Counted from the stretch's first letter, positions 1-64,000 are shown. The stretch: 64,000 nucleotides of DNA from Acidimicrobiaceae bacterium (GCA_003151235.1 PLWZ01000066.1:1-64000), one strand, 5' to 3'. The notes: generated by a model from the sequence alone, not told the origin. Program-made: numbers and translations.

Positions 1-265
1 TGAAAGCCCGGTCCAGGCGCATGAGGGTTCCTCGGCAGACCGTCACCCCGAACCTCAAGATGTCGGGGCGGACCGAGCGAAGTTGGGTCAGTTCCTTGGT
101 CTGGTCGAAGTATGAGACCGAACGCTGGTTCCACTTCCAGGACCCTCGGCGTTCTTCCAGGGCGGCGTTGTAGAGCTCTCGCTGGAGTTCGCGCAGGCAC
201 TCGATCGCGGCCAGTTGCCGGCTCGTCGGCTGAAGCAGGAACTTGTAGGTCCGAGAGCGAGCCAC
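1..265 (-). pseudogene. TnpB/OrfB-type transposase, N-terminal part (cut by window edge)
   Basis: A GTG-initiated minus-strand frame of about 88 codons runs off the left edge. It reads RTYKFLLQPTSRQ near residue 5, then YNAALEERRGSWKW and LTQLRSVRPD, ending in TLMRLDRAF. This is the N-terminal helix-turn-helix pattern of IS200/IS605-family OrfB (TnpB), the RNA-guided nuclease of these elements. The RuvC and zinc-finger parts would lie outside the window, so whether the gene is intact cannot be judged; type is given as pseudogene only because the frame is incomplete here. No TnpA gene is visible on this side, so it could be a stand-alone TnpB copy. The family call rests on motif memory. Confidence 0.75.
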
Positions 266-516
266 GGGCCGAACGTATGGCCAGGGTGTAACGCCGAGTG
301 GGGTTCAAACTGACCCAACACCGTATTTCGCACCAGCTCGCCCCTGGTCCTGATGGCGGTGCCGGAAGGCTCCCTCCCCTCCCCGGCCCGGCCCGGCGCG
401 GCCGCGAAGTGGATCGGCCAGAATGCTCGGGATCTGGCCGGCCTGTTCGGCCCTGGGCCACGTTCGGAGCAAACCGCCATGTTGAGCACCGACACCGGCA
501 GAGAGACGGTGGGAAG

Positions 517-1143
517 TTGAATCCCGAGACCCACCGCCTCGGTGTCGTCCTGTTCGAGGGTTTTGAACTTCTGGACGTCTTCGGCCCACTTGAGCTGTTC
601 GGCCGCCTGCCAGGTCGATTTCGGATCGACGTTGTCGGCCCGACGGCAGGTCCGGCGCAAAGCGCCCAGGGCCCACGTGCGGTCGCGGACCACGCCTACA
701 GCGACGCCCCGTTCTGCGACATCGTCCTCGTACCCGGGGGAATCGGCACGCGTCGCCTGGTGGAGGATCAGGCGTTCCTGGGCTGGCTGAGGGACTGGTC
801 GTCAAACGCCGGGTACGTCACGTCGGTCTGCACGGGATCGGGCCTCCTGGCCGCCGCCGGCCTGCTCGACGGCTTTCGGGCGACATCCAACAAGCGCGCC
901 TTTGGCTGGGCGAGCGCCCAGGGCCGTGACGTCGAGTGGGTACCCGAGGCCCGTTGGGTGGAGGACCGGAACCGATGGACCTCGTCTGGGGTTGCCGCGG
1001 GGATGGACATGGCCCTCGCGCTGATCGCTCACCTATACGGCGAGGAGCTCGCGGTCGAGTCAGCCGACGCCGTGGAGTACGAATGGCATCGCGATCCCAC
1101 TTGGGACCCCTTCGCGGCAAAGAACGGGCTCGCACCAGGCTGA
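517..1143 (+). CDS. DJ-1/PfpI family protein, isonitrile-hydratase-like
   Basis: Predicted 208-residue cytosolic protein of the class I glutamine-amidotransferase-like superfamily. It has an acidic residue at position 17 (EGFELLDVFGP), the VLVPGG loop near 70-75, and the nucleophile elbow TSVCTGSGLLAAAG with Cys105. Family members include isonitrile hydratases and regulators of the AraC/GlxA type, but no C-terminal AraC domain is present here. A TTG start is chosen because a purine-rich GAGAGA lies about 10 bases upstream and homology-like sequence begins at once; the longer open frame back to 298 is low-complexity. It faces the 1165-1440 gene tail to tail. The substrate is unknown. Confidence 0.8.
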   Translation: MNPETHRLGVVLFEGFELLDVFGPLELFGRLPGRFRIDVVGPTAGPAQSAQGPRAVADHAYSDAPFCDIVLVPGGIGTRRLVEDQAFLGWLRDWSSNAGYVTSVCTGSGLLAAAGLLDGFRATSNKRAFGWASAQGRDVEWVPEARWVEDRNRWTSSGVAAGMDMALALIAHLYGEELAVESADAVEYEWHRDPTWDPFAAKNGLAPG

Positions 1144-1164
1144 GGATGCCCCCTGGCGGGGTGC

Positions 1165-1440
1165 TCAGCCCTCGATCTGGTTGTGCACGGTTGCGATCAT
1201 CGGCTCGCTCGGCTCAACGCCGATCTCGGCGAGGACCGGCATCAGGGCCGAACCGAAGGCCTCGAAGTCTTCCTGGGTCTCCCAGATGTCGAACACCTGC
1301 AGCTGACCCTCGGTTTCGAGGGCGACGTGGAAGTTACGCCCCTTCGGCGCTCCGGCGCCGTTAGCTTCCAGCCGCTTGATGGCTTCGTCGTACTTCTCGG
1401 TCGTGAGCCCGACAAAGGGGAAATAGATCCCGAGCGCCAT
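1165..1440 (-). CDS. 91-residue dimeric alpha/beta-barrel-like protein, copy A
   Basis: Small protein starting MALGIYFPFVGLTTEKYDE and containing KGRNFHVALETEG, FDIWETQEDFEAFG and a C-terminal MIATVHNQIEG. The alternation of strands and an amphipathic helix, and the size, resemble ferredoxin-like ABM or stress-response barrel domains; I do not recognise a named family. The ATG follows a GGAGAGGG ribosome site. A second intact copy with about three quarters of residues identical by eye lies at 5406-5681 and a remnant at 2372-2482. A function in small-molecule oxidation or stress response is only a guess. Confidence 0.7.
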   Translation of the reverse strand: MALGIYFPFVGLTTEKYDEAIKRLEANGAGAPKGRNFHVALETEGQLQVFDIWETQEDFEAFGSALMPVLAEIGVEPSEPMIATVHNQIEG

Positions 1441-1582
1441 GATGTACCAACCCTCTCCGCGCAAAGACGCGATCTTCGGTGAAGCAACGAGAGGGCGACG
1501 GTATCGGACGGGCGCGGGGTCCGCAACGGGTGTTTCGTGACGGTTTTTTACGGCTTGGGCGCAGACTCGGACGAACCAGCCT

Positions 1583-1778
1583 CTATCGCGCCGCCGCCGC
1601 GGGCTGTGGTTCAGCGCTGCACAGGTTGGCGAGCAGCTGATTCGCGACTTGCTCGAATCGTCCGATGTCGCCGAATGGTCGCGCCACCAGCATGCCCCTT
1701 CGAGGCTGCTGGCGATCATTCGCGCGGTCTCTGTCGGAGTTCCCGTGAACTCGAGGGTCCCGGTGTCCCGACCTCGCG
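1583..1778 (-). pseudogene. TetR-family regulator C-terminal remnant, frameshifted
   Basis: Two minus-strand frames joined by one frameshift near 1712 read TPTETARMIASSLEGA and then GMLVARPFGDIGRFEQVANQLLANL before a stop. This matches the closing helices of TetR repressors, where a SLEGA.LVAR motif is followed by the last helix. No DNA-binding N-terminal part is seen upstream, where a DUF1059-like frame occupies the other strand. It looks like the tail of a decayed repressor. Compare the intact regulator at 2671-3246, which ends with the similar ASIEGALLLARAKRD. Confidence 0.5.
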
Positions 1779-1927
1779 TCAAGACCCGGGTCACCATTGC
1801 CGGCACCGAGGATGAATTCCTTGACTCGGCGACGGCGCACGCGGTGGCCAAGCACGGCCATAAGGACACCTCGGAGCTTCGCAAGATGATCCGTTCGGGA
1901 TTGGAGGACGTTCCTTCTCCGGCGTGA
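1745..1927 (+). CDS. DUF1059-like small protein, probably N-terminally truncated
   Basis: A 60-codon frame with a GTG start and a GGAG site five bases upstream. Its C-terminal half reads GTEDEFLDSATAHAVAKHGHKDTSELRKMIRSGLED, close to the DUF1059 pattern (EEELL..A.EHA...HG..DT.ELR). The N-terminal metal-site cysteines usual for DUF1059 are missing and that region overlaps the TetR remnant on the other strand. I therefore favour a remnant over a working gene. Confidence 0.4.
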   Translation: MNSRVPVSRPRVKTRVTIAGTEDEFLDSATAHAVAKHGHKDTSELRKMIRSGLEDVPSPA

Positions 1928-1946
1928 GCAGCCCCGGGACTGACTG

Positions 1947-2324
1947 TCAGTCGACCCGACCACGGGGACGAGATTCCTCAAAGGCCTGACGCATGCGCAC
2001 GGCCACGAGCTTCTCGACGATTGCCTTCGGGAGCGGTTGGTCGATGGGGAATTGGAGCGTCCCCTTCGACGCCTTGTACTGGGCCAGTTCCCTCCGAAGC
2101 TCCGGGATCACCGACCCACTGTGTGGGAAGTAGCTCAGGTGATTCTTGAATGCTGCAAAGCCCGCAATCGCCTTCCCTCGGACCTTGAAGGTAGGCATCG
2201 CGTATGAGATGCACTGCTCGGCCTCGGGAATGATGGCGAGGATGCTGTGACGAAGGGCCCGCAACGTCGATTGCTTCGGTTCCTCCAACGCCGCCAAATA
2301 CGCGTCTACTTCATCCCGGGACAC
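1947..2324 (-). CDS. DUF1801 / YdhG-like protein
   Basis: A 125-residue protein with the DUF1801 signature: a helical start (VSRDEVDAYLAALEE), ISYAMPTFKVRGKAIAGFAAFKNHLSYFPHSGSVIPEL in the middle, and KGTLQFPIDQPLP followed by a helix with KLVAVRM. Members include the Bacillus FrataxIn-like iron chaperone YdhG and many uncharacterised cytosolic proteins. GTG is the first usable start that keeps the whole domain; no ATG exists nearby. A short remnant of the 91-residue barrel family lies immediately upstream. Confidence 0.8.
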   Translation of the reverse strand: MSRDEVDAYLAALEEPKQSTLRALRHSILAIIPEAEQCISYAMPTFKVRGKAIAGFAAFKNHLSYFPHSGSVIPELRRELAQYKASKGTLQFPIDQPLPKAIVEKLVAVRMRQAFEESRPRGRVD

Positions 2325-2371
2325 TTCGTCAGTTTCGACGGGCGTTTCCCCGCGGTCAAGAGGTTGAAGGC

Positions 2372-2482
2372 TCACCCCCGGGTGACGTTGTGGACGGTGG
2401 CCACCATGAGATCTTTCAGTTCGACGCCGAGTGCGGCGAGGATCGGGATGAGGGCGGTCCCAACCGCACCGAAGGCTTCCTG
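2372..2482 (-). pseudogene. Remnant of the 91-residue barrel-like protein (third copy)
   Basis: Reading backwards from a TGA stop, one frame gives QEAFGAVGTALIPILAALGV then ELKDLMVATVHNVTRG. This aligns along its whole length with the last third of the two intact copies (DFEAFGSALMPVLAEIGVE... and DFDAFGPTLMPILTELGVG...). Nothing similar is found upstream in any frame, so two thirds of the gene are gone. Confidence 0.65.
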
Positions 2483-2670
2483 TGAACCGATCGACGGCAT
2501 TGGCACGTCTGTCCTGGTGTTCGAGACGAAGGACCACGCTGAGGCAGCAGCCCAGAATCAGCATCCCTCCGATGCCCGGAGTCGTACCTCTCGATGTGAC
2601 AATCCGTGAAGTTGTCGCGCACGTCTGAGTGGTCCAATCGCTGCCCTTCACTACCCAACCTTCAGACCTA

Positions 2671-3246
2671 TCACGGCACTCTCCCGCGAAGTAAAGCGGC
2701 CAGTTCGGAACCAACCGTACGAAGGGGCTCGGCGTCCCGTTTGGCGCGGGCGAGAAGCAGGGCCCCCTCGATGCTCGCCAATATCAATGTGGCGAGCGAC
2801 TCGGCCTCTCTAAGGGCGATCCTTCGAGCGACGATTGCATCGGTGAGCGCGCCGTGCCATCCGGAGAGCACACCTGCGCAGGCGCCGGCGAGCCTTTCGG
2901 AGGTGTGTGCAGTCTCAAGGGCTACCGTGGCCACGGGACAGCCGTCCGACCAACCGCTTGATTCGAGTTCGGCTGCGGCAAGCGTTGCCCATTGCTCTAC
3001 GAACTTGGCCGGGTGAGTGTCGGCTAACCCAGCGCGCAGCAGCCGTTCGTAGTGAGCTCCGGCCAGCGTGACCGCTTCGGCCGCCAACTGCTCTTTGCCG
3101 CCGGGGAAGTGATGGGCCTGTGATCCCCATGGCGTATTGCTTTCGGCGACAACCTGGCGCCAGCCCGTCGCGGAGTAGCCGTGCCTTCGGAGAAGGCGGG
3201 CAGTCGTGCGCAACATGCGCTGGCGAGTGTCGGTCGATCTGGGCAC
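2671..3246 (-). CDS. TetR family regulator, LmrA/YxaF-like
   Basis: A 191-residue regulator with an N-terminal helix-turn-helix (residues 5-50: RQRMLRTTARLLRRHGYSATG, then HHFPGGKEQL). The ligand domain contains SSGWSDGCPVATVALETA, typical of the LmrA/YxaF subgroup that controls drug- or flavonoid-responsive genes. It is transcribed away from the broken alcohol dehydrogenase at 3324, with a 77-base intergenic region holding palindromes. That places it as the likely repressor of itself and the dehydrogenase. Confidence 0.9.
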   Translation of the reverse strand: MPRSTDTRQRMLRTTARLLRRHGYSATGWRQVVAESNTPWGSQAHHFPGGKEQLAAEAVTLAGAHYERLLRAGLADTHPAKFVEQWATLAAAELESSGWSDGCPVATVALETAHTSERLAGACAGVLSGWHGALTDAIVARRIALREAESLATLILASIEGALLLARAKRDAEPLRTVGSELAALLRGRVP

Positions 3247-3272
3247 AAGAAGACCACCCTACGAGTTGACAG

Positions 3273-3302
3273 GACGATCGTCATAGTAGGACACTCGTCC
3301 TA
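3273..3302. promoter_or_regulatory. Two palindromes in the TetR/ADH divergent promoter
   Basis: The gap between the divergent genes contains GACGATCGTC (3273-3282, perfect palindrome) and TAGGAC-ACTC-GTCCTA (3287-3302, six-base arms). A TTGACA hexamer lies at 3266-3271. Such sites are the usual shape of TetR operators, so these probably bind the regulator at 2671-3246. Confidence 0.5.
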
Positions 3303-3323
3303 TAACGACTCCTGGGAGGGTCC

Positions 3324-4354
3324 GTGCAGCGACTCGTACTCGACGGTACCGCCAAGGTCCATTGGGAGGAGGTCGACGATCCAGCCCCTCCAGGTCCAGA
3401 TGCAGCACTCGTGCGCCCCGTGATCATCGCCACATGCGATCTGGACGTTGCCGTTCTGCGTGGCCGCTATCCGCTCGAGGGGCCGTACCCCTTCGGGCAC
3501 GAAGGCATCGTTGCCGACACTCGGTCGCCGTCGGCGACCGAGTGTCGGCCTTTGTGAGTGGCGACCGAGTCGTCCTGCCGTTTCAGATCTCCTGCGGCGC
3601 TTGCGACGCGTGCCGCCGAGGCCGCACCGGCAACTGCGCTTCTCACCCTCGGATGTCAACCTATGGCCTCGGCACGATGGGTGGTCTTGAGTGGGGAGGG
3701 CTCCTGGCCGACTTTGCCCTTGTTCCACACGCGGACGCCATGCTCGTGAAGCTTCCTCAGAGGATCGATCCGATCGCCGTCGCAAGTGCCAGTGACAATC
3801 TTCCGGATGCCTGGCGAACCGTCGGTCCACAACTTGCCGCTGATCCAGCAGCCGAGGTACTCGTGATCGGCGGTGATGCGGGACCGAATTCGATTGGGTT
3901 GTACGCGGCTGGGTTGGCCATAGCGCTGGGTGCAGCGGGGGTCACATACTTGGACCACCAATCTGACCGACTGTCGGTAGCCGCCGCCCTTGGTGCCGAG
4001 GTGATAGACGGACCGCCACCTCGAAAGGTAGGTTCGTTCCCGATCACGGTTGACGCCAGCGGCTCGGCTGTTGGGCTGAGATGCGCCCTTAACAGCGCGT
4101 CGTTCGACGGCACCTGCACGAGCCCTTCGGTCTACCTCGAGGACCCCCCGCTCCCGATGTTCTCCATGTACTCGCGGTGTTGCACCCTGCACACCGGTCG
4201 GGCCCATGTACGCCCCGCCATCCCACTAATCCTCGATCTTGTTGAGAGGGGCTTCGATCCATCGATCGTCACTTCGGTTGTCGTACCGAAAGATGACGCT
4301 GTCGAGGCCCTTTCCCATCCACAAATGAAGATGGTGATCGACTGTCGACCATGA
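3324..4354 (+). pseudogene. Zinc-type alcohol dehydrogenase, frameshifted
   Basis: A medium-chain dehydrogenase split over two frames. The first part, from 3324, starts MQRLVLDGTAKVHWEEVDD and reaches the catalytic zinc motif FGHEG. The second, in the +1 frame after about 3525, gives VAVGDRVSAF, the structural-zinc cysteine loop SCGACDACRRGRTGNC, a Rossmann segment (VLVIGGDAG) and the C-terminal domain to 4354. Together they make a near full-length protein of about 340 residues. The frame break coincides with the 17-bp inverted repeat at 3513-3549. Either the gene is dead or this is an assembly error; the rest is well preserved, so the loss would be recent. Confidence 0.75.
3513..3549. repeat. 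Perfect 17-bp inverted repeat at the ADH frameshift
   Basis: The left arm GCCGACACTCGGTCGCC (3513-3529) is the exact complement of 3533-3549, with a three-base centre. The right arm encodes conserved VGDRVSA residues of the dehydrogenase, while the left arm sits where the reading frame is lost. The left arm therefore looks like an inverted copy of the right arm. Confidence 0.9.
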
Positions 4355-4488
4355 TGTGGTCGAGCTTCTCGAGTTGGGCGATCGTCACGACATTGACCTC
4401 GACCTGAGGCCACTTGGGCCCTACACCGAATCGGGCCACATTCGCTGATTCGGCGTGTGGCATGACGACGACAGTCGCAGCACACGAG

Positions 4489-5055
4489 CTATGAGCTGGC
4501 TTCGCAGCCCCACGATCCGGTGAGATGGATCGTCCCCTTACCCGGCTTGCCACTAAAGCTCTGGTCGGGTACGAGCAAGATCTTGAGGCTTCCCGAGGTG
4601 GGGGTGATAGTGAGGACCCCGCTCTTGGAGGCCCAGTAGTAATCCGTGGTGCCATTGCTGCTCTGAAGTACCACGGAGACCCCATTACCGGTCAGCCCGC
4701 CGAATTTGTTGAAGGTCCCCCCGTTCTTCTGCTTTCCAAGGTTGTTGACGTTGACCGTCCATTCGTCAGAGCTCGAGCCCCTGAGCTTGCTCGAGAACGC
4801 GAACTGGCCTCCGTATCCGCCAACCGACTCGCAAGGGCCATTGCTCTGAGTCAAGGTGCCCTGCACTGCGCCGCTGAACTTGAAAGTCGTTGTGCTGGGA
4901 GACGTCGATGCGTGAGCGACTGCCGGCACGCTCAACAGTGCAAGCGCCCCCACACCCACAGCCATTCCGAGATAGGCGCGCTTGCGTAACCCGTGTCGGC
5001 TGGCGGGGAAATCAGAGATGGACAGTGCCCTGAAGGTCCGTCGCACGAGAGTCAT
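4489..5055 (-). CDS. Exported protein of unknown function
   Basis: A 188-residue protein with a long N-terminal signal: basic stretch, then a hydrophobic core near residues 30-46 (AVGVGALALLSVPAVA) and a probable AHA cleavage site. The mature part is rich in Gly, Ser and Thr, strand-like (FKFSGAVQGTL, TIHLTGSWGC), with two cysteines near its start and end that could form a disulfide. No family recognised. The 134 bases between it and the dehydrogenase contain a coding-like minus frame (MPHAESANVARFGVGPKWP) without a clear start, perhaps another remnant. Confidence 0.7.
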   Translation of the reverse strand: MTLVRRTFRALSISDFPASRHGLRKRAYLGMAVGVGALALLSVPAVAHASTSPSTTTFKFSGAVQGTLTQSNGPCESVGGYGGQFAFSSKLRGSSSDEWTVNVNNLGKQKNGGTFNKFGGLTGNGVSVVLQSSNGTTDYYWASKSGVLTITPTSGSLKILLVPDQSFSGKPGKGTIHLTGSWGCEASS

Positions 5056-5405
5056 CTTTGGGTCCCTCCAGGGGTCGATCCGGCAGCAGCACCCGCAACG
5101 GGACCCTATTCGACTTCTCGATATCGAACACTGGCCCGTTCACGGCCTTGACCAGCGGGCTCGCCGCCCCGAGTTCCTGGTTGGGGAGATCAAGGTCGAG
5201 TGACGATCGCCTACGCGGAGCAGCGGTACCACCTTCCGGCTTTGAGCGCCGGGACACCGTTCCTGCGAGCGCTCGATTCATTGCTGAGCGAGTGATGCCT
5301 CTCGTAGTTCTTTCGTCTCGTCTGCGGTAGGCACCGATGGAGGTTTTCTCGAGTCGTGGCGATGTACCTTCCCGCACCGATGCCAGCCGCAGTCGATGGC
5401 CAGAC
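5056..5405. other. 350-base stretch without a recognised gene
   Basis: Open frames here are short and look like chance. One minus frame (about 5060-5205, reading PLVKAVNGPVFDIEKSNRV) has GC-rich third positions but no start codon or family match. It may be a remnant or the leader of the exported protein. Confidence 0.4.
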
Positions 5406-5681
5406 TCAGCCTTGGATCACGTTGTGCACTTGGGCGACCATCGGCTCCTTCAGCCCGACACCCAACTCGGTGAGGATCGGCATAAGAGTCGGCCCGAACG
5501 CATCGAAATCTTCCTGCGACTCCCAGATGTCGAAGACTTGGATCTCACCGTTCGATTCGAGCGCGACGTGGAAGGTTCGCCCCTTGGGAGCCCCCGCACC
5601 GGCTGCATCGAGCTGCTTGATCGCGCTCTCATACTTATCCTGCGTGAATCCCTCGTGTACGAAATAGATTCCAAGTGCCAT
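5406..5681 (-). CDS. 91-residue dimeric alpha/beta-barrel-like protein, copy B
   Basis: Starts MALGIYFVHEGFTQDKYES and contains KGRTFHVALESNG, FDIWESQEDFDAFG and MVAQVHNVIQG; it is the same length as copy A at 1165-1440, without gaps. An AGGTGCACC sequence precedes the ATG. The 292 bases to the next gene hold nothing recognisable. The paralogs flank the decayed region, as if the gene had been duplicated during the rearrangements. Biochemical role unknown. Confidence 0.7.
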   Translation of the reverse strand: MALGIYFVHEGFTQDKYESAIKQLDAAGAGAPKGRTFHVALESNGEIQVFDIWESQEDFDAFGPTLMPILTELGVGLKEPMVAQVHNVIQG

Positions 5682-5973
5682 GGTGCACCTACTCTTTCTG
5701 CGCTTGCGGCGCGTTTCGTTATGGGTTGTCGGAAGCGAGTTCGACTGGCAACGGGTGTGAACCGGGCAAATGGTGAGGCTTTCCAACGTCAACAGAAGGT
5801 CTGGCCCCGACCGCCGCTCACGGCGATACTGCCCTGTAGAGCCGCTGGGGTGGTCATGTCGGTCCGCATGTCGAAGGTTGGTTGGCTTCGGTGATTCTTG
5901 TCCCCGAACGACACTTCGGGCTATCGCCTCGACTCCAGAGGGCCTCCAGGACACCGACGATTCATCGAAAAGC

Positions 5974-6267
5974 TTAGGGGAGCATGACGTACGTGCGCTG
6001 CACCAGGGGCTGACCCAGACCCGCCAGGACTTTTTCAAGATGCCCCGTCTCGACAATACGCTCGCCGAAGGCGGCGTCGTGGACCTCGGAGGAAGTCCAA
6101 CGCTGGACGAAGGTGAAAGACAGCTCGTCATCCTGGTCTCTGTAGAGATCGAAGGATTCACAGCCATCGGCCCCTCGCATGCGGTTCCGGCCTTCGATCA
6201 GGAGTGGTTCGAGTGTGCTCTGCTGACCCGGAGCGGCATGAAACTCCGTGATGTGCGTGATACTCAT
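5974..6267 (-). CDS. Antibiotic biosynthesis monooxygenase (ABM) domain protein
   Basis: A 97-residue single-domain protein: ITEFHAAPGQQSTLEPLLIEG, GCESFDLYRDQDDELSFTFVQRWTS and a last strand ending RTYVMLP. This is the ABM ferredoxin-like fold, usually a homodimer and sometimes a cofactor-free monooxygenase of quinones or heme. Its start codon overlaps the stop of the mycothiol-type enzyme at 6267-7019, so the two are translated as a pair. Confidence 0.85.
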   Translation of the reverse strand: MSITHITEFHAAPGQQSTLEPLLIEGRNRMRGADGCESFDLYRDQDDELSFTFVQRWTSSEVHDAAFGERIVETGHLEKVLAGLGQPLVQRTYVMLP

Positions 6268-7019
6268 CAGAACGGCACCTCCGTCGCGAGTAGTCCGGTA
6301 CCGGGTTGGCGGGAACCAACCGTCATGCAGAAATCGAGAGCGTCGAGTTCAAGCTGTTCTCCGTGATCGCCGGCTTGCCACTGGCCACCAGCGGTACCGG
6401 TCAGTGTCAGCGAGAAGGGCCGGCCATGGCGGTGACCCCATTCGGCAACGACATCGTCGACCAGGCGGCCGTCATGCGCCTCCGTAAGCACCATTGCCGT
6501 CCCGGTGGCCCGGCTGATGTCGAGTCGGTGCATCCACGTATCGCGGGTGAAAATCTTGTCGACCAGGAAGCCGAATCGCCACTTCTCGGCGTCGAAGGGT
6601 GGGTCCTGCTTCATGCGGACGATGTGACGGACCAGACCCGGTGTCCGACGACGGGCTTTGACCGCCTTGGGAGCGACCGACGCAAGACGGGTGACAATCG
6701 CCTCGGGCGTCATCGACGCACGCTCGGCGACTTGTGCCGCGGTCATAGCATCGATCATCTTTCCGCCTGATCTTTTGCTTGCCGCTCGGAAGTCATGAGC
6801 GAACTGGCGCATGGAAGCTTGCGCCTCAGCCATGCCCAGCACGTGGGAGGCCATGGCACGCACGTCCCAGAGCTCGCAGACCGTGGGTTGTCGCCAGTCC
6901 TCCGCCGACAGGCTACCCAGCTGCTCCACCATGCGGGCGAATTCGGTCTCGGCCAACCCCATGGCTTCCTTGTGCCCCAAGGGAGTGTCGATCGTCTTGC
7001 CGGCCGTTGCTGCGTCCAT
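6267..7019 (-). CDS. Maleylpyruvate isomerase family, mycothiol-dependent enzyme
   Basis: A 250-residue DinB/MDMPI-fold protein. Helix 1 carries EFARMVEQLGSLSAEDWRQPTVCELWDVRAMASHVLGM, with the His of the three-ligand metal site. RDTWMHRLDISRATG supplies the second metal-binding helix, and a C-terminal SCP2-like beta portion follows (FSLTLTGTAGGQWQAG). Family members isomerise maleylpyruvate or use mycothiol as co-substrate, which fits an actinobacterium. It is divergent from a TetR gene across 61 bases, which likely regulates it. Confidence 0.85.
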   Translation of the reverse strand: MDAATAGKTIDTPLGHKEAMGLAETEFARMVEQLGSLSAEDWRQPTVCELWDVRAMASHVLGMAEAQASMRQFAHDFRAASKRSGGKMIDAMTAAQVAERASMTPEAIVTRLASVAPKAVKARRRTPGLVRHIVRMKQDPPFDAEKWRFGFLVDKIFTRDTWMHRLDISRATGTAMVLTEAHDGRLVDDVVAEWGHRHGRPFSLTLTGTAGGQWQAGDHGEQLELDALDFCMTVGSRQPGTGLLATEVPF

Positions 7020-7080
7020 GAGGCCACCTCAGTATTCCGAACAGTGTCAGGAGTCTCGCGCCACATTCGGATAAGATCAA

Positions 7081-7683
7081 GTGGTGGCCGAGAGGACTGC
7101 CGTTGAACCGCGTCGAGATCGCCGGCACGCGCGCCATCAGGCCACCAAGCGGGAGATCCTCGATGCGGCCTGGAAGATGGTGCGGGCCGACGGCCTCAAC
7201 GCCCTCTCCTTGCGGGCACTGGCCCGTGTGGTCGATATGGAGCCCCAATCGCTCTACACGTACTTCGCTTCAAAGCATTCGGTCTACGACCACCTCTTTG
7301 CGGATGGCAACCGCGAGCTGCTGGCTCGCTTCGACCGGCTTGAGGTCAGCGACGACGTCCGCCGCGCCCTGCGCGCCGTTGCCCACGTCTTTGTGACCTT
7401 TGCAGCAGAAGATCAGGCGCGTTACGAACTGCTTTTCCTGCGCACGATTCCAGACTTCGAGCCATCACCAGAGTCCTATGCAGTCGCACTCGAGGTCTTC
7501 AATCGGGGCCGTTCCATCCTCACCGGCGTGGGACTCGACAATCCCGAGGACTTTGATCTCTGGACCGCACTCGTTTCGGGTTTGTCGAGCCAGCAGCTGG
7601 CCAACGATCCCGGTGGTGATCGCTACATCAGGCTGATCGACAACGCTGTTGCGATGTTTGAAGAGCACATGTTCGGCCGCTAG
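7081..7683 (+). CDS. TetR family regulator with WHG-type C-terminal domain
   Basis: About 200 residues. The helix-turn-helix spans roughly residues 20-65 (KREILDAAWKMVRADGLNALSLRALARVVDMEPQSLYTYFASKHSVYDH). The C-terminal part (ARYELLFLRTIPDFEPS) resembles the WHG/TetR_C_33 ligand domain. GTG codons at 7081 and 7084 are both possible starts. A TAAGAT hexamer at 7072-7077 would put a transcription start near 7084, so the message may be leaderless. It is the likely controller of the divergent 6267-7019 operon. Confidence 0.9.
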   Translation: MVAERTAVEPRRDRRHARHQATKREILDAAWKMVRADGLNALSLRALARVVDMEPQSLYTYFASKHSVYDHLFADGNRELLARFDRLEVSDDVRRALRAVAHVFVTFAAEDQARYELLFLRTIPDFEPSPESYAVALEVFNRGRSILTGVGLDNPEDFDLWTALVSGLSSQQLANDPGGDRYIRLIDNAVAMFEEHMFGR

Positions 7684-7854
7684 GGCGTGAGGGGCGTCGA
7701 CTACTGCGGGGCTGCCATCGCGATATTCATCGAAATGAAGCTGGTGTTGCCAGGCTGGCCCGGGGCGCAGGATCCCGAATCAGGGCAATTGCGCATGCGG
7801 TCGGCACTCAAATTGGTTCGTCTAGCTGCTACGACGCCAGTAAAGGCCAAGTAG

Positions 7855-7927
7855 CACCCCCAACGGGATTCGAACCCGTGTTACCGCCTTGAAAGGGCGG
7901 CGTCCTAGGCCGCTAGACGATGGGGGC
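7855..7927 (-). tRNA. tRNA-Glu (anticodon TTC)
   Basis: The reverse strand folds into a full cloverleaf: acceptor GCCCCCA pairing with TGGGGGT, anticodon arm CCGCC-CTTTCAA-GGCGG with TTC, and T arm ACGGG-TTCGAAT-CCCGT. CCA is not encoded. It lies directly downstream of the ctaA stop, on the same strand. Confidence 0.95.
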
Positions 7928-7962
7928 AGGATCGAACGGGCTGTTCGGTAGGAGCCAAGTTA

Positions 7963-8964
7963 TCAGCCCCCTACTTGGACTCTCGGGGCCGTGCCGCCCG
8001 CCCGGGCTCGAGTTGGGAGGTCGGATTCCATGGGGTGATCGGTCATTGCCAGCAAGAACTGCGTCATTCCGACCACCAGCACGGTCGCGCCGAGCACATG
8101 CACCTCGACCAGTGCAGCCGGGAGATGGGTGAAGTACTGGGTGTAGCCGACGGCGGCTTGGAGCACCAAGACGCCGCACAGCACGCGCCCCGCACGACGG
8201 ACCCGCTCGGGTACCGCCATCGCGTGCAGCGCGACCACGAGTCCGAACGTGGCGCCGACCAAGAGCACCGCCAGGCTCGAATGGAGCTCGGCCATGTCGC
8301 GAAGCGCGACGGGGATGCGCCGGGCCGCCAGCTGCCCATCCGAGCTCCCGGCGTGTGGGCCTGCGCCGGTGGTGAACGACCCCGCGATCAGGACCAGCCC
8401 GAGCATCCCGGCCACGGCCTGCGCCCCGATGAGGATGCCTCGCGGGACGAGTGGCGTCCCCGACTCCTTCTCGTAACGGCGATTGCTCCGGTGGACGAGC
8501 ACGACCGCCGTGGCGACCAGCACCATCGACGCCACGAAGTGGAGCAGCACGACGTAAGGGTTGAGCTTCGTGTAGACGGCGAGCGCACCGATCGCCGCCT
8601 GGGCAAAGACGCCGGCCAAGAGCCCGACGGTCAGCCAGACGAGGTCGGAACGCAAAGGTCGTCGCCGTATCGCAGCCAGGAAGGTGACCGCGATGAGCAC
8701 GGTCAAGGCGACGGTGACCAGGCGGTTGGAGAACTCCACCAGCGGGTGGAAGGAGAGCTGTGGCGTGACCTGCCGCTGGTAGCACGAGGGCCAGTCGGGG
8801 CAGCCCAGGCCCGACCCGGTCAGGCGGACCGCCGCACCTGTGAGCACGATCAGGCAGATTGCGACGAGGGACGCGATGGCCAACCGACGAAAGGTAACCG
8901 GGGAGACGAACGGGATCCGTCCGGTCTTCGGCGGGTCACCCGATGACGAGGGCCCGACGCTCAC
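7963..8964 (-). CDS. ctaA: Heme A synthase (CtaA/COX15)
   Basis: Membrane enzyme that oxidises the C8 methyl of heme O to heme A for cytochrome aa3 oxidase. About eight hydrophobic segments are visible. The conserved extracytoplasmic loop GSGLGCPDWPSC has the paired cysteines, followed by HPLVEFSNRLV, and histidines lie in LLHFVASM, AELHSSLAV and VEVHVLGA. The GTG at 8964 gives a 333-residue protein; the open frame reaches 9045 but that extension is polar and runs almost to the divergent ctaB start. The pairing with ctaB supports the call. Confidence 0.92.
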   Translation of the reverse strand: MSVGPSSSGDPPKTGRIPFVSPVTFRRLAIASLVAICLIVLTGAAVRLTGSGLGCPDWPSCYQRQVTPQLSFHPLVEFSNRLVTVALTVLIAVTFLAAIRRRPLRSDLVWLTVGLLAGVFAQAAIGALAVYTKLNPYVVLLHFVASMVLVATAVVLVHRSNRRYEKESGTPLVPRGILIGAQAVAGMLGLVLIAGSFTTGAGPHAGSSDGQLAARRIPVALRDMAELHSSLAVLLVGATFGLVVALHAMAVPERVRRAGRVLCGVLVLQAAVGYTQYFTHLPAALVEVHVLGATVLVVGMTQFLLAMTDHPMESDLPTRARAGGTAPRVQVGG

Positions 8965-9047
8965 GGCGGCCAATCGTACCGGGGGAACCCCGCTGGTCCG
9001 AGCCCTGCTTGGTGGGGACCCCACCGGTCGCCGTAGGCTCGGCACCG

Positions 9048-9974
9048 ATGGTCTCCCACGCCCCGGCCGTTCGGGTCGCCGGTCCCCGGATCAGCCGCGT
9101 CGGTGCTTACGTGGCCCTGACCAAGCCGCGGATCATCGAGCTTCTGCTCGTCACGACCCTGCCCACGATGATCGTGGCCGAGCGCGGGTTGCCGCGGATC
9201 GGGCTGATCGTGGCCACCCTGATCGGTGGGACGCTCGCGGCCGGCGGCGCCAACGCGATCAACATGTACGTCGACCGGGACATCGACTCGGTCATGCATC
9301 GCACCCGGAATCGACCGTTGGTCACCGGCTCGGTGACACCGGCCGCGGCCCTGGCGTTCGCATGTGCGCTCGAAGTGGCCGCCTTCGCGGAGCTGTGGCG
9401 CTTCGTCAACCTGCTCTCGGCCCTCTTGGCACTCTCGGCGACCGCCTTCTACGTCGGCATCTACACGCTGTGGTTGAAGCGACGATCCTCACAGAACATC
9501 GTAATCGGGGGTGCCGCCGGCGCGGTGCCGGTCCTGGTCGGCTGGGCCGCGGTCACCGGTTCGTTGGCGTGGCCACCGGTGATCCTCTTTGCGGTGATCT
9601 TCTTGTGGACCCCTCCACACTTCTGGGCCCTCGCCATCCGCTACCGCGAGGACTACGAGGCGGCCAGCGTCCCCATGCTGCCGGTCGTGGCCACGCCGAC
9701 CCGGATCGCCCGAAACGTGTTCGGCTACACGGCCGCTTTGGTTGCGAGCACGATCGCGTTCGCGCCGGTCGCCCACATGGGTCTCACCTATGTGGTGGTT
9801 GCGGTCGTTGGTGGCGCCGCCTATCTCGCCATGGCGGGGCGGTTGTGGATCCTGGCCCATCGTTCGTCCACCATCGAGGGCGAGGCGATGCGTCTGTTCG
9901 GTTACTCGATCACGTATCTGACGGTGCTGTTCGCAGCGATGGCCGTCGACGTGTTCGTGCGGCGCATCCACTGA
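9048..9974 (+). CDS. ctaB: Protoheme IX farnesyltransferase (heme O synthase)
   Basis: UbiA-family prenyltransferase that adds a farnesyl group to heme B, the step before CtaA. It shows the first aspartate motif NMYVDRDIDSVMHRTRNRP (near residue 70), the second YREDYEAASVPMLPVV, and WTPPHFWALAI between. About nine membrane helices. The ATG at 9048 gives 308 residues; upstream codons in the open frame look non-coding and overlap the ctaA promoter side. It is followed four bases later by a thioredoxin gene. Confidence 0.93.
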   Translation: MVSHAPAVRVAGPRISRVGAYVALTKPRIIELLLVTTLPTMIVAERGLPRIGLIVATLIGGTLAAGGANAINMYVDRDIDSVMHRTRNRPLVTGSVTPAAALAFACALEVAAFAELWRFVNLLSALLALSATAFYVGIYTLWLKRRSSQNIVIGGAAGAVPVLVGWAAVTGSLAWPPVILFAVIFLWTPPHFWALAIRYREDYEAASVPMLPVVATPTRIARNVFGYTAALVASTIAFAPVAHMGLTYVVVAVVGGAAYLAMAGRLWILAHRSSTIEGEAMRLFGYSITYLTVLFAAMAVDVFVRRIH

Positions 9975-9978
9975 GCCT

Positions 9979-10557
9979 GTGAGCGAGGCGCAGCCTGCGC
10001 CAACCGGCCCTGCCGCGCCGCAGCGGCCCCGCATCACCTTTCTCGTGGTCGGGGTCGTCCTCGCCGCGGTACTCGGGGTGGGCCTGTTCACCACGCTCGG
10101 CAGCCCGAAGGACGGGGTGCCCGCAGTCGGGTCTGCGGCGCCGTCGTTCTCCCTTGCTCGGCTGGCCGGAAAGGGAGCCACCGTCGGGACACCCGCAGAT
10201 GGCGGTGGCGCCGGCAAGCCCGTCGTCCTGGTCTTCTTCGCGAGCTGGTGCCCGCCGTGCCGGTCCGAGATGCCGGCACTGGCGGCCGCCTATCGGGCCC
10301 AGTCCGGTGCGAGACGGGTGGCCGTCATCGGCGTCGACGGCATGGATCCCACCGGGAAGGCGTTGGCTTTCGTGCACGCGAGCGGTGTCACGTTCCCCGT
10401 CGCCGCGGACCCGGATTTCCAGGTAACCGAGGGGCTCTATTTCTTCACCGGGGACCCCGATGCGGTGTTCATCAACGGGAACGGGACCATCGTCCACATC
10501 GCGCGTGGTCCCATCACGCGGTCGCAGTTGTTGGAGTGGGAGCGCCGACTCAGTTGA
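9979..10557 (+). CDS. TlpA/ResA-like membrane-anchored thioredoxin
   Basis: A 192-residue protein: Pro-rich start, one membrane anchor (residues 19-37), then a thioredoxin fold with the active site ASWCPPCRSEMPAL and the cis-Pro region DAVFINGNGTIV. Such proteins reduce extracytoplasmic disulfides, for example in apocytochrome c or cytochrome oxidase copper sites. The position four bases after ctaB, with a GTG start, suggests a role in oxidase assembly. It meets the ABC-2 permease gene tail to tail. Confidence 0.9.
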   Translation: MSEAQPAPTGPAAPQRPRITFLVVGVVLAAVLGVGLFTTLGSPKDGVPAVGSAAPSFSLARLAGKGATVGTPADGGGAGKPVVLVFFASWCPPCRSEMPALAAAYRAQSGARRVAVIGVDGMDPTGKALAFVHASGVTFPVAADPDFQVTEGLYFFTGDPDAVFINGNGTIVHIARGPITRSQLLEWERRLS

Positions 10558-10570
10558 GTCGCCCGCCGGT

Positions 10571-11302
10571 CTACTCCCAGCGGAAGGTCAGCGAGGCCAG
10601 CACCGGGGTGGCCACGGCCCAGACGGCGAGGACCACCCAGGACTCCGTCGGAATGGCGCTCCCTCCTCCGAGCGTCGCGTGGAGTCCCCCGGACAGAGCG
10701 GCCGCCGGCAGGCCGCGTGCGAACGCCGCCAGCGCGCCGGGGAGCTTCGCGACCGGGACCAACATCCCGCCCAGCAACAGGAGGATCAGGTACAGGCCGT
10801 TGGCGGCGGCCAGGTTGACCTCGGCTCGCAGGATGCCGGCGAGCAGCACGCCGAGTCCGCCGAAGGCGATCGTGGCCAGGAGTGCGAGCAGCACCGCCTC
10901 GGCCACCGCGCCCGCATGTCCCGCCGGCCGCCAACCGAGACCGAGTCCGACCGGGATGAGGACCGCCGCCTGGACGAGCTCGACGAGGACGACCGTGGCG
11001 ATCTTCGCCGCGACCAGCCGATCGCGGCGCAAGGGGGTCGATCCCAGGCGCTTGAGCACGCCATAGCCACGCTCGAAACCCGTGGCGATCCCGAGCGACA
11101 CCATGGCCGTCGACATCACGGCGAGGGCCAGGACCCCGGGGACGACGAAGGCGACGGCCGACTCGTGCCCCGTCGGGAGCACATGGACCTCCGAGAAGAA
11201 GACCACGAACACGACCGGTATGCCGACGGTGAGGAGGAGCGTCTCGCCACGACGCAGGGTCATCCAGGTCTCGGCCCGCACCTGGGCGAGAAGAGGCCTC
11301 AA
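10571..11302 (-). CDS. ABC-2 type transporter permease
   Basis: A 243-residue integral membrane protein with about six helices, starting MRPLLAQVRAETWMTLRRGETLLLTVGIPVVF. It has the mid-protein motif GFERGYGVLKRLGSTPLRRDRLVAAK of ABC-2 exporter subunits. It overlaps the ATPase gene by four bases, so the two form one exporter. In mycobacteria an ABC pair of this kind lies near ctaA/ctaB; the substrate is not known. Confidence 0.9.
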   Translation of the reverse strand: MRPLLAQVRAETWMTLRRGETLLLTVGIPVVFVVFFSEVHVLPTGHESAVAFVVPGVLALAVMSTAMVSLGIATGFERGYGVLKRLGSTPLRRDRLVAAKIATVVLVELVQAAVLIPVGLGLGWRPAGHAGAVAEAVLLALLATIAFGGLGVLLAGILRAEVNLAAANGLYLILLLLGGMLVPVAKLPGALAAFARGLPAAALSGGLHATLGGGSAIPTESWVVLAVWAVATPVLASLTFRWE

Positions 11303-12261
11303 CGCGTCTTCCGAGTCCGTCGTCGAACCGGGACCGGATCACCGTCGTGCGGCCGGTCATGGTCCGACCCGACCAGAGCCAGGTAGGTCTCCTCGAGCGA
11401 GGCGGTCGTGCGCAGTTCGACCAATGCGGCGTCGTGGTCGGCGAGCCAGGTCGCGAGGTCAGCGGTCAAGCGCGGGCTCGGCTGGGCGTCGAGCGTGTAG
11501 GTGCCGTTGCCGTCCTCGACCACCCCCGCCCCGAGCGCGGCGGCGATGGCGGCTGTGTCGAGCCCTGCTCTGGAGGTGAACCGCACGGACGGACGGTCGC
11601 CCCCGGCCACGGCCAGCTGCGCCGGGGTCCCGTGGGCCAGGACTCGCCCTGTGCCGACAACCACCATCCGGTCGGCCAGTCTCTCGGCCTCGGTGAGCTC
11701 GTGGGTAGTCATGAGCACGCAGGTCCCCCGCTCCCGGAGGCCCGAGATGATGGCCCGCAAGCCGATGCGGCCCTCGGGATCCACCCCTGCCGTCGGCTCG
11801 TCCAAGAACACGACCTCGGGCCGACCGACCAGGGCAAGGGCCAATGAGACCCGTTGCTGCTCCCCACCCGAGAGGTGGCGCCAGGGGGTGCTCTCGACCT
11901 CCCGCAGCCCGACCAGCTCCAAGAGCGCGTCGGTCGGTTCGGGGTCGCGGTAGTAGCCGCGAAAGAGCTCGACCGCCCGCCTCGGGGACAGCATCGGGTA
12001 CACCCCGCCGCTCTGGAGCATGACCCCGATCCGAGAGACGAGTGCGCGGTGCTCGGCCCTCGGGTCGAGACCGAGGACTCGGACGCTTCCAGAGTCGGGG
12101 GTGCGGTATCCCTCCAGCGTCTCGATGGTCGTGGTCTTGCCGGCGCCGTTCGGGCCGAGGACGGCGACCACCTCTCCGGCATCGGCTTGGAGGGAGATGC
12201 CGTCGACCGCCGCCGTCGCGCCGTAGCGGAGGACGAGGTCGGAGCACTCGACGGCCGGCAT
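11299..12261 (-). CDS. ABC transporter ATP-binding protein (ABC-2 exporter type)
   Basis: A 320-residue ATPase: Walker A GPNGAGKTTTIE near residue 37, Q-loop VMLQSGG, signature LSGGEQQRVSLALAL, Walker B VVFLDEPTAGVD, switch His in MTTHELTEAE. The C-terminal 100 residues form the extra beta domain common in drug- and lipid-type ABC-2 exporters. It is the partner of the 10571-11302 permease and divergent from serS. Confidence 0.92.
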   Translation of the reverse strand: MPAVECSDLVLRYGATAAVDGISLQADAGEVVAVLGPNGAGKTTTIETLEGYRTPDSGSVRVLGLDPRAEHRALVSRIGVMLQSGGVYPMLSPRRAVELFRGYYRDPEPTDALLELVGLREVESTPWRHLSGGEQQRVSLALALVGRPEVVFLDEPTAGVDPEGRIGLRAIISGLRERGTCVLMTTHELTEAERLADRMVVVGTGRVLAHGTPAQLAVAGGDRPSVRFTSRAGLDTAAIAAALGAGVVEDGNGTYTLDAQPSPRLTADLATWLADHDAALVELRTTASLEETYLALVGSDHDRPHDGDPVPVRRRTRKTR

Positions 12262-12324
12262 GACGGATGCACGCTACCGGGACCGGGTCCGGCCTCTCGT
12301 GCGGCGCAGATAGCGTTGCCGGTC

Positions 12325-13629
12325 ATGATCGACGTCCGGCTCATCCGGGAGGATCGGCCCGCGGTCGCGGCGGCGCTCGGTCGGCGGGGGGTTGAACCCG
12401 CCGAGGTCGATCGGGTGGCCGAGCTCGACGAGACGTCCCGGCACCTGCTCCAGGCCCGGGAGGCACTACGGGTCCAGGTGAAGGAGTTGTCTCGTCAGGT
12501 CGGAGAGGCTCGGCGATCGGGCGATCAGCCGGCCGCCGAGTCATTGTCGGCGGAGAGCCGTGCCTTTGGGGAGCGGGAGCGAGAGGCGGCCGGACAGGCC
12601 GAGGCTGCCCAGGCATCGCTTCGCCACGCCCTCCTGCTCCTGCCCAACCTCCCGTCGGACGAGGCCCCCGACGGCGCTGGAACGGAGGACAACGTCGAGA
12701 TCCGGCGGTGGTGGCCCGGCATCGACGAGGGGACGGAGGCACCCGAGTTCGCAGATCACCAGCGGGTGCCGCACTGGGAGATCGGCGAACAGCTCGGGAT
12801 CCTCGACCTAGAGCGCGGCGCCAAGCTCTCGGGATCCATGTTCCCGTTGTTCCGCCAGATGGGGGCGCGGCTGTTGCGAGCCCTCACGGCCTTCGCCCTG
12901 GCGCACCACGTGGACGCCTACGAGGAGATCCGGCCGCCTTCGCTCGTGTTGACCGAGACCATGATCGCAACCGGCCACCTGCCGAGATTCGGCGACGAGG
13001 GCTACCACATCGAGCGCGACGACCTGTGGGCGATCCCGACCGCGGAGGTCCCCCTCACCTCCCTGTATCGCGGCGAGATCATCGACGAGGCGTCACTGCC
13101 GATGCGATTCTGCGCGGTGACCCCATGCTTTCGCCGCGAGGCCGGAGCGGCCGGCCGCGACACGCGCGGGCTGCTGCGAATCCACGAGTTCGACAAGGTC
13201 GAGCTGATGGCCTACGCGACCGAGGCGCAGGCCGCATCCGTCCATGCCGACATCACGGCCCGGGCGGAGGGGTTGCTCCAAGAGCTCGGTCTCATGTACC
13301 GGGTGCTCGACCTGTGCACCGGGGATCTCGCCGGACCCTCCGCGCGCACGCTCGACCTCGAGGTGTTCATGCCCGGTGAGGACCGGTTCTGGGAGGTGTC
13401 GTCGGTCAGTTGGTACCGCGACTATCAGGCCCGGCGGGCCAACGTCCGCTACCGACCGTCCTCGGGGGGCCAACCGGTGCTCGTGCACACGCTCAACGGC
13501 TCCGCGCTCGCGTGGTCGCGGGTCTGGCCCGCCCTGGTCGAGACCGGGCGTCAGCCCGACGGTTCTGTGCGCCTGCCCGACTGTCTCGCCCCATACCTGG
13601 GCGGCGAGACGGTGATACGACCTAGCTGA
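12325..13629 (+). CDS. serS: Seryl-tRNA synthetase
   Basis: A 434-residue class II synthetase that charges tRNA-Ser in the cytosol. The N-terminal coiled-coil arm (residues 25-105) is rich in Ala, Glu and Arg. Motif 2 is CFRREAGAAGRDTRGLLRIHEFDKVEL; motif 3 is HTLNGSALAWSRVWPALVE. The serine-site stretch reads EVSSVSWYRDYQARRANVRYR, where common SerRS have an SSCSN-type sequence, so it diverges there. The ATG fits the start of the arm; the longer open frame upstream overlaps the ABC ATPase and is a shadow. Confidence 0.93.
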   Translation: MIDVRLIREDRPAVAAALGRRGVEPAEVDRVAELDETSRHLLQAREALRVQVKELSRQVGEARRSGDQPAAESLSAESRAFGEREREAAGQAEAAQASLRHALLLLPNLPSDEAPDGAGTEDNVEIRRWWPGIDEGTEAPEFADHQRVPHWEIGEQLGILDLERGAKLSGSMFPLFRQMGARLLRALTAFALAHHVDAYEEIRPPSLVLTETMIATGHLPRFGDEGYHIERDDLWAIPTAEVPLTSLYRGEIIDEASLPMRFCAVTPCFRREAGAAGRDTRGLLRIHEFDKVELMAYATEAQAASVHADITARAEGLLQELGLMYRVLDLCTGDLAGPSARTLDLEVFMPGEDRFWEVSSVSWYRDYQARRANVRYRPSSGGQPVLVHTLNGSALAWSRVWPALVETGRQPDGSVRLPDCLAPYLGGETVIRPS

Positions 13630-13636
13630 GCGCCCC

Positions 13637-14386
13637 TCAGCGCTTCGGGTCGGCGAACCGGTATCCCACGCCGCGGACGGTCGTGATCAGCGTCGGTTGC
13701 CCGGGGTCGAGCTCGATCTGGGAGCGAAGCCGCTTGATGTGCACATCGAGCGTCTTCGTGTCCCCGATGTAGTCGCTCCCCCAGACGCGGTCGATCAGGA
13801 CGTCCCGGGTGAGAACCCGGCCGGCATTCTCGACGAGCAGGCACAGCAGGTCGAACTCCTTGCGGCGGAGCCGGACCTCGGCATCCCGCACGAAGACCCG
13901 ACGTTGCACCGCGTCGACCGTGACCTCGCCGGAGGTGATCTGGCCGTCGTCGGTCCGCTCCACCCCCTCGTCGTCGTGCATCTGCTGATGCGGCGAGCGT
14001 CTCGACACGGCGTGGATGCGGGCCACGAGCTCGCGCATGCGGAACGGCTTGGTGACGTAGTCGTCTGCGCCGACCTCGAGCGCGACGACCGTGTCGATCT
14101 CGGTGCCCTTTGCGGTGACCATGATGATCGGGATTCCCGATGTCGCCCGGATGGAACGGCACACATCGAGGCCCGACACGCCGCCCGGCAGCATCTGGTC
14201 CAGCAGGACCACGTCCGGATCGACCTCCTCGAACTGGCGGAGGGCCGAGTTCCCGTCGCGGGCCACATGCACGATGAATCCCTCGTGACCCAGTCCGACC
14301 ACGAGGGCGTCGACGAAGGACTCCTCGTCCTCGGCGATCAACACACTGATCGAATGGTCCCCACCGGGACGGGTGCGACGAGCCAT
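13637..14386 (-). CDS. OmpR/PhoB-family response regulator, RegX3-like
   Basis: A 249-residue regulator. The receiver domain has its acidic pocket at Glu19-Asp20, the phospho-acceptor Asp63 in VVLLDQMLPG, and the conserved Lys in DDYVTKPF. A winged-helix output domain ends TLITTVRGVGYRFADPKR. Its 19-codon upstream extension is excluded because the ATG at 14386 lies directly after the kinase stop. It pairs with the kinase at 14388; in relatives SenX3-RegX3 controls phosphate starvation genes, and a pst operon with a PHO-box-like promoter is in this window. Confidence 0.9.
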   Translation of the reverse strand: MARRTRPGGDHSISVLIAEDEESFVDALVVGLGHEGFIVHVARDGNSALRQFEEVDPDVVLLDQMLPGGVSGLDVCRSIRATSGIPIIMVTAKGTEIDTVVALEVGADDYVTKPFRMRELVARIHAVSRRSPHQQMHDDEGVERTDDGQITSGEVTVDAVQRRVFVRDAEVRLRRKEFDLLCLLVENAGRVLTRDVLIDRVWGSDYIGDTKTLDVHIKRLRSQIELDPGQPTLITTVRGVGYRFADPKR

Positions 14387-14387
14387 G

Positions 14388-15908
14388 TCAGCCCACCCGT
14401 TCCTGCTGCAACGGCAGCACCAACGTGAACGTCGAGCCCTCACCCTCGCGGGATTCGACGATCACGCGGCCTTGGTGGTTGTTGGCCACGTGGCGCACGA
14501 TGGACAGGCCGAGACCCGTGCCGCCCGTGTTGCGGCTCCGACCGTGGTCGACCCGGTAGAAGCGCTCGAAGATCCGCTCGCGGTCGCGGTTCGGGATCCC
14601 GAGGCCGTGGTCGGCCACCGAGATCCTCACCGTCTCCCGCTCGTTGTCGGCCCGGCCGTCGTCGCCGAGGGTCGGGTCGAGCATGCCGGGCAGCCTGATC
14701 GCGCCGGCGACGAAGGCCGGTTGCCCAGATGTCAGGCCGGCGTCGGCGCCCGAGGGGATTCCGGGGATACTCGTCGAGGCCTGCTGTTGAGCCAAGGCAC
14801 CCACGACCGGGCCGTTGTTGACGGCCGTCGCGGCGTCATCGGCCATCTCGGAGGGGTCGGCACCCCCGATCGCCTCCCGGCAGATCGTCCCGCTGACCGT
14901 GACGGTGCTGTTCTCGTATGAGTAGGTGACGGCGTTCTCGAGCAGCGCGTGGAGGGCCGAGACCAGCTGGCGCCGATCGCCGATGACGGCAACCGGCGGT
15001 GACGGCTCGTATAGGACGATCGCGATGCCGCGCTGTTCGGCCGCCGCGCGCACTCGCTCGACAGCCTCGGCCATCACCAGGTTCACCAGGACCGGCTCGC
15101 GGGGCGGGGCGGCCTCGGCCTCGATGCGGCTCAGGTCGAGGAGGTCGTCGATGATCCGGCTCACCCGAAAGGCCTCTGTGTGGATCCGGTTGGCCAAACG
15201 CTTGGCCACGTCGGCGTCGGGTTCGACGACCAGGGTTTCGGCCAACAACCCGAGCGCTCCCATCGGGGTCTTCAACTCGTGGCTGACGTTGGCCACGAAG
15301 TCGCGGCGCACCATCTCGAGCCGCCGCCGCTCCGAGATGTCCTCGATCGTGGCGATGACCCCGAGCGACCGGCGCCCGTCGTCGATCAGGAGGGCCCGCA
15401 CGCTCAATGTCCGCGGCGGGGGACCGTAGAGGTCGAGCGTCCGCTCAGCCGTCCCCTGGTGCCACGCTTCTTCTAGGAGCTCGGTCACCGCCTGCGCGGC
15501 GAGTGCGTCGCCGAGCCGGCTCGTCATGAGCGCGTTTGCCGGTGCGTTCTGGTACACGACCTTGCCCGTGTCGTCGCACAGCACCACACCTTGGGGTAGC
15601 GCGTCGATTGCCCTGCGGAGGCGGATGGCATCGGCGCTCGCCTCGGCGACGGCTTCGGACGCCGCCCCGGTGACCTGCTCCAGATAGGCCAGGGCGTTCT
15701 CGAGGCCGCTCTCCTCCGCGGGCGGGTGGAGACCAAGGCGGGAACCGAGGGCGGTCAACCTCTGGGTGAGGGCCTGGCGTCCCGAGCGCCGGCCGAACAT
15801 CACCGAGAACATGACCGCGACCACCAGGATCACCCCGGCCAGGGCGTACGCGATGGGAGGCGCCAACCCGGCGATTCGGTCGGCGGCCACCACCTCAACC
15901 ACGATCAC
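14388..15908 (-). CDS. Sensor histidine kinase, SenX3-like, with an ATPase-domain insertion
   Basis: A 506-residue kinase with one N-terminal membrane helix (about residues 15-38), a PAS-like domain (RAIDALPQGVVLCDDTGKVVYQN) and a dimerisation helix with the phospho-His in NVSHELKTPMGALG near 210. The catalytic domain has an N box LLENAVTYSYE, G1 DHGLGIP, F box FERFYR and G2 GGTGLGLSIV. Between N box and G1 there is an extra stretch of roughly 65 residues, rich in Ala, Gly and Pro, that ordinary SenX3 proteins lack, making this one about 100 residues longer. It is upstream of, and cotranscribed with, the regulator. Confidence 0.9.
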   Translation of the reverse strand: MIVVEVVAADRIAGLAPPIAYALAGVILVVAVMFSVMFGRRSGRQALTQRLTALGSRLGLHPPAEESGLENALAYLEQVTGAASEAVAEASADAIRLRRAIDALPQGVVLCDDTGKVVYQNAPANALMTSRLGDALAAQAVTELLEEAWHQGTAERTLDLYGPPPRTLSVRALLIDDGRRSLGVIATIEDISERRRLEMVRRDFVANVSHELKTPMGALGLLAETLVVEPDADVAKRLANRIHTEAFRVSRIIDDLLDLSRIEAEAAPPREPVLVNLVMAEAVERVRAAAEQRGIAIVLYEPSPPVAVIGDRRQLVSALHALLENAVTYSYENSTVTVSGTICREAIGGADPSEMADDAATAVNNGPVVGALAQQQASTSIPGIPSGADAGLTSGQPAFVAGAIRLPGMLDPTLGDDGRADNERETVRISVADHGLGIPNRDRERIFERFYRVDHGRSRNTGGTGLGLSIVRHVANNHQGRVIVESREGEGSTFTLVLPLQQERVG

Positions 15909-16152
15909 GCCCCCAGCATGACAGGGCCCGGCGCAGGCCGCGACCGATGCGTGAACACCCCGATCGAGGCCTTTTGGACCCGACCCTCACGGTCGAACGG
16001 CGTGTCTTCGCGCGCGCGGTCGCCGACCGTTCGTCCTTGGAAAGCCCGTCGGGAGGGAGGCCCATTGAACAGCCAAGGATCGGCTCCAACCGAAGGAACC
16101 GGAGCGGGAGCCATGCGGATGCCGAGAGAGACACCGAGGGAGAGAGCGAGCC

Positions 16153-16449
16153 ATGTCCTGGACAATCATGCTGGCAACGGTCACGCTGAATCCGGATCCC
16201 GGCCAGCTGCCCGGCGGTGGCACCCTTCAGCAGCTGGCCAATGGCATCGGTGGCTGGGCGTTGATCTTGGCACTGGTCGGCCTGGTCATCGGCGCCGCTG
16301 CGTGGGCGCTTGGCGCTCACTCGCAGAACTATCACCAGTCCTTCGCGGGCCGACGGGCCGTGCTGGTGGCCGGGCTCGCGGCCCTGCTTATCGGGGCCGC
16401 ACCCACGCTCATCAACTTCTTCTTCGGCGCCGGCGCGGGATTGCACTGA
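16153..16449 (+). CDS. Small two-helix membrane protein of the type IV secretion-like cluster
   Basis: A 98-residue protein with hydrophobic segments near residues 36-57 and 71-93, separated by a short basic loop (HSQNYHQSFAGRRA). A GAGAG purine run precedes the ATG. Size and shape match the VirB2/TrbC-like or DUF6112-like proteins at the head of actinobacterial conjugation clusters, and it precedes a TrbL-like gene by 22 bases. It could be the pilin-like subunit; sequence alone does not prove that. The 244 bases upstream, divergent to senX3, should hold the operon promoter. Confidence 0.65.
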   Translation: MSWTIMLATVTLNPDPGQLPGGGTLQQLANGIGGWALILALVGLVIGAAAWALGAHSQNYHQSFAGRRAVLVAGLAALLIGAAPTLINFFFGAGAGLH

Positions 16450-16471
16450 CCGGCACCGGGCCGGGGGAAGC

Positions 16472-17866
16472 ATGCGAGCCCGCGACGCCCGGGGTCTCTC
16501 GATGATCGCCGCCTTGCCGGTCATCCCGGCGGTCGGATGTGCGGCGATACCCGGGCTGAGCGGTGTGTGCGGCGCCGTGAGCGGCATCGGCTCGTCGATC
16601 ATCGGCGCCGGTGCCGGGGACGTGCTTGGAGCAATCGCTGGAGGAGTGGCGCAGGGCGCGGGGTGGTTGCTCAGCCAGATCGGCGGCGTGATCACCTCGA
16701 CCACCTCCATCGATCTCGGAGCGGCGTGGTTCAAGAGCCACTACGAGGTCATGGTCGGCTTGGCCGCGATCGTGCTTCTGCCGCTGTTGATGGCCTCGGT
16801 GATCCAGTCGATCTACCACCAGAACGTGAGCGGGCTGCTCCGGGCCGCACTTGTCCATCTCCCGTTGGCTCTCCTTTTGGGCGCGGTGGCGGTACAGCTG
16901 GTGCAACTGGCCCTGGCGGCGACGGACGCGTTGAGCTCGGCGGTGTCGTCGACCTCGTCTGGCGACATCGGGTCGGCCTTGTCCGGCCTTGCATCCGCGC
17001 TGGCCGCCCAGGCTTCGGGGGGGAACCCTGCGCCGACGTTCGTCGTGTTGATCGGAGCGCTGTTCGTGGCGTTCGGCGCGCTCCTGCTCTGGGTGGAGCT
17101 GTTGGTACGGGCCTCTGCCGTCTACGTGGCGACGCTGTTCTTCCCGCTGGCCATGGCCAGCCTCGTGTGGCCGTCCATCTCGCAGTGGTGCCGACGCCTC
17201 GTTGAAACCGTCGCCGCGTTGATCCTGTCCAAGTTCGTGATCGTGGCCGTGCTCAGCCTGGCCATCGGAGCTCTCGGGGCCAGCGACGGTTCGATCGCTT
17301 CAGAACTGGCCGGCGGGGCGCTCCTCCTCCTGGCCGGCTTCGCCCCGTTCACCCTGCTGCGACTTGTTCCGATGGTGGAGTCCGGAGCCGCCCACCAGCT
17401 GGAGGGCGTTCGCCACCGCGTCCAACAGACGGCCATGGCCGGTCCGCGCTCGGCGGTTTCGTTCGCGCTCGGTCACGTTCCCGCGGCGGCGCTCCCCGAA
17501 CTGATGGCGGGCACCGGCGCCGACGTGACGCCGGACGCGCCGGGTGGCGGCTCGGGCGGCACAGCGGTCGGGCGGCCCGGCGGGGAGTCCACCAACCCGG
17601 GAGACGCGGCGGGGGCCGGCGTGCCGATGTGGCGGGGGGTACCTGAACCCGACGAGAGCGCTCGAGAGCCCTCGGCGCCAGGAGTTTCGGCTCCCGGGCC
17701 CTCCAAGAACGGCCCGCCACCGGTCTGGGGGGCACCACTGGCGATCCCGGCGCGCTCCACGGTCCGCTCCGGTACCCACGTGATCGAGCGGGACGAGATG
17801 GGCCCCGTCATCAAGTGGCGCCCGTCCGAGCCGAGTCCCCCGGCCCCCGATGCCCGTGGCGGTTGA
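16472..17866 (+). CDS. TrbL/VirB6-like channel protein
   Basis: A 464-residue polytopic protein. The N-terminal 70 residues are Gly/Ala-rich and hydrophobic. About six membrane helices follow, including VGLAAIVLLPLLMASVIQSI, FVVLIGALFVAFGALLLWVELLVRAS and TLFFPLAMASLVWP. The last 130 residues form a polar Pro/Gly-rich cytoplasmic tail. This layout is that of TrbL/VirB6 inner-membrane subunits of type IV secretion systems. It overlaps the next gene by 17 bases. An ATG with GGGGGAAG just upstream is taken as start. Confidence 0.8.
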   Translation: MRARDARGLSMIAALPVIPAVGCAAIPGLSGVCGAVSGIGSSIIGAGAGDVLGAIAGGVAQGAGWLLSQIGGVITSTTSIDLGAAWFKSHYEVMVGLAAIVLLPLLMASVIQSIYHQNVSGLLRAALVHLPLALLLGAVAVQLVQLALAATDALSSAVSSTSSGDIGSALSGLASALAAQASGGNPAPTFVVLIGALFVAFGALLLWVELLVRASAVYVATLFFPLAMASLVWPSISQWCRRLVETVAALILSKFVIVAVLSLAIGALGASDGSIASELAGGALLLLAGFAPFTLLRLVPMVESGAAHQLEGVRHRVQQTAMAGPRSAVSFALGHVPAAALPELMAGTGADVTPDAPGGGSGGTAVGRPGGESTNPGDAAGAGVPMWRGVPEPDESAREPSAPGVSAPGPSKNGPPPVWGAPLAIPARSTVRSGTHVIERDEMGPVIKWRPSEPSPPAPDARGG

Positions 17867-19379
17867 TCCACCCAAGTATCGGTTCGGCCCGCTCGAACAG
17901 CGGGGCCTCATCGCCGGATGGCGGGGCGGCCAGATCGCGGTCGTCGCGGCGGGGCTCGTCGTCGGGGTCCTGGCCCTGCGGGAGCACCCGGACCCGATCG
18001 GCGTGGTCCTGGCGGTTCTGGCGCTCGGGTCCTCACTGGCCGTCGCGTGCTGGCCGCTCGCCGGGAGGACGGGGGAGGAGTGGTTGCCGACGGTCGTCCG
18101 ATGGGGGGCGGACGGGGTCGGGGGTCGCCATCGTCGGTCTTCGTCGCCGGGAACGGGCCACTGTCCGGGTTCGGACGGCGTTGCGTGCCTCGTCGGCGAC
18201 CCCGGCGCGCCGGGTGTTCGGCCACCGCCAATGGCCACCTCGGGAGCGTTTGGCGGACTGGTGATCCTCGGGGTCGAAGCCGGCCCAGCGGATGCTTCGC
18301 AGGTCGGGATCGTGCACGACACACGGGCGGGCACCTTCACCGGCGTGCTCTCGCTCGAGGGCCACAGCTTCGCCCTCCTCGGGTCCGACGACAAGGAACG
18401 CCGCGTGTCGCTCTGGGCGGGCGTCTTGGCCGCTTTGGCGCGTGAGGGGTCGTCGATCCACCGGATCCAATGGCTTGCCATCGCGCTGCCCGACGACGGC
18501 CGAGCGGTCCACTCGTACCTCGACGACCGGGCAGTCGAGCCATGCGAATCGCCGGCGCGGTCCTCATACGCAGAGCTGTTGGAAGAGGCCGGTGCCGATA
18601 CGTCGCGCCACGCGGTGCTGATGGCGGTGCAGGTCCGCGCCGGGAGGGGTTCCCACCGTCAGATCGAGTTGCCAGCAGCTGTGCTCGTTCGCGAGCTCGA
18701 GAACGTGCGGAGGCTCGTGACCGACGCCGACGTGGCGTGTCGGGGCGTTCTCGATCCGGCCTCGATCGCGGCCACGATCCGCGCCCTTGGTCAATCGGAT
18801 CCTCCTGCCGACGGGGAACCGCCGGATCCCGGGTCCGATACAGGCCGATGCCCACCATGTCTTCTCGGCGCACCGTGGCCCATGGCCACCTCGGTCGAAT
18901 GGAGCCGCGTCAGGACGGACGCCAACTGGCACGCGACGTACTGGATCGCCGAATGGCCGCGCATCGATGTTGGCCCCGACTTCCTGGCCCCGCTGCTGCT
19001 CGGGCCCCTCCGGCGTTCGATCGGGGTGGTGATGGAGCCGGTCAGCCCGTCGCGCGCTGTGCGCGCGGTTGAACAGGCCCGGACCGCCGATATCGCCGAC
19101 TCCGAACTGCGTCGACGTGGCGGGTTCTTGTCGACCGCACGACGCGCCCGCGAGGCCGAGCTCGTCGCACGTCGCGAGACCGAGCTGGCCGACGGCCACG
19201 GGTCCTATCGGTTCAGCGGGTACGTGACGGTCACCGCGCCGAGCGCCTCGCAGCTAGAGGCGTGGTGCGAAACGACCGAGCATGCCGCCGGTCAGGCCAG
19301 GCTGGAGCTCCGGCGCCTCTACGGCGACCAGGAACGGGCACTCTTGTGCACCCTCCCGTTGTGTCGGGGACTCTCGTGA
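17850..19379 (+). CDS. SCO6880-like type IV secretion component
   Basis: A 509-residue protein. The first 70 residues contain two membrane helices (GGQIAVVAAGLVVGVLAL and GVVLAVLALGSSLAVACWPL), like PrgI, after a KYRFGPLEQRG start. The soluble part carries conserved-looking HSFALLGSDDKERRVSLWAGVL, WHATYWIAEWPR and SGYVTVTAP segments, as in the N-terminal domain of VirB4/TraC. Streptomyces SCO6880-type proteins have this fusion and sit before the ATPase gene, as here. Residues about 85-140 are low-complexity and less convincing; paired frameshifts there cannot be excluded. Confidence 0.75.
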   Translation: MPVAVDPPKYRFGPLEQRGLIAGWRGGQIAVVAAGLVVGVLALREHPDPIGVVLAVLALGSSLAVACWPLAGRTGEEWLPTVVRWGADGVGGRHRRSSSPGTGHCPGSDGVACLVGDPGAPGVRPPPMATSGAFGGLVILGVEAGPADASQVGIVHDTRAGTFTGVLSLEGHSFALLGSDDKERRVSLWAGVLAALAREGSSIHRIQWLAIALPDDGRAVHSYLDDRAVEPCESPARSSYAELLEEAGADTSRHAVLMAVQVRAGRGSHRQIELPAAVLVRELENVRRLVTDADVACRGVLDPASIAATIRALGQSDPPADGEPPDPGSDTGRCPPCLLGAPWPMATSVEWSRVRTDANWHATYWIAEWPRIDVGPDFLAPLLLGPLRRSIGVVMEPVSPSRAVRAVEQARTADIADSELRRRGGFLSTARRAREAELVARRETELADGHGSYRFSGYVTVTAPSASQLEAWCETTEHAAGQARLELRRLYGDQERALLCTLPLCRGLS

Positions 19380-20650
19380 GGACCCAGGCGGGCTTCCGCG
19401 TGCCGGCCCACGCGGTGACCACCCGCAACCTCGGCGCCGCCTACCCGTTGGTCGCAGAGGCGGGCCTCGGGCACCGGGGCGTCTTGATCGGCCACGACCT
19501 GTTGGGCGGCTCGTTCGTCTACGACCCCTTCGAGCTGTACCGCGACGGTGTCGTCTCCAACCCCAACATGATCGTGTTCGGCCAGATCGGTCGCGGCAAG
19601 AGCTCGTTGCTCAAGACCTACCTGTGGCGCCAGGCCGTCTTCGGCCGGCGGGCCTGGGTGGTCGATCCGAAGGGGGAGTACGCGGGACTGGCCGACCTGT
19701 GGGGAGTGCGGCCGGTCGCCCTCCGGCCCGGTGGGTCGATCCGCCTCAACCCGCTCGACCCGGTCCAGACCGCCGCAGGGAAGCCCGATCCCGGTGGGCC
19801 CGATGACCCGGCCCGCCGCCAGTCCGAACTCCTCGCCTCCCTGGCCAGTGCCTGTCTCGGCCGGTCACTGGCGCCGCGCGAACGTGCGGCGCTCGATCTC
19901 GCGTTGGCCTCGGCCCGCCGCTCCTCGGCCGTCCCGACGTTGCCGAGGGTCGTGGAGGCGCTGCTCGAACCGGCCGATGAGTCCGCGACGAGCATTCGCA
20001 CGGACAGGACGACGCTCCTCGAGGACGGCCGGGACGTTGCCCTCGAGCTCCGTCGTCTCGTCCACGGGGACCTGCGCGGCATGTTCGACGGGGAGACAAC
20101 GGCCGGGCTCGACCTGTCGGGCCCGCTCGTGGTGCTCGATCTCTCGGCGCTGTACACCTCGGCGGCGCTCGGGGTCCTCATGGCATGTGCGACGGCGTGG
20201 CTGCAGGCGGCGGTGTCGCGTGACGGCCCGGCAGACCAGGCGTTCCTGGTCGTCGATGAGGCGTGGGCGATCCTGGCCAACCTGGGGGTCGCCCGGTGGC
20301 TTCAGGCGTCCTGGAAGCTGTCACGCGCCCACGGCGTCGCCAACGTGGCGGTGCTTCACCGCCTCTCCGATCTGACTTCGGTCGGGGCCACGGGGTCCGA
20401 GCAAGTCGGCCTGGCCGAGGGCCTGCTGAGCGATTCGGAGACGTTGGTCATCTATGCGCAACCGCCCGGCGAGGTCGCGCGGGCGACCGAGCTGCTGTCG
20501 TTGTCACCGACGGAGGCCGAACTGGTGCCGCAGCTCCGTCGAGGCATAGCCCTGTGGAAGGTCGGCCGCCGGTCGTTCCTGGTCCGCCACGTCGTCGGGT
20601 CGTCGGAGCGGGCCCTCGTCGACACCGATGCGGCCATGGGCCGACCATGA
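19376..20650 (+). CDS. VirB4/TraC-like type IV secretion ATPase
   Basis: A 424-residue ATPase. Walker A is FGQIGRGKSSLLKTY (Lys75), followed by WVVDPKGEYAGL; Walker B is FLVVDEAWAIL near residue 300, then a helix with KLSRAHGVANVAVLHRLSD. It is the motor that powers assembly or transfer in type IV systems. The GTG start overlaps the stop of the SCO6880-like gene and its own stop overlaps the next ATG. The N-terminal VirB4 domain is missing here and appears to be supplied by the preceding gene product. Confidence 0.88.
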   Translation: MRTQAGFRVPAHAVTTRNLGAAYPLVAEAGLGHRGVLIGHDLLGGSFVYDPFELYRDGVVSNPNMIVFGQIGRGKSSLLKTYLWRQAVFGRRAWVVDPKGEYAGLADLWGVRPVALRPGGSIRLNPLDPVQTAAGKPDPGGPDDPARRQSELLASLASACLGRSLAPRERAALDLALASARRSSAVPTLPRVVEALLEPADESATSIRTDRTTLLEDGRDVALELRRLVHGDLRGMFDGETTAGLDLSGPLVVLDLSALYTSAALGVLMACATAWLQAAVSRDGPADQAFLVVDEAWAILANLGVARWLQASWKLSRAHGVANVAVLHRLSDLTSVGATGSEQVGLAEGLLSDSETLVIYAQPPGEVARATELLSLSPTEAELVPQLRRGIALWKVGRRSFLVRHVVGSSERALVDTDAAMGRP

Positions 20651-22131
20651 CGCTCGCCGGTGTCGCCATCTCCGGAGCGCTCACCGCCGCGCTGGTCGGC
20701 GCCGCGATGGTGCACGCCGAACCCACCCGACGGCGGCAGCGAACGCGACGCGACGCACGGCCGGCGTCGGGTGCCCGCTGGGCGAACCGTCGCGAGCTTC
20801 GGCACCTCACCGAGACCGGCCCGGGGCGGATCCGACTCGGCACCGCCGAGGCGGCCGGGTTCCGCCGCGCGCCCGAGCTCTGGACCGAGCCGGCCCAGTC
20901 GGTGGCGGTGATCGGACCGACCCAGAGCGGGAAGACAACCGGGCTCGCCGTTCCGGCCATCCTCAGTTGGCGCGGACCGATCGTTGCGGCCAGCGTGAAG
21001 ACGGACCTGTTGGCCGCCACCGAGGCGTGGCGACGAAGCCTCGGCACCGTCTGGTGCTTCGACCCTGCCGGGACGACCGGTCGGCCGACGAGTGCTTGGT
21101 CGCCGCTGCCCGCCGCGCGCACGTGGGCCGGCGCCCGACGGGTGGCGGCCGACCTGACCGAGGTCGCACGCTCCCCGACGACTACCGGGGACGGCGAGTT
21201 CTGGTACGCAACGGCAGCGAAGTTGTTGGCGCCGCTGCTGTTCGCGGCAGCGACCGGCGGCGGCACTATGGACGACGTGCTTCGGTGGGTCGACACCCAG
21301 GAGGTCACCGAGGTCCTCGACCTGTTGGAGTCGGCGGGCGTGGACCAGGCCATCTGGGCGGCCAGGGCGACGTGGCAGCGCGACGAGAGGCAGCGATCAT
21401 CGGTCTACACGACCGCCGAGACGGTGCTCGAGCCCCTCGTCGGTGGCGATGCGGACCCGGGATCGACCGTCGACCCCGGCGTCCTCCTCGAAGCCAGCAA
21501 CACGCTCTATCTCTGCGCACCGGTGCACGACCAGCGACGACTCCGAGGACTGTTCGTGGCCCTGGTCAAGCAGGTGCTCGAGGCGGCGTTCGCGAGAGCG
21601 GTGCTCTGTGGCCCGCTCGACCCACCGCTTCTGGTGGTCCTCGACGAGGCGGCCAACATCGCGCCGGTGGCGGAGCTCGACGGCCTGGCGGCCACCTGTG
21701 CCGGCAGCGGGATCCAGCTGGTGACGGTGTGGCAGGACATGGCTCAGATCACCGCCCGGTACGGGGCCCGGGCACCGACCGTGCTCAACAATCACCGGGC
21801 CCGGCTGTTCCTGTCGGGCATCGCGGATCCGTCGACGCTCGAATACGCGAGCGGGCTGGTTGGCGAGGAGGAGGTCTCGATGGGATCGCTGACCCGGGAC
21901 GGCCGGGGCGGCCGTTCGACCACCACCTCGACCCATCGTCGCCGGCTTCTGCCGCCCGAGGCGTTGCGCCAGCTGCCGAGGGGCACGGGAGTCCTGATCT
22001 ATGGAGAGCGTCCCCCGATCCGTCTCCGCCTCGTCCCTTGGTCCCGCGACCCGGTGCTGGCGGACCGCGGCCGCGCGTCCGGTCTGGGGTCTCGTAAAGC
22101 TGCGGGACCCGACCCGGCGACGGTCGGATAG
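20647..22131 (+). CDS. VirD4/TraG-like coupling ATPase
   Basis: A 494-residue protein with one N-terminal membrane helix (residues 4-23), Walker A GPTQSGKTTG (Lys96) and ASVKTDLLAATEAWR. Walker B is LVVLDEAANIAP, and the coupling-protein segment IQLVTVWQDMAQITARYG follows, then NNHRARLFLSG. These are features of type IV coupling proteins, which bring DNA-protein or protein substrates to the channel. It is the last gene of the cluster, with a four-base overlap upstream. No relaxase is found next to it. Confidence 0.9.
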   Translation: MTLAGVAISGALTAALVGAAMVHAEPTRRRQRTRRDARPASGARWANRRELRHLTETGPGRIRLGTAEAAGFRRAPELWTEPAQSVAVIGPTQSGKTTGLAVPAILSWRGPIVAASVKTDLLAATEAWRRSLGTVWCFDPAGTTGRPTSAWSPLPAARTWAGARRVAADLTEVARSPTTTGDGEFWYATAAKLLAPLLFAAATGGGTMDDVLRWVDTQEVTEVLDLLESAGVDQAIWAARATWQRDERQRSSVYTTAETVLEPLVGGDADPGSTVDPGVLLEASNTLYLCAPVHDQRRLRGLFVALVKQVLEAAFARAVLCGPLDPPLLVVLDEAANIAPVAELDGLAATCAGSGIQLVTVWQDMAQITARYGARAPTVLNNHRARLFLSGIADPSTLEYASGLVGEEEVSMGSLTRDGRGGRSTTTSTHRRRLLPPEALRQLPRGTGVLIYGERPPIRLRLVPWSRDPVLADRGRASGLGSRKAAGPDPATVG

Positions 22132-22155
22132 ACGCCCAGGGCCTACGCTCGCCTC

Positions 22156-23385
22156 GTGGCCCAGCTGTTCGACCCCGGGTTCATTGATGACCCGTGGCCC
22201 CGCTACGCAGCGCTGCGGGATTCGGCGCCCGTTCACCGCGACCCGCGGGGGTTCTGGGTGGTCACCGGCCACGCCGACTGCCTCGAGGTCTTGCGGTCCA
22301 AGGCCGCGTCGTCCGACGGGACGAACATCGACCCCGCTGCGATGCCCGACGGCCTCGGACGTCAAAGTGGTGGCGGGGACATGTCCGACGAGATGGCCCA
22401 GGCGATGGCCGACAACCGCCCGTTCCTGTTCCGCGACCCGCCCGAACACACGAAGCTGCGCGGCCTGGTCTCGAAGGCCTTCACACCACGGATGGTCGAA
22501 GGACTTCGCCCCCGGATCGAGGGAATGGTCGACGAACTTCTCGACGCCGCGTACGAGCGCGGGGAGATCGACGTCGTGCGCGACTTCGCGTACCCGCTGC
22601 CGATCCGGGTCATCTGCGAGATGCTCGGCGTCCCCGAATCCGACCGCGACCTGTTCTCCGGCTGGTCGGCGGTGCTCGCCAAGGGCCTCGACCCGGAGTT
22701 CTTGCAGCCCGACGACGCGATCGAGGAGCGCTTCGCGGTCATCGGGGCGTTCTCGGAGTACTTCTTCGGGTTGATGGCCGAGAGACGGCGGGCTCCCGGG
22801 GACGACCTGCTGAGCCGGCTGGCGCTGGCCGAGGATGACGGGGAGGTGCTGACCGAGGGGCAGATGTTCTCGACGGCCATCCTGCTGCTGGTGGCCGGCC
22901 ATGAGACGACGGTGAATCTGATCTCGGGGGGCGTCCTCGCACTCGCGCAGCATCGCGACCAGTTGGCCGCCTGGCGCGCCGACCCGTCGATCACCGGCAC
23001 GGCGGTCGAGGAGTTGTTGCGTTTCGTGTCTCCCGTCCAACTAACCGGTCGGGCGTTACTCGACGACATCGAGGTCTCCACGGCCACGTTGCCCAAGGGC
23101 CACTTCGTGCTGGCGCTGATCGCTTCGGGCAATCGCGATCCGGCCGCCTTCGCCGACCCCGACCAACTCGACCTGAGTCGGACCGAGAACCGCCATCTCG
23201 GCTTCGGATTCGGGCTGCACCATTGCCTCGGGGCCCCACTGGCTCGGTTGGAGACGGCCATCGCGTTGCCGCGCCTGTTGGAGCGCACCGCGTCCCTCGA
23301 GCTGCTGAGCGACCGCGTCACCTACCGCGACAACGTCGTGCTGCGTGGCCTGGCCGAGCTCGCCGTGCACATGTCGGCGGCCTGA
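22156..23385 (+). CDS. Cytochrome P450
   Basis: A 409-residue soluble P450. It has the I-helix oxygen motif LLVAGHETTVNL, the ExxR motif VEELLRFVSPVQLTGRA and the heme-cysteine loop FGFGLHHCLGAPLARLE. These are of the bacterial class that uses a separate ferredoxin. It starts at GTG 24 bases after the coupling ATPase and could share its transcript. No ferredoxin or reductase gene is beside it, so electron donors and substrate are unknown. Confidence 0.93.
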   Translation: MAQLFDPGFIDDPWPRYAALRDSAPVHRDPRGFWVVTGHADCLEVLRSKAASSDGTNIDPAAMPDGLGRQSGGGDMSDEMAQAMADNRPFLFRDPPEHTKLRGLVSKAFTPRMVEGLRPRIEGMVDELLDAAYERGEIDVVRDFAYPLPIRVICEMLGVPESDRDLFSGWSAVLAKGLDPEFLQPDDAIEERFAVIGAFSEYFFGLMAERRRAPGDDLLSRLALAEDDGEVLTEGQMFSTAILLLVAGHETTVNLISGGVLALAQHRDQLAAWRADPSITGTAVEELLRFVSPVQLTGRALLDDIEVSTATLPKGHFVLALIASGNRDPAAFADPDQLDLSRTENRHLGFGFGLHHCLGAPLARLETAIALPRLLERTASLELLSDRVTYRDNVVLRGLAELAVHMSAA

Positions 23386-23428
23386 GCGGCCCCAAGGGTG
23401 CGCGGACGGCCGGGTAGTGTGCCCCTTG

Positions 23429-24271
23429 GTGGCTGATCACGACGCCGAGGTCGACGAGGAGGAGCCCGGCCTCACGCCCGTCGGTGCCGGCCACGTCCTG
23501 GTCAAGCCCCTGACGCTCGCCATCGACGTCGGGGGCACCGGCCTCAAGGCGTCGGTGCTTGACGCCACCGGCGCGATGGTGGCCGACCGCGTGCGGGTGC
23601 CGACCAAGTACCCGCTTCCCCCCGACGGCCCCGACGGCATGGTCCCGACGCTCGTGAAGCTGGTCAAGCCGTTGCCCGAGGCCGACCGGGTGTCGGTGGG
23701 GTTCCCCGGCATGGTCCGCGGGGGCAAGATCCTGAGCGCACCCCACTTCGTCACCGAGTCCGGCCCCGGGTCCAAGGTGGACCACCAGCTGGAAAAGGCC
23801 TGGTCCCGCTTCGATCTCGCCGGCGCGCTGGCTGACGGCCTCGGCAAGCCGACCAAAGTGGCCAACGACGCCGACGTGCAGGGGGCAGCGGTCGTGAAGG
23901 GCCAGGGCCTGGAGTTCGTCATCACGTTGGGCACCGGGTTCGGGACGGCGGCGTTTCTCGACCGGTGTCTGTTGCCGCACCTCGAGATCGCGCATCAGCC
24001 GTTCCGCAAGGGCGAGACGTACAACGATCAGTTGGGGGAGCGGGCGCGCAAGGACATCGGCGACGAACGCTGGAACACGAGGGTGCGCAAGGCCATCGAC
24101 CAACTGGACGCGATGCTGTTCTTCGACCACCTCTTCATCGGTGGCGGCAACGCGCGCCGGGTCAAGCGCGACGACCTTGGCGACGTGTTGGAACGGACGA
24201 CGGTCGTCGACAACAGCGCCGGGATCCTCGGCGGGATCCGGCTCTGGGAGGGCGACCACCTCGGTCTCTGA
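23429..24271 (+). CDS. ROK-type kinase, polyphosphate-glucokinase-like
   Basis: About 280 residues: phosphate-binding loop LAIDVGGTGLKASVLD near residue 29, VSVGFPGMVRGGK, the catalytic Asp in VANDADVQGAAVV, ITLGTGFGTAAFLD, and a C-terminal LFIGGGNARRV. The order and spacing fit the polyphosphate/ATP glucokinase branch of the ROK family, which phosphorylates glucose in the cytosol. GTG at 23429 is chosen; the open frame to 23345 overlaps the P450. The zinc-binding CxCGxxGC motif of many ROK proteins is absent, as is normal for PpgK. Confidence 0.8.
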   Translation: MADHDAEVDEEEPGLTPVGAGHVLVKPLTLAIDVGGTGLKASVLDATGAMVADRVRVPTKYPLPPDGPDGMVPTLVKLVKPLPEADRVSVGFPGMVRGGKILSAPHFVTESGPGSKVDHQLEKAWSRFDLAGALADGLGKPTKVANDADVQGAAVVKGQGLEFVITLGTGFGTAAFLDRCLLPHLEIAHQPFRKGETYNDQLGERARKDIGDERWNTRVRKAIDQLDAMLFFDHLFIGGGNARRVKRDDLGDVLERTTVVDNSAGILGGIRLWEGDHLGL

Positions 24272-24312
24272 CCGCTCGGCGTGGGCCAACGGCCGCCGGG
24301 AGAGTGGGCCCA

Positions 24313-24331
24313 ACGCGCTTGACAAGCGCGT
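24313..24331. promoter_or_regulatory. 19-bp perfect palindrome upstream of the aromatic importer operon
   Basis: ACGCGCTTG-A-CAAGCGCGT, nine-base arms around a single centre base, 285 bases before the binding-protein gene. A centre of one base cannot make a good hairpin, so it is more likely a protein binding site. A TTGACA hexamer (24319-24324) is embedded in it. The rest of the 343-base gap (24272-24614) holds no gene. Confidence 0.45.
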
Positions 24332-24369
24332 GACGTGTCCGCGACGCTGAGTTCACTATACGAAAGTCC

Positions 24370-24384
24370 GTTCGCATTGCGAAC
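24370..24384. promoter_or_regulatory. IclR-type operator GTTCG-N5-CGAAC (importer promoter)
   Basis: GTTCG-CATTG-CGAAC followed by AA. The same 15-bp arrangement occurs at 38332-38346 before the first CoA-transferase gene. The layout is that of the 15-bp operators known for PcaR-type IclR regulators. A TATACG hexamer at 24357-24362 would place a transcription start inside the site. Confidence 0.65.
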
Positions 24385-24614
24385 AAAGTTGTCCGGCAGC
24401 GGGGGGTTTGAGCGCAGGGGTGCCGAACTCGTGCACGGATCGCCGAGCTCGAGTGGCGATGGGGCGGCAAAACCACAACACAACTGCAACAAGCCGTCGA
24501 CCACCGGTCGGCGGAAGCGGTGCCAGCGGGGCGCGACCGCCGGCCCGTCGGGCTTGGGCCCGGTGGTAATGGCGGGCTCGGCCGCGTTGGCGGAGGATGA
24601 CAAAGGGGAACGTC

Positions 24615-25979
24615 ATGGATCAGGCAAACGAGCGCCGAGTGACCAACCGGCCGGTCGACCGCCGGACGATGCTGAAGGGGATGGGGGCCGGCGCACTCGC
24701 CATCGGCGCCGGGCAGGTCATCGGTGAACTCGCCCTGGCCAAGCCGGCCTTCGCGGCCACCAGCTCCACTCCGATCAAGATCGCGTACATCAGCCCGAGG
24801 ACCGGTGCGTTCGCCGACTTCTCGATCTCGGACTCCTACGTCTTGTCCAAGATCCGATCGTCGTCGGCATACGCGAAGGGGGTCACCGTCGGGGGCAAGC
24901 ACTACAGCATCGACATCGTCACGGCCGACACTCAGTCCGACCCCAACCGGGCCGCGCAGGTGGCCCAGCAGCTGATCCAGCAGCAGAACGTCGACCTGAT
25001 CCTCACGACGTCGACCCCCGAGACCACCGTCCCGGTCGCGACGGCCGCCCAGCAGCTGAAGACCCCGTGCCTCGGCACGGTGTGCCCGTGGGAGGCCTGG
25101 TACGCGGGCCTGGGTGGCAACCCGGGCAGCCCGACGACCAACTTCAGCTACAACGCCATGTTCTTCTTCGGGCTGAAGGAGTTCGCCGGGACCTTCCTGC
25201 CGATGTGGAAGCGCATCGAGAACAGCACGCACGCCGCGAAGGTGTTCGCCGGGATGTTCCCGAACGACGACGACGGCAACGCCTTCCGCATGGGCTTCCC
25301 CCCGTACGCGGAAGCGGCCGGATACACCTACATCGATGGCGGCGCCTACACCGACGGCACGACCGACTACAGCGCCATGATCGAGAAGTTCAAGGCGGGT
25401 GGGGCCGAGTTCTTCGTGAACTGCCCGATCCCGCCCGACTTCAACACGTTCTGGAAGCAGGCCGTCCAGGCCGACTTCCGACCGAAGCTGGCCACGGTGG
25501 CCAAGGTCATGCTGTTCCCGAGCGACGCGGTCGCTCTCGGCAGGCTGTCCAACAACATCGCCACCGACGCCTGGTGGACGCCCTACGGGCCCTACAAGTC
25601 CTCGCTGACCGGTGAGACGGCGGCCAAGCTAGCGTCGGACTTCGAGCACTCGACGGGCAGCGAATGGGTCGACTCGCTCGGTTCGTCGTACTCGCTCTTC
25701 GAGGTGGCGATCGAAGCGCTCAAGGCTTCCGACGACCCCCATGACCACGCGCAGGTGGCCAACAATCTGCAGAAGGTCAGCTACAGCGGCATCAGCGGAC
25801 CCATCGACTTCGGTGCCGGTCCGGCACCGGGGGTCGGGATCATCAAGCCGGTCGGTGTCCAATGGAAGCCGGGCAAGAAGCTCTTCGGGAAGAAGTTCCC
25901 CTGGCAAGAGTTCGTCGTCGACAACTCGCTGAACAAGGACATCCCGATCAACGGCGACCTGGTGGCCACCAACACCTGA
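24615..25979 (+). CDS. Branched-chain-type ABC transporter solute-binding protein
   Basis: A 454-residue periplasmic-binding-protein-like exported protein. The N-terminus VDRRTMLKGMGAGALAIGAGQ has a twin-arginine-like signal and an AFA cleavage site near residue 49. The mature part has the type I fold of LivK relatives (IKIAYISPRTGAFADF, DPNRAAQVAQQLIQQQNVDLIL, TTDYSAMIEKFKAGGAEFF). A GGGGAA ribosome site precedes the ATG. It is first in an operon with livG-, livF-, livH- and livM-like genes and an aromatic aldehyde dehydrogenase, so an aromatic ligand rather than leucine is inferred. Confidence 0.9.
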   Translation: MDQANERRVTNRPVDRRTMLKGMGAGALAIGAGQVIGELALAKPAFAATSSTPIKIAYISPRTGAFADFSISDSYVLSKIRSSSAYAKGVTVGGKHYSIDIVTADTQSDPNRAAQVAQQLIQQQNVDLILTTSTPETTVPVATAAQQLKTPCLGTVCPWEAWYAGLGGNPGSPTTNFSYNAMFFFGLKEFAGTFLPMWKRIENSTHAAKVFAGMFPNDDDGNAFRMGFPPYAEAAGYTYIDGGAYTDGTTDYSAMIEKFKAGGAEFFVNCPIPPDFNTFWKQAVQADFRPKLATVAKVMLFPSDAVALGRLSNNIATDAWWTPYGPYKSSLTGETAAKLASDFEHSTGSEWVDSLGSSYSLFEVAIEALKASDDPHDHAQVANNLQKVSYSGISGPIDFGAGPAPGVGIIKPVGVQWKPGKKLFGKKFPWQEFVVDNSLNKDIPINGDLVATNT

Positions 25980-25986
25980 GGCGAAG

Positions 25987-26730
25987 GTGGCCGCCCTCCT
26001 CGAACTCGTACATATCTCCAAGCGGTTCGGGGGGGTGGTCGTCGCCGACGACGTATCGGTCAGCGTCGAACCAGGCGAAGCCATCGGCGTCCTCGGCCCC
26101 AACGGGGCCGGCAAGACGACCCTGTTCGGAATGATCTCGGGCGACGTGCGTCCCGATTCGGGTGAGGTCCACTTCGCGGGCCACGTGGTGAACCGGCTCG
26201 ACTCGGCCGCACGCTGTCGGTTGGGGATCGGGCGCACCTATCAAATCCCCAAGCCCTTCGAGCGGATGAGCGTCTTCGAGAATGTGCTCGTGGCCGCCCA
26301 GCAGGGTGCCCAGACGCGCGGTCCGGAAAGCCACCAAAGCGCGATCTCGACGCTCGAGCGCTCGGGGTTGCTGGACAAGGCCAACCGCAGTGCCGGGTCG
26401 CTCGGGCTGCTCGACCGCAAGCGGCTCGAGCTGGCCCGCACGTTGGCAACCCGACCCAAGCTCCTCCTCCTTGACGAGGTGGCTGGGGGCCTGACCGACC
26501 CCGAGATGCATGAGCTCGTCGCCGTCGTGCGGGCCATCCGAGACGAGGGGACTGCGGTCGTCTGGATCGAGCATGTGGTCCGGGCGCTCGTCGGCGCGGT
26601 GGAACGTCTGCTCTGCCTTTCCGGGGGGACGTTCATCGCCGATGGCGAACCGCGAGCCGTGCTGGAGAGCCCGGCGGTGCGCGAGGTCTATCTGGGCACA
26701 GAGGAGCTGGCGATTGAGGGATCGGTGTGA
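25987..26730 (+). CDS. LivG-like ABC ATPase
   Basis: A 247-residue ATPase: Walker A GPNGAGKTTLFG, Q-loop RTYQIPKPFERMSVFENVLVAA typical of LivG. The signature is weakened to LGLLDRKRLELARTL, where LSGGQ would be expected (serine and both glycines replaced). Walker B is LLLLDEVAGGL and the switch His lies in IEHVV. The variant signature is common in LivG proteins (YGxQRRLEIARAL). GTG start, seven bases after the binding-protein stop. Confidence 0.9.
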   Translation: MAALLELVHISKRFGGVVVADDVSVSVEPGEAIGVLGPNGAGKTTLFGMISGDVRPDSGEVHFAGHVVNRLDSAARCRLGIGRTYQIPKPFERMSVFENVLVAAQQGAQTRGPESHQSAISTLERSGLLDKANRSAGSLGLLDRKRLELARTLATRPKLLLLDEVAGGLTDPEMHELVAVVRAIRDEGTAVVWIEHVVRALVGAVERLLCLSGGTFIADGEPRAVLESPAVREVYLGTEELAIEGSV

Positions 26731-27479
26731 CCACGCCGGGCCAATCGCTGCTCGAGGTCGAGAACCTGACGGTCCACCACGGTCAGCTGTGCGCCGTCAA
26801 CGACGTCAGCTTCACGCTCAGCGCGGGCGAGACCTTCGCGATCATCGGGGCCAACGGCGCCGGCAAGTCGACGATGTTGCGCACGATCGTCGGGCTCCAT
26901 CCGGCCACCTCGGGCCGGATCCTCCTGGACGGGACCGACGTGTCGGCGACCCCGACGAGCAAGCGGCTCTCCAAGGGCCTCGCCCTGGTTCCCGAGGGAA
27001 GGCGCCTGTTCCCCTCCCTGACCGTCGAGGAGAACCTGAAGGTCGGCACGCACCGGGCCCGTCCGGGCCCGTTCGACATCGAACGGGTCTACGCGCTGTT
27101 CCCGTGGATGGTCGCCCGCAAGCGCCAGCGCGCCGCGAGGTTGTCGGGGGGCGAGCAACAGGCCGTCGCGATCGGTCGGGCGCTCGTGGCCAATCCCCGC
27201 GTCCTGTTGCTCGACGAGCTCTCGCTCGGGCTGGCCCCGGTCGTGGTCCAGCGCATCTATGCTCTCCTGCCCGAGCTCCTGGCCGACGGCGTGACGATCC
27301 TGTTGGTCGAGCAGGACGTGACCCAGGCCATGCGGGTGGCGTCGAGGGTGCTGTGCCTATTGGAGGGTCGCACCACGCTGGTCGGGAGCCCGAAGGAGCT
27401 GACCCGGGCCCAGATCGAGGGCGCCTACTTCGGGCTGGCGGACGAGCGCGAAACCACGGTGGAGTCGATGCCGCCGTGA
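26727..27479 (+). CDS. LivF-like ABC ATPase
   Basis: A 250-residue ATPase: Walker A GANGAGKSTMLRT, LVPEGRRLFPSLTVEENL (the LivF hallmark), signature LSGGEQQAVAIGRAL, Walker B VLLLDELSLGLAP, switch region LLVEQDVTQAM. Together with LivG it drives the importer. The GTG start overlaps the LivG stop by four bases, and its own stop overlaps the LivH start. Confidence 0.93.
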   Translation: MTTPGQSLLEVENLTVHHGQLCAVNDVSFTLSAGETFAIIGANGAGKSTMLRTIVGLHPATSGRILLDGTDVSATPTSKRLSKGLALVPEGRRLFPSLTVEENLKVGTHRARPGPFDIERVYALFPWMVARKRQRAARLSGGEQQAVAIGRALVANPRVLLLDELSLGLAPVVVQRIYALLPELLADGVTILLVEQDVTQAMRVASRVLCLLEGRTTLVGSPKELTRAQIEGAYFGLADERETTVESMPP

Positions 27480-28348
27480 CCTGGCTCAACGCGGTGATCC
27501 AGGGGATCCTCATCGGTGGCTTCTACGCGCTGTTCGCGTGCGGGCTGTCGCTGCTCTTCGGGGTGATGGGGATCATCAACCTCGCCCACGGTGACTTCGC
27601 GGTGATCGCCGGTTACGTGGCGGTGATCCTCGTTCCCCAGACCCACCTGCCGATGGTCTTCGGCTTCCTCGTCGTCGTGCCGATCTTCGCCCTGGGTGGC
27701 TACATCTTGCAGCGAACCATCTTCCAGGCGGCGCTGAACCGTGGCGACCCCCTCACGATCCTGCTGGTCACCTTCGGCCTCTCGATCATCACCGAGAACG
27801 CGCTGCTCCAGGCCTTCTCCTCCAACGGCCAGTCGCTCAACATCGGGAACCTGATCACCGACTCGATCAACCCTTCCAACGTCATCTCGATCTCGGACAT
27901 ATCGCTGGTCGTGTTGATCGTGGCGGTCGTGGTCCTCGGCGGCCTCCAGCTGATGTTGTCCCGGACCGCGACGGGCCGGACCATCAGGGCGGTCGCGGAC
28001 GACCGGGAGGCCGCCGAACTGGTTGGCATTAACTACCGCCACGTGTTCGGCATCGCGGCCGCCATCGCGCTTGCGACCGTCGCCCTGGCCGGTCTGGCGT
28101 CGGGGATGATCACCGAGTTCGCGCCGACGAGCGGGACCAACAACCTGCTGTTCGCGTTCGAGGCGGTGGTCATCGGCGGCATCGGCTCGCTGTGGGGGAC
28201 CCTGGTCGGCGGAATCGTGCTCGGCGTCGCGCAACAGATCGGTGCGCAGATCAACCCGGCATATCAAATCCTGGCCGGCCACCTGGTGTTCCTGGCCGTG
28301 CTGGCGTTCCGCTCCCGCGGGCTGTTCGCGGTGCGAGAGGCCGCCTGA
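27476..28348 (+). CDS. LivH-like ABC permease
   Basis: A 290-residue membrane protein with about eight helices. It carries the LivH hallmarks LIGGFYALFACGLSLLFGVMGIINLAHGDF at the start, GRTIRAVADDREAAELVGIN (cytoplasmic coupling loop) and EAVVIGGIGSLWGTLVGG near the end. It starts at GTG inside the LivF stop and ends on the LivM start, so translation is coupled throughout. Confidence 0.93.
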   Translation: MTWLNAVIQGILIGGFYALFACGLSLLFGVMGIINLAHGDFAVIAGYVAVILVPQTHLPMVFGFLVVVPIFALGGYILQRTIFQAALNRGDPLTILLVTFGLSIITENALLQAFSSNGQSLNIGNLITDSINPSNVISISDISLVVLIVAVVVLGGLQLMLSRTATGRTIRAVADDREAAELVGINYRHVFGIAAAIALATVALAGLASGMITEFAPTSGTNNLLFAFEAVVIGGIGSLWGTLVGGIVLGVAQQIGAQINPAYQILAGHLVFLAVLAFRSRGLFAVREAA

Positions 28349-29445
28349 TGACGACCGCACCCGATCTGCTGAGACCGGACTCCATCGATCGGGCCCAGGC
28401 ATTCCGGATCGGGCGTTCGGCCCGGCCCTCGGGCTGGCTGATCCCGGTGGCGGCCGGCCTGGTGATCCTGCTGGCGTTCATGCCGGCCCTCGTCTCGGCG
28501 GGGGATACCTCGCTGCTCGTGAACGTCTTCATCCTGCTCACGATCTCGACGATGTGGAACCTTCTGGCCGGCTACGCCGGCATGGTGTCGATCGGCCAGC
28601 AGGCCTTCATCGGCCTCGGTGCGTACGCGGTCTTGATCGGGGCCATCCATGGCATGGAGCCGTTCACGGTGATCCCGATCGCCGCGGTCGTCTGCGCCGT
28701 GATCGCCCTGCCCATCTCGGTGCTCGTGTTCCGCACGCGGGGCGGCTATTTCGCAATCGCGACCTGGGTGGTCGCGAGCACCGCCGAGCTTGTCATCAGC
28801 TCGATCACCTCGATCGGGGGCGGAACGGGCCGGTCGGTGCCGGGACTGGCCAGCCTCAGCCCGTCCCTGTACGGGCACATCACCTACTGGTCGTCGCTGG
28901 CCGTCGTGGTCGTGTCGCTCGCGATCACCTACCTGCTGCTGCGCAGCCGGCTCGGACTGGTGCTCGCCGCCGTGCGCGACGACGAGGACGGGGCCCGGGC
29001 GGCCGGCGCCCGGGTGATGACGGCGCGCCGCATCGTGTTCATGGTGGCCGCCCTCGGCTGCGGCGCCGCCGGAGCGCTCCTGGCCGTGAGCCAGCTGCAG
29101 GTCCAACCGGCGTCGGTGTTCAGCGTGCAGTTCTCGGCCGAGATCATCTTCGTCACCCTGATCGGGGGCATGGGCACGATCGAGGGACCGATCATCGGCA
29201 CGATCATCTACTTCGCCCTGCAGCAGAACCTGGCCCAGCACGGCGCGTGGTACCTGATCATCGTGGGCACCGTGGCGGTCGTCATCGCCATCTGGCTGCC
29301 TCGCGGATTGTGGGGGACGGCCACCCGCCGGCTGCGATTCGAGTTCTTCCCGGTCGGATACCACGTCCTCCCGCTGAAGTCGCAGAAGAAACCGAGTACA
29401 CCCGGAGCCGGGGCGACGCAGCCTGCGGGCGCCTCCGACGGCTGA
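28348..29445 (+). CDS. LivM-like ABC permease
   Basis: A 365-residue permease with an N-terminal cytoplasmic segment of about 30 residues, then helices with NLLAGYAGMVSIGQQAFIGLGAYAV, RTRGGYFAIATWVVAS, VRDDEDGARAAGARVM and TLIGGMGTIEGPIIG. This is the LivM pattern. The C-terminal 30 residues are polar and Lys/Pro-rich. It completes the importer and is followed after 34 bases by the aldehyde dehydrogenase. Confidence 0.93.
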   Translation: MTTAPDLLRPDSIDRAQAFRIGRSARPSGWLIPVAAGLVILLAFMPALVSAGDTSLLVNVFILLTISTMWNLLAGYAGMVSIGQQAFIGLGAYAVLIGAIHGMEPFTVIPIAAVVCAVIALPISVLVFRTRGGYFAIATWVVASTAELVISSITSIGGGTGRSVPGLASLSPSLYGHITYWSSLAVVVVSLAITYLLLRSRLGLVLAAVRDDEDGARAAGARVMTARRIVFMVAALGCGAAGALLAVSQLQVQPASVFSVQFSAEIIFVTLIGGMGTIEGPIIGTIIYFALQQNLAQHGAWYLIIVGTVAVVIAIWLPRGLWGTATRRLRFEFFPVGYHVLPLKSQKKPSTPGAGATQPAGASDG

Positions 29446-29479
29446 GCCCGTTCACGTTGGATCCCGAGAGGAGAACCTG

Positions 29480-30940
29480 ATGGCGTTGCTGGACCAGGAC
29501 ACCTGGCAGTCGAAGATCTACCTGGACGGTTGGACCAAGGGAGGGGGCGGCGACTACGAGGTCGTCGAGCCGGCCACCGGCGAGTCGCTCGGCCGCCTCG
29601 GCCTGGCCACCCCCGATGACGTCGCGAGGGCCACCGAGCGGGCCTCCGAGGCGCAGGTGGCCTGGGCGGCCGCCCCCTATCTCGCCCGGGCCGCCGTCCT
29701 GCGCAAGGCCGGCGACCTGTGGGCGGCCAACGCGGCCGAGGTCGAGCAGTGGATCATCCGCGAGGGCGGTTCGATCCCCCCGAAGGCCCAGCTGGAGACC
29801 CACGTCGCCGAGGGCGAGTGTCACGAGGCGGCGGCACTGGCGGCGCAGCCCTTCGGGGAGATCCTGCGCAGCGAGGCGCCGCGGCTCAGCTTCTCGCGCC
29901 GGATGCCCGCCGGCGTCGTGGCCATCATCGCACCGTTCAACGTACCGCTCATCCTCGCCATCCGGTCGGTGGCCCCCGCGCTCGCCCTCGGGAACTCGGT
30001 GGTGTTGAAGCCGGACCCCCGCACCGCTGTGTGCGGTGGGGTCGCCATCGCCCGGGTGTTGGAGGAGGCCGGGCTGCCCGACGGCCTGTTCCACGTGCTG
30101 CCGGGCGGGGTCGACGTGGGCGAGGCGCTCGTCTCGGACCCCCGGGTGCGCATCATCTCGTTCACCGGATCGTCGCGGGCGGGCCGGCTCGTCGGGGCCG
30201 CGGCGGCCAAGCATCTGAAGCGGGTCCACCTCGAGCTCGGCGGGAACTCCGCCCTCGTGGTCATGGGTGACGTCGACCTGGAGAAGGCGGTCTCGGTGGG
30301 GGCGTTCGGTTCGTTCCTCCACCAGGGCCAGATCTGCATGACCACCGGGCGCCACATCGTCGAGGACTCGATCGTGAAGGAGTACGGCGCGCTGCTGGCG
30401 GAACACGCCGACCACCTTCCGGTCGGGAACCCGGCGACCGACCAGGTCGCTCTCGGCCCGATCATCGACGCGGCCCAGCGGGACAACATCGACCGTTTGG
30501 TGAAGGCGAGCGTCGAGCAGGGCGCGACGTTGGCCGCCGGCGGCACCTACGAGGGCCTCTTCTACCGCCCGACCGTGCTGACCGACGTCCCGCTGACCGC
30601 CCCCGCCTACGCCGAGGAGGTCTTCGGCCCGGTGGCGCCGGTGGTCGGCTTCTCGTCCCTCGACGAGGCGGTCGCGATGGCGTCGGACACCCCCTACGGC
30701 CTGTCGCTGTCGATCCTCTCGGGCGACGCCATGGCGGCGCTCGAGCTAGCCGAGCGGATCCCGACCGGCGCCATTCACATCAACGACCAGACCGTCGCGG
30801 ACGAGGCCGTCATCCCCTTCGGCGGCGTCGGTGACTCGGGCAACGGCTCTCGCTTCGGCGGGTCCCGGGCCAACCTCGATGCCTTCACCGAGGTCCAGTG
30901 GGTGACCGCGCAGAGCAAGCTGCCCGACTACCCGTTCTGA
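29480..30940 (+). CDS. Aromatic aldehyde dehydrogenase (benzaldehyde/vanillin type)
   Basis: A 486-residue NAD(P)-dependent aldehyde dehydrogenase. It has PFNVPLILAIRSVAPALALGNSVVLKPDPRT (cofactor site), ISFTGSSRAGR, the Glu in HLELGGNSALVV, and the catalytic Cys in FLHQGQICMTTGRHIVED. The HQGQICM form and SFSRRMPAGVVAIIAPFN resemble XylC/vanillin dehydrogenases. A GAGAGGAG site precedes the ATG. At the end of the importer operon and facing pobA, it probably oxidises hydroxybenzaldehyde-type substrates to the acid that PobA uses. Confidence 0.9.
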   Translation: MALLDQDTWQSKIYLDGWTKGGGGDYEVVEPATGESLGRLGLATPDDVARATERASEAQVAWAAAPYLARAAVLRKAGDLWAANAAEVEQWIIREGGSIPPKAQLETHVAEGECHEAAALAAQPFGEILRSEAPRLSFSRRMPAGVVAIIAPFNVPLILAIRSVAPALALGNSVVLKPDPRTAVCGGVAIARVLEEAGLPDGLFHVLPGGVDVGEALVSDPRVRIISFTGSSRAGRLVGAAAAKHLKRVHLELGGNSALVVMGDVDLEKAVSVGAFGSFLHQGQICMTTGRHIVEDSIVKEYGALLAEHADHLPVGNPATDQVALGPIIDAAQRDNIDRLVKASVEQGATLAAGGTYEGLFYRPTVLTDVPLTAPAYAEEVFGPVAPVVGFSSLDEAVAMASDTPYGLSLSILSGDAMAALELAERIPTGAIHINDQTVADEAVIPFGGVGDSGNGSRFGGSRANLDAFTEVQWVTAQSKLPDYPF

Positions 30941-30953
30941 TCCCCGGGCACCC

Positions 30954-32138
30954 TCACGCGAGGGGCAGGCCCACGTAGTTCTCGGCGATCGTGTGCTGCA
31001 TCGCAGCCGAGGTGGCTACGTAGCGCTGCCTGGCCCGCTGGACGCGCGACGCGAACGGGTCGCGCTCGGGCAGGACATGCATCAACTCGGTCATGGTGTT
31101 TGAGAAGTCCTGGACGCGCCAGACGCGCTTCAGGCAGTGCTCCGAGTAGCGGTCGAGCCCCGAACCCTCGCCGCGGTGGAACCAGTCCGCCAACGCCCGG
31201 GCCAGGATCGTCACGTCCGCGATGGCCAGGTTCATGCCCTTCGCACCGGTCGGGGGGACGATGTGGGCGGCGTCGCCGGCCAGGTACAGGCGCCCGAATT
31301 GCATCGGTTCGCAGACGTAGCTGCGCATCGCGGTGATGGCCTTCTCGACGATCGGACCCTCATGCAGCGTCCATCCGGGAGAGGCCAGGCGGATCTGCAG
31401 CTCCTCCCAGATCCGCTCGTCGGGCCAGTTGGCGATGTCCTCGTGCGGGTCGACCTGGATGTAGAGGCGGGACAGCTCGGGGGAGCGCAGGCTGTGGAGG
31501 GCGAAACCGCGTGGGTGGAACGCGTAGATGAGCTCGTCGGTGGACGGGGCGACCGACGCCAGCATGCCGAGCCAGCCGAACGGGTACTCGCGCTCGAACT
31601 CGGTCAGCACGTCGGTGGGGATCGCGCCGCGGCAGACCCCGTGGAAACCGTCGCATCCCGCCACCACCTGGCAGCCCAGCACGTGGTCGGTGCCATCGTG
31701 GCGGAAGGTGATCGACGGGTTCTCCCCGTCGACGCCGTTGGGCGTGACGTCGGTCGCCTCGAACAGCACCGTCCCGCCGGCGTCGAGCCGGGCCGAGATG
31801 AGGTCCTTGACCACCTCTTGTTGGCCATAGACGGTGATGCGCCGGCCGCCGGTCAACGTCGCGAAGTCGATCCGGTGCCGCTCGCCGTCGAACTGCAGGT
31901 TGACCCCTTCGTGGACGGCCCCCTCGGCGAGCATGCGGGCGCCGACACCGGTCTCGCGCAACAGGTCGCTCGAGCCTTGCTCGAGGACGCCCGCCCGGAC
32001 CCTCGTCTCGACGTAGGAGCGGGAGCGCTGTTCGAGGACCACGCTGTCGATGCCCTCTTTGTGGAGCAGGTGCGAGAGTACGAGGCCGGCCGGTCCGGCG
32101 CCCACGATGCCCACCTGGGTCTCCATGTTCGCCGTCAT
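30954..32138 (-). CDS. pobA: 4-hydroxybenzoate 3-monooxygenase
   Basis: A 394-residue class A flavoprotein monooxygenase that converts 4-hydroxybenzoate to protocatechuate with NAD(P)H and O2. It shows VGIVGAGPAGLVLSHLLHKEG (FAD dinucleotide motif), LEQRSRSYVETRVRAGVLEQ, VVAGCDGFHGVCR (the DG motif) and YLAGDAAHIVPPTGAKGMNLAI. Length is exactly that of PobA. It is the last gene of the minus-strand pca operon, five bases after the IclR regulator. Two ATGs, at 32138 and 32126, are possible starts. Confidence 0.95.
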   Translation of the reverse strand: MTANMETQVGIVGAGPAGLVLSHLLHKEGIDSVVLEQRSRSYVETRVRAGVLEQGSSDLLRETGVGARMLAEGAVHEGVNLQFDGERHRIDFATLTGGRRITVYGQQEVVKDLISARLDAGGTVLFEATDVTPNGVDGENPSITFRHDGTDHVLGCQVVAGCDGFHGVCRGAIPTDVLTEFEREYPFGWLGMLASVAPSTDELIYAFHPRGFALHSLRSPELSRLYIQVDPHEDIANWPDERIWEELQIRLASPGWTLHEGPIVEKAITAMRSYVCEPMQFGRLYLAGDAAHIVPPTGAKGMNLAIADVTILARALADWFHRGEGSGLDRYSEHCLKRVWRVQDFSNTMTELMHVLPERDPFASRVQRARQRYVATSAAMQHTIAENYVGLPLA

Positions 32139-32143
32139 GGCGC

Positions 32144-32989
32144 TCAGTGCAGCCGGACCCGGCCCGCGGCCATGCTGACCGAGCGGAGGTCGGCATTGAT
32201 CTTCTCCGCGGTTTCGATCAGCTGGACGAGGTACTTGTTCTGGAGCTCGTCGAGCGAGACGCGGCTGGCGTGTGCCGAGACGTTTACCGCCGCGAACGTC
32301 TTCGCGCGGGCGTCGAGGATCGGGACAGCGATCGACCGCAGCCCGTCCTCGAGCTCCTGGTCGACGACGCCGTACCCCTGGTCCCGGGTCTCGGCGAGCA
32401 CCCCGGCCAGACGGCTCCGGCTGGTCACGGTCCGGGGTGTGAGGGCCTGGAGCTCCACCCGCTCGAGGTAGGCCTGCTGGTCCTCCGGGCACAGAGCGGC
32501 CAGCAGCACCCGGCCCATCGACGTGCTGTAGGCGGGGAACCGCGTGCCGACGGTGATGGACACCGTCATGATCCGCTTCGTCGGGACCCGGACCACGTAG
32601 ACGATGTCGTCGCCGTCGAGCACCGCGATCGACGACGACTCCTGGACCGATGCCACGAGCTCCTCCATGTGGGGCACTGCGATCTCGGTCAGACCGAGGC
32701 CCGAGAGGTAGCTGTAGCCGAGCTCGAGGACCCGGGGGCTGAGGGAGAACAGCCGGTTGTCGGTCGTGACATAGCCGAGCACCACCAGCGTGAGGAGGAA
32801 CCGGCGGGCGGCGGCCCTCGTCAACCCGGTGATCCGGGCGACATCGCTCAGGGTGAGCTCGGAGCGACCGGGTCCGAACGCCCGCAGGACCGCCAGGCCG
32901 CGTTCGAGCGACTGGATGTAGTCCGAATGGATGCGGCGGTTGCCCCCCTCCACCTCTCCCGCCGCCGCGTCGGCCGCCCGTTCAGGCAT
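32144..32989 (-). CDS. IclR family regulator of the pca/pob genes
   Basis: A 281-residue regulator: winged helix at about residues 25-85 (SLERGLAVLRAFGPGRSELTLSDVARITGLTRAAARRFLLTL), then the IclR effector domain (VPTKRIMTVSITVGTRFPAYSTSMGRVLLA, DQGYGVVDQELEDGLRSIAVPI). This resembles PcaR/PcaU/PobR. It starts at an ATG overlapping the pcaL stop. An open frame to 33025 exists but would lengthen the overlap. It lies inside the operon it probably controls, through the GTTCG-N5-CGAAC sites. Confidence 0.9.
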   Translation of the reverse strand: MPERAADAAAGEVEGGNRRIHSDYIQSLERGLAVLRAFGPGRSELTLSDVARITGLTRAAARRFLLTLVVLGYVTTDNRLFSLSPRVLELGYSYLSGLGLTEIAVPHMEELVASVQESSSIAVLDGDDIVYVVRVPTKRIMTVSITVGTRFPAYSTSMGRVLLAALCPEDQQAYLERVELQALTPRTVTSRSRLAGVLAETRDQGYGVVDQELEDGLRSIAVPILDARAKTFAAVNVSAHASRVSLDELQNKYLVQLIETAEKINADLRSVSMAAGRVRLH

Positions 32990-34133
32990 CGGCGTCGTCC
33001 TCGAACACCCGCCGGGCGACGGCAAACGCGCTGTTGGCCGCTGGGAACCCGCAATAGATCGCCGTCTGCAACAGGATCTCGGAGATCTCGTCGCGGCTCA
33101 CCCCGTTGCGCTCCGCCCCCCGGATGTGCATCTCGAGCTCGTCGAGACGCCCGAGCGCGACGAGCATGGCCACGGTGATGCAGCTCCGTGTTCGGGAATC
33201 GAGCCCCGGCCGCGTCCAGACCTCGCCCCACGCCATCCGGGAGACCAGGTCCGAGAAACCGGCCGTCGCCGGGGTCCGGCCCCGGTTGGCTCGGTCGACG
33301 TGCTCGTCGCCGAGCACCCGCCGCCGCACCCGGTCGCCGCGTTCGGCCGCCGGACCGCACAGATGCGACAGCACCGCCTCGGTGACCCGAGCGGCCTGCT
33401 CGATGTTGGCCAGATGGGCCGCTCCCGACAGCACGACGAGCGATGATCCCGCGATCCGCTCAGCGAGGTCGTAGGCGGCCTCGGGCCGGACCACCGGGTC
33501 GAGCGCGCCGGCGAGCACCAGTGTCGGCGCACCGATCGCGCCCAGCGGCTCGGCCAGGTCCAGATCGGCCAGGGCCTCGCAACATCCCGCGTACCCCTCG
33601 GCGTCGACCGTCTCGAGCATGGACCGGACCCGCGTCCGGGTCAGCCCTTCGGGGTCGTCGAGCCCCGGTGTGAACCACCGCTGCATCAAGACGTCGAGGA
33701 GCGTGAGGGCACCCTCGGCCCGGACGAGGGTTGCACGCTGCGCCCACGATTCGGGGGTGCCGAAGCGCCGGGCGCTGCAGCAGATCACCAACCGGTCCAC
33801 CCGTGTCGGAGCGTTGGCGGCGACCCACATCGCCACCGCTCCCCCGATCGACAGGCCGCACCACGACGCGCGCTCGACATCGAGTGCGTCCAAGACGCCC
33901 AACGCGTCGCGGCCGAGGAGCTCCAACGTGTACGGGCCCGGCGTGGCCGTCGACTCGCCATGGCCGCGATGGTCGAAGCGGATGACGCGGAACCGTTGGG
34001 CGAAGGCATCGATCTGGTCGTCCCACATCGCCATGGTCGTGCCGAGCGAGTTGGCGAGCACCAGTGCGGGCGCGGCGGCTGGGCCGTCGACCCGGTATGC
34101 GATGGTCGCTCCTTCGTGGGTCACCGTCGGCAC
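32982..34133 (-). CDS. pcaL: Fused 3-oxoadipate enol-lactonase / 4-carboxymuconolactone decarboxylase
   Basis: A 383-residue fusion. Residues 1-250 are an alpha/beta hydrolase (nucleophile Ser in CGLSIGGAVAMW, Asp in LAGALDPVV, His in SGAAHLANIE): the enol-lactonase PcaD. Residues about 260-380 are the decarboxylase PcaC (MAWGEVWTRPGLDSRTRSCITVAML, HIRGAERNGVSRDEISEILLQ, GFPAANSAF). They carry out two successive steps of the protocatechuate branch. The fusion is typical of actinobacteria. It follows pcaB by one base. Confidence 0.95.
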   Translation of the reverse strand: MPTVTHEGATIAYRVDGPAAAPALVLANSLGTTMAMWDDQIDAFAQRFRVIRFDHRGHGESTATPGPYTLELLGRDALGVLDALDVERASWCGLSIGGAVAMWVAANAPTRVDRLVICCSARRFGTPESWAQRATLVRAEGALTLLDVLMQRWFTPGLDDPEGLTRTRVRSMLETVDAEGYAGCCEALADLDLAEPLGAIGAPTLVLAGALDPVVRPEAAYDLAERIAGSSLVVLSGAAHLANIEQAARVTEAVLSHLCGPAAERGDRVRRRVLGDEHVDRANRGRTPATAGFSDLVSRMAWGEVWTRPGLDSRTRSCITVAMLVALGRLDELEMHIRGAERNGVSRDEISEILLQTAIYCGFPAANSAFAVARRVFEDDADA

Positions 34134-34134
34134 G

Positions 34135-35487
34135 TCACCTGCTCCGGTAGGCGGCGAGCGCCCGGTCGATGAACGCGTCGGTCGACCCGAGGTAGCCGCT
34201 CGGGTCCAACAGCTCGTCGACCTCGGACCGCGACAGGTGTGAGCTCACTGCCGGCACCTCGAGAAGCTCGTCCACGAAGGCGCGACCCGACGCCTGGCAG
34301 CGAGCCGCCGCTTCCCGCACCGCCCTCGCAGCCTCCGCCCTCCCTGATTTCGGAGCGAGCGCAAGGACCACGCGTTCGGACAGCAGGATTCCGCCGGTCA
34401 GGTCCAGGTTCTTGGCCATGGCCCCGGCGTCCACCTCGAGGCCGGCGACCGTTTCGCGGGTGTTGGCGATGGCGCCGCCGGCGAGTCGCAGCAGCGCGCT
34501 CAGGGTCTCCCATTCGCTCTGCCAACCACCGAGCCCGCGCTCGTGCTCGTCGGCCATGGCCGCGAAGATGACCGCGACGTGTGCGCTTGCCTGGCGATGA
34601 GCCGAGGAGACCGCGGCGGCCGCCACCGGGTTGCGCTTGTGGGGGAGGGTGGACGATCCACCGCGGCTCGCAGCGGCCGGCTCGGATGCCTCGCCGATCT
34701 CGGTCTGCATCATGAGGGCGACGTCCAGGGAGATCTTGGACCCGACACCGGTGAGCATGCCGAGTGCCCCGGCGAGCTCAGCGACGACCGTGCGGTCGGC
34801 GTGCCAGGGCAGTGGGGGAACGGCCAGATCGAGGACGGCCGCCATGGCGGTCAACACGTCGACGCCCCGATCCCCGAGCGATGCCAGCGTCCCGGCGGCG
34901 CCGCCAAGTTCCACCGGGAGCCGGGTCCGAACCGCCTCGAGGGCCGACCGCCCGGTGCTGGCCGACGTCAGCCAGCCCGCCGCCTTCAGGCCGAAGGTGA
35001 CCGGGAGCGCGTGCTGGAGCAGCGTCCTTCCGACCATCAGCGTGGCTCGATGTCGTTCGCTCAGTTCGGCACAGGCGTCGCAGAGTGCTCGCAGGTCAGC
35101 GTCGATGATCGCGATGGAGCGGCTCGCGATCAGCATCGACGCGGTGTCGAGGATGTCCTGGCTCGTCGCGCCCCAGTGCACCCAGTCGGCGGCCGGTGCC
35201 CCGACCTTCTCTCGCAGGTCGTCCACGAGGGGGATCACGGGGTTGCCTCCGAGGCGCGCCGCGCTTCCGAGCCCGTGGATGTCGAACAAACCCGCGTCGC
35301 ACGACCCCTCGATGAGGGCGGCCGAACCGGCAGGGATCACGGCGACCCCCTCCTCGGCTCGCGCCAGTGCGGCCTCGGCATCGAGCATCGCCTGGACCCA
35401 GGCGCGTCCCGACGTGGCGGCCAGGAGCTCGTCGGTGGTGACGATCGGCCCGAACAGCCCCTCGGTGGTGCCACCCTCACCAGGCAA
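34135..35487 (-). CDS. pcaB: 3-carboxy-cis,cis-muconate cycloisomerase
   Basis: A protein of about 450 residues of the fumarase/aspartase superfamily. It contains ADWVHWGATSQDILDTA and GRTLLQHALPVTFGLKAAGWL, and the signature loop GGSSTLPHKRNPVA holding the catalytic serine. It lactonises carboxymuconate. No ATG or GTG is available at the expected start: a TTG at 35487, overlapping the pcaG stop by 11 bases, gives the usual length; an ATG at 35517 is the alternative. Confidence 0.92.
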   Translation of the reverse strand: MPGEGGTTEGLFGPIVTTDELLAATSGRAWVQAMLDAEAALARAEEGVAVIPAGSAALIEGSCDAGLFDIHGLGSAARLGGNPVIPLVDDLREKVGAPAADWVHWGATSQDILDTASMLIASRSIAIIDADLRALCDACAELSERHRATLMVGRTLLQHALPVTFGLKAAGWLTSASTGRSALEAVRTRLPVELGGAAGTLASLGDRGVDVLTAMAAVLDLAVPPLPWHADRTVVAELAGALGMLTGVGSKISLDVALMMQTEIGEASEPAAASRGGSSTLPHKRNPVAAAAVSSAHRQASAHVAVIFAAMADEHERGLGGWQSEWETLSALLRLAGGAIANTRETVAGLEVDAGAMAKNLDLTGGILLSERVVLALAPKSGRAEAARAVREAAARCQASGRAFVDELLEVPAVSSHLSRSEVDELLDPSGYLGSTDAFIDRALAAYRSR

Positions 35488-36007
35488 AGAAGGCCGTCTC
35501 CTTCTCCCCCTGGACATGGATGTCGAACCGGTAGGTCCCATCCTCAACCGGCGCGACCAGGGTCGCCGCGACGCCATCGTCGAGGCTGCAGAGCACCTCG
35601 TCGGCGGCGTTGGCCCGCTCCTCGTCGCCGAAGTAGCACCGGGTCACCAGTCGCTGGAGGAGCCCGCGGGCGAACACCGATACGTCGACGTGAGGGGCAT
35701 TACCGGGAGCGACAGAGCCGGGTTTGACGGTAACGAAGTGAAACCCTCCTTCCGGATCCGAGAGGCAGCGCCCGAAACCGCGCCAGCCGGTTTCGGTTTC
35801 CGGGGGGAACCGACCTTCGGCGTCGGCCTGGAAGATCTCGACGACGGCGTCGGGGATCGGATCGCCGACGCCGTCAAAGACACCTCCGGCGATCCGGATG
35901 GCCCCGGGAACCGACGGCCCCACCAAGTCTTGGGTGTGGAGCCACCGGAAGCCGATGTCGAAGAAGGGTCCGACGGTCTGCGATGGCGTGGGGGCGGCCT
36001 CGCTCAT
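35477..36007 (-). CDS. pcaG: Protocatechuate 3,4-dioxygenase alpha subunit
   Basis: A 176-residue intradiol dioxygenase subunit: PSQTVGPFFDIGFRW at the N-terminus, DAVVEIFQADAEGRFPP, the conserved GFGRCLSDPEGGFHFVTVKPGSV block, then HVDVSVFARGLLQRLVTRCYF. The second histidine of the iron site is missing (HVDV where the beta subunit has HIHF), as normal for the non-catalytic alpha chain. It starts one base after the pcaH stop. Confidence 0.95.
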   Translation of the reverse strand: MSEAAPTPSQTVGPFFDIGFRWLHTQDLVGPSVPGAIRIAGGVFDGVGDPIPDAVVEIFQADAEGRFPPETETGWRGFGRCLSDPEGGFHFVTVKPGSVAPGNAPHVDVSVFARGLLQRLVTRCYFGDEERANAADEVLCSLDDGVAATLVAPVEDGTYRFDIHVQGEKETAFFAW

Positions 36008-36008
36008 G

Positions 36009-36704
36009 TCAGCCGACCATCGGCGTGGCGAGGTGGCCGCCCACGACCACGTCGAAGCGATATCCGAGTGCCCATTCCTCGACGGTCGTGGCCAGCTCGA
36101 ACTCGCTCACCATCCGCCCGCGGGCCCGTTCGCTCACCGAGCGGAAGATGGGGTCGAACTCGAAGAGGGGGTCGCCGGGGAAGTACATCTGGGTGACCAG
36201 GCGCTCGGTGAACGCGCGCCCGAATACGGAGAAGTGGATGTGGGCGGGGCGCCATGCATTGGTGTGGTTCCGCCATGGGTAGGCGCCCGGCTTCACCGTC
36301 ACGAACCGGTATCCGCCCTCCACATCGCTGATGCACCGACCGGCACCGGTGAAGTTGGCGTCGAGCGGCGCCCGATGCTGGTCGCCGGCGTGCGCGTAGC
36401 GACCCGCCGCGTTGGCCTGCCACACCTCGACCAGCTGGTTGACGATCGGGCGGCCCCGTTCGTCGAGCAGCCGACCCGACACGACGATTCGCTCACCGAG
36501 GGGTTCACCGGTGTGCTGACGGGTGAGGTCGGCGTCGTCCGGCCCGACCGCGAGGTCCCCGAACACGGGCCCGTGCAGTTCGGTCGGCCCCTCCTGGAGC
36601 GCGACCAGCGGGCGCTTGGGGAAGCGAAGTTGGGTCGAGCGGTAGCCGGGCGAGTCATACGGCGGGTCCAGCTCGAGTCCCTTGGTCACCTCGTTGCTCA
36701 CCAT
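36009..36704 (-). CDS. pcaH: Protocatechuate 3,4-dioxygenase beta subunit
   Basis: A 231-residue catalytic subunit that opens the protocatechuate ring between the hydroxyls using Fe(III). Iron ligands are visible as Tyr in the AAGRYAHAGDQ and PGAYPWRNHTNAW regions and His in RPAHIHFSVFG. It has the usual start DPPYDSPGYRSTQLRFPKRPL. The gene order pcaH-pcaG follows the two CoA-transferase genes, with only seven bases between the transferase beta gene and this one. Confidence 0.96.
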   Translation of the reverse strand: MVSNEVTKGLELDPPYDSPGYRSTQLRFPKRPLVALQEGPTELHGPVFGDLAVGPDDADLTRQHTGEPLGERIVVSGRLLDERGRPIVNQLVEVWQANAAGRYAHAGDQHRAPLDANFTGAGRCISDVEGGYRFVTVKPGAYPWRNHTNAWRPAHIHFSVFGRAFTERLVTQMYFPGDPLFEFDPIFRSVSERARGRMVSEFELATTVEEWALGYRFDVVVGGHLATPMVG

Positions 36705-36711
36705 CGGTCGA

Positions 36712-37497
36712 CTAACGGTTCTGCGTCGCCTGGAGCGCTCGGAGTCGGGTCAGCTCCTCGGCCGAGGGCGGCTCGGTGGTCTTCAGATCCTCCGCCGTGG
36801 CCAGATCCCAGGGCGTGGCGGCCCGGACCTGGTCGACGTCGACGCCCGGATGGAGGTCGGTCATCGTGAGCTCGCAGGTCTCGGGGTCGGGGCGCAGGAG
36901 TCCGAGGTCTGTGATGACCAGTGTGGGCCCCGCACCCCTATACCCCCAGCGGGCCCGATCGCCGGGCCCGTCGCCGAAGCCGACCGACGTCCGGAAGTCG
37001 AGGTGCTCGACGAAGGAGCGCTGACTCTGACGGATGAGGACGATCACCTCGCGACACGAGGCCGCGATCTCGGGGGCGCCACCGGCACCGGGAAGACGCA
37101 CGGAGGGGCGGTCGTAGTCCCCGATCGTGGTGGAGTTGAGGTTGGCGTACCGGTCCATCTGCGCGGCGCTGAGGAAGCCCACCTCGATCCGGCCCGCCTG
37201 AACCCAGTAGTTGAAGATCTCGGGCACCGTGACGACCGAGTCGGCGGTCTCGGCCAGTTCGCCATCACCGATCGATAGCGGAAGGCGGGTCGGCTTCGCT
37301 CCGATCGTCCCGGACTCGTAGACGAGCACGAGGTCCGGTGTATGGGTGGCTCGGGCCAGGTTGGCGGCGGTGCTCGGGAGTCCGATGCCGACGAAGCACA
37401 CCCGGCGACCGCGCAGCGCACGGGCGGCGGCCACGATCATCATGTCGTCGGGGTCGTAGCCTGCCGACTGCTCGGCCCCCGTCGATACCGCGGTCAA
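36712..37497 (-). CDS. 3-oxoadipate CoA-transferase-type beta subunit
   Basis: A 261-residue class I CoA-transferase beta chain: MMIVAAARALRGRRVCFVGIGLPSTAANLAR, then LVYESGTIGAKP with the acceptor glutamate. A Thr/Ser-rich middle follows (ANLNSTTIGDYDRPSVRLPGAGGAPEIAASCREVIVL). By position it does the job of PcaJ, adding CoA to 3-oxoadipate. Length and the ESG motif, however, are closer to the GctB/IpdB branch than to classical PcaJ. Its GTG or ATG start overlaps the alpha-subunit stop. Confidence 0.85.
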   Translation of the reverse strand: MTAVSTGAEQSAGYDPDDMMIVAAARALRGRRVCFVGIGLPSTAANLARATHTPDLVLVYESGTIGAKPTRLPLSIGDGELAETADSVVTVPEIFNYWVQAGRIEVGFLSAAQMDRYANLNSTTIGDYDRPSVRLPGAGGAPEIAASCREVIVLIRQSQRSFVEHLDFRTSVGFGDGPGDRARWGYRGAGPTLVITDLGLLRPDPETCELTMTDLHPGVDVDQVRAATPWDLATAEDLKTTEPPSAEELTRLRALQATQNR

Positions 37498-38318
37498 CTC
37501 GAGACCGCCGGGGCGCTCTGCATGATGTGCTCCTCAATCCATTGCGTGAAGGTGTCGCGATCGCGGCTGACCGCATCCCAGGCGATGTAGGCGGCGTTGT
37601 CCCGGTTCGAGTATCCCGACGTGTACGACGGGTAGGCGCCGGCCGGAGCCTCGGCTACCGCGTCGATCACCCAGGTGGGCAGGACCACCCCGCCCGTGCG
37701 CGGTTCGAAGTGGTCCACGATCTCCTCGACCGTGACGAGCACCCGAGTCGCAGCGAGCGCCGCTTCCTTGTTGACCCCCGTGATGCCCCACATGAGCACG
37801 TTGCCGGTCCGGTCGGCCTGCTGTGCGTGGATGATCGTCACGTCCGGGTTGAGCGCCGCTACCGCGGCAAGCTTCTCTCCGGTGAACGGGCAATCGACCG
37901 TCTTCACCGTATCGGTCCGGTCCATGAGGCCGGTCCCGAAGTAACCCCGGAGGATCGCGAAAGGGAGCCCGGATGCCCCGGCGACGTAGCGGTTCGCCAG
38001 GCCGGCATGGCTGTGCTCTTCGATCTCGAGGGGGACCGGCCAACCGTTCTCGATCGCATCCCGGAACCGATGGAGGGATCCGACGCCCGGGTTCCCGCCC
38101 CACCCGAAGACGAGCTTCTTGGCGCAACCCATGCCGATGAGCTGGTCAAACACGATGTCCGGCGTCAAGCGGACCAGGGTCAGATCCTTGCGCCCCTGCC
38201 GGATGATCTCGTGGCCGGCCGCGACGGGGATCAGGTGCGTGAAGCCCTCCATGGCCACACAGTCCCCATCGTGGACCAGGTCCTCGATCGCCTCAGCCAG
38301 GCCCTGGATCTCCGCCAC
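37494..38318 (-). CDS. 3-oxoadipate CoA-transferase-type alpha subunit
   Basis: A 274-residue alpha chain: VHDGDCVAMEGFTHLIPVAAGHEIIRQGRKDLTLVR (CoA-binding start), GWGGNPGVGSLHRFRDAIENG, LRGYFGTGLMD and NPDVTIIHAQQADRTGNVLMWG. First gene of the minus-strand pca operon, serving as PcaI by context; the sequence style is that of GctA/IpdA proteins. A GTG start with GGGAGAAG upstream, and the IclR-type operator centred 21 bases before it. Confidence 0.85.
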   Translation of the reverse strand: MAEIQGLAEAIEDLVHDGDCVAMEGFTHLIPVAAGHEIIRQGRKDLTLVRLTPDIVFDQLIGMGCAKKLVFGWGGNPGVGSLHRFRDAIENGWPVPLEIEEHSHAGLANRYVAGASGLPFAILRGYFGTGLMDRTDTVKTVDCPFTGEKLAAVAALNPDVTIIHAQQADRTGNVLMWGITGVNKEAALAATRVLVTVEEIVDHFEPRTGGVVLPTWVIDAVAEAPAGAYPSYTSGYSNRDNAAYIAWDAVSRDRDTFTQWIEEHIMQSAPAVSS

Positions 38319-38331
38319 ACCTTCTCCCGGA

Positions 38332-38346
38332 GTTCGCTAACCGAAC
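38332..38346. promoter_or_regulatory. IclR-type operator GTTCG-N5-CGAAC (pca promoter)
   Basis: GTTCG-CTAAC-CGAAC followed by AA, 14 bases before the CoA-transferase start codon. It matches the importer site at 24370-24384 in all ten arm positions and the trailing AA. On the minus strand a CATACT hexamer lies just upstream (38353-38348), so the site would cover the transcription start. Confidence 0.7.
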
Positions 38347-38570
38347 AAGTATGCGTTCTCCGAAGAAAACTAGATTGCTCGCCTTCGCGGTGTCAACGCA
38401 AGGCGGGCTGTGTCTCCACGGCTCGTCACCCCTGCTCAGACGGCCTCGACGACACGACTGGGGAGCTGTCAATGAGCCGGTCAATACAGTCGAAGCACGA
38501 AATTGGCCCGCTCCCGGGTCACCACGGGTACCTTGGTAGATCACTCGGGTTGTTCAAACGGCCCAAGTAA

Positions 38571-38643
38571 GCGCTCGTAGCTCAACGGATAGAGCATCTG
38601 ACTACGGATCAGAAGGTTGGGCGTTCGAATCGCCCCGAGCGCG
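38571..38643 (+). tRNA. tRNA-Arg (anticodon ACG)
   Basis: Cloverleaf with acceptor GCGCTCG pairing with CGAGCGC, D arm GCTCAACGGATAGAGC, anticodon arm TCTGA-CTACGGA-TCAGA carrying ACG, T arm GGGCG-TTCGAAT-CGCCC, discriminator G. CCA not encoded. A toxin-antitoxin pair starts 130 bases downstream, so this tRNA could have been an insertion site. Confidence 0.95.
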
Positions 38644-38752
38644 CTGACCAGGGAAAATAGGTGGAATTGAGGGTCGCTGAAACAAGCACAGCGCTCTGAC
38701 AGGCCCGGCGGGGAGGAACGTGATGAACAGCGAGGCCCTGCTCTCTGGCGGC

Positions 38753-38778
38753 TCATAGGTCAATATATTGACCTATGA
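38753..38778. promoter_or_regulatory. 26-bp perfect palindrome over the antitoxin start codon
   Basis: The half-site TCATAGGTCAATA is followed directly by its complement. The ATG of the antitoxin (38775) is inside the right half. A TATATT hexamer (38764-38769) is spaced correctly for transcription to begin at that ATG. This is the expected shape of an autoregulatory operator for a Phd/YefM antitoxin. Confidence 0.75.
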
Positions 38779-39047
38779 CGGAGTCACTGGCCTTTTCCGA
38801 AGCGAAAGCCCACCTGTCAGAACTGGCGGAGCGCGTCGAACGAGAACACGAACGCTTCCTCGTGACCCGTAACGGGCGCCCCTCGTTCGTTCTGGTCAGT
38901 CCCGATGACCTAGATGCTCTCGAAGAAACGCTCGACATCTTGCGGGACCCGGATCTTGTGGCCTCTATTGCACGTTCTCGGTCTGAGGCGGCGGCGGGCG
39001 AAACCCTTCCACTGCCAAGTACCGGAGCCGCCGGATCCGGTGTATGA
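38775..39047 (+). CDS. Phd/YefM-family antitoxin
   Basis: A 90-residue antitoxin: the N-terminal DNA-binding part TESLAFSEAKAHLSELAERVEREHERFLVTRNGRPSFVLVSPDDLDALEETLDIL matches the Phd/YefM fold. An acidic/Ala-rich tail follows that would wrap the toxin. No ribosome site precedes the ATG, consistent with a leaderless message. Its stop overlaps the toxin start (ATGA). It should repress its own promoter through the palindrome. Confidence 0.88.
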   Translation: MTESLAFSEAKAHLSELAERVEREHERFLVTRNGRPSFVLVSPDDLDALEETLDILRDPDLVASIARSRSEAAAGETLPLPSTGAAGSGV

Positions 39048-39244
39048 GATCCAGAATCACTCCTGAGGGTCTCCGGCAGCTGATCACACTCCCAACAAAG
39101 ATCCGCGACGCGGCACTCGTCGTTCTTTCGGGATCGATCGGGGAAAACCCGCAGCGATCCGGGGAGGGATCTGCGCCGATCGCCACGGCGATCGCTGAGC
39201 GGTGGCGGGGACTGGTACGCAACGGATCGAGCGGTCTCGACTGA
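39044..39244 (+). CDS. RelE/ParE-family toxin, shortened
   Basis: A 66-codon frame beginning RSRITPEGLRQLITLPTKIRDAALVVLSGSIGENPQRSGE, which is the RelE/ParE start (TPEA.RQL..LP.KIRDA....L...I.ENP.R.GK). Intact members run to 85-95 residues with a WS.RRGDYRV.Y core and a basic end. Here the second half (SAPIATAIAERWRGLVRNG) does not follow that pattern, so a frameshift or decay after about residue 40 is likely and the toxin may be inactive. Confidence 0.6.
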   Translation: MRSRITPEGLRQLITLPTKIRDAALVVLSGSIGENPQRSGEGSAPIATAIAERWRGLVRNGSSGLD

Positions 39245-39335
39245 GCGCGGCTCGGCAAGGTCTCGGGGAGGGACCAAAAGGAGCCAAGAGGATCAGCGCA
39301 AACGGAGTCGGGTCGTTTCTTACCCAGGTCGACGC

Positions 39336-40262
39336 TCAACCGGGCGCGGACGTATTGGTCCCCCCACAGATGGACTGGCCCTTCGAAGTGGCGCACGAGC
39401 TGACCCCGAACCCGTAGGAACGCTTGACAAAGTGGGCCGACCTGAGGACGCCCGGGCTGTGACACACGGTCCCCGGGTGGTTCCCGTCGATGAGGCAGAC
39501 GGCTGCGCTCAGATAGTTGGCCGTGGCCACGATGTCCATGGTGACCGGATTGGTCGGGTCACTCAGATCGGCGGCGATCTGTTCCCGGCTCAGTCCGTGA
39601 AGAACGTACGGGTCGTAGCTGGACTGAGAGATCACCACGCGATTGCCGAAGTCCACAAAGGGCAGGTATCCGGGATTGGCCGGGAAGTACTTGGCCGAGG
39701 TGTAACGGTCGTTCAGCGTCGTCTCCTCGGGGGTCGGTCGCTGCAGCGACGCGTAGTCGCCGTTCGAGAGGACCTGGTCGCCGAGAATCTCTTTGGTCCG
39801 CACCGTCACAAAGGGGCTCGAATACGTCGCCCGCAAGAAGGTGAATGTCTGGGTGGATGGATCGACGTCATCCGAGGCCGATTGGGCAATGCCCAGTCGG
39901 GACCAGGTCCCGAACCGTGCCAGGGCGACGATGAACGCCCACCGCTGGGCGGCGCAGTAGGGGCACGGCTCCGCTGCCTCATAGAAGATGCCGGGTTTAC
40001 CTTCAAACGTCAGTCGGGGCTGTCCAAGCAGGATCACTGGCGCCGCGACGTTGGGCTGGAGACCCACGGCGTCGAACACCGACTGGGGAACGTGGGTGAC
40101 CGCTTGGACTATGGCCGCGGGCGCAGCTTGCCAAGGCTCCCCGTTGGCCCCCGCCGCGGCCGGCGCGGCCAAACGCGCCACCACCACAAGCGCCACGAGA
40201 AGCGGCCCCACCGCCCGCACGACAGGGTTACGCGGTAGGCGTATCCCTCGGTCGTAGCGCAC
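39336..40262 (-). CDS. DUF929 family protein, thioredoxin-like, exported or membrane-anchored
   Basis: A 308-residue protein with a signal-type helix (VVRAVGPLLVALVVVARLAAPAAAG) and PVILLGQPRLTFEGKPGIFYEAAEPCPYCAAQRWAFIVALARFG. The CPYC motif and surroundings are those of DUF929, a thioredoxin-fold family of archaea and actinobacteria. Additional C-terminal Cys residues (AAVCLIDGN, GTVCHS, SSCATS, SICGG) may form disulfides. GTG at 40262 with GGGGAG upstream is preferred; the ORF further back overlaps the SRPBCC gene. Confidence 0.8.
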   Translation of the reverse strand: MRYDRGIRLPRNPVVRAVGPLLVALVVVARLAAPAAAGANGEPWQAAPAAIVQAVTHVPQSVFDAVGLQPNVAAPVILLGQPRLTFEGKPGIFYEAAEPCPYCAAQRWAFIVALARFGTWSRLGIAQSASDDVDPSTQTFTFLRATYSSPFVTVRTKEILGDQVLSNGDYASLQRPTPEETTLNDRYTSAKYFPANPGYLPFVDFGNRVVISQSSYDPYVLHGLSREQIAADLSDPTNPVTMDIVATANYLSAAVCLIDGNHPGTVCHSPGVLRSAHFVKRSYGFGVSSCATSKGQSICGGTNTSAPG

Positions 40263-40290
40263 GGTCGGAATGCTCCCCGAATCCTTTGAG

Positions 40291-40770
40291 TCAGGCGCCT
40301 GACTCGGCCACCTGAGCCAGACGTTCGAGGGTTGTTTCCATGCCGGCCCGGGTCTGGTCGGCGTCATGGGTCGTGCCACTGGCCGGTTTGCCCAGCGCAC
40401 GGCCAAGGGCGTTCCGCCGGTCGGTCCACGTCTCGGTGACCCTTGATCCTGTGTCAGTTGGTTCGATCTGATAGCTCCAGCGGGCCACCTTGAACCCGGC
40501 GGCGGTCACCTCGAACGAGAATTCACGCCCGGGTTCGCAGGTGTCCACGACGATGTTTGTGGCCCATGACTTCTTCCCATGCGCGTTACTCCCCCGGAAC
40601 CGAGCTCCCGTTGCGGGCGCCGTCGCACCCTTGACCCAGGTGCCCCCGGTGTTCTCGGGCGACCATTCGCCCATCCGGGTGAGGTCGCTGACGAGATCCC
40701 ACACTCGTTCGGCTGGGGCGGCGACATCTCGAGAAACGGACACGGTTTGGCTCACGACCACCCACTCCAA
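40291..40770 (-). CDS. SRPBCC (polyketide cyclase/dehydrase-like) protein
   Basis: A 159-residue START-like protein: SVSRDVAAPAERVWDLVSDLTRMGEWSPENTGGTWV at the N-terminus, GSNAHGKKSWATNIVVDTCEPGREFSFEVTAAG in the middle, and a long C-terminal helix (TRAGMETTLERLAQV). The fold binds a hydrophobic ligand; the substrate is unknown. It lies 28 bases upstream of the DUF929 gene on the same strand, so the two may be cotranscribed. Confidence 0.85.
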   Translation of the reverse strand: MEWVVVSQTVSVSRDVAAPAERVWDLVSDLTRMGEWSPENTGGTWVKGATAPATGARFRGSNAHGKKSWATNIVVDTCEPGREFSFEVTAAGFKVARWSYQIEPTDTGSRVTETWTDRRNALGRALGKPASGTTHDADQTRAGMETTLERLAQVAESGA

Positions 40771-40843
40771 TCAGCGCTCCGGCCACGACGCTGGGACGAC
40801 GCGGCGAGCCTAGGTCAGCTCGGTCTTTCAACGGGCGGGACGA

Positions 40844-41086
40844 TCACGTCGACTTCGCCACCGGGATCCGATGGTGATCGTAGATGTGGCCCGAGAGGGA
40901 GTCGCGCCCCTGGATGACTCCAGCGGTCTGAAGAGCGAACGACCTCTCCTGAGCGTCGTCCCGATCGTCGGCACCGTACGGGTCGTGGTGGTTGAGGCCG
41001 ACTACGTCGGTGTCGGGCCGGCTCACCCCCTGGATGTCGTTGAGGAGCTGTCGATTTGCTCCTGTGGAGCGATCAAGCCCTGTCAT
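40844..41086 (-). CDS. Hypothetical small protein (80 residues)
   Basis: A short frame with GC-rich third codon positions and a GCGGAG just before the ATG, which suggests real coding. The sequence (STGANRQLLNDIQGVSRPDTD, then HHDPYGADDRDDAQERSFALQ, ending HIYDHHRIPVAKST) is polar and His/Asp-rich, and matches no family I know. It may be a remnant. Confidence 0.35.
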   Translation of the reverse strand: MTGLDRSTGANRQLLNDIQGVSRPDTDVVGLNHHDPYGADDRDDAQERSFALQTAGVIQGRDSLSGHIYDHHRIPVAKST

Positions 41087-41411
41087 CTCCGCGAGCGAGT
41101 GTTCTCTCGACTTCGAGAGCGGTCCATGGTGCTGCTATCCCCGGAAGCCACCATTTCCACCGATAAGGTGCCTTACCTGCCAATTTGCCGTCGAAGATCG
41201 TCGGCAACGCGACGGGCGCCGAAGGAACCGCCAGTGCTCGGGCTCGAATTCATCGCCGAGGGTGTCGAGATCGACGACCAATGAATGCAGTTGAGGTCGG
41301 TCACGCTCGACACCGAACAGGAACAGCGGTCTGGCTCGTGCCTCCTCGCCCCGAAGATCCTGACCCCGTGAAGAACCCATACGAATTTGGAGTCCCGGAG
41401 GAATCCCCTTC
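41087..41411. other. 325-base stretch without a clear gene
   Basis: A minus frame near 41190-41320 reads GVERDRPQLHSLVVDLDTLGDEF and looks weakly coding but has no good start or family. The right end contains the GGAGGAA ribosome site for the binding protein at 41412. Confidence 0.4.
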
Positions 41412-42692
41412 ATGGCGACTTTCGTAGCCCACAAGGTGAAGAAGATGTCTCTCCGTCGAAATGGACCACTGCTGGCGGCCGCACTGACCATGTCGGTGAT
41501 GCTCGTCGGCGTTGCCGGAGGCTCGGCCGCCGTGGCTCCTCCGATCAAGATCGTCACCTACGGAGACATCACCGGCCTTGCTCCCTTTCCCGAGTACGAG
41601 TTCCAAGACGGCGTGGTCGCGGCGGTCGACGCGTTCAACGCGTCGGGGGGCGTGCAGGGCCGCAAGATCGACCTCATCACCTGTGACACGAAGTTCGCCG
41701 CCGCCGCCGCCGCCTCATGCGTCGCCAACGCGAAGTCCGAAGGCGTGGTGGCCGCCATCCCCTCGGTGAGCCTGGTCGACAACGTGACCACTCCGCTCCT
41801 CGAGCAGCAGGGGATCCCGATCCTCGGCTCGGATCCGTCATCGCCGCAGGCGGAGTACTCCAAGACGTCCGCCTGTTTCCTGCCTGGGCCCTACGTGGAC
41901 TACCCGGCCCTCGTGAAGTTCATGGCCAAGGCCGGTTCAAAGTCGCTCTCGGCCACCCTGCCGTCCGGTGTTGCCGGTGAGAACGTCCTCGAAGGGGCCA
42001 CGGCCATTCAGGCCAAGGCCGTTGGGGCCAAGGTCCACATCTGGCTGCAGGCGTCTCCGACAACGACGGACTTCGCCCCGATCGGAGAGCAGGCCGTTGA
42101 AGCGGGCGAGGACGGCTTCATGGGCGGGGTCGGTGGCCCGGCGCTCAACGCCCTCTTCTCTGCGGTCCTGAGTGCCAAGCCCGGGGTGAAGCTTGGTGGC
42201 CCGGGGTACATCCTCCAGGGCGGCCCCTCCGTCGATCAGGCTCTGGTCTCCCTCGGTGGGAAGGGGACGATCATCAGCGGGTACACCGCCTTCCCGACCG
42301 ACACCAATGTCCCGGCGGTGAAATTGTTCGACAAAGAGATCGCCAAGGTAGACCCGACCGACAAGTTCGTCGAGGTCTCGTTCATGACGTGGCTGGACGG
42401 CTACGGGGCCACCCAGATCCTGAAGTCCATGACGTCGGGGCCGATCAACGCCCGGACGATCACGGCGGCGATGCAGCACACGAAGAACCTCAACATGCTG
42501 GGTGCGGTTCCCAACTGGAGTTACAGCTACAACTCACTCGGCCTCGGGTGCACGAGCGATTCCAGCGAGTACGAGGGGATCCTGACGAGCGCCAACGGCG
42601 CGACCCCGAGTAACGGGAACAAGCCCGTCTATACGTTGCCGTCGGCCGTGATCAACTACTACAAGGCCCACGAGTCCACGCTCGCACAGTGA
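41412..42692 (+). CDS. Orphan LivK-like solute-binding protein
   Basis: A 426-residue exported protein with a signal sequence (PLLAAALTMSVMLVGVAGGSAA) and a type I binding fold: PIKIVTYGDITGLAPFPEYEFQDGVVAAVDAFNASGGVQGRKIDLITCDTKF, and SEGVVAAIPSVSLVDNVTTPLLEQQGIPILG. ABC permeases and ATPases are not adjacent. It could serve the importer at 24-29 kb or another transporter elsewhere. GGAGG lies nine bases before the ATG. Confidence 0.88.
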   Translation: MATFVAHKVKKMSLRRNGPLLAAALTMSVMLVGVAGGSAAVAPPIKIVTYGDITGLAPFPEYEFQDGVVAAVDAFNASGGVQGRKIDLITCDTKFAAAAAASCVANAKSEGVVAAIPSVSLVDNVTTPLLEQQGIPILGSDPSSPQAEYSKTSACFLPGPYVDYPALVKFMAKAGSKSLSATLPSGVAGENVLEGATAIQAKAVGAKVHIWLQASPTTTDFAPIGEQAVEAGEDGFMGGVGGPALNALFSAVLSAKPGVKLGGPGYILQGGPSVDQALVSLGGKGTIISGYTAFPTDTNVPAVKLFDKEIAKVDPTDKFVEVSFMTWLDGYGATQILKSMTSGPINARTITAAMQHTKNLNMLGAVPNWSYSYNSLGLGCTSDSSEYEGILTSANGATPSNGNKPVYTLPSAVINYYKAHESTLAQ

Positions 42693-42787
42693 ACTGAGGC
42701 GGCGGCCCAAGCACTCTGGCCATCGTGGCTGGTGGAGACGCCGAAACGCCGAGAACCACCGAGTTGGGGTGCGCGAGACTCCTGCCT

Positions 42788-43762
42788 ATGACGGCCCCCG
42801 ACCCCCAAGAGAGGGACGTCCAAGCCGTCCGGGTCTCGTCGGCCGAGCGCAACGAGGCCGTGGAACGCCTGAACGTGGCCTTCAGCGAGGGCCGCCTCAC
42901 GCTCGATGAGTTCTCGACTCGCGTCGATCAGGTTTTCGCTTCGACCACCGATGTTGAGCTCAACGGCACCTTGGCCGGGTTGCCCGAACCCGCTCCCGCC
43001 CCGATCCCGGTCAGTCGGTCGGACGGGCGGGACCTCTTCCGGCGACGGGCGAATCACATCGTGCGGGGAGCCACCCCCGCCATTGTGTGCACCGCGGTAT
43101 GGGCGATGACGGGCCACGGGTACTTCTGGCCGGAATGGGTCTGGTTGGGGACCGGCGCCAACACCCTGCGAGAGCTGCGACCACGCCACCGCAACCACGA
43201 CGCGCAGCAGGCGATCGAGCGCGGCAACGGAACTCTTGGAACATCGGACGTGACTCACGAGGTCCGTCGAATGGTGCTCACGGCGGTCTTCATGGACATC
43301 GTGGGGTCGACCGAGAAGGCGACCGCGCTCGGCGATCGCGCGTGGGGGGAAGTGGTCCGTCGCTTCGAACAGCTGGTCGGCCGGGAGCTCGAGACGCACA
43401 GGGGTCGGAAGCTCTTCTCGAAGGGGGACGAGATCGTCGCGACCTTTCGCTCACCCGCCGATGCAATCCGTTACGCGTGCGCCGTGCGCGACGCGATCCG
43501 CCCGCTGCAGATCGAACTCCGAGTCGGCATCGATACGGGTGAGGTGGAGGGCCGACACCGCGACCTGCGGGGAATCGCCCTTCACATCGGCCAGCGCGTT
43601 TCGGCGGCCGCCGCGCCCGGCGAGATCCTGGTCTCCTCGACGGTGCGCGATCTGGCCCGGGGCTCGGGAATCGAGTTCGTCGATCGCGGTGACCATGAGC
43701 TCCGCGGCCTCCCGGACACCTGGCGTCTCTACGCGGTCGAGCCGGGCGCCGGACCTTCGTAG
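42788..43762 (+). CDS. Membrane-linked class III nucleotide cyclase with DUF1707 domain
   Basis: A 324-residue protein. Residues 15-65 are a DUF1707 domain (RVSSAERNEAVERLNVAFSEGRLTLDEFSTRVDQVFAS). Residues 90-130 hold one or two hydrophobic segments (GATPAIVCTAVWAMTGHGYFWPEW). The rest is a class III cyclase catalytic domain: VFMDIVGSTEKATALGDRAW with the metal-binding Asp, GRKLFSKGDEIVATF, RVGIDTGEVEGR. It probably makes cAMP. Only the ATG at 42788 is preceded by sensible sequence. It ends facing the sulfatase gene. Confidence 0.88.
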   Translation: MTAPDPQERDVQAVRVSSAERNEAVERLNVAFSEGRLTLDEFSTRVDQVFASTTDVELNGTLAGLPEPAPAPIPVSRSDGRDLFRRRANHIVRGATPAIVCTAVWAMTGHGYFWPEWVWLGTGANTLRELRPRHRNHDAQQAIERGNGTLGTSDVTHEVRRMVLTAVFMDIVGSTEKATALGDRAWGEVVRRFEQLVGRELETHRGRKLFSKGDEIVATFRSPADAIRYACAVRDAIRPLQIELRVGIDTGEVEGRHRDLRGIALHIGQRVSAAAAPGEILVSSTVRDLARGSGIEFVDRGDHELRGLPDTWRLYAVEPGAGPS

Positions 43763-43774
43763 CGGACCTGGTGC

Positions 43775-43790
43775 CGGCCCGGCCGGGCCG
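43775..43790. terminator. GC-rich palindrome between convergent genes
   Basis: CGGCCCGGCCGGGCCG, a perfect 16-bp palindrome in the 39-base gap between the cyclase and sulfatase stops. It could end both transcripts; there is no T run, so this is only suggestive. Confidence 0.3.
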
Positions 43791-43801
43791 AGGTCAACTC
43801 G

Positions 43802-45361
43802 TCAGACCGGTGCGCCCAGGCTGAGTCGTGGCTTCCTCGGTTCGGGCCGATGGTCCGCCAGGTCACCGATGAGATCGTCGCGGCGGGCCCGCCACGCCGG
43901 GTCGTCCCACCGGTTCACCATCTGGGTCGGATCGTCGGTCAGCGAGTACAGCTCCCCTTCGGTCCCGTCGTGGACGGTCCCGGCGAGGTACGCGGTGCAG
44001 AGCATGTCGTCCCGGACGACCGTGCGCACGTGAACGTCGACGCCGAAGAGTTCGCTGTCCCAGTCGGTGAACACACTGTCGAAGCCCCGTGAGTCGGCGT
44101 CGAGGTCATCGGACGGCAGGCGCGTTCCCTGGAGCCACGAGGGAGGCTCGATGCCCGCGATCGAGCAGAAGGTCGGGGCCAGGTCGACGAGTCCGACCGG
44201 TCGGGTCACGACAGAGGGGGTGACCCCGCTCGTTTGTGCCGGCCTCCAGATGAGTGGAACCCGCATCAACGAGTCGACGTGGTATGGGCCCTTGAACAGG
44301 AACCCGAAGTCGCCCTGGAGCTCGCCGTGGTCGCTCGTGAACACGATGTCGACATCATCGGCCCACCCCCGCTCGGCGATCCTCGCGAGGACCCGGCCGA
44401 GGGCCTCGTCGATCAACTCACACTCGACGGCGTTGAGCGCGTTCACCTCCCGCACCTGCGCGGCCGTCAACGTGGCCGGCACCCACGACGCCGGCGCCTC
44501 GTAGTTGGACACGAGCGACCCGTCGTACCAGAGGCGCCAGTGACGGGGCTTGTCGTCGATGACCCGCTCGCGTTCGGAGGCGTCTTCGGTGTACCCGGCC
44601 GGCAGCGGCACCTCTCGCCAGTCGATGCGGCTGACCTCGGACTGGGGCGGGTCCCACGGGTGATGCGGGTCCGGAAAGCTCATCCAGCAGAACCAGTCCT
44701 CGTCGGCGCCCAGCGAATCGAGCCAGCCGATCGTCCGATCGGCCACCCAGTCGGTGTGGTACAGGTCGCGGTCGATCGGGTTCACCTTCACCTGGGGGGC
44801 ATCGGTGTCGCCGCCCCCTTGGCCATTCACCCGCATCGAAGAATCGAGCACACGGTAGAAGCCGGCGACCACCTCGGGGTGCTCCCGGGCCAGCCATTGT
44901 GGATAGTGAAGGGGGCCCAGGCTGCCGTGGCCGGCCAGCTCCAGGTGCTCGAAACCCCGGTGTGATCCACCCGGAGGGGTGGTGCCGACGCGGGACTGGG
45001 CGTTCTCGGCGAACCGCAGAAACGGATCAAGGAGCGGCTCGAAATGGGCCTTGCCGACGAGCGCGGTCCGGTACCCGTCCAGGCGCAGCACCTCGGCAAC
45101 TGACGGCGCGTCGAGGGGGAGCGGCACCCCGTTCATCCAGACACCGTGTGTCGCCGGGTACTGACCGGTCAGCATGGTCGCCCGCGACGGCATGCAGACG
45201 ACCGACTGTGGGTGGGCGCGCTCGTAGCGGATGCCTTCGGCGGCCAGCCTGTCGACCACCGGAGTGCGTGCCAGGGTTCCACCGTTGCAACCGAGCGTGT
45301 CGTAGCGCTGTTGATCGGTCGTGATGAAGAGGATCTTCCGACGTGCCACCTCAGTCGCCAC
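43802..45361 (-). CDS. Type I sulfatase
   Basis: A 519-residue formylglycine sulfatase/phosphohydrolase. The N-terminal ILFITTDQQRYDTLGCNG supplies metal ligands, SVVCMPSRATMLTGQYPATHG contains the Cys-x-Pro-Ser-Arg sequence converted to formylglycine, and TSDHGELQGDFG supplies the second metal site. No signal peptide is evident, so it may act in the cytosol. The substrate is unknown; related enzymes cleave choline sulfate or aryl sulfates. It is preceded on the same strand by an SRPBCC gene with an 11-base overlap. Confidence 0.93.
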   Translation of the reverse strand: MATEVARRKILFITTDQQRYDTLGCNGGTLARTPVVDRLAAEGIRYERAHPQSVVCMPSRATMLTGQYPATHGVWMNGVPLPLDAPSVAEVLRLDGYRTALVGKAHFEPLLDPFLRFAENAQSRVGTTPPGGSHRGFEHLELAGHGSLGPLHYPQWLAREHPEVVAGFYRVLDSSMRVNGQGGGDTDAPQVKVNPIDRDLYHTDWVADRTIGWLDSLGADEDWFCWMSFPDPHHPWDPPQSEVSRIDWREVPLPAGYTEDASERERVIDDKPRHWRLWYDGSLVSNYEAPASWVPATLTAAQVREVNALNAVECELIDEALGRVLARIAERGWADDVDIVFTSDHGELQGDFGFLFKGPYHVDSLMRVPLIWRPAQTSGVTPSVVTRPVGLVDLAPTFCSIAGIEPPSWLQGTRLPSDDLDADSRGFDSVFTDWDSELFGVDVHVRTVVRDDMLCTAYLAGTVHDGTEGELYSLTDDPTQMVNRWDDPAWRARRDDLIGDLADHRPEPRKPRLSLGAPV

Positions 45362-45806
45362 CTTCGAGCATGTCTCTCAGGTTCTCGAGTGCCGCACCGG
45401 TCGCTCCACCGATGGTCAGAGCCATCGTCGCGGGATCTGCGTCGGTGCCGTAGACGACCAAGCAGCTCTGCTCGTCGAGTTCGATGACGTCGAGCGTTCC
45501 GAGATGCTCTCGGCAGAGTGGAAAGTTCATGACGTACTGAAAGCGGCGCTGAAGCGGGTCCAGAGTGATGATCTTCTCGGTGACGGCCTGTCCCGAACCG
45601 AGCGTAACCACGCGCTCGTCGCCGTCAACCGAGCACGAGCCGATGCCGGGGAACCACTCGTGGATTCTGGCCGGATCACCCACCAACTCCCACACCGCGC
45701 CGGCAGACCTGCGTATTTGGACCTCTCGGCGGACGGACGCTCGGTGGGTGATCAGGTGCACGATTCGACCATAGGGGCCAGTAGGTGCCCTTAGGCACGC
45801 AACCAT
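45351..45806 (-). CDS. SRPBCC family protein
   Basis: A protein of about 150 residues: VRREVQIRRSAGAVWELVGDPARIHEWFPGIGSCSVDGDERVVTLGSG, then VTEKIITLDPLQRRFQYVMNFPL and a terminal helix (TGAALENLRDMLEGG). This is the START/Bet v1-like ligand-binding fold of the MxaD/polyketide-cyclase group. Translationally coupled to the sulfatase. A GTG a few codons in is an alternative start. The ATG sits inside a CAACCATGGTTG palindrome shared with the divergent DinB gene promoter. Confidence 0.82.
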   Translation of the reverse strand: MVACLRAPTGPYGRIVHLITHRASVRREVQIRRSAGAVWELVGDPARIHEWFPGIGSCSVDGDERVVTLGSGQAVTEKIITLDPLQRRFQYVMNFPLCREHLGTLDVIELDEQSCLVVYGTDADPATMALTIGGATGAALENLRDMLEGGD

Positions 45807-45841
45807 GGTTGACGACCTGGCGTTGGGAAGGTTGACTTTCC

Positions 45842-46465
45842 ATGTCGGTTGACGGGCACCAATCAGGGCCAGACGACCCGATGGCAGGGGAGTGCATGTA
45901 TTCCGAACTCATCCTCGACTCGCTACAGCGCCGCATGCGAGCGCTCCACTCGCTCTATACGGATGCCCTGGCCACCATGGATATCGACCAGGTCAATCAC
46001 TTCGAGAGAGAGGGAGTCGTCCCCATCGCATTCAGCCTGTTCCATATCGTCAACATGATTGACGCTTCGTTCATGTTGATGACGGGGACGCCGCCCATCT
46101 GGGACGAGAAGTGGGAAGCCCGGGTCCAGCCGGCGATCGCGGATCACGGCAAACACCGCACCGTCGCCGAGATGGTCCACCAGCGGATCGGAGACTACGA
46201 AGCGTTCGCTGAGTACCTGCACGCTGTCTTCACCCGCGTCGAGAATTGGCTCGACGGTCTCGATCCGGCGGAGCTCACGAGGGTGGTGATCCCTCGGCCG
46301 TTTCCAGACCGGATCGCCAGCACATACAGCGCGCGGGTCGCAGGTGCCGACGGCATCACGCTGCTCGATGCGACGGAGTGCTGGATCTACCAGCACGGGC
46401 TGCGTCACATGGGCGAGATCGAGCTGGCCCGGGGTCTCGTCGGGTTGGGTGGCATGACGTCGTGA
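45842..46465 (+). CDS. DinB-superfamily protein
   Basis: A 207-residue four-helix protein: LQRRMRALHSLYTDALATMDIDQVNHFEREGVVPIAFSLFHIVNMIDASFMLM, with a metal-binding His in FHIVN, and a last helix ATECWIYQHGLRHMGEIELARGL with two more His. These fit the DinB/YfiT metal-binding triad. The reaction is unknown; relatives are thiol-dependent transferases. Divergent from the SRPBCC/sulfatase pair across 35 bases. Confidence 0.82.
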   Translation: MSVDGHQSGPDDPMAGECMYSELILDSLQRRMRALHSLYTDALATMDIDQVNHFEREGVVPIAFSLFHIVNMIDASFMLMTGTPPIWDEKWEARVQPAIADHGKHRTVAEMVHQRIGDYEAFAEYLHAVFTRVENWLDGLDPAELTRVVIPRPFPDRIASTYSARVAGADGITLLDATECWIYQHGLRHMGEIELARGLVGLGGMTS

Positions 46466-46505
46466 CCGGCCGGTTGACCCGAGCTTGGCCAGCGAACCTG
46501 ACCGT

Positions 46506-47804
46506 CTAGAAATCCCCGGCCAGGTCCCGCTTGTTGGACCGGCTGGCCAGCGCTGCGTGGCGCAAGATGTTGCGGGCCATCGACGACTCCTGGCCCTCCG
46601 CGCGCTCCTCGTAGATGTGGGCCCGCGCCGCGTGGGCCTCGACCGAAGCCGGCTCCGCCAAGACGGCCGCCTCGACCAGGTGGCAGGCCAATCGGTGGTT
46701 GTCCTCGTCGGCCAATGCCATCGCACGAGTGATGACCGCGTCGACCCCTCCCGCCAGTTCGACCCATGCCGCAGCCTGTTCGGCCCGCGGGGCGGGGAGG
46801 AGGTTGTCCGGTTCGCCGTCGTACCAGCCGCCGTAGCGGCGCCAGACGTTGCGCACCAGGAACTGCGGGTGGTCGTAGACGGGTCGCAAGTACGGCTTGT
46901 CCGAGAGGTGCCGAGGGACGGTTACCTCGTGGATGGCTCGGTCGAGCGAGCAACCCTGGTTCATGAGAGCGAGCGTCTGGTCCTCGATCGAGTCCAGAAG
47001 CTCGGCGGTGTCGCCGAGTGCCGTTTTGATCCGGTCGGCTCCGAAGATCGGTAGTCCGTGGCCCGACACCATGACCTCCGCCCCGAGGTTCGCCATGGCC
47101 CGGAGCGCAACGGCCCAATCGCTCAGGTAGCGCTGCACCTTCTGGGGGTTGCCCGCGTTGGGGAGGCAGTACACGAACAGGTCCCCGGGGTGCAGGAGAC
47201 CCAGCTCGGGGACCCATGACCAGGTGGCGTCGTCGGTCTCGCCGCGCCCGTGGTGCAGCTCGACGGTCAGGCCGCCTTGCGAGACGGTCGTCGTGTCGTC
47301 GTAGGTGACGTCCGGGCGCCGAAAGTCGGCTGGCCAGGTGAGAGCGTCGACGGCCAGGCCGAACTGCCGCTGGTTGATGGCAGAGTTCCAGCCGCGGGTC
47401 CGCTCGTACCGGTCGAAATGGGCCGCCATGGCCGCGTGGCCGTAGACGCGTGGCGCCTCCCATTTCCGCTCGTGAGCCTCGGCCTCGAATCGCAGGGTCC
47501 CGAAAACATGGTCGATGTGATGGTGTGAGAACACCGCCATCGCCAGGCGCTGGTCCAATCGCCATGCCCGGATCCCCTCGTAGACGATTTGGCTGTCGAA
47601 GGGCCCGCCGGTGTCCAGGAGCAACAAGCCATCGCCGCTGTCGATCGCCGTCACCGAGGCGATGCTCTTGAGGTACAGCACGCCGTCGAGGATCTCCTCA
47701 GTCGCACGCCCGGCAACCGGCGACACCGGGTGATGTTCGTGCACGAGGTCCCCTTCGCCTCGCCAGTGGCGGTCGGCTAGCTCTCGGATGGTCGGTTGCG
47801 ACAC
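46506..47804 (-). CDS. Alkylsulfatase-like metallo-beta-lactamase-fold hydrolase
   Basis: A 432-residue protein. The zinc-binding motif is FSHHHIDHVFG, with further ligands in HHGRGETDDATWSW, HPGDLFVY and SGHGLPI. The C-terminal part is helical (HRLACHLVEAAVLAEPASVEAHAARAHIYEERA), the alkylsulfatase dimerisation domain with a TPR-like repeat. The SCP2-like third domain of SdsA1 is absent. It probably cleaves sulfate or related esters. GTG at 47804 with GAGGAAAG upstream is the best start. The 199-base gap to the divergent oxidoreductase at 48004 must hold both promoters. Confidence 0.87.
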   Translation of the reverse strand: MSQPTIRELADRHWRGEGDLVHEHHPVSPVAGRATEEILDGVLYLKSIASVTAIDSGDGLLLLDTGGPFDSQIVYEGIRAWRLDQRLAMAVFSHHHIDHVFGTLRFEAEAHERKWEAPRVYGHAAMAAHFDRYERTRGWNSAINQRQFGLAVDALTWPADFRRPDVTYDDTTTVSQGGLTVELHHGRGETDDATWSWVPELGLLHPGDLFVYCLPNAGNPQKVQRYLSDWAVALRAMANLGAEVMVSGHGLPIFGADRIKTALGDTAELLDSIEDQTLALMNQGCSLDRAIHEVTVPRHLSDKPYLRPVYDHPQFLVRNVWRRYGGWYDGEPDNLLPAPRAEQAAAWVELAGGVDAVITRAMALADEDNHRLACHLVEAAVLAEPASVEAHAARAHIYEERAEGQESSMARNILRHAALASRSNKRDLAGDF

Positions 47805-48003
47805 GGCTTTCCTCGCTTTGGTTACCGGCGCACCGTCGAAGAGCGCTGTGCGACGCCGGAACGTCACTGATCGATGTGTCAATACAGGTTGCTACACAGG
47901 GAAACCGACCGCCATCGTGCTCGTGCCTACGACCGCCATCGCGGGCGTCCGACGCCCAGGGGCCGTAACGGGTCACCGCTCGCCGTTTTCGTAGGCTTCG
48001 CTG

Positions 48004-48804
48004 ATGCGCCACGCCCTATTCCTCCCGCCCTTCGGTGAATTCGCCGACCCCCATGCGACGGTTGACCTGGCCGTCACCGCCGAGAGCGCCGGATGGGACG
48101 GCATCTTTCTCTGGGACCACATGTGGCGACCGCCCGACCAGGTGACGGGCGTCGGCGACGTCTGGATCAGCCTCGCCGCCATCGCGTCGGCGACGACCCG
48201 CCTGCGGCTCGGACCCGGTGTCACCCCCCTGACCAGGCGCCGACCCCAGAAGGTCGCACGCGAGACGGTTGCGCTGGATCACCTCTCCAAGGGTCGGCTC
48301 ACCCTGGGCATCGGCCTCGGCGTGAATAGTGCGGGCGAGCTCGAGCGGTTCGGTGAGCAGACCGACCCGGTGGTGCTCGGGGAGAGGCTCGACGAGTCCC
48401 TCGAGCTCCTCCTTGCTCTGTGGTCAGGCGAGGAGGTCGATCACGACGGCCCGCACTTCACCGCGCGCGAGGTTCGGTTCACCCCCGGCCCGCTGCAGCT
48501 GCCGCGGATCCCGATCTGGGCCGCCGCCCGCGGCATCAACGGCCCGAAGCCGGTGCGACGGGCGGCCCGGCTCGACGGCCTGTTCCCGGTTGACACGACC
48601 GTCGACCAGCTCGCCCGCATGCTCGAGATCGTGGTCGAGGAGCGCGGGTCGATGGACGGCTTCGACGTGGCCATGCTGGTCGGGCCGGACAGCGACCTGG
48701 CCGCTCTCGAGCGCCTCGGGGTGACCTGGGCGATGTGGGAGTTCAACCGGGGAGAGGCGAGGACGGACGCGTTGGCGCGAGCCGGCGCGCCTCCTCCGGC
48801 TTGA
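48004..48804 (+). CDS. Luciferase-like (LLM) F420-type oxidoreductase
   Basis: A 266-residue TIM-barrel enzyme: MRHALFLPPFGEFADPHATVDLAVTAESAGWDGIFLWDHMW, LRLGPGVTPLTRRRPQKVARETVALDHLSKGRLTLGIGLG, and IPIWAAARG. The pattern is that of the LLM class whose actinobacterial members use coenzyme F420; the cofactor is inferred. The reaction is unknown. A short coding-like minus frame follows at 48818-48945 (SDTQTAELDSLEPAGDRYADM) without a start codon, possibly a remnant. Confidence 0.87.
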   Translation: MRHALFLPPFGEFADPHATVDLAVTAESAGWDGIFLWDHMWRPPDQVTGVGDVWISLAAIASATTRLRLGPGVTPLTRRRPQKVARETVALDHLSKGRLTLGIGLGVNSAGELERFGEQTDPVVLGERLDESLELLLALWSGEEVDHDGPHFTAREVRFTPGPLQLPRIPIWAAARGINGPKPVRRAARLDGLFPVDTTVDQLARMLEIVVEERGSMDGFDVAMLVGPDSDLAALERLGVTWAMWEFNRGEARTDALARAGAPPPA

Positions 48805-48996
48805 GACGCCCTCGGATCAGGACGCTTCGGGTTCCTGCGTGTCGCCGTGCACGGCCCGCATGTCGGCGTAGCGATCTCCGGCCGGTTCCAGGGAATCCAG
48901 CTCGGCAGTTTGGGTGTCCGAGTACGCGGGTGGTAATCGTCATGGACCCACCACTTCCACAGCGCCCGTAACCCCCACCTCGGGCCGCCGACGTGG

Positions 48997-50277
48997 CTAT
49001 GACTGCGGTCGGACTCGCGAGGCGGCATCACCCGACCGACCTTGAACGCCCGGCACCGCTTTTGCGAGCGCGCCGGCCAGGTTGCCGTGGGCGGCCACCG
49101 CCATTCCTTCGAGACCAAGCCAGTCGCTGAGCTCGCGCAGCTCCGTCGCCGCAGCGCCGAGGACCCCGTCCGGGTGCGCTCCGGGCTCGAGATACGAACC
49201 GCTCACCCGCAGGGTCCCCGCCTTGCGGTCGGCCTTCAGGCTGAACCGTGCCACCAGTTGGTCGCCGACCAGCAGCGGCAGCACGTAGTACCCGTGCGTG
49301 CGCAGGTGCTCGGGGACGTAGATCTCGATCCGGTAGTGGAAGCCGAACAGGCGCATGGTTCGATCTCGCTTCCAGATGAGTGAGTCGAAGGGGGAAAGCA
49401 AGGTGGCGTGCGTGCGTCGCGGCGCTCTCGGTCGGGCACCGGGTGGGACGTACGCCGGCTTGTTCCAACCCTCCACGCTCACCGGCAGCAGCCGACCGTC
49501 CTCCACCAGCTCAGCGACCAGCAGCGCGGCCGCCTTGGGCCGTATCCAGAAGTAGTCGGCGAGATCGGCCACCGTGGCCACGCCCATGCACCGGGCCGCG
49601 ATGGCGATGAGCTCGCGTTGGGATTCCTCGATCGTTGGGACCGGGCGATTGAGCACCTCGGCCGGAATGACGCGCTCGGTGAGGTCGTAGATCCGCTCGA
49701 AGCTGGCACTGCGCCAGGCGGCCAGCTCGCCGTCTCCGAAGAGGAACTCGAGCGCCCGCCGGCCGTCGCTACGCCGATCCCACCACTCGCCGTCGCGGCG
49801 CCGGGGATCGGAGAGCTGGCCAGCCGTCAGCGGGCCGCGTTCGGTCACTTCGCGCAGCACGGAGCCGAGGTAGTCGGCATTCGCCTTGCGCCAAGCCGCC
49901 CGGCGACGCCCGGCCGCTGCGTTGTCGACCTGGTCGGTACCCCAGAGCTTCATGCGCGGGCGGAACAGCGGATACAGGTCGGTAGCCATCAGCGAGGCGG
50001 CGTGGCCCCAGTACTCGAACCACGGACCGCCCGGGCCGGTGAGGTTGCGCAGTTGTGCCGGGTCGTAGGCGCCGACTCGGCTGAAGGGTACGAGGAACTG
50101 GGTCCGCGCCAATACGTTGACCGCGTCGATCTGGATGGTTCCAAGTTCGTCGAGCAGCCGGCGAAGCGGCGCCCGCCCGGGCCGCTTCGAACCCGATGGC
50201 CGGGGGACCGCCAGTCCTTGGGCGGCTAGCGCCAACCACCGGGCCTCTCGGTTGGAGAGTTCGTCAGGTCGGCGCAT
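48997..50277 (-). CDS. Winged-helix DNA glycosylase of the YcaQ/AlkZ family
   Basis: A 426-residue protein of the HTH_42 family. Near the N-terminus GTIQIDAVNVLARTQFLVPFSRVGAY contains the QxD motif that is catalytic in AlkZ/YcaQ. FEYWGHAASLM and SPFDSLIWKRDRTMRLFGFHYRIEIYVP are also family hallmarks. Characterised members unhook interstrand crosslinks or remove bulky alkylated bases. In antibiotic producers they give self-resistance; no biosynthetic cluster is visible here. ATG at 50277 gives the usual length. Confidence 0.87.
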   Translation of the reverse strand: MRRPDELSNREARWLALAAQGLAVPRPSGSKRPGRAPLRRLLDELGTIQIDAVNVLARTQFLVPFSRVGAYDPAQLRNLTGPGGPWFEYWGHAASLMATDLYPLFRPRMKLWGTDQVDNAAAGRRRAAWRKANADYLGSVLREVTERGPLTAGQLSDPRRRDGEWWDRRSDGRRALEFLFGDGELAAWRSASFERIYDLTERVIPAEVLNRPVPTIEESQRELIAIAARCMGVATVADLADYFWIRPKAAALLVAELVEDGRLLPVSVEGWNKPAYVPPGARPRAPRRTHATLLSPFDSLIWKRDRTMRLFGFHYRIEIYVPEHLRTHGYYVLPLLVGDQLVARFSLKADRKAGTLRVSGSYLEPGAHPDGVLGAAATELRELSDWLGLEGMAVAAHGNLAGALAKAVPGVQGRSGDAASRVRPQS

Positions 50278-50341
50278 CGGAACCGGGAGCCTAGGGTCGC
50301 AAATGCAGACCCTCGATTGCGCCGAGCGCAGAGGAGGACGA

Positions 50342-51346
50342 GTGGCCGATCCCCGATGGCTGATCGAACGGTTCGGTGTGACCACGCGGGTGGTGGGCGC
50401 CCCGATGGCGGGCATCGGCCATGGCCGGCTCGCGGCGGCGGTGTCCGCGGCGGGTGGCCTCGGCACGATCGGTGTCGGGCCCTTCGCCTCCGGCGAATGG
50501 ATCGCCAAGGAGTGCGCGGTGGCGTCGGAGCCGGGCCGGGCGTTCGGGGTGGGGCTGATGGGATGGTCCCTGCCCGGGAACATGGCCCAGCTCGATGCGA
50601 CGATCGAAGCCCGCCCGAGCGTCGTCTCGGTCAGTTTCGGCCCCTACGAAGCCCACGTCGGCCCGCTGCAAGACGCTGGCATCGTGGTGACGACCCAGAT
50701 CGCCACCGTGGACGAGGCGCGGGCGGCGGAACAGGCCGGCGTCGACTTCATCGTCTCGAGGGGACGCGAAGGGGGAGGGCACGGCCGCGACGAGGTCGGC
50801 ACCCTGGTCCTTCTCCAGGCGGTTCTCGACGCCGTGGATCTGCCGGTACTGGCGGCCGGCGGCATCGCCGGTGGGCGCGGCCTCGCTGCGGTGCTGGCGG
50901 CCGGCGCGTGCGGGGCCTGGGTCGGCACGGCGTTCTTGGCCTGCACCGAGGCCGAATCTTCCGCGACCGCGAGGGCGCGCATCTTCGTGGCCGACGAGAC
51001 GGACACGGCGTATGGACGGGTCTTCGACATTGCGCAACGGCTCGACTGGCCACCGGAATTCGGCGGTCGTGCCCTGCGCAACCCGTTCTTCGACCGCTGG
51101 GTCGGCAACTACGAGGCGCTTCAAGCGGACCAGGGCGCGGTTGACGAGCTCCGGGCCGCCCGCGGTGCCGAGGACTTCGACACCGCGTACATCTACGCCG
51201 GGCAGGGTGTGGGACTTCTGTCCCGGGAGCGGACCGCAGCCGAGGTCGTGGCCGAGTTCGCCGGGGCCGACGAGCGCCTTCGTCGAGCTGCCTCAGGGAA
51301 CCGCCGGGGGATGGGCGGGCCGACGCCCCGAATGGCCCGGGAATGA
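50342..51346 (+). CDS. Nitronate monooxygenase family protein
   Basis: A 334-residue FMN TIM-barrel protein: VVGAPMAGIGHGRLAAAVSAAGGLGTIGVG, VDFIVSRGREGGGHGRDEVGT with the usual His, and LPVLAAGGIAGGRGLAAVLAAGACGAWVGTAFL binding phosphate. Members oxidise alkyl nitronates or reduce enones/quinones. GTG start with GGAGGACGA upstream. Its stop overlaps the start region of the zinc-ribbon membrane protein. Confidence 0.9.
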   Translation: MADPRWLIERFGVTTRVVGAPMAGIGHGRLAAAVSAAGGLGTIGVGPFASGEWIAKECAVASEPGRAFGVGLMGWSLPGNMAQLDATIEARPSVVSVSFGPYEAHVGPLQDAGIVVTTQIATVDEARAAEQAGVDFIVSRGREGGGHGRDEVGTLVLLQAVLDAVDLPVLAAGGIAGGRGLAAVLAAGACGAWVGTAFLACTEAESSATARARIFVADETDTAYGRVFDIAQRLDWPPEFGGRALRNPFFDRWVGNYEALQADQGAVDELRAARGAEDFDTAYIYAGQGVGLLSRERTAAEVVAEFAGADERLRRAASGNRRGMGGPTPRMARE

Positions 51347-51405
51347 ACCGGGACAGCGGAGTTCCGACTGACTACACTCCCGACTGGCGGAGAGGGGGCC
51401 CCAAC

Positions 51406-51954
51406 GTGAACTGCTCGTCCTGCGGTCGAGAACTCAGTGCGTCGGATGTGTCGTGCCCGAACTGTGGGCAGGCGGTGGCAACGGCGACTCCGCCCCCCGC
51501 TGCCCCCGCAGCGGCTCCTGCGTCGTCCCTGCCTCCGTTTAAGTTCGACAGGACCCGGTGGTCGCCGACCGACCTCGTGTCGGGGGTGGCCAGCCTCGTG
51601 CTGTTCATCTCGCTCTTCCTCGCCTGGTACGGCGTCTCGATCGGCCCGATCAGCGTGACCGGCGACGCCCTCGTCCACGGCTACATGTACATCCCGCTGA
51701 TCCTGTGCCTGGCCGAGCTGACCTACCTGGTCGGCATTGCCGGCATGCCCGAACTGCGAAGCCGGTTGCCGGTCCCGCACGAGATGTTCTTGACGGTGAT
51801 CAACATCATCAACCTCGTCATGGTGGTGATCGGGTTTCTCGACAAGAGCGGTGCCGGGTGGCGCTTCGGTGCGTTCATCGGGCTGATCGCGGCGATCGTG
51901 GCGGCGGCGCCGAAGTTGGCCCTGTCGCTCTCGGCGAGGGTCCGCAAGAGCTAG
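51406..51954 (+). CDS. Zinc-ribbon membrane protein of unknown function
   Basis: A 182-residue protein: a Cys4 zinc ribbon at the N-terminus (NCSSCGRELSASDVSCPNCGQ), an Ala/Pro linker, and four hydrophobic helices (LVSGVASLVLFISLFLAWYGV, MYIPLILCLAELTYLVGIAG, MFLTVINIINLVMVVIGFL, FGAFIGLIAAIVAAAPKLAL). GTG at 51406 follows GGAGAGGGGG. An ATG at 51343 is possible but adds unrelated sequence. Function unknown. Confidence 0.75.
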   Translation: MNCSSCGRELSASDVSCPNCGQAVATATPPPAAPAAAPASSLPPFKFDRTRWSPTDLVSGVASLVLFISLFLAWYGVSIGPISVTGDALVHGYMYIPLILCLAELTYLVGIAGMPELRSRLPVPHEMFLTVINIINLVMVVIGFLDKSGAGWRFGAFIGLIAAIVAAAPKLALSLSARVRKS

Positions 51955-52015
51955 GGGCAAGCCCTGGCGAGGGCAGCGCTGGTCTCGGAAACGGTCTTGG
52001 TGCAGTGGCGGTCGC

Positions 52016-53575
52016 CTAACCGGGCGTCGGCAGGATCGCCTCGACCATGCTCGGCCCAGGCGTGTTCAGCGCGGCCGCGAGATGGCTTGAGAACTCCTCG
52101 GCGGTCCGGGACCGCCACGCCGTCAGGCCCATGCCCCTGGCCAGGGACGCGAAGTCGATGTCGGGGTTCGACAGGTCGAGCATCTCGCGAGCCCGATCCC
52201 CGGCCCCCTCTGTTCCGACGCGCTGGAGCTCCATGTTCAAGATCGCGTAGGAGTGGTTGTTGAACAGGACCGTCGTGACGTCCAGGCCGTAGCGGGCCAT
52301 GGTCCACCACGCCTGCAGGGTGTAGAGAGCACTCCCGTCGGCCTGGAGCGAGACGACCCGCCGGTCCGGGCATGCCGTCGCCGCTCCCACCGCCACCGGG
52401 AGGCCCTGGCCGATGGCCCCGCCGGTCAAGAAGAGCCAGTCGTGGGGCGGGCATCCGGCGGTCATGGACGAGGCGAAGAGCCCCGAGGTGTTGCCCTCGT
52501 CCGAGACGATGGCCCCCTCGGGCAGCAACGCACCCACGGCGGCTGCCACGGCACGCACGTTGAGCTCGCCCGTCGGGAGGTCGGGTCGGGAACCCCCGGC
52601 CAATCGGGCCGCGTCCGGTCGCGCGCCGACCTCGTCGGCCAGCGCCTCGAGGGTCGTCGTCACATCATCGGCCGGTCCGGCGAGCACGTGGATCTCGCAG
52701 TTTTCGGGCACCAGCGAACTCGGCCGTTCTGGGTAGGCGAAGAAGCTGACCGGAGCCTTGGCGTCGATCAGGACGAGATGGCGGATGCCCTCGAGCTGCG
52801 CCACCGCCATCTCGCCCAGGTAGGCGATCCGTTCGACCTCGGGTATCCCGGCGCCGCGGGCGACGCGTGGCGGGAAGGTCTCGCAGAACAGCTTGGCGTC
52901 GACCGTGTTGGCGATGCTGCTGGCGGCCACCAGCGCGGCCGTCCCGAGTGCCGCGTTTCCGAGAAGGAGCGCGGTGGGCTCACCGCTGCGGAGGACGTCG
53001 ACGACCATCGCCACCCTCGGTGCGTCGAGTGCCTGGCGCCTCGGCGGCGGGGGCGGCGCCGCAACTATGCCGCCCGGACCCCACGAGACATCGGCCGGCA
53101 CGATCAGCGTGGCGACCTGACCCGGGGGTCCGAGTGCGGCCCGGACCGCGTCGGCCGCGTCGACCCCGAGCGTTTCGGGGTACGAGCCCCTCCGCACGAA
53201 ACCCGGCGAGACGTTGCGGGCCACCCCCTCGATGTCCGACTCGAGGGGAGCGTCGAATTTCTTGTGGTACGTCGCGTGATCGCCCACGACGTTGACGATC
53301 GGCGTCCTGGCCCGCCGGGCGTTGTGGAGATTGGCGAGCCCGTTGCCCAGGCCGGGCCCGAGGTGCAAGAGGGTCGCGGCCGGGGTCCCGGCCATCCGCC
53401 CGTAGCCGTCCGCAGCTCCCGTGACGACCCCTTCGAACAGGGCCAACATTCCTCGCATCTCGGGCACCGCATCGAGCGTGGCCACGAAATGCATCTCAGA
53501 GGTGCCCGGGTTCATGAAGCACACGTCGACCCCGCAGTCGACGAGTGTCCGGACGAGTGACTGGGCTCCGTTCAT
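52016..53575 (-). CDS. Thiamine-diphosphate enzyme, acetolactate-synthase-like
   Basis: A 519-residue ThDP enzyme: catalytic Glu in LALFEGVVTGAADGYGRM, LHLGPGLGNGLANLHNARRA, a central FAD/ADP-like domain, and the cofactor motif LQADGSALYTLQAWWTMARYGLDVTTVLFNN. Genomes label this group acetolactate synthase large subunit, but no ilvN-type small subunit is adjacent, and decarboxylases such as benzoylformate decarboxylase share the same plan. With aromatic catabolism nearby, an aromatic 2-oxoacid decarboxylase is conceivable but unproven. Confidence 0.85.
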   Translation of the reverse strand: MNGAQSLVRTLVDCGVDVCFMNPGTSEMHFVATLDAVPEMRGMLALFEGVVTGAADGYGRMAGTPAATLLHLGPGLGNGLANLHNARRARTPIVNVVGDHATYHKKFDAPLESDIEGVARNVSPGFVRRGSYPETLGVDAADAVRAALGPPGQVATLIVPADVSWGPGGIVAAPPPPPRRQALDAPRVAMVVDVLRSGEPTALLLGNAALGTAALVAASSIANTVDAKLFCETFPPRVARGAGIPEVERIAYLGEMAVAQLEGIRHLVLIDAKAPVSFFAYPERPSSLVPENCEIHVLAGPADDVTTTLEALADEVGARPDAARLAGGSRPDLPTGELNVRAVAAAVGALLPEGAIVSDEGNTSGLFASSMTAGCPPHDWLFLTGGAIGQGLPVAVGAATACPDRRVVSLQADGSALYTLQAWWTMARYGLDVTTVLFNNHSYAILNMELQRVGTEGAGDRAREMLDLSNPDIDFASLARGMGLTAWRSRTAEEFSSHLAAALNTPGPSMVEAILPTPG

Positions 53576-53775
53576 CGCCGATCGGCCTCCTGGTGCGGAC
53601 CCCGAACCGGGTTGGCCGATCGGAGTGTCCGTGGCGACGGGCTGTGCCCGTTCGACGCTCGATCATATGAGGTGGGAACGGCCAGACTCCGAGGGCCCGG
53701 GCGACGTCGGGTCCGGACTGGCGGGGCTTGCTATGGGTGGTCAATGCTCGTAGACACCCCGAGAAGGAGACAGTG

Positions 53776-54258
53776 ATGGCGATCGCGGTCGGTGACAGCA
53801 TCCCCGATGTCCAGCTGATGACGATGACGAAGGATGGCCCAAGGCCGATCTCATCGTCCGAAGCGTTGGGCAAGGGCAAGGTCGTGGTCTTCGCAGTGCC
53901 GGGGGCGTTCACACCCACCTGTTCGGACCACCACCTCCCGGGATTCGTTATGCGGGCCGACGACATCCGGGCGAAGGGCGTCGACTCCATCGCCTGCCTG
54001 TCGGTGAACGACCCGTTCGTCATGGGTGCGTGGGGACGGGATCAAAAGGTGGGTGACCGGGTGACGATGCTGGCCGACGGCAACGGGGACTTCACACGCG
54101 CAGTCGGGCTCGAGCTAGACGGGAGCGGATTCGGCCTCGGGACGCGCTCGCAGCGTTACGCAGCAATCCTCGAAGATGGCGTGGTCACGTCGATCTTCGT
54201 CGAGCAGAAGCCGGGGCTCGATGTGAGCTCGGCCGAGTCGGTGCTCGCCGCCCTCTGA
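53776..54258 (+). CDS. Peroxiredoxin of the Prx5/AHP1 type
   Basis: A 160-residue redoxin: the peroxidatic Cys in FAVPGAFTPTCSDHHLPGFVMRADDIRAKGVDSIACLSVNDPFVMGAWG and a C-terminal EQKPGLDVSSAESVL. It reduces hydroperoxides in the cytosol using thioredoxin or glutaredoxin-like donors. A GAGAAGGAGAC ribosome site precedes the ATG. It meets the BldD-like regulator gene tail to tail. Confidence 0.93.
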   Translation: MAIAVGDSIPDVQLMTMTKDGPRPISSSEALGKGKVVVFAVPGAFTPTCSDHHLPGFVMRADDIRAKGVDSIACLSVNDPFVMGAWGRDQKVGDRVTMLADGNGDFTRAVGLELDGSGFGLGTRSQRYAAILEDGVVTSIFVEQKPGLDVSSAESVLAAL

Positions 54259-54270
54259 GGCAAGGGCGGT

Positions 54271-54783
54271 TTAGGCGCCCCGGCGCCTGTCGGTCTCGCC
54301 ACGTCGTCCCGACGACCCGAGAAGCAGCTCGATCGCGCGTACGTCCTCGGAGCGGATGGACATCGACGCCCCACTCTCTCTGCGTTGGGCCTGGATCATC
54401 CGAATGAATCGCCGGAGAAGTTCTCGCTCGGGCCCACCGATCGACTCGATCTGCGCGTCCAGGGCCGCGGCTGCAGCACCGTGATTGGAGGAGGCGCCAT
54501 CCGCGTCGGCGACGTGCTTGCGCTCGGGTTCGGGCAGCAGGAGGTCGACGGGTACGTCGTAGAGGATCGCCAGCCGCTGGAGCCGCGGCACCGAGATGGA
54601 GCGCTCGCCGCGCTCGTAGGCGCCGAGAACGGATGCCTTGAACTCCTGTCGTGACATCGTTTCGACCGCTTGGAGTGACAGCCGGAGCTGCTGACGGGCT
54701 CGGCGAAGGCATACGCCGACGGCACGGGCGTAGGAGGAGGAGTCCACCTCGTCTTGATCTTCTGTCTCGATTTGTTCGGTCAC
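54271..54783 (-). CDS. BldD-like helix-turn-helix regulator
   Basis: A 170-residue regulator. The XRE-type DNA-binding domain (YARAVGVCLRRARQQLRLSLQAVETMS, then KASVLGAYERGERSISVPRLQRLAILYDVPVDLLLP) follows Streptomyces BldD almost position by position. The C-terminal domain contains QAQRRESGASMSIRSEDVRAIELLL, which aligns with the BldD cyclic-di-GMP motif RGD-x8-RQDD, but the first half is RRE rather than RxD. GTG at 54783 with GAGG six bases upstream is preferred; the open frame reaches an ATG at 54813 lacking a ribosome site. Confidence 0.82.
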   Translation of the reverse strand: MTEQIETEDQDEVDSSSYARAVGVCLRRARQQLRLSLQAVETMSRQEFKASVLGAYERGERSISVPRLQRLAILYDVPVDLLLPEPERKHVADADGASSNHGAAAAALDAQIESIGGPERELLRRFIRMIQAQRRESGASMSIRSEDVRAIELLLGSSGRRGETDRRRGA

Positions 54784-54845
54784 TGGAGACCTCGTGGTAG
54801 CCACGGGGGACATTGTTGCGCGCGAAGGGTGGTCATGTCACCCGG

Positions 54846-54922
54846 CACTGGTGGGAGGTGGGTGGGACCCGCCCCCACTGGTGGGAGGCGGGTCCCACCA
54901 ACGCGCCGTGCTGGCGGCGCGT
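54846..54922. repeat. Direct repeats and two abutting hairpins upstream of the BldD-like gene
   Basis: CACTGGTGGGAGG occurs at 54846 and again at 54876, 30 bases apart. TGGTGGGA-GGCGGG-TCCCACCA (54879-54900) is an eight-base-arm inverted repeat. It is followed without a gap by ACGCGCCG-TGCTGG-CGGCGCGT (54901-54922). The second hairpin lies 25 bases past the end of the exported protein gene and may be its terminator; the first may be an operator of the regulator. Confidence 0.7.
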
Positions 54923-54947
54923 CTCCCTATCGATCAGCTGAAGCTGG

Positions 54948-55699
54948 TCACGACACCGCGGAGGTGCCGGGCGTTGCAATCGGCCCGCTGGTGGGAGCAG
55001 AAGCGGTGTTGATGCTCACCAACGAAGCCGTACCGGAGGCGCCGCTCAAGGGAGCGGTGTCCTGGCCGATGTTGATCAGCGGAAGGGACGTCAGTCCGCT
55101 GCCGGTGGTGCCGACTGTGCTGGCATCCGCGTTGACAGGCGTGTTCACGTCAACCAACGAACCTCCAGCGTTGGGGTTGGTGCCCTCGCCTACGACGACG
55201 ACCAGCGGTGATGTCGCCGTGTGTCCGTGGCCGGGATGCCGGTCACGGCGTCGCCGTTGATGGGAGCCGTGACGGTCACCAGCGGTCCGGTTTCGGTCGA
55301 GGGCAGCGATGAGCCTGATCCCTGGTCGACCGTGATCGCGATCGGCAGGGTGGAGGCCATCGAGCCCGTCGACGTTCCGGTGCTGTTGGCGTCAATGGGG
55401 GCGGTGATGCTCCCCAGCGTGCCGGTGCCAGTCCCCGTCGAGCCGGTGCCGGTCGTGCCGGTGCCAGTCCCCGTCGAGCCGGTGCCGGTCGTGCCGGTGC
55501 CAGTAGAGCTACCAACGGTTCCGGTCCCTGTCGCGCCCGCTCCGCTTCCGGAGCTGGTACCGATCGAACCGGTGCCGACGCAAACCGTCGACTGTGCTTG
55601 TGCGGGGAGCGGTCCGCCGGCGGCGATGAAGAGCCCCATGAAGGAAGCACCCACAGCACCGGCGACGGCCACGACCGCGCGCTTGTAGAGAGTACGCAT
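54948..55699 (-). pseudogene. Exported Gly/Thr-repeat protein, one frameshift
   Basis: The frame from 55699 has a signal peptide (MRTLYKRAVVAVAGAVGASFMGLFIAAGG... ending PAQA), a low-complexity (TGTGS)n region and repeated segments ITAPIDANSTGT and VTAPINGDAVTG, then derails into RRHHRWSSS and stops. One base shift near 55220 restores TATSPLVVVVGEGTNP and a third repeat VNTPVNADASTVGT, continuing to 54948. Whole protein about 250 residues. The repeats recall chaplin-type surface proteins but lack their cysteines; I call it only a surface-type protein. Break may be real, phase-variable or a sequencing error. Confidence 0.65.
55425..55504. repeat. 36-bp tandem repeat in the Gly/Thr-rich region
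   Basis: Just over two copies of a 36-base unit starting GTGCCAGTCCCCGTCGAGCC at 55425, 55461 and (partial) 55497. It encodes 12-residue Thr-Gly-Ser units and could change copy number by slippage in frame. Confidence 0.85.
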
Positions 55700-55743
55700 T
55701 GTGTTTTGTTCTCCTTGTTCGAGTTAGTCGTTTGAGTACGAGT

Positions 55744-55761
55744 CACGGCAGCTGTGCCGTG
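55744..55761. terminator. Hairpin after the anchored surface-type protein
   Basis: CACGGCA-GCTG-TGCCGTG, seven-base arms, 15 bases beyond the restored stop (55776) of the protein at 55776-56542 and before the start of the next exported protein. Suggested transcription end; no strong U tract. Confidence 0.4.
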
Positions 55762-55775
55762 TCCTTCTCAAGCGG

Positions 55776-56542
55776 TTAACCGGGTGGGGAGAACCTCAGG
55801 TCGAACCTGGCCTTCGGGCGTTGGCGGCGCTCGAGACCCATTCCTGCCGCGACGAGCAAGGCCAGCACCAAGATCGTCGGGGGTAACGAGTCGAGCGGAC
55901 CGTTATGAGCGCCCGAACCAGAAGTGGCGCCCGCCGGCACCGGTGGGAACACCGGGACCTTGGGACGCCGAGGCTGAGGACTCGAGGGCGTTTGAGCCCC
56001 GCGACCAGTGTCGATTGCGTCGACATCCCTTGGGAGAAAGAGGCCGCACTGCCCATGCGTAGTGCCACGCCGGCATTGGGCGCCGACTGTGGCGGGCTCG
56101 GCTCGGTCGGCGTGGGTCGCGAGCCCTGGCTCACAATCCCGCCCAGAAGCGCCGGCGGAGACGAGGAGAGCACGGGCAGTGCGGGGAGCGTGACGCCTGA
56201 AACGAGCCCAAGGGGGCCGTTCGGGGCGCCGAGTGACTGGACCGCCCCGCTGGCGCCGTTGAGCACGCCAGCAGATGCGGATGAGACGGTTGAGCTGACC
56301 GACGGCAGGACCGGGCTGAGCAAAGTGGTTGCGACGCGCGCCGCCGTCTGCGTGATCGGGTTGCTCGGAAGACCCGGGAGCAGTGCGGCACCGGCCGGGC
56401 GACCCGTCGTCAAGAGGAGCACGAGACCGAGCAGGATCCCGACGGCCGCGCCCATGAGCAGGATGAATGCGCGGGGGAGGCGGATTCCGATTTTGCCCTG
56501 AAGCTCCGACATGGACCAGCCGTTCGCGGGGTCGGGTTCCAC
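55776..56542 (-). pseudogene. Membrane-anchored surface-type protein, one frameshift
   Basis: The N-terminal membrane helix is RAFILLMGAAVGILLGLVLLLTTG. A Ser/Leu/Pro-rich domain follows (SPVLPSVSSTVSSASAGVLNGASG, TLPALPVLSSSPPALL). As sequenced the frame then becomes Arg/Cys-rich nonsense. One added base in the GGGG run near 55998 restores AQTPSSPQPRRPKVPVFPPVP and a C-terminal anchor LPPTILVLALLVAAGMGLERRQRP ending at a TAA (55776). A single-base loss in a homopolymer is the likely cause. Start is GTG 56542 or ATG 56512. Function unknown; may be cotranscribed with the adjacent Gly/Thr-repeat protein. Confidence 0.65.
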
Positions 56543-56561
56543 CCGCTATTCAAGCACGCAG

Positions 56562-56578
56562 AGTGGTTAAATACCACT
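56562..56578. promoter_or_regulatory. AT-rich inverted repeat before the anchored surface-type protein
   Basis: AGTGGT-TAAAT-ACCACT, 20 bases before the GTG at 56542, in the only AT-rich stretch of the region. Placed where a promoter or operator would be expected. Confidence 0.4.
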
Positions 56579-56649
56579 ATTGGCGTTTAAGCTCTGGTTG
56601 TGAGGAGATCGGCGCATCCGCTTGGATGCCGAATGCCGAGCTCTTGGGC

Positions 56650-57540
56650 CTACCCCCGGCGCGCCTCCGAGTGCTTCTGGGTCCGGTTGACGACGAGCCG
56701 AGCCGCCACGAGCAGAACCAGGACCAACACGACCAACACCAATCCAGCGTCATAGGCCAGATAATGGGAAGCGTTCTCCGGCAAGGTGTAGAAGCCGTAC
56801 ACCAAAAAAGTGAGGTAGGGAACCGGATGGTGGGTGAGCGACATCGAGACCGGTGAGTCGGCAAAAGCGCCCGCGGTGTAAATGAGCGGTGCCGTCTCCC
56901 CACCGGCGATGGCCAGAGCAAGAAGCAAGCCGGTCACGATGCCGGGCGCAGCGGTCTTCAGCGTTACTTTGCGAAGGGCGTAGCCGGGTGGCATTCCTAA
57001 GGCTTCGGCGCCTTCCCGATAGGCAGTCGGGACCTGGCGTAGCGCTGTCTCGGTCGACTTGGCGATATAGGGGATGACCATGACCGACAAGATGATCCAC
57101 GCTGCCAGCAGCGAGAAGTTCCAGTGCAGTCCGAGCACCAGGGCCACATAGCCGACGTAGCCGAGCACGATCGACGGGAACCCGGACAGCACGTCGGACG
57201 CAATCCGCAAGAGGCTCCCGCTCTCCTTGCCGTTTTTGCGTGGCTTGGCATATTCAGCCAAATGCAGGCCGGCCAGGATGCCGATGCCGCCGGCCAGGAC
57301 GAGCACGCCCGCCATAAGCAGCAGCGTGCCGATGATGGCGTTCTCGAGCCCGCCGCTTTCGCCGGTCGTCGGATGGGTGAGGACGCTCCAGCTGAAGTGT
57401 GGAACTGCCCGAACGACGATGCCAGCCAGCAACCACACCACTGGTCCCATGATCATCAGCAGGGAGAGGTAGGTGCCGACGCGGAATCCGATGGTCACGA
57501 AGCGCCGTCGACCGGTGCCGGGAAGGGCGTGCGAACTCAC
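56650..57540 (-). CDS. pstA: Phosphate ABC transporter permease PstA
   Basis: A 296-residue permease with about six helices: LSLLMIMGPVVWLLAGIVVRAVPHFSW at the start, GESGGLENAIIGTLLLMAG, LSGFPSIVLGYVGYVAL, and the cytoplasmic loop STETALRQVPTAYREGAEALGMPPGYALRKVTLKTAAPGIVTG that contacts PstB. Last gene of the pst operon, 18 bases after pstC. Confidence 0.95.
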   Translation of the reverse strand: MSSHALPGTGRRRFVTIGFRVGTYLSLLMIMGPVVWLLAGIVVRAVPHFSWSVLTHPTTGESGGLENAIIGTLLLMAGVLVLAGGIGILAGLHLAEYAKPRKNGKESGSLLRIASDVLSGFPSIVLGYVGYVALVLGLHWNFSLLAAWIILSVMVIPYIAKSTETALRQVPTAYREGAEALGMPPGYALRKVTLKTAAPGIVTGLLLALAIAGGETAPLIYTAGAFADSPVSMSLTHHPVPYLTFLVYGFYTLPENASHYLAYDAGLVLVVLVLVLLVAARLVVNRTQKHSEARRG

Positions 57541-57558
57541 GTGGTCTCCTCTCTGCCC

Positions 57559-58650
57559 TCAGGCGGCCCGACCGACGGGGGCACCCAACCTCGCGGACCT
57601 CTTGATCACAAGCCTCGCAGCCAGGTTCACGGCGACCGAGATGACCGCAAGGATCAAGCCCAGTTCGGCCAGAGTCGACACGGCGAAGCCGGTGCCGTCG
57701 GTGGACGCCGAGTCGAGCTGGGTGACGATGGCAGCGGCGAGGGTCCCGAACGTGCCGTAGGCGTTGGGGGCGACCGATGCCAGCAACGAACCCGACACCA
57801 TGGCCACGGCGATTGTCTCGCCAATGGCCCGGCCCAAGCCGAGGACGGTGGCCCCGATGATGCCGGAACGGACCCACGGCAGTGTTACCCGCCGGGCCAC
57901 CTCCCAATCAGTCATCCCCAGTGCCTCGCCTCCCTCCTTGGGTAGCGGCGGAACCTGGGAGAACAGGTCACGAGTGGTGGCGGTGATGATCGGGACGATC
58001 ATGAGGGCCAGCACGAGGCCCGTGGTGAGGAGCCCTTCACCGTGCCCCGCGGACCCGCGGAAGAAGTTCAGCACTGGCACATTGGGCATGTTGTTAGCAA
58101 TCGTGGGATAGACGTGCTGGGCCAGCCAGGGACCGAGCGTCAGAATGCCCCACAGTCCAAACAGCACGCTGGGCACTCCGGCGAGCAGTTCGATGAAGAA
58201 CCCGAGCGGTTGGGATACCCATCGGGGCATCCGCTCTGTGAGGGCAAACGCTGCCCCGATCGAGATTGGCAGGGCGATGATGACCGCAATTGCCGACGAT
58301 TCGAGAGTTCCGATGATTAGAGAGCCGGCCCCATAAGAGGCTCCCAGCGGCACCGCCACCCCGTGGATGTGGTTCACGGTGGTGGCGTACGAGCGGCCGA
58401 GGTCGAAACCGGACCGGGTAAAGAATCCCCAGCCATTGACGATGATCGCCGGACGTGCCTTGATCACCAAGATGGTGACGGCGAACAGCAGCGCCGCGAG
58501 CGGCAACAAGACGGCAACGCGGGCCGCTCCCTGCCAAACGCCACCCTCTATTTGCCTGAAGCCATCGGTAATGCGCCGGGCGACTCGCGCCCGGCGCATT
58601 ACCTGAGCCATCATCGGCGGGCGAGCTATCGGCCTGCCGACTGTGGTCAC
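57559..58650 (-). CDS. pstC: Phosphate ABC transporter permease PstC
   Basis: A protein of up to 363 residues: PLAALLFAVTILVIKARPAIIVNGWGFFTRSGFD, IGTLESSAIAVIIALPISIGAAFAL, LLAGVPSVLFGLWGILTLGPWL, and the coupling loop GGEALGMTDWEVARRVTLPWVRSGIIGATVLGLGRAIGET. GTG at 58650 overlaps the pstS stop by one base; ATGs at 58614 and 58611 are alternatives. All lie next to or upstream of a strong hairpin (58567-58603) that falls in the first codons. Confidence 0.93.
   Translation of the reverse strand: MTTVGRPIARPPMMAQVMRRARVARRITDGFRQIEGGVWQGAARVAVLLPLAALLFAVTILVIKARPAIIVNGWGFFTRSGFDLGRSYATTVNHIHGVAVPLGASYGAGSLIIGTLESSAIAVIIALPISIGAAFALTERMPRWVSQPLGFFIELLAGVPSVLFGLWGILTLGPWLAQHVYPTIANNMPNVPVLNFFRGSAGHGEGLLTTGLVLALMIVPIITATTRDLFSQVPPLPKEGGEALGMTDWEVARRVTLPWVRSGIIGATVLGLGRAIGETIAVAMVSGSLLASVAPNAYGTFGTLAAAIVTQLDSASTDGTGFAVSTLAELGLILAVISVAVNLAARLVIKRSARLGAPVGRAA
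58567..58603. promoter_or_regulatory. 16-bp perfect stem-loop at the start of pstC
   Basis: GGTAATGCGCCGGGCG (58567-58582), loop ACTCG, then the exact complement (58588-58603). It lies 47-83 bases past the pstS stop and within the first codons of pstC. Such a structure can protect the pstS message from decay or block ribosome access to pstC. Confidence 0.8.
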
Positions 58651-59771
58651 TATTGGATGGTCTTGATCTGCTTCAGTGAAGCGGCCACGATCGATGCCGG
58701 CAAGGGCTGGAAGTTGACCTGGGTCAGATACGACGAGGCGTTCCCATCCTTGGCGTTGACGATCCACTCAAGCAGCGAGCGAATGTCCTTGGCGGTTGAG
58801 GAGCTCGACTGGTTCGAGTTCACGATCGCGTATTCGTAGTTGACGATCGGGTAGCCACCCTTGACCTTGCCGTCAATCATCGAGATGGCGCCGTTGGCGG
58901 GCGTCTTCTTCGTGAACCCGGCCGCTTCGACGGCGATGGTGGTCGGCGTCGGCAGCACTGTTTGGCCCTTGCCGTTTACCAAGGCGGCGTAGCCGAGCCC
59001 TGCCTGCAGCGCCTGGGTCAGATAGCTGATGCCCACATAGGCGATGCAGCCAACGGTCGCCTTGCACCCGGCCAACATGCCCGAGTTGCCGTTTTCACCC
59101 AGCGCACCGGGGGCATTGGGCCACGAGATGGTCGTGTTGAACCCGAGTGTCTTGCCCCACCCGTTGGGGTCGGCGTCCGACAGGTAGGAGGACCACAGGA
59201 AGGTGTCTCCACTGCCGTCCGAACGGTGCAGCGTCACGATCGGGATATTCGGCAACGTCACCGATGGGTTGAGGGCCGTAATCGCCGGGTCGTTCCAGGT
59301 TGTGATCTTGCCCTGGTAGATCTGGGACAGCACCTTGCCCGACAACACGAGGTGCGCGGTCACGCCCGGGATGTTGTAGGCGGCTAGCTGAGCCGAGATC
59401 GCTAATGGGATGTTAAGTAAGGTCGGTGTAGTCGTCAGAGAGCTCGGGGCAAGGTACGCGTCCGAAGCACCGACGTCCACTGTGCCGTTCGCAGCGTCGG
59501 CGAGACCGGTGCCAGAACCGGTGGAAGCCGTCGAGACCGTCACCGACGTGTACTTGTTGCTGTAGCCGCCAGCCCACAGGTTGAACAGCGGGTACAGGAG
59601 CGAGCTACCCGTTTCGGTTACCGTGCCGGCCGACGGGGTTTCCACCGCCGGCTTCGCCTTGTGCTTGGCAGCGCCGGCGGCGTTCGCCCCGACGAGCGAT
59701 CCAGCCAAGCCGACCGCCACGACGGCAGTTGCGGCGACAAATAGGCGCGCAAGGCGCGTTGAACGAATCAA
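58650..59771 (-). CDS. pstS: Phosphate-binding protein PstS
   Basis: A 373-residue exported binding protein. The signal peptide is MIRSTRLARLFVAATAVVAVG... ending near AGAA. The phosphate site is formed by TETGSSLLYPLF, STASTGSGTGLADA, DVGASDAYL and TLHRSDGSGDTFLWSSYL; GENGNSGMLAGCKATVGCIAYVGISY closes the domain. No lipobox Cys is seen, so it is probably soluble or loosely attached. AAAGGAGG seven bases before ATG is the strongest ribosome site in the operon. Confidence 0.96.
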   Translation of the reverse strand: MIRSTRLARLFVAATAVVAVGLAGSLVGANAAGAAKHKAKPAVETPSAGTVTETGSSLLYPLFNLWAGGYSNKYTSVTVSTASTGSGTGLADAANGTVDVGASDAYLAPSSLTTTPTLLNIPLAISAQLAAYNIPGVTAHLVLSGKVLSQIYQGKITTWNDPAITALNPSVTLPNIPIVTLHRSDGSGDTFLWSSYLSDADPNGWGKTLGFNTTISWPNAPGALGENGNSGMLAGCKATVGCIAYVGISYLTQALQAGLGYAALVNGKGQTVLPTPTTIAVEAAGFTKKTPANGAISMIDGKVKGGYPIVNYEYAIVNSNQSSSSTAKDIRSLLEWIVNAKDGNASSYLTQVNFQPLPASIVAASLKQIKTIQ

Positions 59772-59881
59772 AGGTCCTCCTTTGGAGTTTGTTGCGTTGG
59801 TTTGGGTAGGTGTTTAGAAGGCGGTACTGCGATCCATGGTTCCTCGGGGTAGGCGACGTCCATGGTCGAGGTTCCTCGACG

Positions 59882-60748
59882 TCATCCCATCCGCCCGGTG
59901 ACGTATCGCTCGGTGCGAGCTTCCTTCGGTCGCTCGAAGAGTTCCTCGGTGGGACCGTGCTCGACGAGCTGGCCCTCGTAAAGGAACATCGTGTTGTCTG
60001 ACGCCCGGCGGGCCTGGCCGAGGTTGTGAGTGACGATGATGAGCGTCAGCGCGGGGGTCAGCTGGCGGAGAAGCCCCTCGACCAGTTCCGTCGAGATCGG
60101 GTCCAGCGCCGAGGTGGGCTCGTCGAGCAGGAGCACCTCGGGACCGACGGCGAGGGCACGGGCAAGGCAGAGCAATTGCTGCTGACCCCCCGAAAGTCGG
60201 AACGGCGAGTCCTTGAGGCGGTCCTTGACGGCGTCCCACAGACCAACCTGGCGGAGACGCTCTTCTGCGACCACGTCGAGCTGCTTGCCCTTGGCGATCT
60301 GGTGGGCCTTTACGCCTGCCACCACGTTGTCCCGGATCGACATCGGGAACGGGTTGGGGCGCTGGAAGAGCATGCCGACGCGGCGGCGGAGGGAAAGCAG
60401 GTCCTGGCGGGGTGCCCAGATGCTCTCGCCCTCCAAGGTGACGTCGCCCTCGTGGCGGAAACCGCTGACCTTGTCGTTCATCCGGTTGATCGTGCGGAGG
60501 AACGTCGACTTGCCGCACCCCGTCGGGCCGATCAGGGCCGTGATGGTGCCTCGGCGGAACGCGATGTGGATGTCCGACAGGATGCGCTTGTTCCCGAAGG
60601 AAAGCGTCAGGCCCTGCGAGTTGACCACGTCGGCGGGCCGGGACCGGTCGGGGTCGAGAGCCTCAAGGATGGGGTCGATCTCAGGCTTCGATGGCGTGGT
60701 GCTCACCACGGTCGGCCGGACAGGTCTGGGCTGCTCCCCGAGGGTCAT
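59882..60748 (-). CDS. pstB: Phosphate ABC transporter ATPase PstB
   Basis: A 288-residue ATPase: Walker A LIGPTGCGKSTFLRTINRMND, VGMLFQRPNPFPMSIRDNVVAG (PstB hallmark), signature RLSGGQQQLLCLARAL, Walker B LLLDEPTSALDPISTELVE, switch His in VTHNLGQARRASD. The first 38 residues are an extra polar extension. It is first in the operon rather than last as in the common pstSCAB order; 110 bases with a GTCGAGG-type palindrome (59865-59880) separate it from pstS. No ribosome site is obvious. Confidence 0.95.
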   Translation of the reverse strand: MTLGEQPRPVRPTVVSTTPSKPEIDPILEALDPDRSRPADVVNSQGLTLSFGNKRILSDIHIAFRRGTITALIGPTGCGKSTFLRTINRMNDKVSGFRHEGDVTLEGESIWAPRQDLLSLRRRVGMLFQRPNPFPMSIRDNVVAGVKAHQIAKGKQLDVVAEERLRQVGLWDAVKDRLKDSPFRLSGGQQQLLCLARALAVGPEVLLLDEPTSALDPISTELVEGLLRQLTPALTLIIVTHNLGQARRASDNTMFLYEGQLVEHGPTEELFERPKEARTERYVTGRMG

Positions 60749-60774
60749 TGCTGAGGACGGTAGTGACGGGAGAT

Positions 60775-60822
60775 GAACGTTCCGCGAACCGAAAGGAACA
60801 CGAAATCAAAATGTCGGAGAAC
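60775..60822 (-). promoter_or_regulatory. PHO-box-like GTTC direct repeats before pstB
   Basis: On the minus strand GTTC occurs at 60822, 60799, 60789 and 60778 (first base), spaced 23, 10 and 11 bases, so all on one face of the helix. GTTCA/GTTCG repeats at 11-base spacing are the binding pattern of PhoP and RegX3 in actinobacteria. They are 27-75 bases upstream of pstB. Confidence 0.65.
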
Positions 60823-60881
60823 CTTCTTCGTTCCGCAGCGACACCGAAACCCCCTGTTCGGGCGCCTGCGCCTGCCTGGGC

Positions 60882-61742
60882 CTAGCCGGCGAGGGCGATC
60901 GGTGCGGCCTCGGTGAGGGCGGCGATGTGCTGGTCGACGGTGGCATAGCCCTGCCGCATGGTGTTGAGGGACACGTACTGGGCGCCGAGCGCCTTCCACC
61001 CCGCCACGTCCCGCTCGAGTGGCTGCCCCCGATCGGCGGTGACCGTGACCCGGCCCTCGAAGGGCAGGGACCGTCGTCCGGCCTTGGCGGCACTCTCCTC
61101 CACGATGGCGATCGCCTGCTCGAGGTCCGGACCGAGCGGTACCAGGGGGAACCAGCCGTCGGCGATCCGGCCGATCCGCCGGAGTGCGGATGGAGCGAAG
61201 CCCCCGAACCAGATCGGGATGGGTCGCTGGACGGGCATCGGGGCCAGCCCGGCGCCATGAACCTGCTCGTACTCGCCCTCGAAGGTGACGCTCTCGTCGG
61301 TCCAGAGCTTCCGGAGCAGGGTGACCTGCTCCACGACCCGTTTCGCGCGGTCGGAGAACTCCTTGCCGAGCGCCTGGTACTCCAGCCGGTTCCAGCCGAG
61401 TCCGACCCCGAGCCGGAGCCGGCCGCCGGTGAGCACGTCGACCTCCGCGGCCTGCTTGGCCAACAGGGCCGTCTGGCGCTGCGGCGCGATGACGATCCCG
61501 CTCACGAGCTCGAGGTCGCTGAAGGCGGCCAGGTAACCGAACAGCACCATCGGCTCGTGGAACGTGTCGTCGATGTCGTAGGGGCCGTTCCAACCCGCAT
61601 GGACCTTGGGGTCGGCGCCGAGCACGTGGTCGTAGGCCAACAGGTGCCGGTACCCGAGCCCGCTGACCGCGTCGGCATACGCGCGGATGGCGCCGGGGTC
61701 TGCGCCGATCTCCGTCTGCGGGAAGACCACTCCAACTTGCAC
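60882..61742 (-). CDS. Luciferase-like (LLM) F420-type oxidoreductase
   Basis: A 286-residue TIM-barrel protein: MQVGVVFPQTEIGADPGAIRAYADAVSGLGYRHLLAYDHVLG, VSGIVIAPQRQTALLAKQAAEVDVLTGGRLRLGVGLGWNRLEYQALG, RPIPIWFGGFAPSALRRIGRIADGWFPL. Typical of TIGR03619-like actinobacterial F420 enzymes; substrate unknown. It ends 133 bases before pstB on the same strand; the PHO-box-like repeats in the gap suggest pstB has its own promoter. Confidence 0.9.
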   Translation of the reverse strand: MQVGVVFPQTEIGADPGAIRAYADAVSGLGYRHLLAYDHVLGADPKVHAGWNGPYDIDDTFHEPMVLFGYLAAFSDLELVSGIVIAPQRQTALLAKQAAEVDVLTGGRLRLGVGLGWNRLEYQALGKEFSDRAKRVVEQVTLLRKLWTDESVTFEGEYEQVHGAGLAPMPVQRPIPIWFGGFAPSALRRIGRIADGWFPLVPLGPDLEQAIAIVEESAAKAGRRSLPFEGRVTVTADRGQPLERDVAGWKALGAQYVSLNTMRQGYATVDQHIAALTEAAPIALAG

Positions 61743-61788
61743 GCCCCACTCCTACCAGGTTCGACCCGTTGTCACAGCCCCGGGCCGG

Positions 61789-62991
61789 TCAGCGCATCTG
61801 GGAACCGGCTCTCGTTCCGGGCACCACCTTGGGTTTCGGCACCGGGAGGGCCACTGGGAGCGTGATACCGACGAGGTCGTTGCCCCCGCCGGCGAAACAA
61901 CGGTTGACGGCCGGGCAGGCCACCGAGTCGAGCCCGACCGGCACGTAACGGAGCGTGGCGGCCCGCCAGCTGGCCCCGCCGTTCGTGGATGCCTCGATGC
62001 TCCCGGTTGGGATGGGGTTGGTCGTGCCCACCCAGTCGACACCGACCACAACGCAGACCCGGGTGCTCGGGCACGATGCCGAGAAGGCGTCGTCGTGGGG
62101 CATCGAGCCCCCGACCAACTGCCACGTCGCCCCGTCGTCGGTGCTGCTCAACAACTGGCCCGACCCCGGCACGGCCCCGGTGGTCGTGGTCGACGACGTG
62201 CCGGCGGCCAGGCACGTCAAGCCCGAACATGTTACGGAGCGCAGGACCCCGACCCCCGGTGGCAGCGTCGCGGCGTTCCAGGTGGCGCCGCCGTCAGATG
62301 TCCCTGCGATCAGGCCGCTGCCCCGACCGGGCCCGGTCAGGGTGTAGCCGGCCACCAGACAGAAGAGCGGGGACGGGCAGTTGATCGCGCCCGGTGCGGA
62401 CAGACCGGCCGGCAGGGTGCCGGCGCGCACCCAGATCGCGCCGTTGTCGGTGCTGATCGAGGCCCAGTACGACATGCCGTCGGTGGCCAGCACCATGCAA
62501 CGCCGCTTGCTCGAGCACTCGACGGCCGTGACGGCGGCGGCGCCGGCCGGATCGGGATCGAGGGCCCAGGTTGCCCCGCCGTCGGCCGTCGAGACCACGC
62601 CACCGGCCGCTCCGGCCAACCCGACGGCCATGCAGCGGTGCCGGTCCGAGCACGAGACGGAGGCGAGGACGGTCACGCTGGTCGGTACGACCTGTGCCTT
62701 CCAGGTCTTCCCGCCGTCAGTGGTCGCGTCTATGGCCGCGGTCGACCCGGTTCCGGACCCGACCGCCCAGCAGAACTCGTCGCTGACGCAGGTCACGGCC
62801 GCGGCGCTGTTCATCGACGTGGGGGCAGGCTGCCCGGTCGCGACGACCGGGGGAGGGGTGTGTCGTTTGGGCTTGGTCGATGCCGAAGCCGCCTGTGCCG
62901 AGGTGGCGAGGGCGATGGCCAGAACTGCCGAGATTGCGGGGAGGGCCAGGCGTCCCCGGCGGACTCGAGGCCGGGGTACCCCGCTCTCCAT
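61789..62991 (-). CDS. Exported beta-propeller protein (BNR/YCF48-like repeats)
   Basis: A protein of about 400 residues with a signal peptide (LALPAISAVLAIALATSAQA) followed by seven or so repeats of about 45 residues, each with the kernel T-x-DGG-x-TW (DATTDGGKTWKA, VSTADGGATWAL, AGTSDGGATWNA, LSSTDDGATWQL, EASTNGGASWRA) and a paired-Cys strand (VTCVSDEFCWAVG, VSCSDRHRCMAVG). A secreted six- or seven-bladed propeller, possibly disulfide-stitched, of unknown ligand. ATG at 62991 follows GGAGGGGAAAG; the open frame to 63060 lacks such a site. Confidence 0.82.
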   Translation of the reverse strand: MESGVPRPRVRRGRLALPAISAVLAIALATSAQAASASTKPKRHTPPPVVATGQPAPTSMNSAAAVTCVSDEFCWAVGSGTGSTAAIDATTDGGKTWKAQVVPTSVTVLASVSCSDRHRCMAVGLAGAAGGVVSTADGGATWALDPDPAGAAAVTAVECSSKRRCMVLATDGMSYWASISTDNGAIWVRAGTLPAGLSAPGAINCPSPLFCLVAGYTLTGPGRGSGLIAGTSDGGATWNAATLPPGVGVLRSVTCSGLTCLAAGTSSTTTTGAVPGSGQLLSSTDDGATWQLVGGSMPHDDAFSASCPSTRVCVVVGVDWVGTTNPIPTGSIEASTNGGASWRAATLRYVPVGLDSVACPAVNRCFAGGGNDLVGITLPVALPVPKPKVVPGTRAGSQMR

Positions 62992-63109
62992 CTTTCCCCT
63001 CCACGGATCCACGGATCTCCACCGTGGCCAGGGTGACTTTACTTTACGAATTCGTTGCATTTAGCCCGGGTGCCGGTGGTCGGCGAGCGTCGGTTACCCT
63101 CGTCGCGCA

Positions 63110-64000
63110 GTGAACTGGGTCGACCTGGTGCTTTTGGTCGCGGTTGTCGCCGCGGCGGTGCACGGGCTCCGGCTCGGGGCTCTGGTGCAGGTGCTGACCT
63201 TCGGGGGCTTCTGGCTCGGGTTCACGCTGGGCGCCCTCCTCTCTATTGCGCTCGTCTCCACCCTCCGGCCGGGACCGGTCAAGTCGATCGTCACGCTCCT
63301 GGTGGTGCTCACGGGCGCCACGCTGCTCGGGGTGGGCGGACGTATCGTCGGTGGCTGGAGCAACGTCGTTCTGCGCCGGCACCACCTGGGTGGTGTCGAT
63401 GCCGGTCTCGGTGTGGCGGTGGCCGTGGTGGCGGTGCTGCTGTCCGCCTGGGTGCTCGGGAGCGTGCTCTCCCAGTCGCGCTACACGTGGCTCGGCTCGG
63501 CCATCTCGGGCTCCGACGTTCTGCGGACCGTCGACCACGTGCTGCCGCCCGTTCCCTCCGTGTTCTCGCACGTGCAGGCGTTCTTGAGCGCCGAGGGTGT
63601 GCCCCCGGTCTTCGCGCAGATCCCACCACAGCTGGCCGGGCCGGTTCCGACGCCGACGGGCGATGAGGCCCAGTCGATCGCCTCGAGCGCGCAGGCGTCG
63701 ACGGTGAAGGTGCTCGGCGGGGCGTGCGGCGTGACCCAGGAGGGCACGGCGTTCGTGGTGAAGCCGGGCGTCGTCGCGACGAACGCCCACGTCATCGCGG
63801 GCGAGACCAGCCCCCAGGTCGATGTTGGGGGCACGCTGTACGCCGCCACGCCCGTCTTCTTCGACCCCCAGTTGGACCTGGCCCTGCTGCGGACCGCCGC
63901 CCCGATGGGCAAGCCCCTCGACATCGACCCGAGCTTTGTCGGGCGGGGAACCGAGGGTGCCATCATCGGCTATCCCGAAGACGGCCCGTTGACCGTGGTG
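63110..64000 (+). CDS. MarP-like membrane serine protease (CvpA + trypsin fold), cut by window edge
   Basis: 297 codons from a GTG to the window end without a stop. Four hydrophobic helices of the CvpA/colicin-V domain fill residues 1-125 (VDLVLLVAVVAAAVHGLRLGALVQVLTFGGFW at the start). Then a linker, and a chymotrypsin-like domain: catalytic His in VATNAHVIAGE and Asp in FDPQLDLALLR. The serine would lie beyond 64000. Mycobacterial MarP, with the same plan, resists acid and oxidative stress and processes peptidoglycan hydrolases. The following GYPEDGPL motif also matches. Confidence 0.88.
   Translation, partial: MNWVDLVLLVAVVAAAVHGLRLGALVQVLTFGGFWLGFTLGALLSIALVSTLRPGPVKSIVTLLVVLTGATLLGVGGRIVGGWSNVVLRRHHLGGVDAGLGVAVAVVAVLLSAWVLGSVLSQSRYTWLGSAISGSDVLRTVDHVLPPVPSVFSHVQAFLSAEGVPPVFAQIPPQLAGPVPTPTGDEAQSIASSAQASTVKVLGGACGVTQEGTAFVVKPGVVATNAHVIAGETSPQVDVGGTLYAATPVFFDPQLDLALLRTAAPMGKPLDIDPSFVGRGTEGAIIGYPEDGPLTVV

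Follow-up and report, generated by a model that had tools for sequence, protein, structure and literature searches.

A chromosomal type IV secretion-like operon and an unlinked MobF relaxase locus with conserved positions in Acidimicrobiaceae and related families

Introduction

What might a bacterium export through a minimal type IV secretion-like operon that lies among the housekeeping genes of its chromosome and has no relaxase beside it? The question is raised by five genes at positions 16153–22131 of a 64,000-nucleotide stretch of DNA (C32:1-64000, hereafter the window) from an Acidimicrobiaceae bacterium, the genome of which comprises 3.57 Mb in 93 contigs and is 93.31% complete. The first-pass annotation, made from the sequence alone, saw in these genes a possible DNA- or protein-transfer machine of actinobacteria and, as a possibility, this has held. 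In the literature on SCO6880/DUF6112, on type IV secretion systems (T4SSs) of Acidimicrobiia and on core relaxases, most subscription papers being outside the scope of the search, no description was found.

The five-gene operon is designated here as locus A, and the segment C19:86557-89403 of the same genome, encoding a MobF/TrwC relaxase and a second VirD4-like protein (VirD4#2), as locus B. The named close relatives of the source organism are Acidimicrobiaceae metagenome-assembled genomes from palsa and bog, the nearest being palsa_461, the g5 protein of which is 93% identical. The term family refers to the GTDB family of the source genome, the relaxase having been counted there over 100 genomes from 21 genera, 69 of the genomes being of high quality.

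Components of the operon

Locus A consists of five tightly packed genes on one strand, with overlaps of 17 bases between g2 and g3 and of 4 bases each between g3 and g4 and between g4 and g5. Gene calls and profile matches confirmed this overlapping arrangement, already recognized by the first-pass annotation, together with the components it had named—a pilin, a TrbL-like, a PrgI/TraC-N-type, a VirB4-like and a VirD4-like protein. The first gene (g1; 16153–16449, plus strand, 98 aa) codes for a VirB2-like pilin of the family DUF6112 (35.1 bits in Pfam, cut-off 25), with weak matches to TrbC/VirB2 and T4SS_pilin and two transmembrane helices predicted from hydropathy at residues 36–54 and 64–82. 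It is followed by g2 (16472–17866, plus strand, 464 aa), a TrbL/VirB6-like polytopic channel protein resembling the SCO6881 family, its NCBIfam score of 65.7 bits being under the cut-off of that family and its TrbL match weak; about seven hydrophobic segments were recognized from hydropathy, and its AlphaFold model was discarded because of too low a confidence. The protein g3 (17850–19379, plus strand, 509 aa) belongs to the SCO6880 family (231.9 bits in NCBIfam, cut-off 60), g4 (19376–20650, plus strand, 424 aa, GTG start) corresponds to the C-terminal ATPase of VirB4 as a separate protein, and g5 (20647–22131, plus strand, 494 aa) is a VirD4-like coupling ATPase with one N-terminal transmembrane helix by hydropathy, matching the Pfam families T4SS-DNA_transf (122 bits, cut-off 20.1) and TraG-D_C (89.9 bits, cut-off 22). 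The Walker residues are invariant in all 28 orthologs of g5, as are Walker A GKS and Walker B DE in all 24 orthologs of g4.

Concerning VirB4, the original reading was that the motor has no N-terminal domain of its own; this is correct for g4, but the domain is not missing, since it lies in g3. The protein g4 aligns with positions 413–729 of the 752 in the CD1110-type VirB4 model (65 bits) and matches PDB 4ag5 (3e-10), whereas positions 202–362 of the same model are touched by g3, albeit marginally (E 0.0088). Moreover, Foldseek paired the AlphaFold model of g3 (mean pLDDT 56, pTM 0.52) with the N-terminal domain of R388 TrwK/VirB4 (E 6e-8), and residues 92–508 of the model aligned with TrwK 2–376 at a VIA Z of 17.8, far over the unrelated rows. 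Ahead of this fold, two hydrophobic helices in residues 25–68 (by hydropathy) form the VirB3/PrgI-like hairpin, and it is on these two transmembrane helices that the VirB3 assignment rests. Because the g3 fold matches the TrwK N-domain and the two proteins match successive parts of the CD1110 model, g3 and g4 appear to be the two pieces of a single VirB4 that carries a VirB3-like anchor. The VirB4-family P-loop ATPase expected of a mating-pair-formation core is thus present in g4, with the N-domain recognized in g3 by fold.

The absence of VirB8, also noted earlier, agrees with the TcpC/VirB8 profile PF12642 giving no match in the 93% complete genome; the channel may therefore be incomplete or use unknown parts. 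It should be pointed out that a lack of VirB8 is not strictly class-defining, because mycoplasma T4SSs are also without it: the minimal Gram-positive MPF-FATA/mycoplasma integrative and conjugative elements (ICEs) have VirB3, VirB4, VirB6 and VirD4 and lack VirB1 and VirB8 (PMC12857230). Locus A, with its putative VirB3 and VirB6 parts, shares with them the minimal VirB3-VirB4-VirB6-VirD4 set without VirB8. Those elements are, however, mobile and have their transfer genes linked, whereas the present system is core and chromosomal, is distributed over two loci, has its VirB4 in two pieces and is accompanied by a MobF relaxase and a second, soluble VirD4.

Chromosomal position of the operon

On the left, locus A is flanked by a serS-like gene on the plus strand and by regX3 and senX3 on the minus strand (11875–15908) and, on the right, by genes for a cytochrome P450 and a ROK-family protein on the plus strand (22156–24271), so that senX3 and the P450, the neighbours named at first, were confirmed by Pfam. 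Wherever the contigs of the family are long enough, the site is the same, i.e. serS-regX3-senX3, the operon, and then the P450 and/or ROK gene, the order of the left flank being identical in the 21 family loci whose contigs extend that far. The left flank is kept, whole or in part, in a further 13 families of the order (L232, L233, L235-L242, L244-L246, L248 and L249), and both loci A and B are syntenic in small genomes of 1.4–2.4 Mb (for locus A, 1.5–2.4 Mb in L093-L099). Since gene order and flanks are kept across many genera, the five-gene pattern is not due to chance. Outside the order, homologues of the operon are present, none of them with shared flanks.

In three loci of the family (L065, L077 and L080), the upstream sequence is unrelated, the break falling within g4, and the P450 and/or ROK gene downstream is retained; the break reflects either misassembly or rearrangement. 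Strong VirB4 matches without synteny in other families (L243, L247 and L250), perhaps mobile, were set aside.

A relaxase and att sites just outside the operon in related genomes would, according to the first-pass annotation, have pointed to an ordinary ICE. The flanks in the relatives proved to be serS/regX3/senX3 and P450/ROK, the relaxase lying elsewhere beside pafBC. In the window, Pfam revealed neither an integrase nor a relaxase in most of the called genes at 0.3–15.9 kb and 22–27 kb, and the Rfam scan yielded tRNAs only. One of these, a tRNA-Glu, is found at 7854–7927; beside it, positions 1–7700 hold short genes with a weaker coding signal, their Pfam families comprising TetR, DJ-1, MDMPI and ABM and no integrase.

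The relaxase locus

The early statement that there is no relaxase in sight stands for the operon and its scanned flanks, but not for the genome: a genome-wide search found a TrwC/MobF relaxase on another contig, at a second syntenic chromosomal locus together with VirD4#2. The relaxase (C19:87997-89403, L083:10998-12404, minus strand, 468 aa) and VirD4#2 (C19:86557-87981, L083:9558-10982) are convergent. The former is assigned to the MobF class by its TrwC HUH domain (236 bits, cut-off 25) and matches the solved TrwC structure, PDB 1omh (2e-29); it is the single MobF match in the source genome, in which the MobP profile (PF03432) has none. Loci A and B are unlinked, occurring on different contigs (C32 and C19). 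On one side, locus B borders gpsA, cofC and mshB and, on the other, the gene of a pafBC-like regulator, ctaG and genes for type IV pili, a position that is syntenic through the family; in 14 other families, the relaxase adjoins pafBC, VirD4#2, mshB or cofC. Within the family it is present in 96 of 100 genomes, in all 21 genera and in 68 of the 69 high-quality genomes. The search with g5 matched VirD4-like genes in 99 of 100 genomes, at least two in 87 and one in 12, a count that is not a clean tally of locus A since both types of VirD4 match; the few genomes with one such gene hint at a possible loss of locus A.

The predicted active site of the relaxase is intact. Among 29 copies, down to about 25% identity, the residues His152, His161, His163 and His165 are found in all, and Tyr14 and Asp83 each in 28, the lone exception at Tyr14 looking like a wrong start; the syntenic relaxases of other families also carry the PHxHxH motif and an N-terminal Tyr. 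The Walker motifs of VirD4#2 are likewise invariant, and no N-terminal membrane helix is seen in any scorable ortholog. Coupling proteins of a conjugative type are accordingly represented twice, by g5 and VirD4#2. What the relaxase appears to lack is the C-terminal RecD-like helicase of its class: it measures 330–485 aa in its own family and up to about 1060 aa in syntenic loci elsewhere, AAA_30 being weak or absent there and the Walker A pattern missing, so that the helicase of the syntenic relaxases is predicted to be degenerate or absent, whereas it is intact in a non-syntenic MobF control (L269). Four core relaxases of other families (L251, L252, L265 and L267) have a long C-terminal helicase-like region without Walker A, i.e. 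a helicase decaying in stages. R388 TrwC and F TraI thus have in common with the relaxase of locus B the HUH domain with the Tyr pair, Asp and His triad, but not its lack of a functional helicase domain nor its housekeeping neighbourhood.

The gene immediately upstream of the relaxase, co-oriented with it and separated from it by 52 bp in the source genome, encodes a fused PafB-PafC-like (WYL) regulator (L083:12457-14409), which occupies this place in nearly all syntenic loci; control of the relaxase by DNA damage is possible. In many of the larger genomes of the family, the genes pilC and pilB/T (L083:17183-19877) lie near the relaxase locus. A non-coding stretch of about 190 bp upstream of VirD4#2 (about L083:9028-9220) is conserved in the genus and contains the likewise conserved palindrome TCACAACgacgtGTTGTGA (L083:9193-9211, G000:C19:86192-86210), which occurs once in the genome. 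Neither this region nor locus B as a whole had an Rfam match, and the palindrome is a candidate oriT or operator, nothing more. Between mshB and VirD4#2 there is also a repetitive gene (L083:8699-9049), the opposite strand of which reads as a histone H1-like Lys/Ala/Pro repeat protein and the 5′ region of which is conserved beyond the genus.

The relaxase pair also bears on an intracellular or developmental role, in which the system would, like cmdABCDEF of Streptomyces, move or anchor chromosomal DNA at division rather than between cells. The Streptomyces loci SCO6878-SCO6884 and cmdABCDEF (SCO4126-4131) are chromosomal operons of the same SCO6880, SCO6881/TrbL and VirB4-type ATPase families, with no neighbouring relaxase described, as beside locus A. 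The chromosomal cmd operon of S. coelicolor has related VirB4/SCO6880/TrbL-type genes; when the operon is deleted, sporulation and the segregation of chromosomes are disturbed, plasmid transfer being unaltered (PMC2782261). A VirB4 match was present in all of the listed f109 genomes (Streptomyces-like, 7–10 Mb), its score in most of them being about 276 bits, as would be expected of a core cmdB-like locus. The present system, however, comprises a putative pilin and the relaxase pair, whereas the Streptomyces-like locus shows no senX3/serS synteny and no paired core MobF relaxase or second VirD4 has been described for it, and we regard such a role as distinctly unlikely.

Inheritance, selection and co-occurrence

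For the nearest pair of genomes, dN/dS amounted to 0.07–0.23 for g1–g5, 0.17 for VirD4#2 and 0.25 for the relaxase, compared with 0.08–0.27 for the neighbouring genes; the relaxase, at 0.25–0.36, is the fastest-evolving part. In gene trees, the T4SS genes and the relaxase gene showed distances that correlated with those of serS, regX3, senX3, pafBC and cofC (r 0.59–0.97, permutation p ≤0.001), the housekeeping genes correlating among themselves at 0.59–0.78. Both loci are vertically inherited and hold fixed chromosomal positions with conserved active sites. Some genomes (G521, L250 and L269) have several additional VirB4 copies outside the syntenic site, or complete MobF relaxases that retain the helicase; these probably belong to plasmids or ICEs.

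An origin as an ICE or plasmid was rejected on the basis of the fixed, syntenic site and the vertical signal, by which the chromosomal, non-ICE nature proposed at the outset was borne out. That the operon should be the remnant of an ordinary ICE, inactive or recently inserted, is extremely improbable: its protein families are those of conjugative elements, and copies elsewhere in the actinobacteria lack the synteny and could be mobile, but the same site in 14 families, the vertical signal, the low dN/dS and the invariant catalytic residues all argue against it, as does the absence of an integrase among the genes scanned around locus A. The relaxase, moreover, is unlinked.

Across the order, 86 of 93 VirB4-positive genomes are also relaxase-positive (Fisher p 3e-28, a value that ignores kinship and includes plasmid relaxases, which the relaxase search outside the family also catches), and in a single-contig genome of 2.16 Mb, both VirB4 and the relaxase are on that contig. 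Because the loci are unlinked, it is from this co-occurrence that we infer their cooperation.

The separation of the loci would also suit a protein-secretion T4SS, with locus A delivering proteins and the relaxase and VirD4#2 being unrelated to it, engaged, for example, in DNA processing during repair. In favour of it are the loss of the relaxase helicase, the adjoining pafBC, a regulator of the damage-response type, and the relaxase-less minimal chromosomal T4SS known in Patescibacteria (PMC12102498). The latter is likewise clade-wide, chromosomal, minimal and of the monoderm type; a relaxase is absent in most Patescibacteria (PMC12102498), whereas here it is core, with conserved catalytic residues. 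Full catalytic motifs and the VirD4 partner of the relaxase are, however, kept in nearly every sampled genus, the relaxase co-occurs with the core VirB4, and no conserved effector gene accompanies locus A, the flanks of which are of the housekeeping type; protein secretion is therefore considered unlikely, if worth bearing in mind.

Alternatively, the chromosomal channel and nickase could serve as resident helpers, mobilizing passing plasmids or ICEs devoid of machinery of their own. Additional full-length MobF relaxases with an intact helicase (L269) and additional VirB4 copies do occur in relatives, yet no host benefit is obvious in a situation where purifying selection acts in streamlined genomes, and the source genome, with no MobP relaxase and one MobF match, offers little for such a role, which seems very unlikely.

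Proposed function

Based on the above, we lean, with somewhat more belief than doubt, towards a domesticated, vertically inherited two-locus machine of the conjugation type, probably nicking and exporting chromosomal single-stranded DNA. Counting against this reading are the separation of the two loci, the loss of the relaxase helicase, the comparatively fast evolution of the relaxase and the lack of a VirB8 match. Locus A would provide the envelope channel—the pilin g1, the VirB6-like g2, the split VirB4 with g3 supplying the VirB4 N-domain and a VirB3-like anchor in the membrane and g4 the ATPase, and the membrane coupling protein g5—and locus B the substrate side, i.e. the MobF/TrwC relaxase, devoid of a functional helicase, and the soluble VirD4-like ATPase. 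The relaxase would nick the chromosome at an origin, possibly in the vicinity of locus B, and remain on the 5′ end, unwinding being left to a host helicase; VirD4#2 and then g5 would pass the relaxase-ssDNA complex to the g1–g4 channel, through which chromosomal DNA may be exported to neighbouring cells.

Chromosomal DNA as cargo, here proposed, would be shared with the gonococcal GGI, E. coli Hfr, mycobacterial DCT and Streptomyces TraB. GGI and Hfr are, however, insertions, DCT uses ESX and TraB moves dsDNA, the reviewed cases of chromosome transfer thus resting on inserted elements, ESX or TraB (PMC12857230). A release of DNA for natural competence in the gonococcal style was judged less likely because, unlike in the naturally competent gonococci, no match to the ComEC family was found in the source genome, a 93% complete draft.

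Conjugation usually belongs to plasmids and ICEs. A wider proposition, put forward tentatively and with rather more reserve than conviction, is that a large part of the order inherits, in its core chromosome, a machine programmed to export the cell's chromosomal DNA to other cells, which would be the host's and not a parasite's; the helicase-less relaxase, the soluble second coupling protein and the split VirB4 would be the features of such a host-owned system. If a relaxase and a T4SS are indeed inherited vertically, with their active sites kept, in reduced genomes and over about fourteen families, the export of DNA would benefit the host, and programmed gene exchange in bacteria would become a directly testable question. 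Tools that take T4SS or MobF genes to indicate mobile elements may, moreover, miscount in these bacteria.
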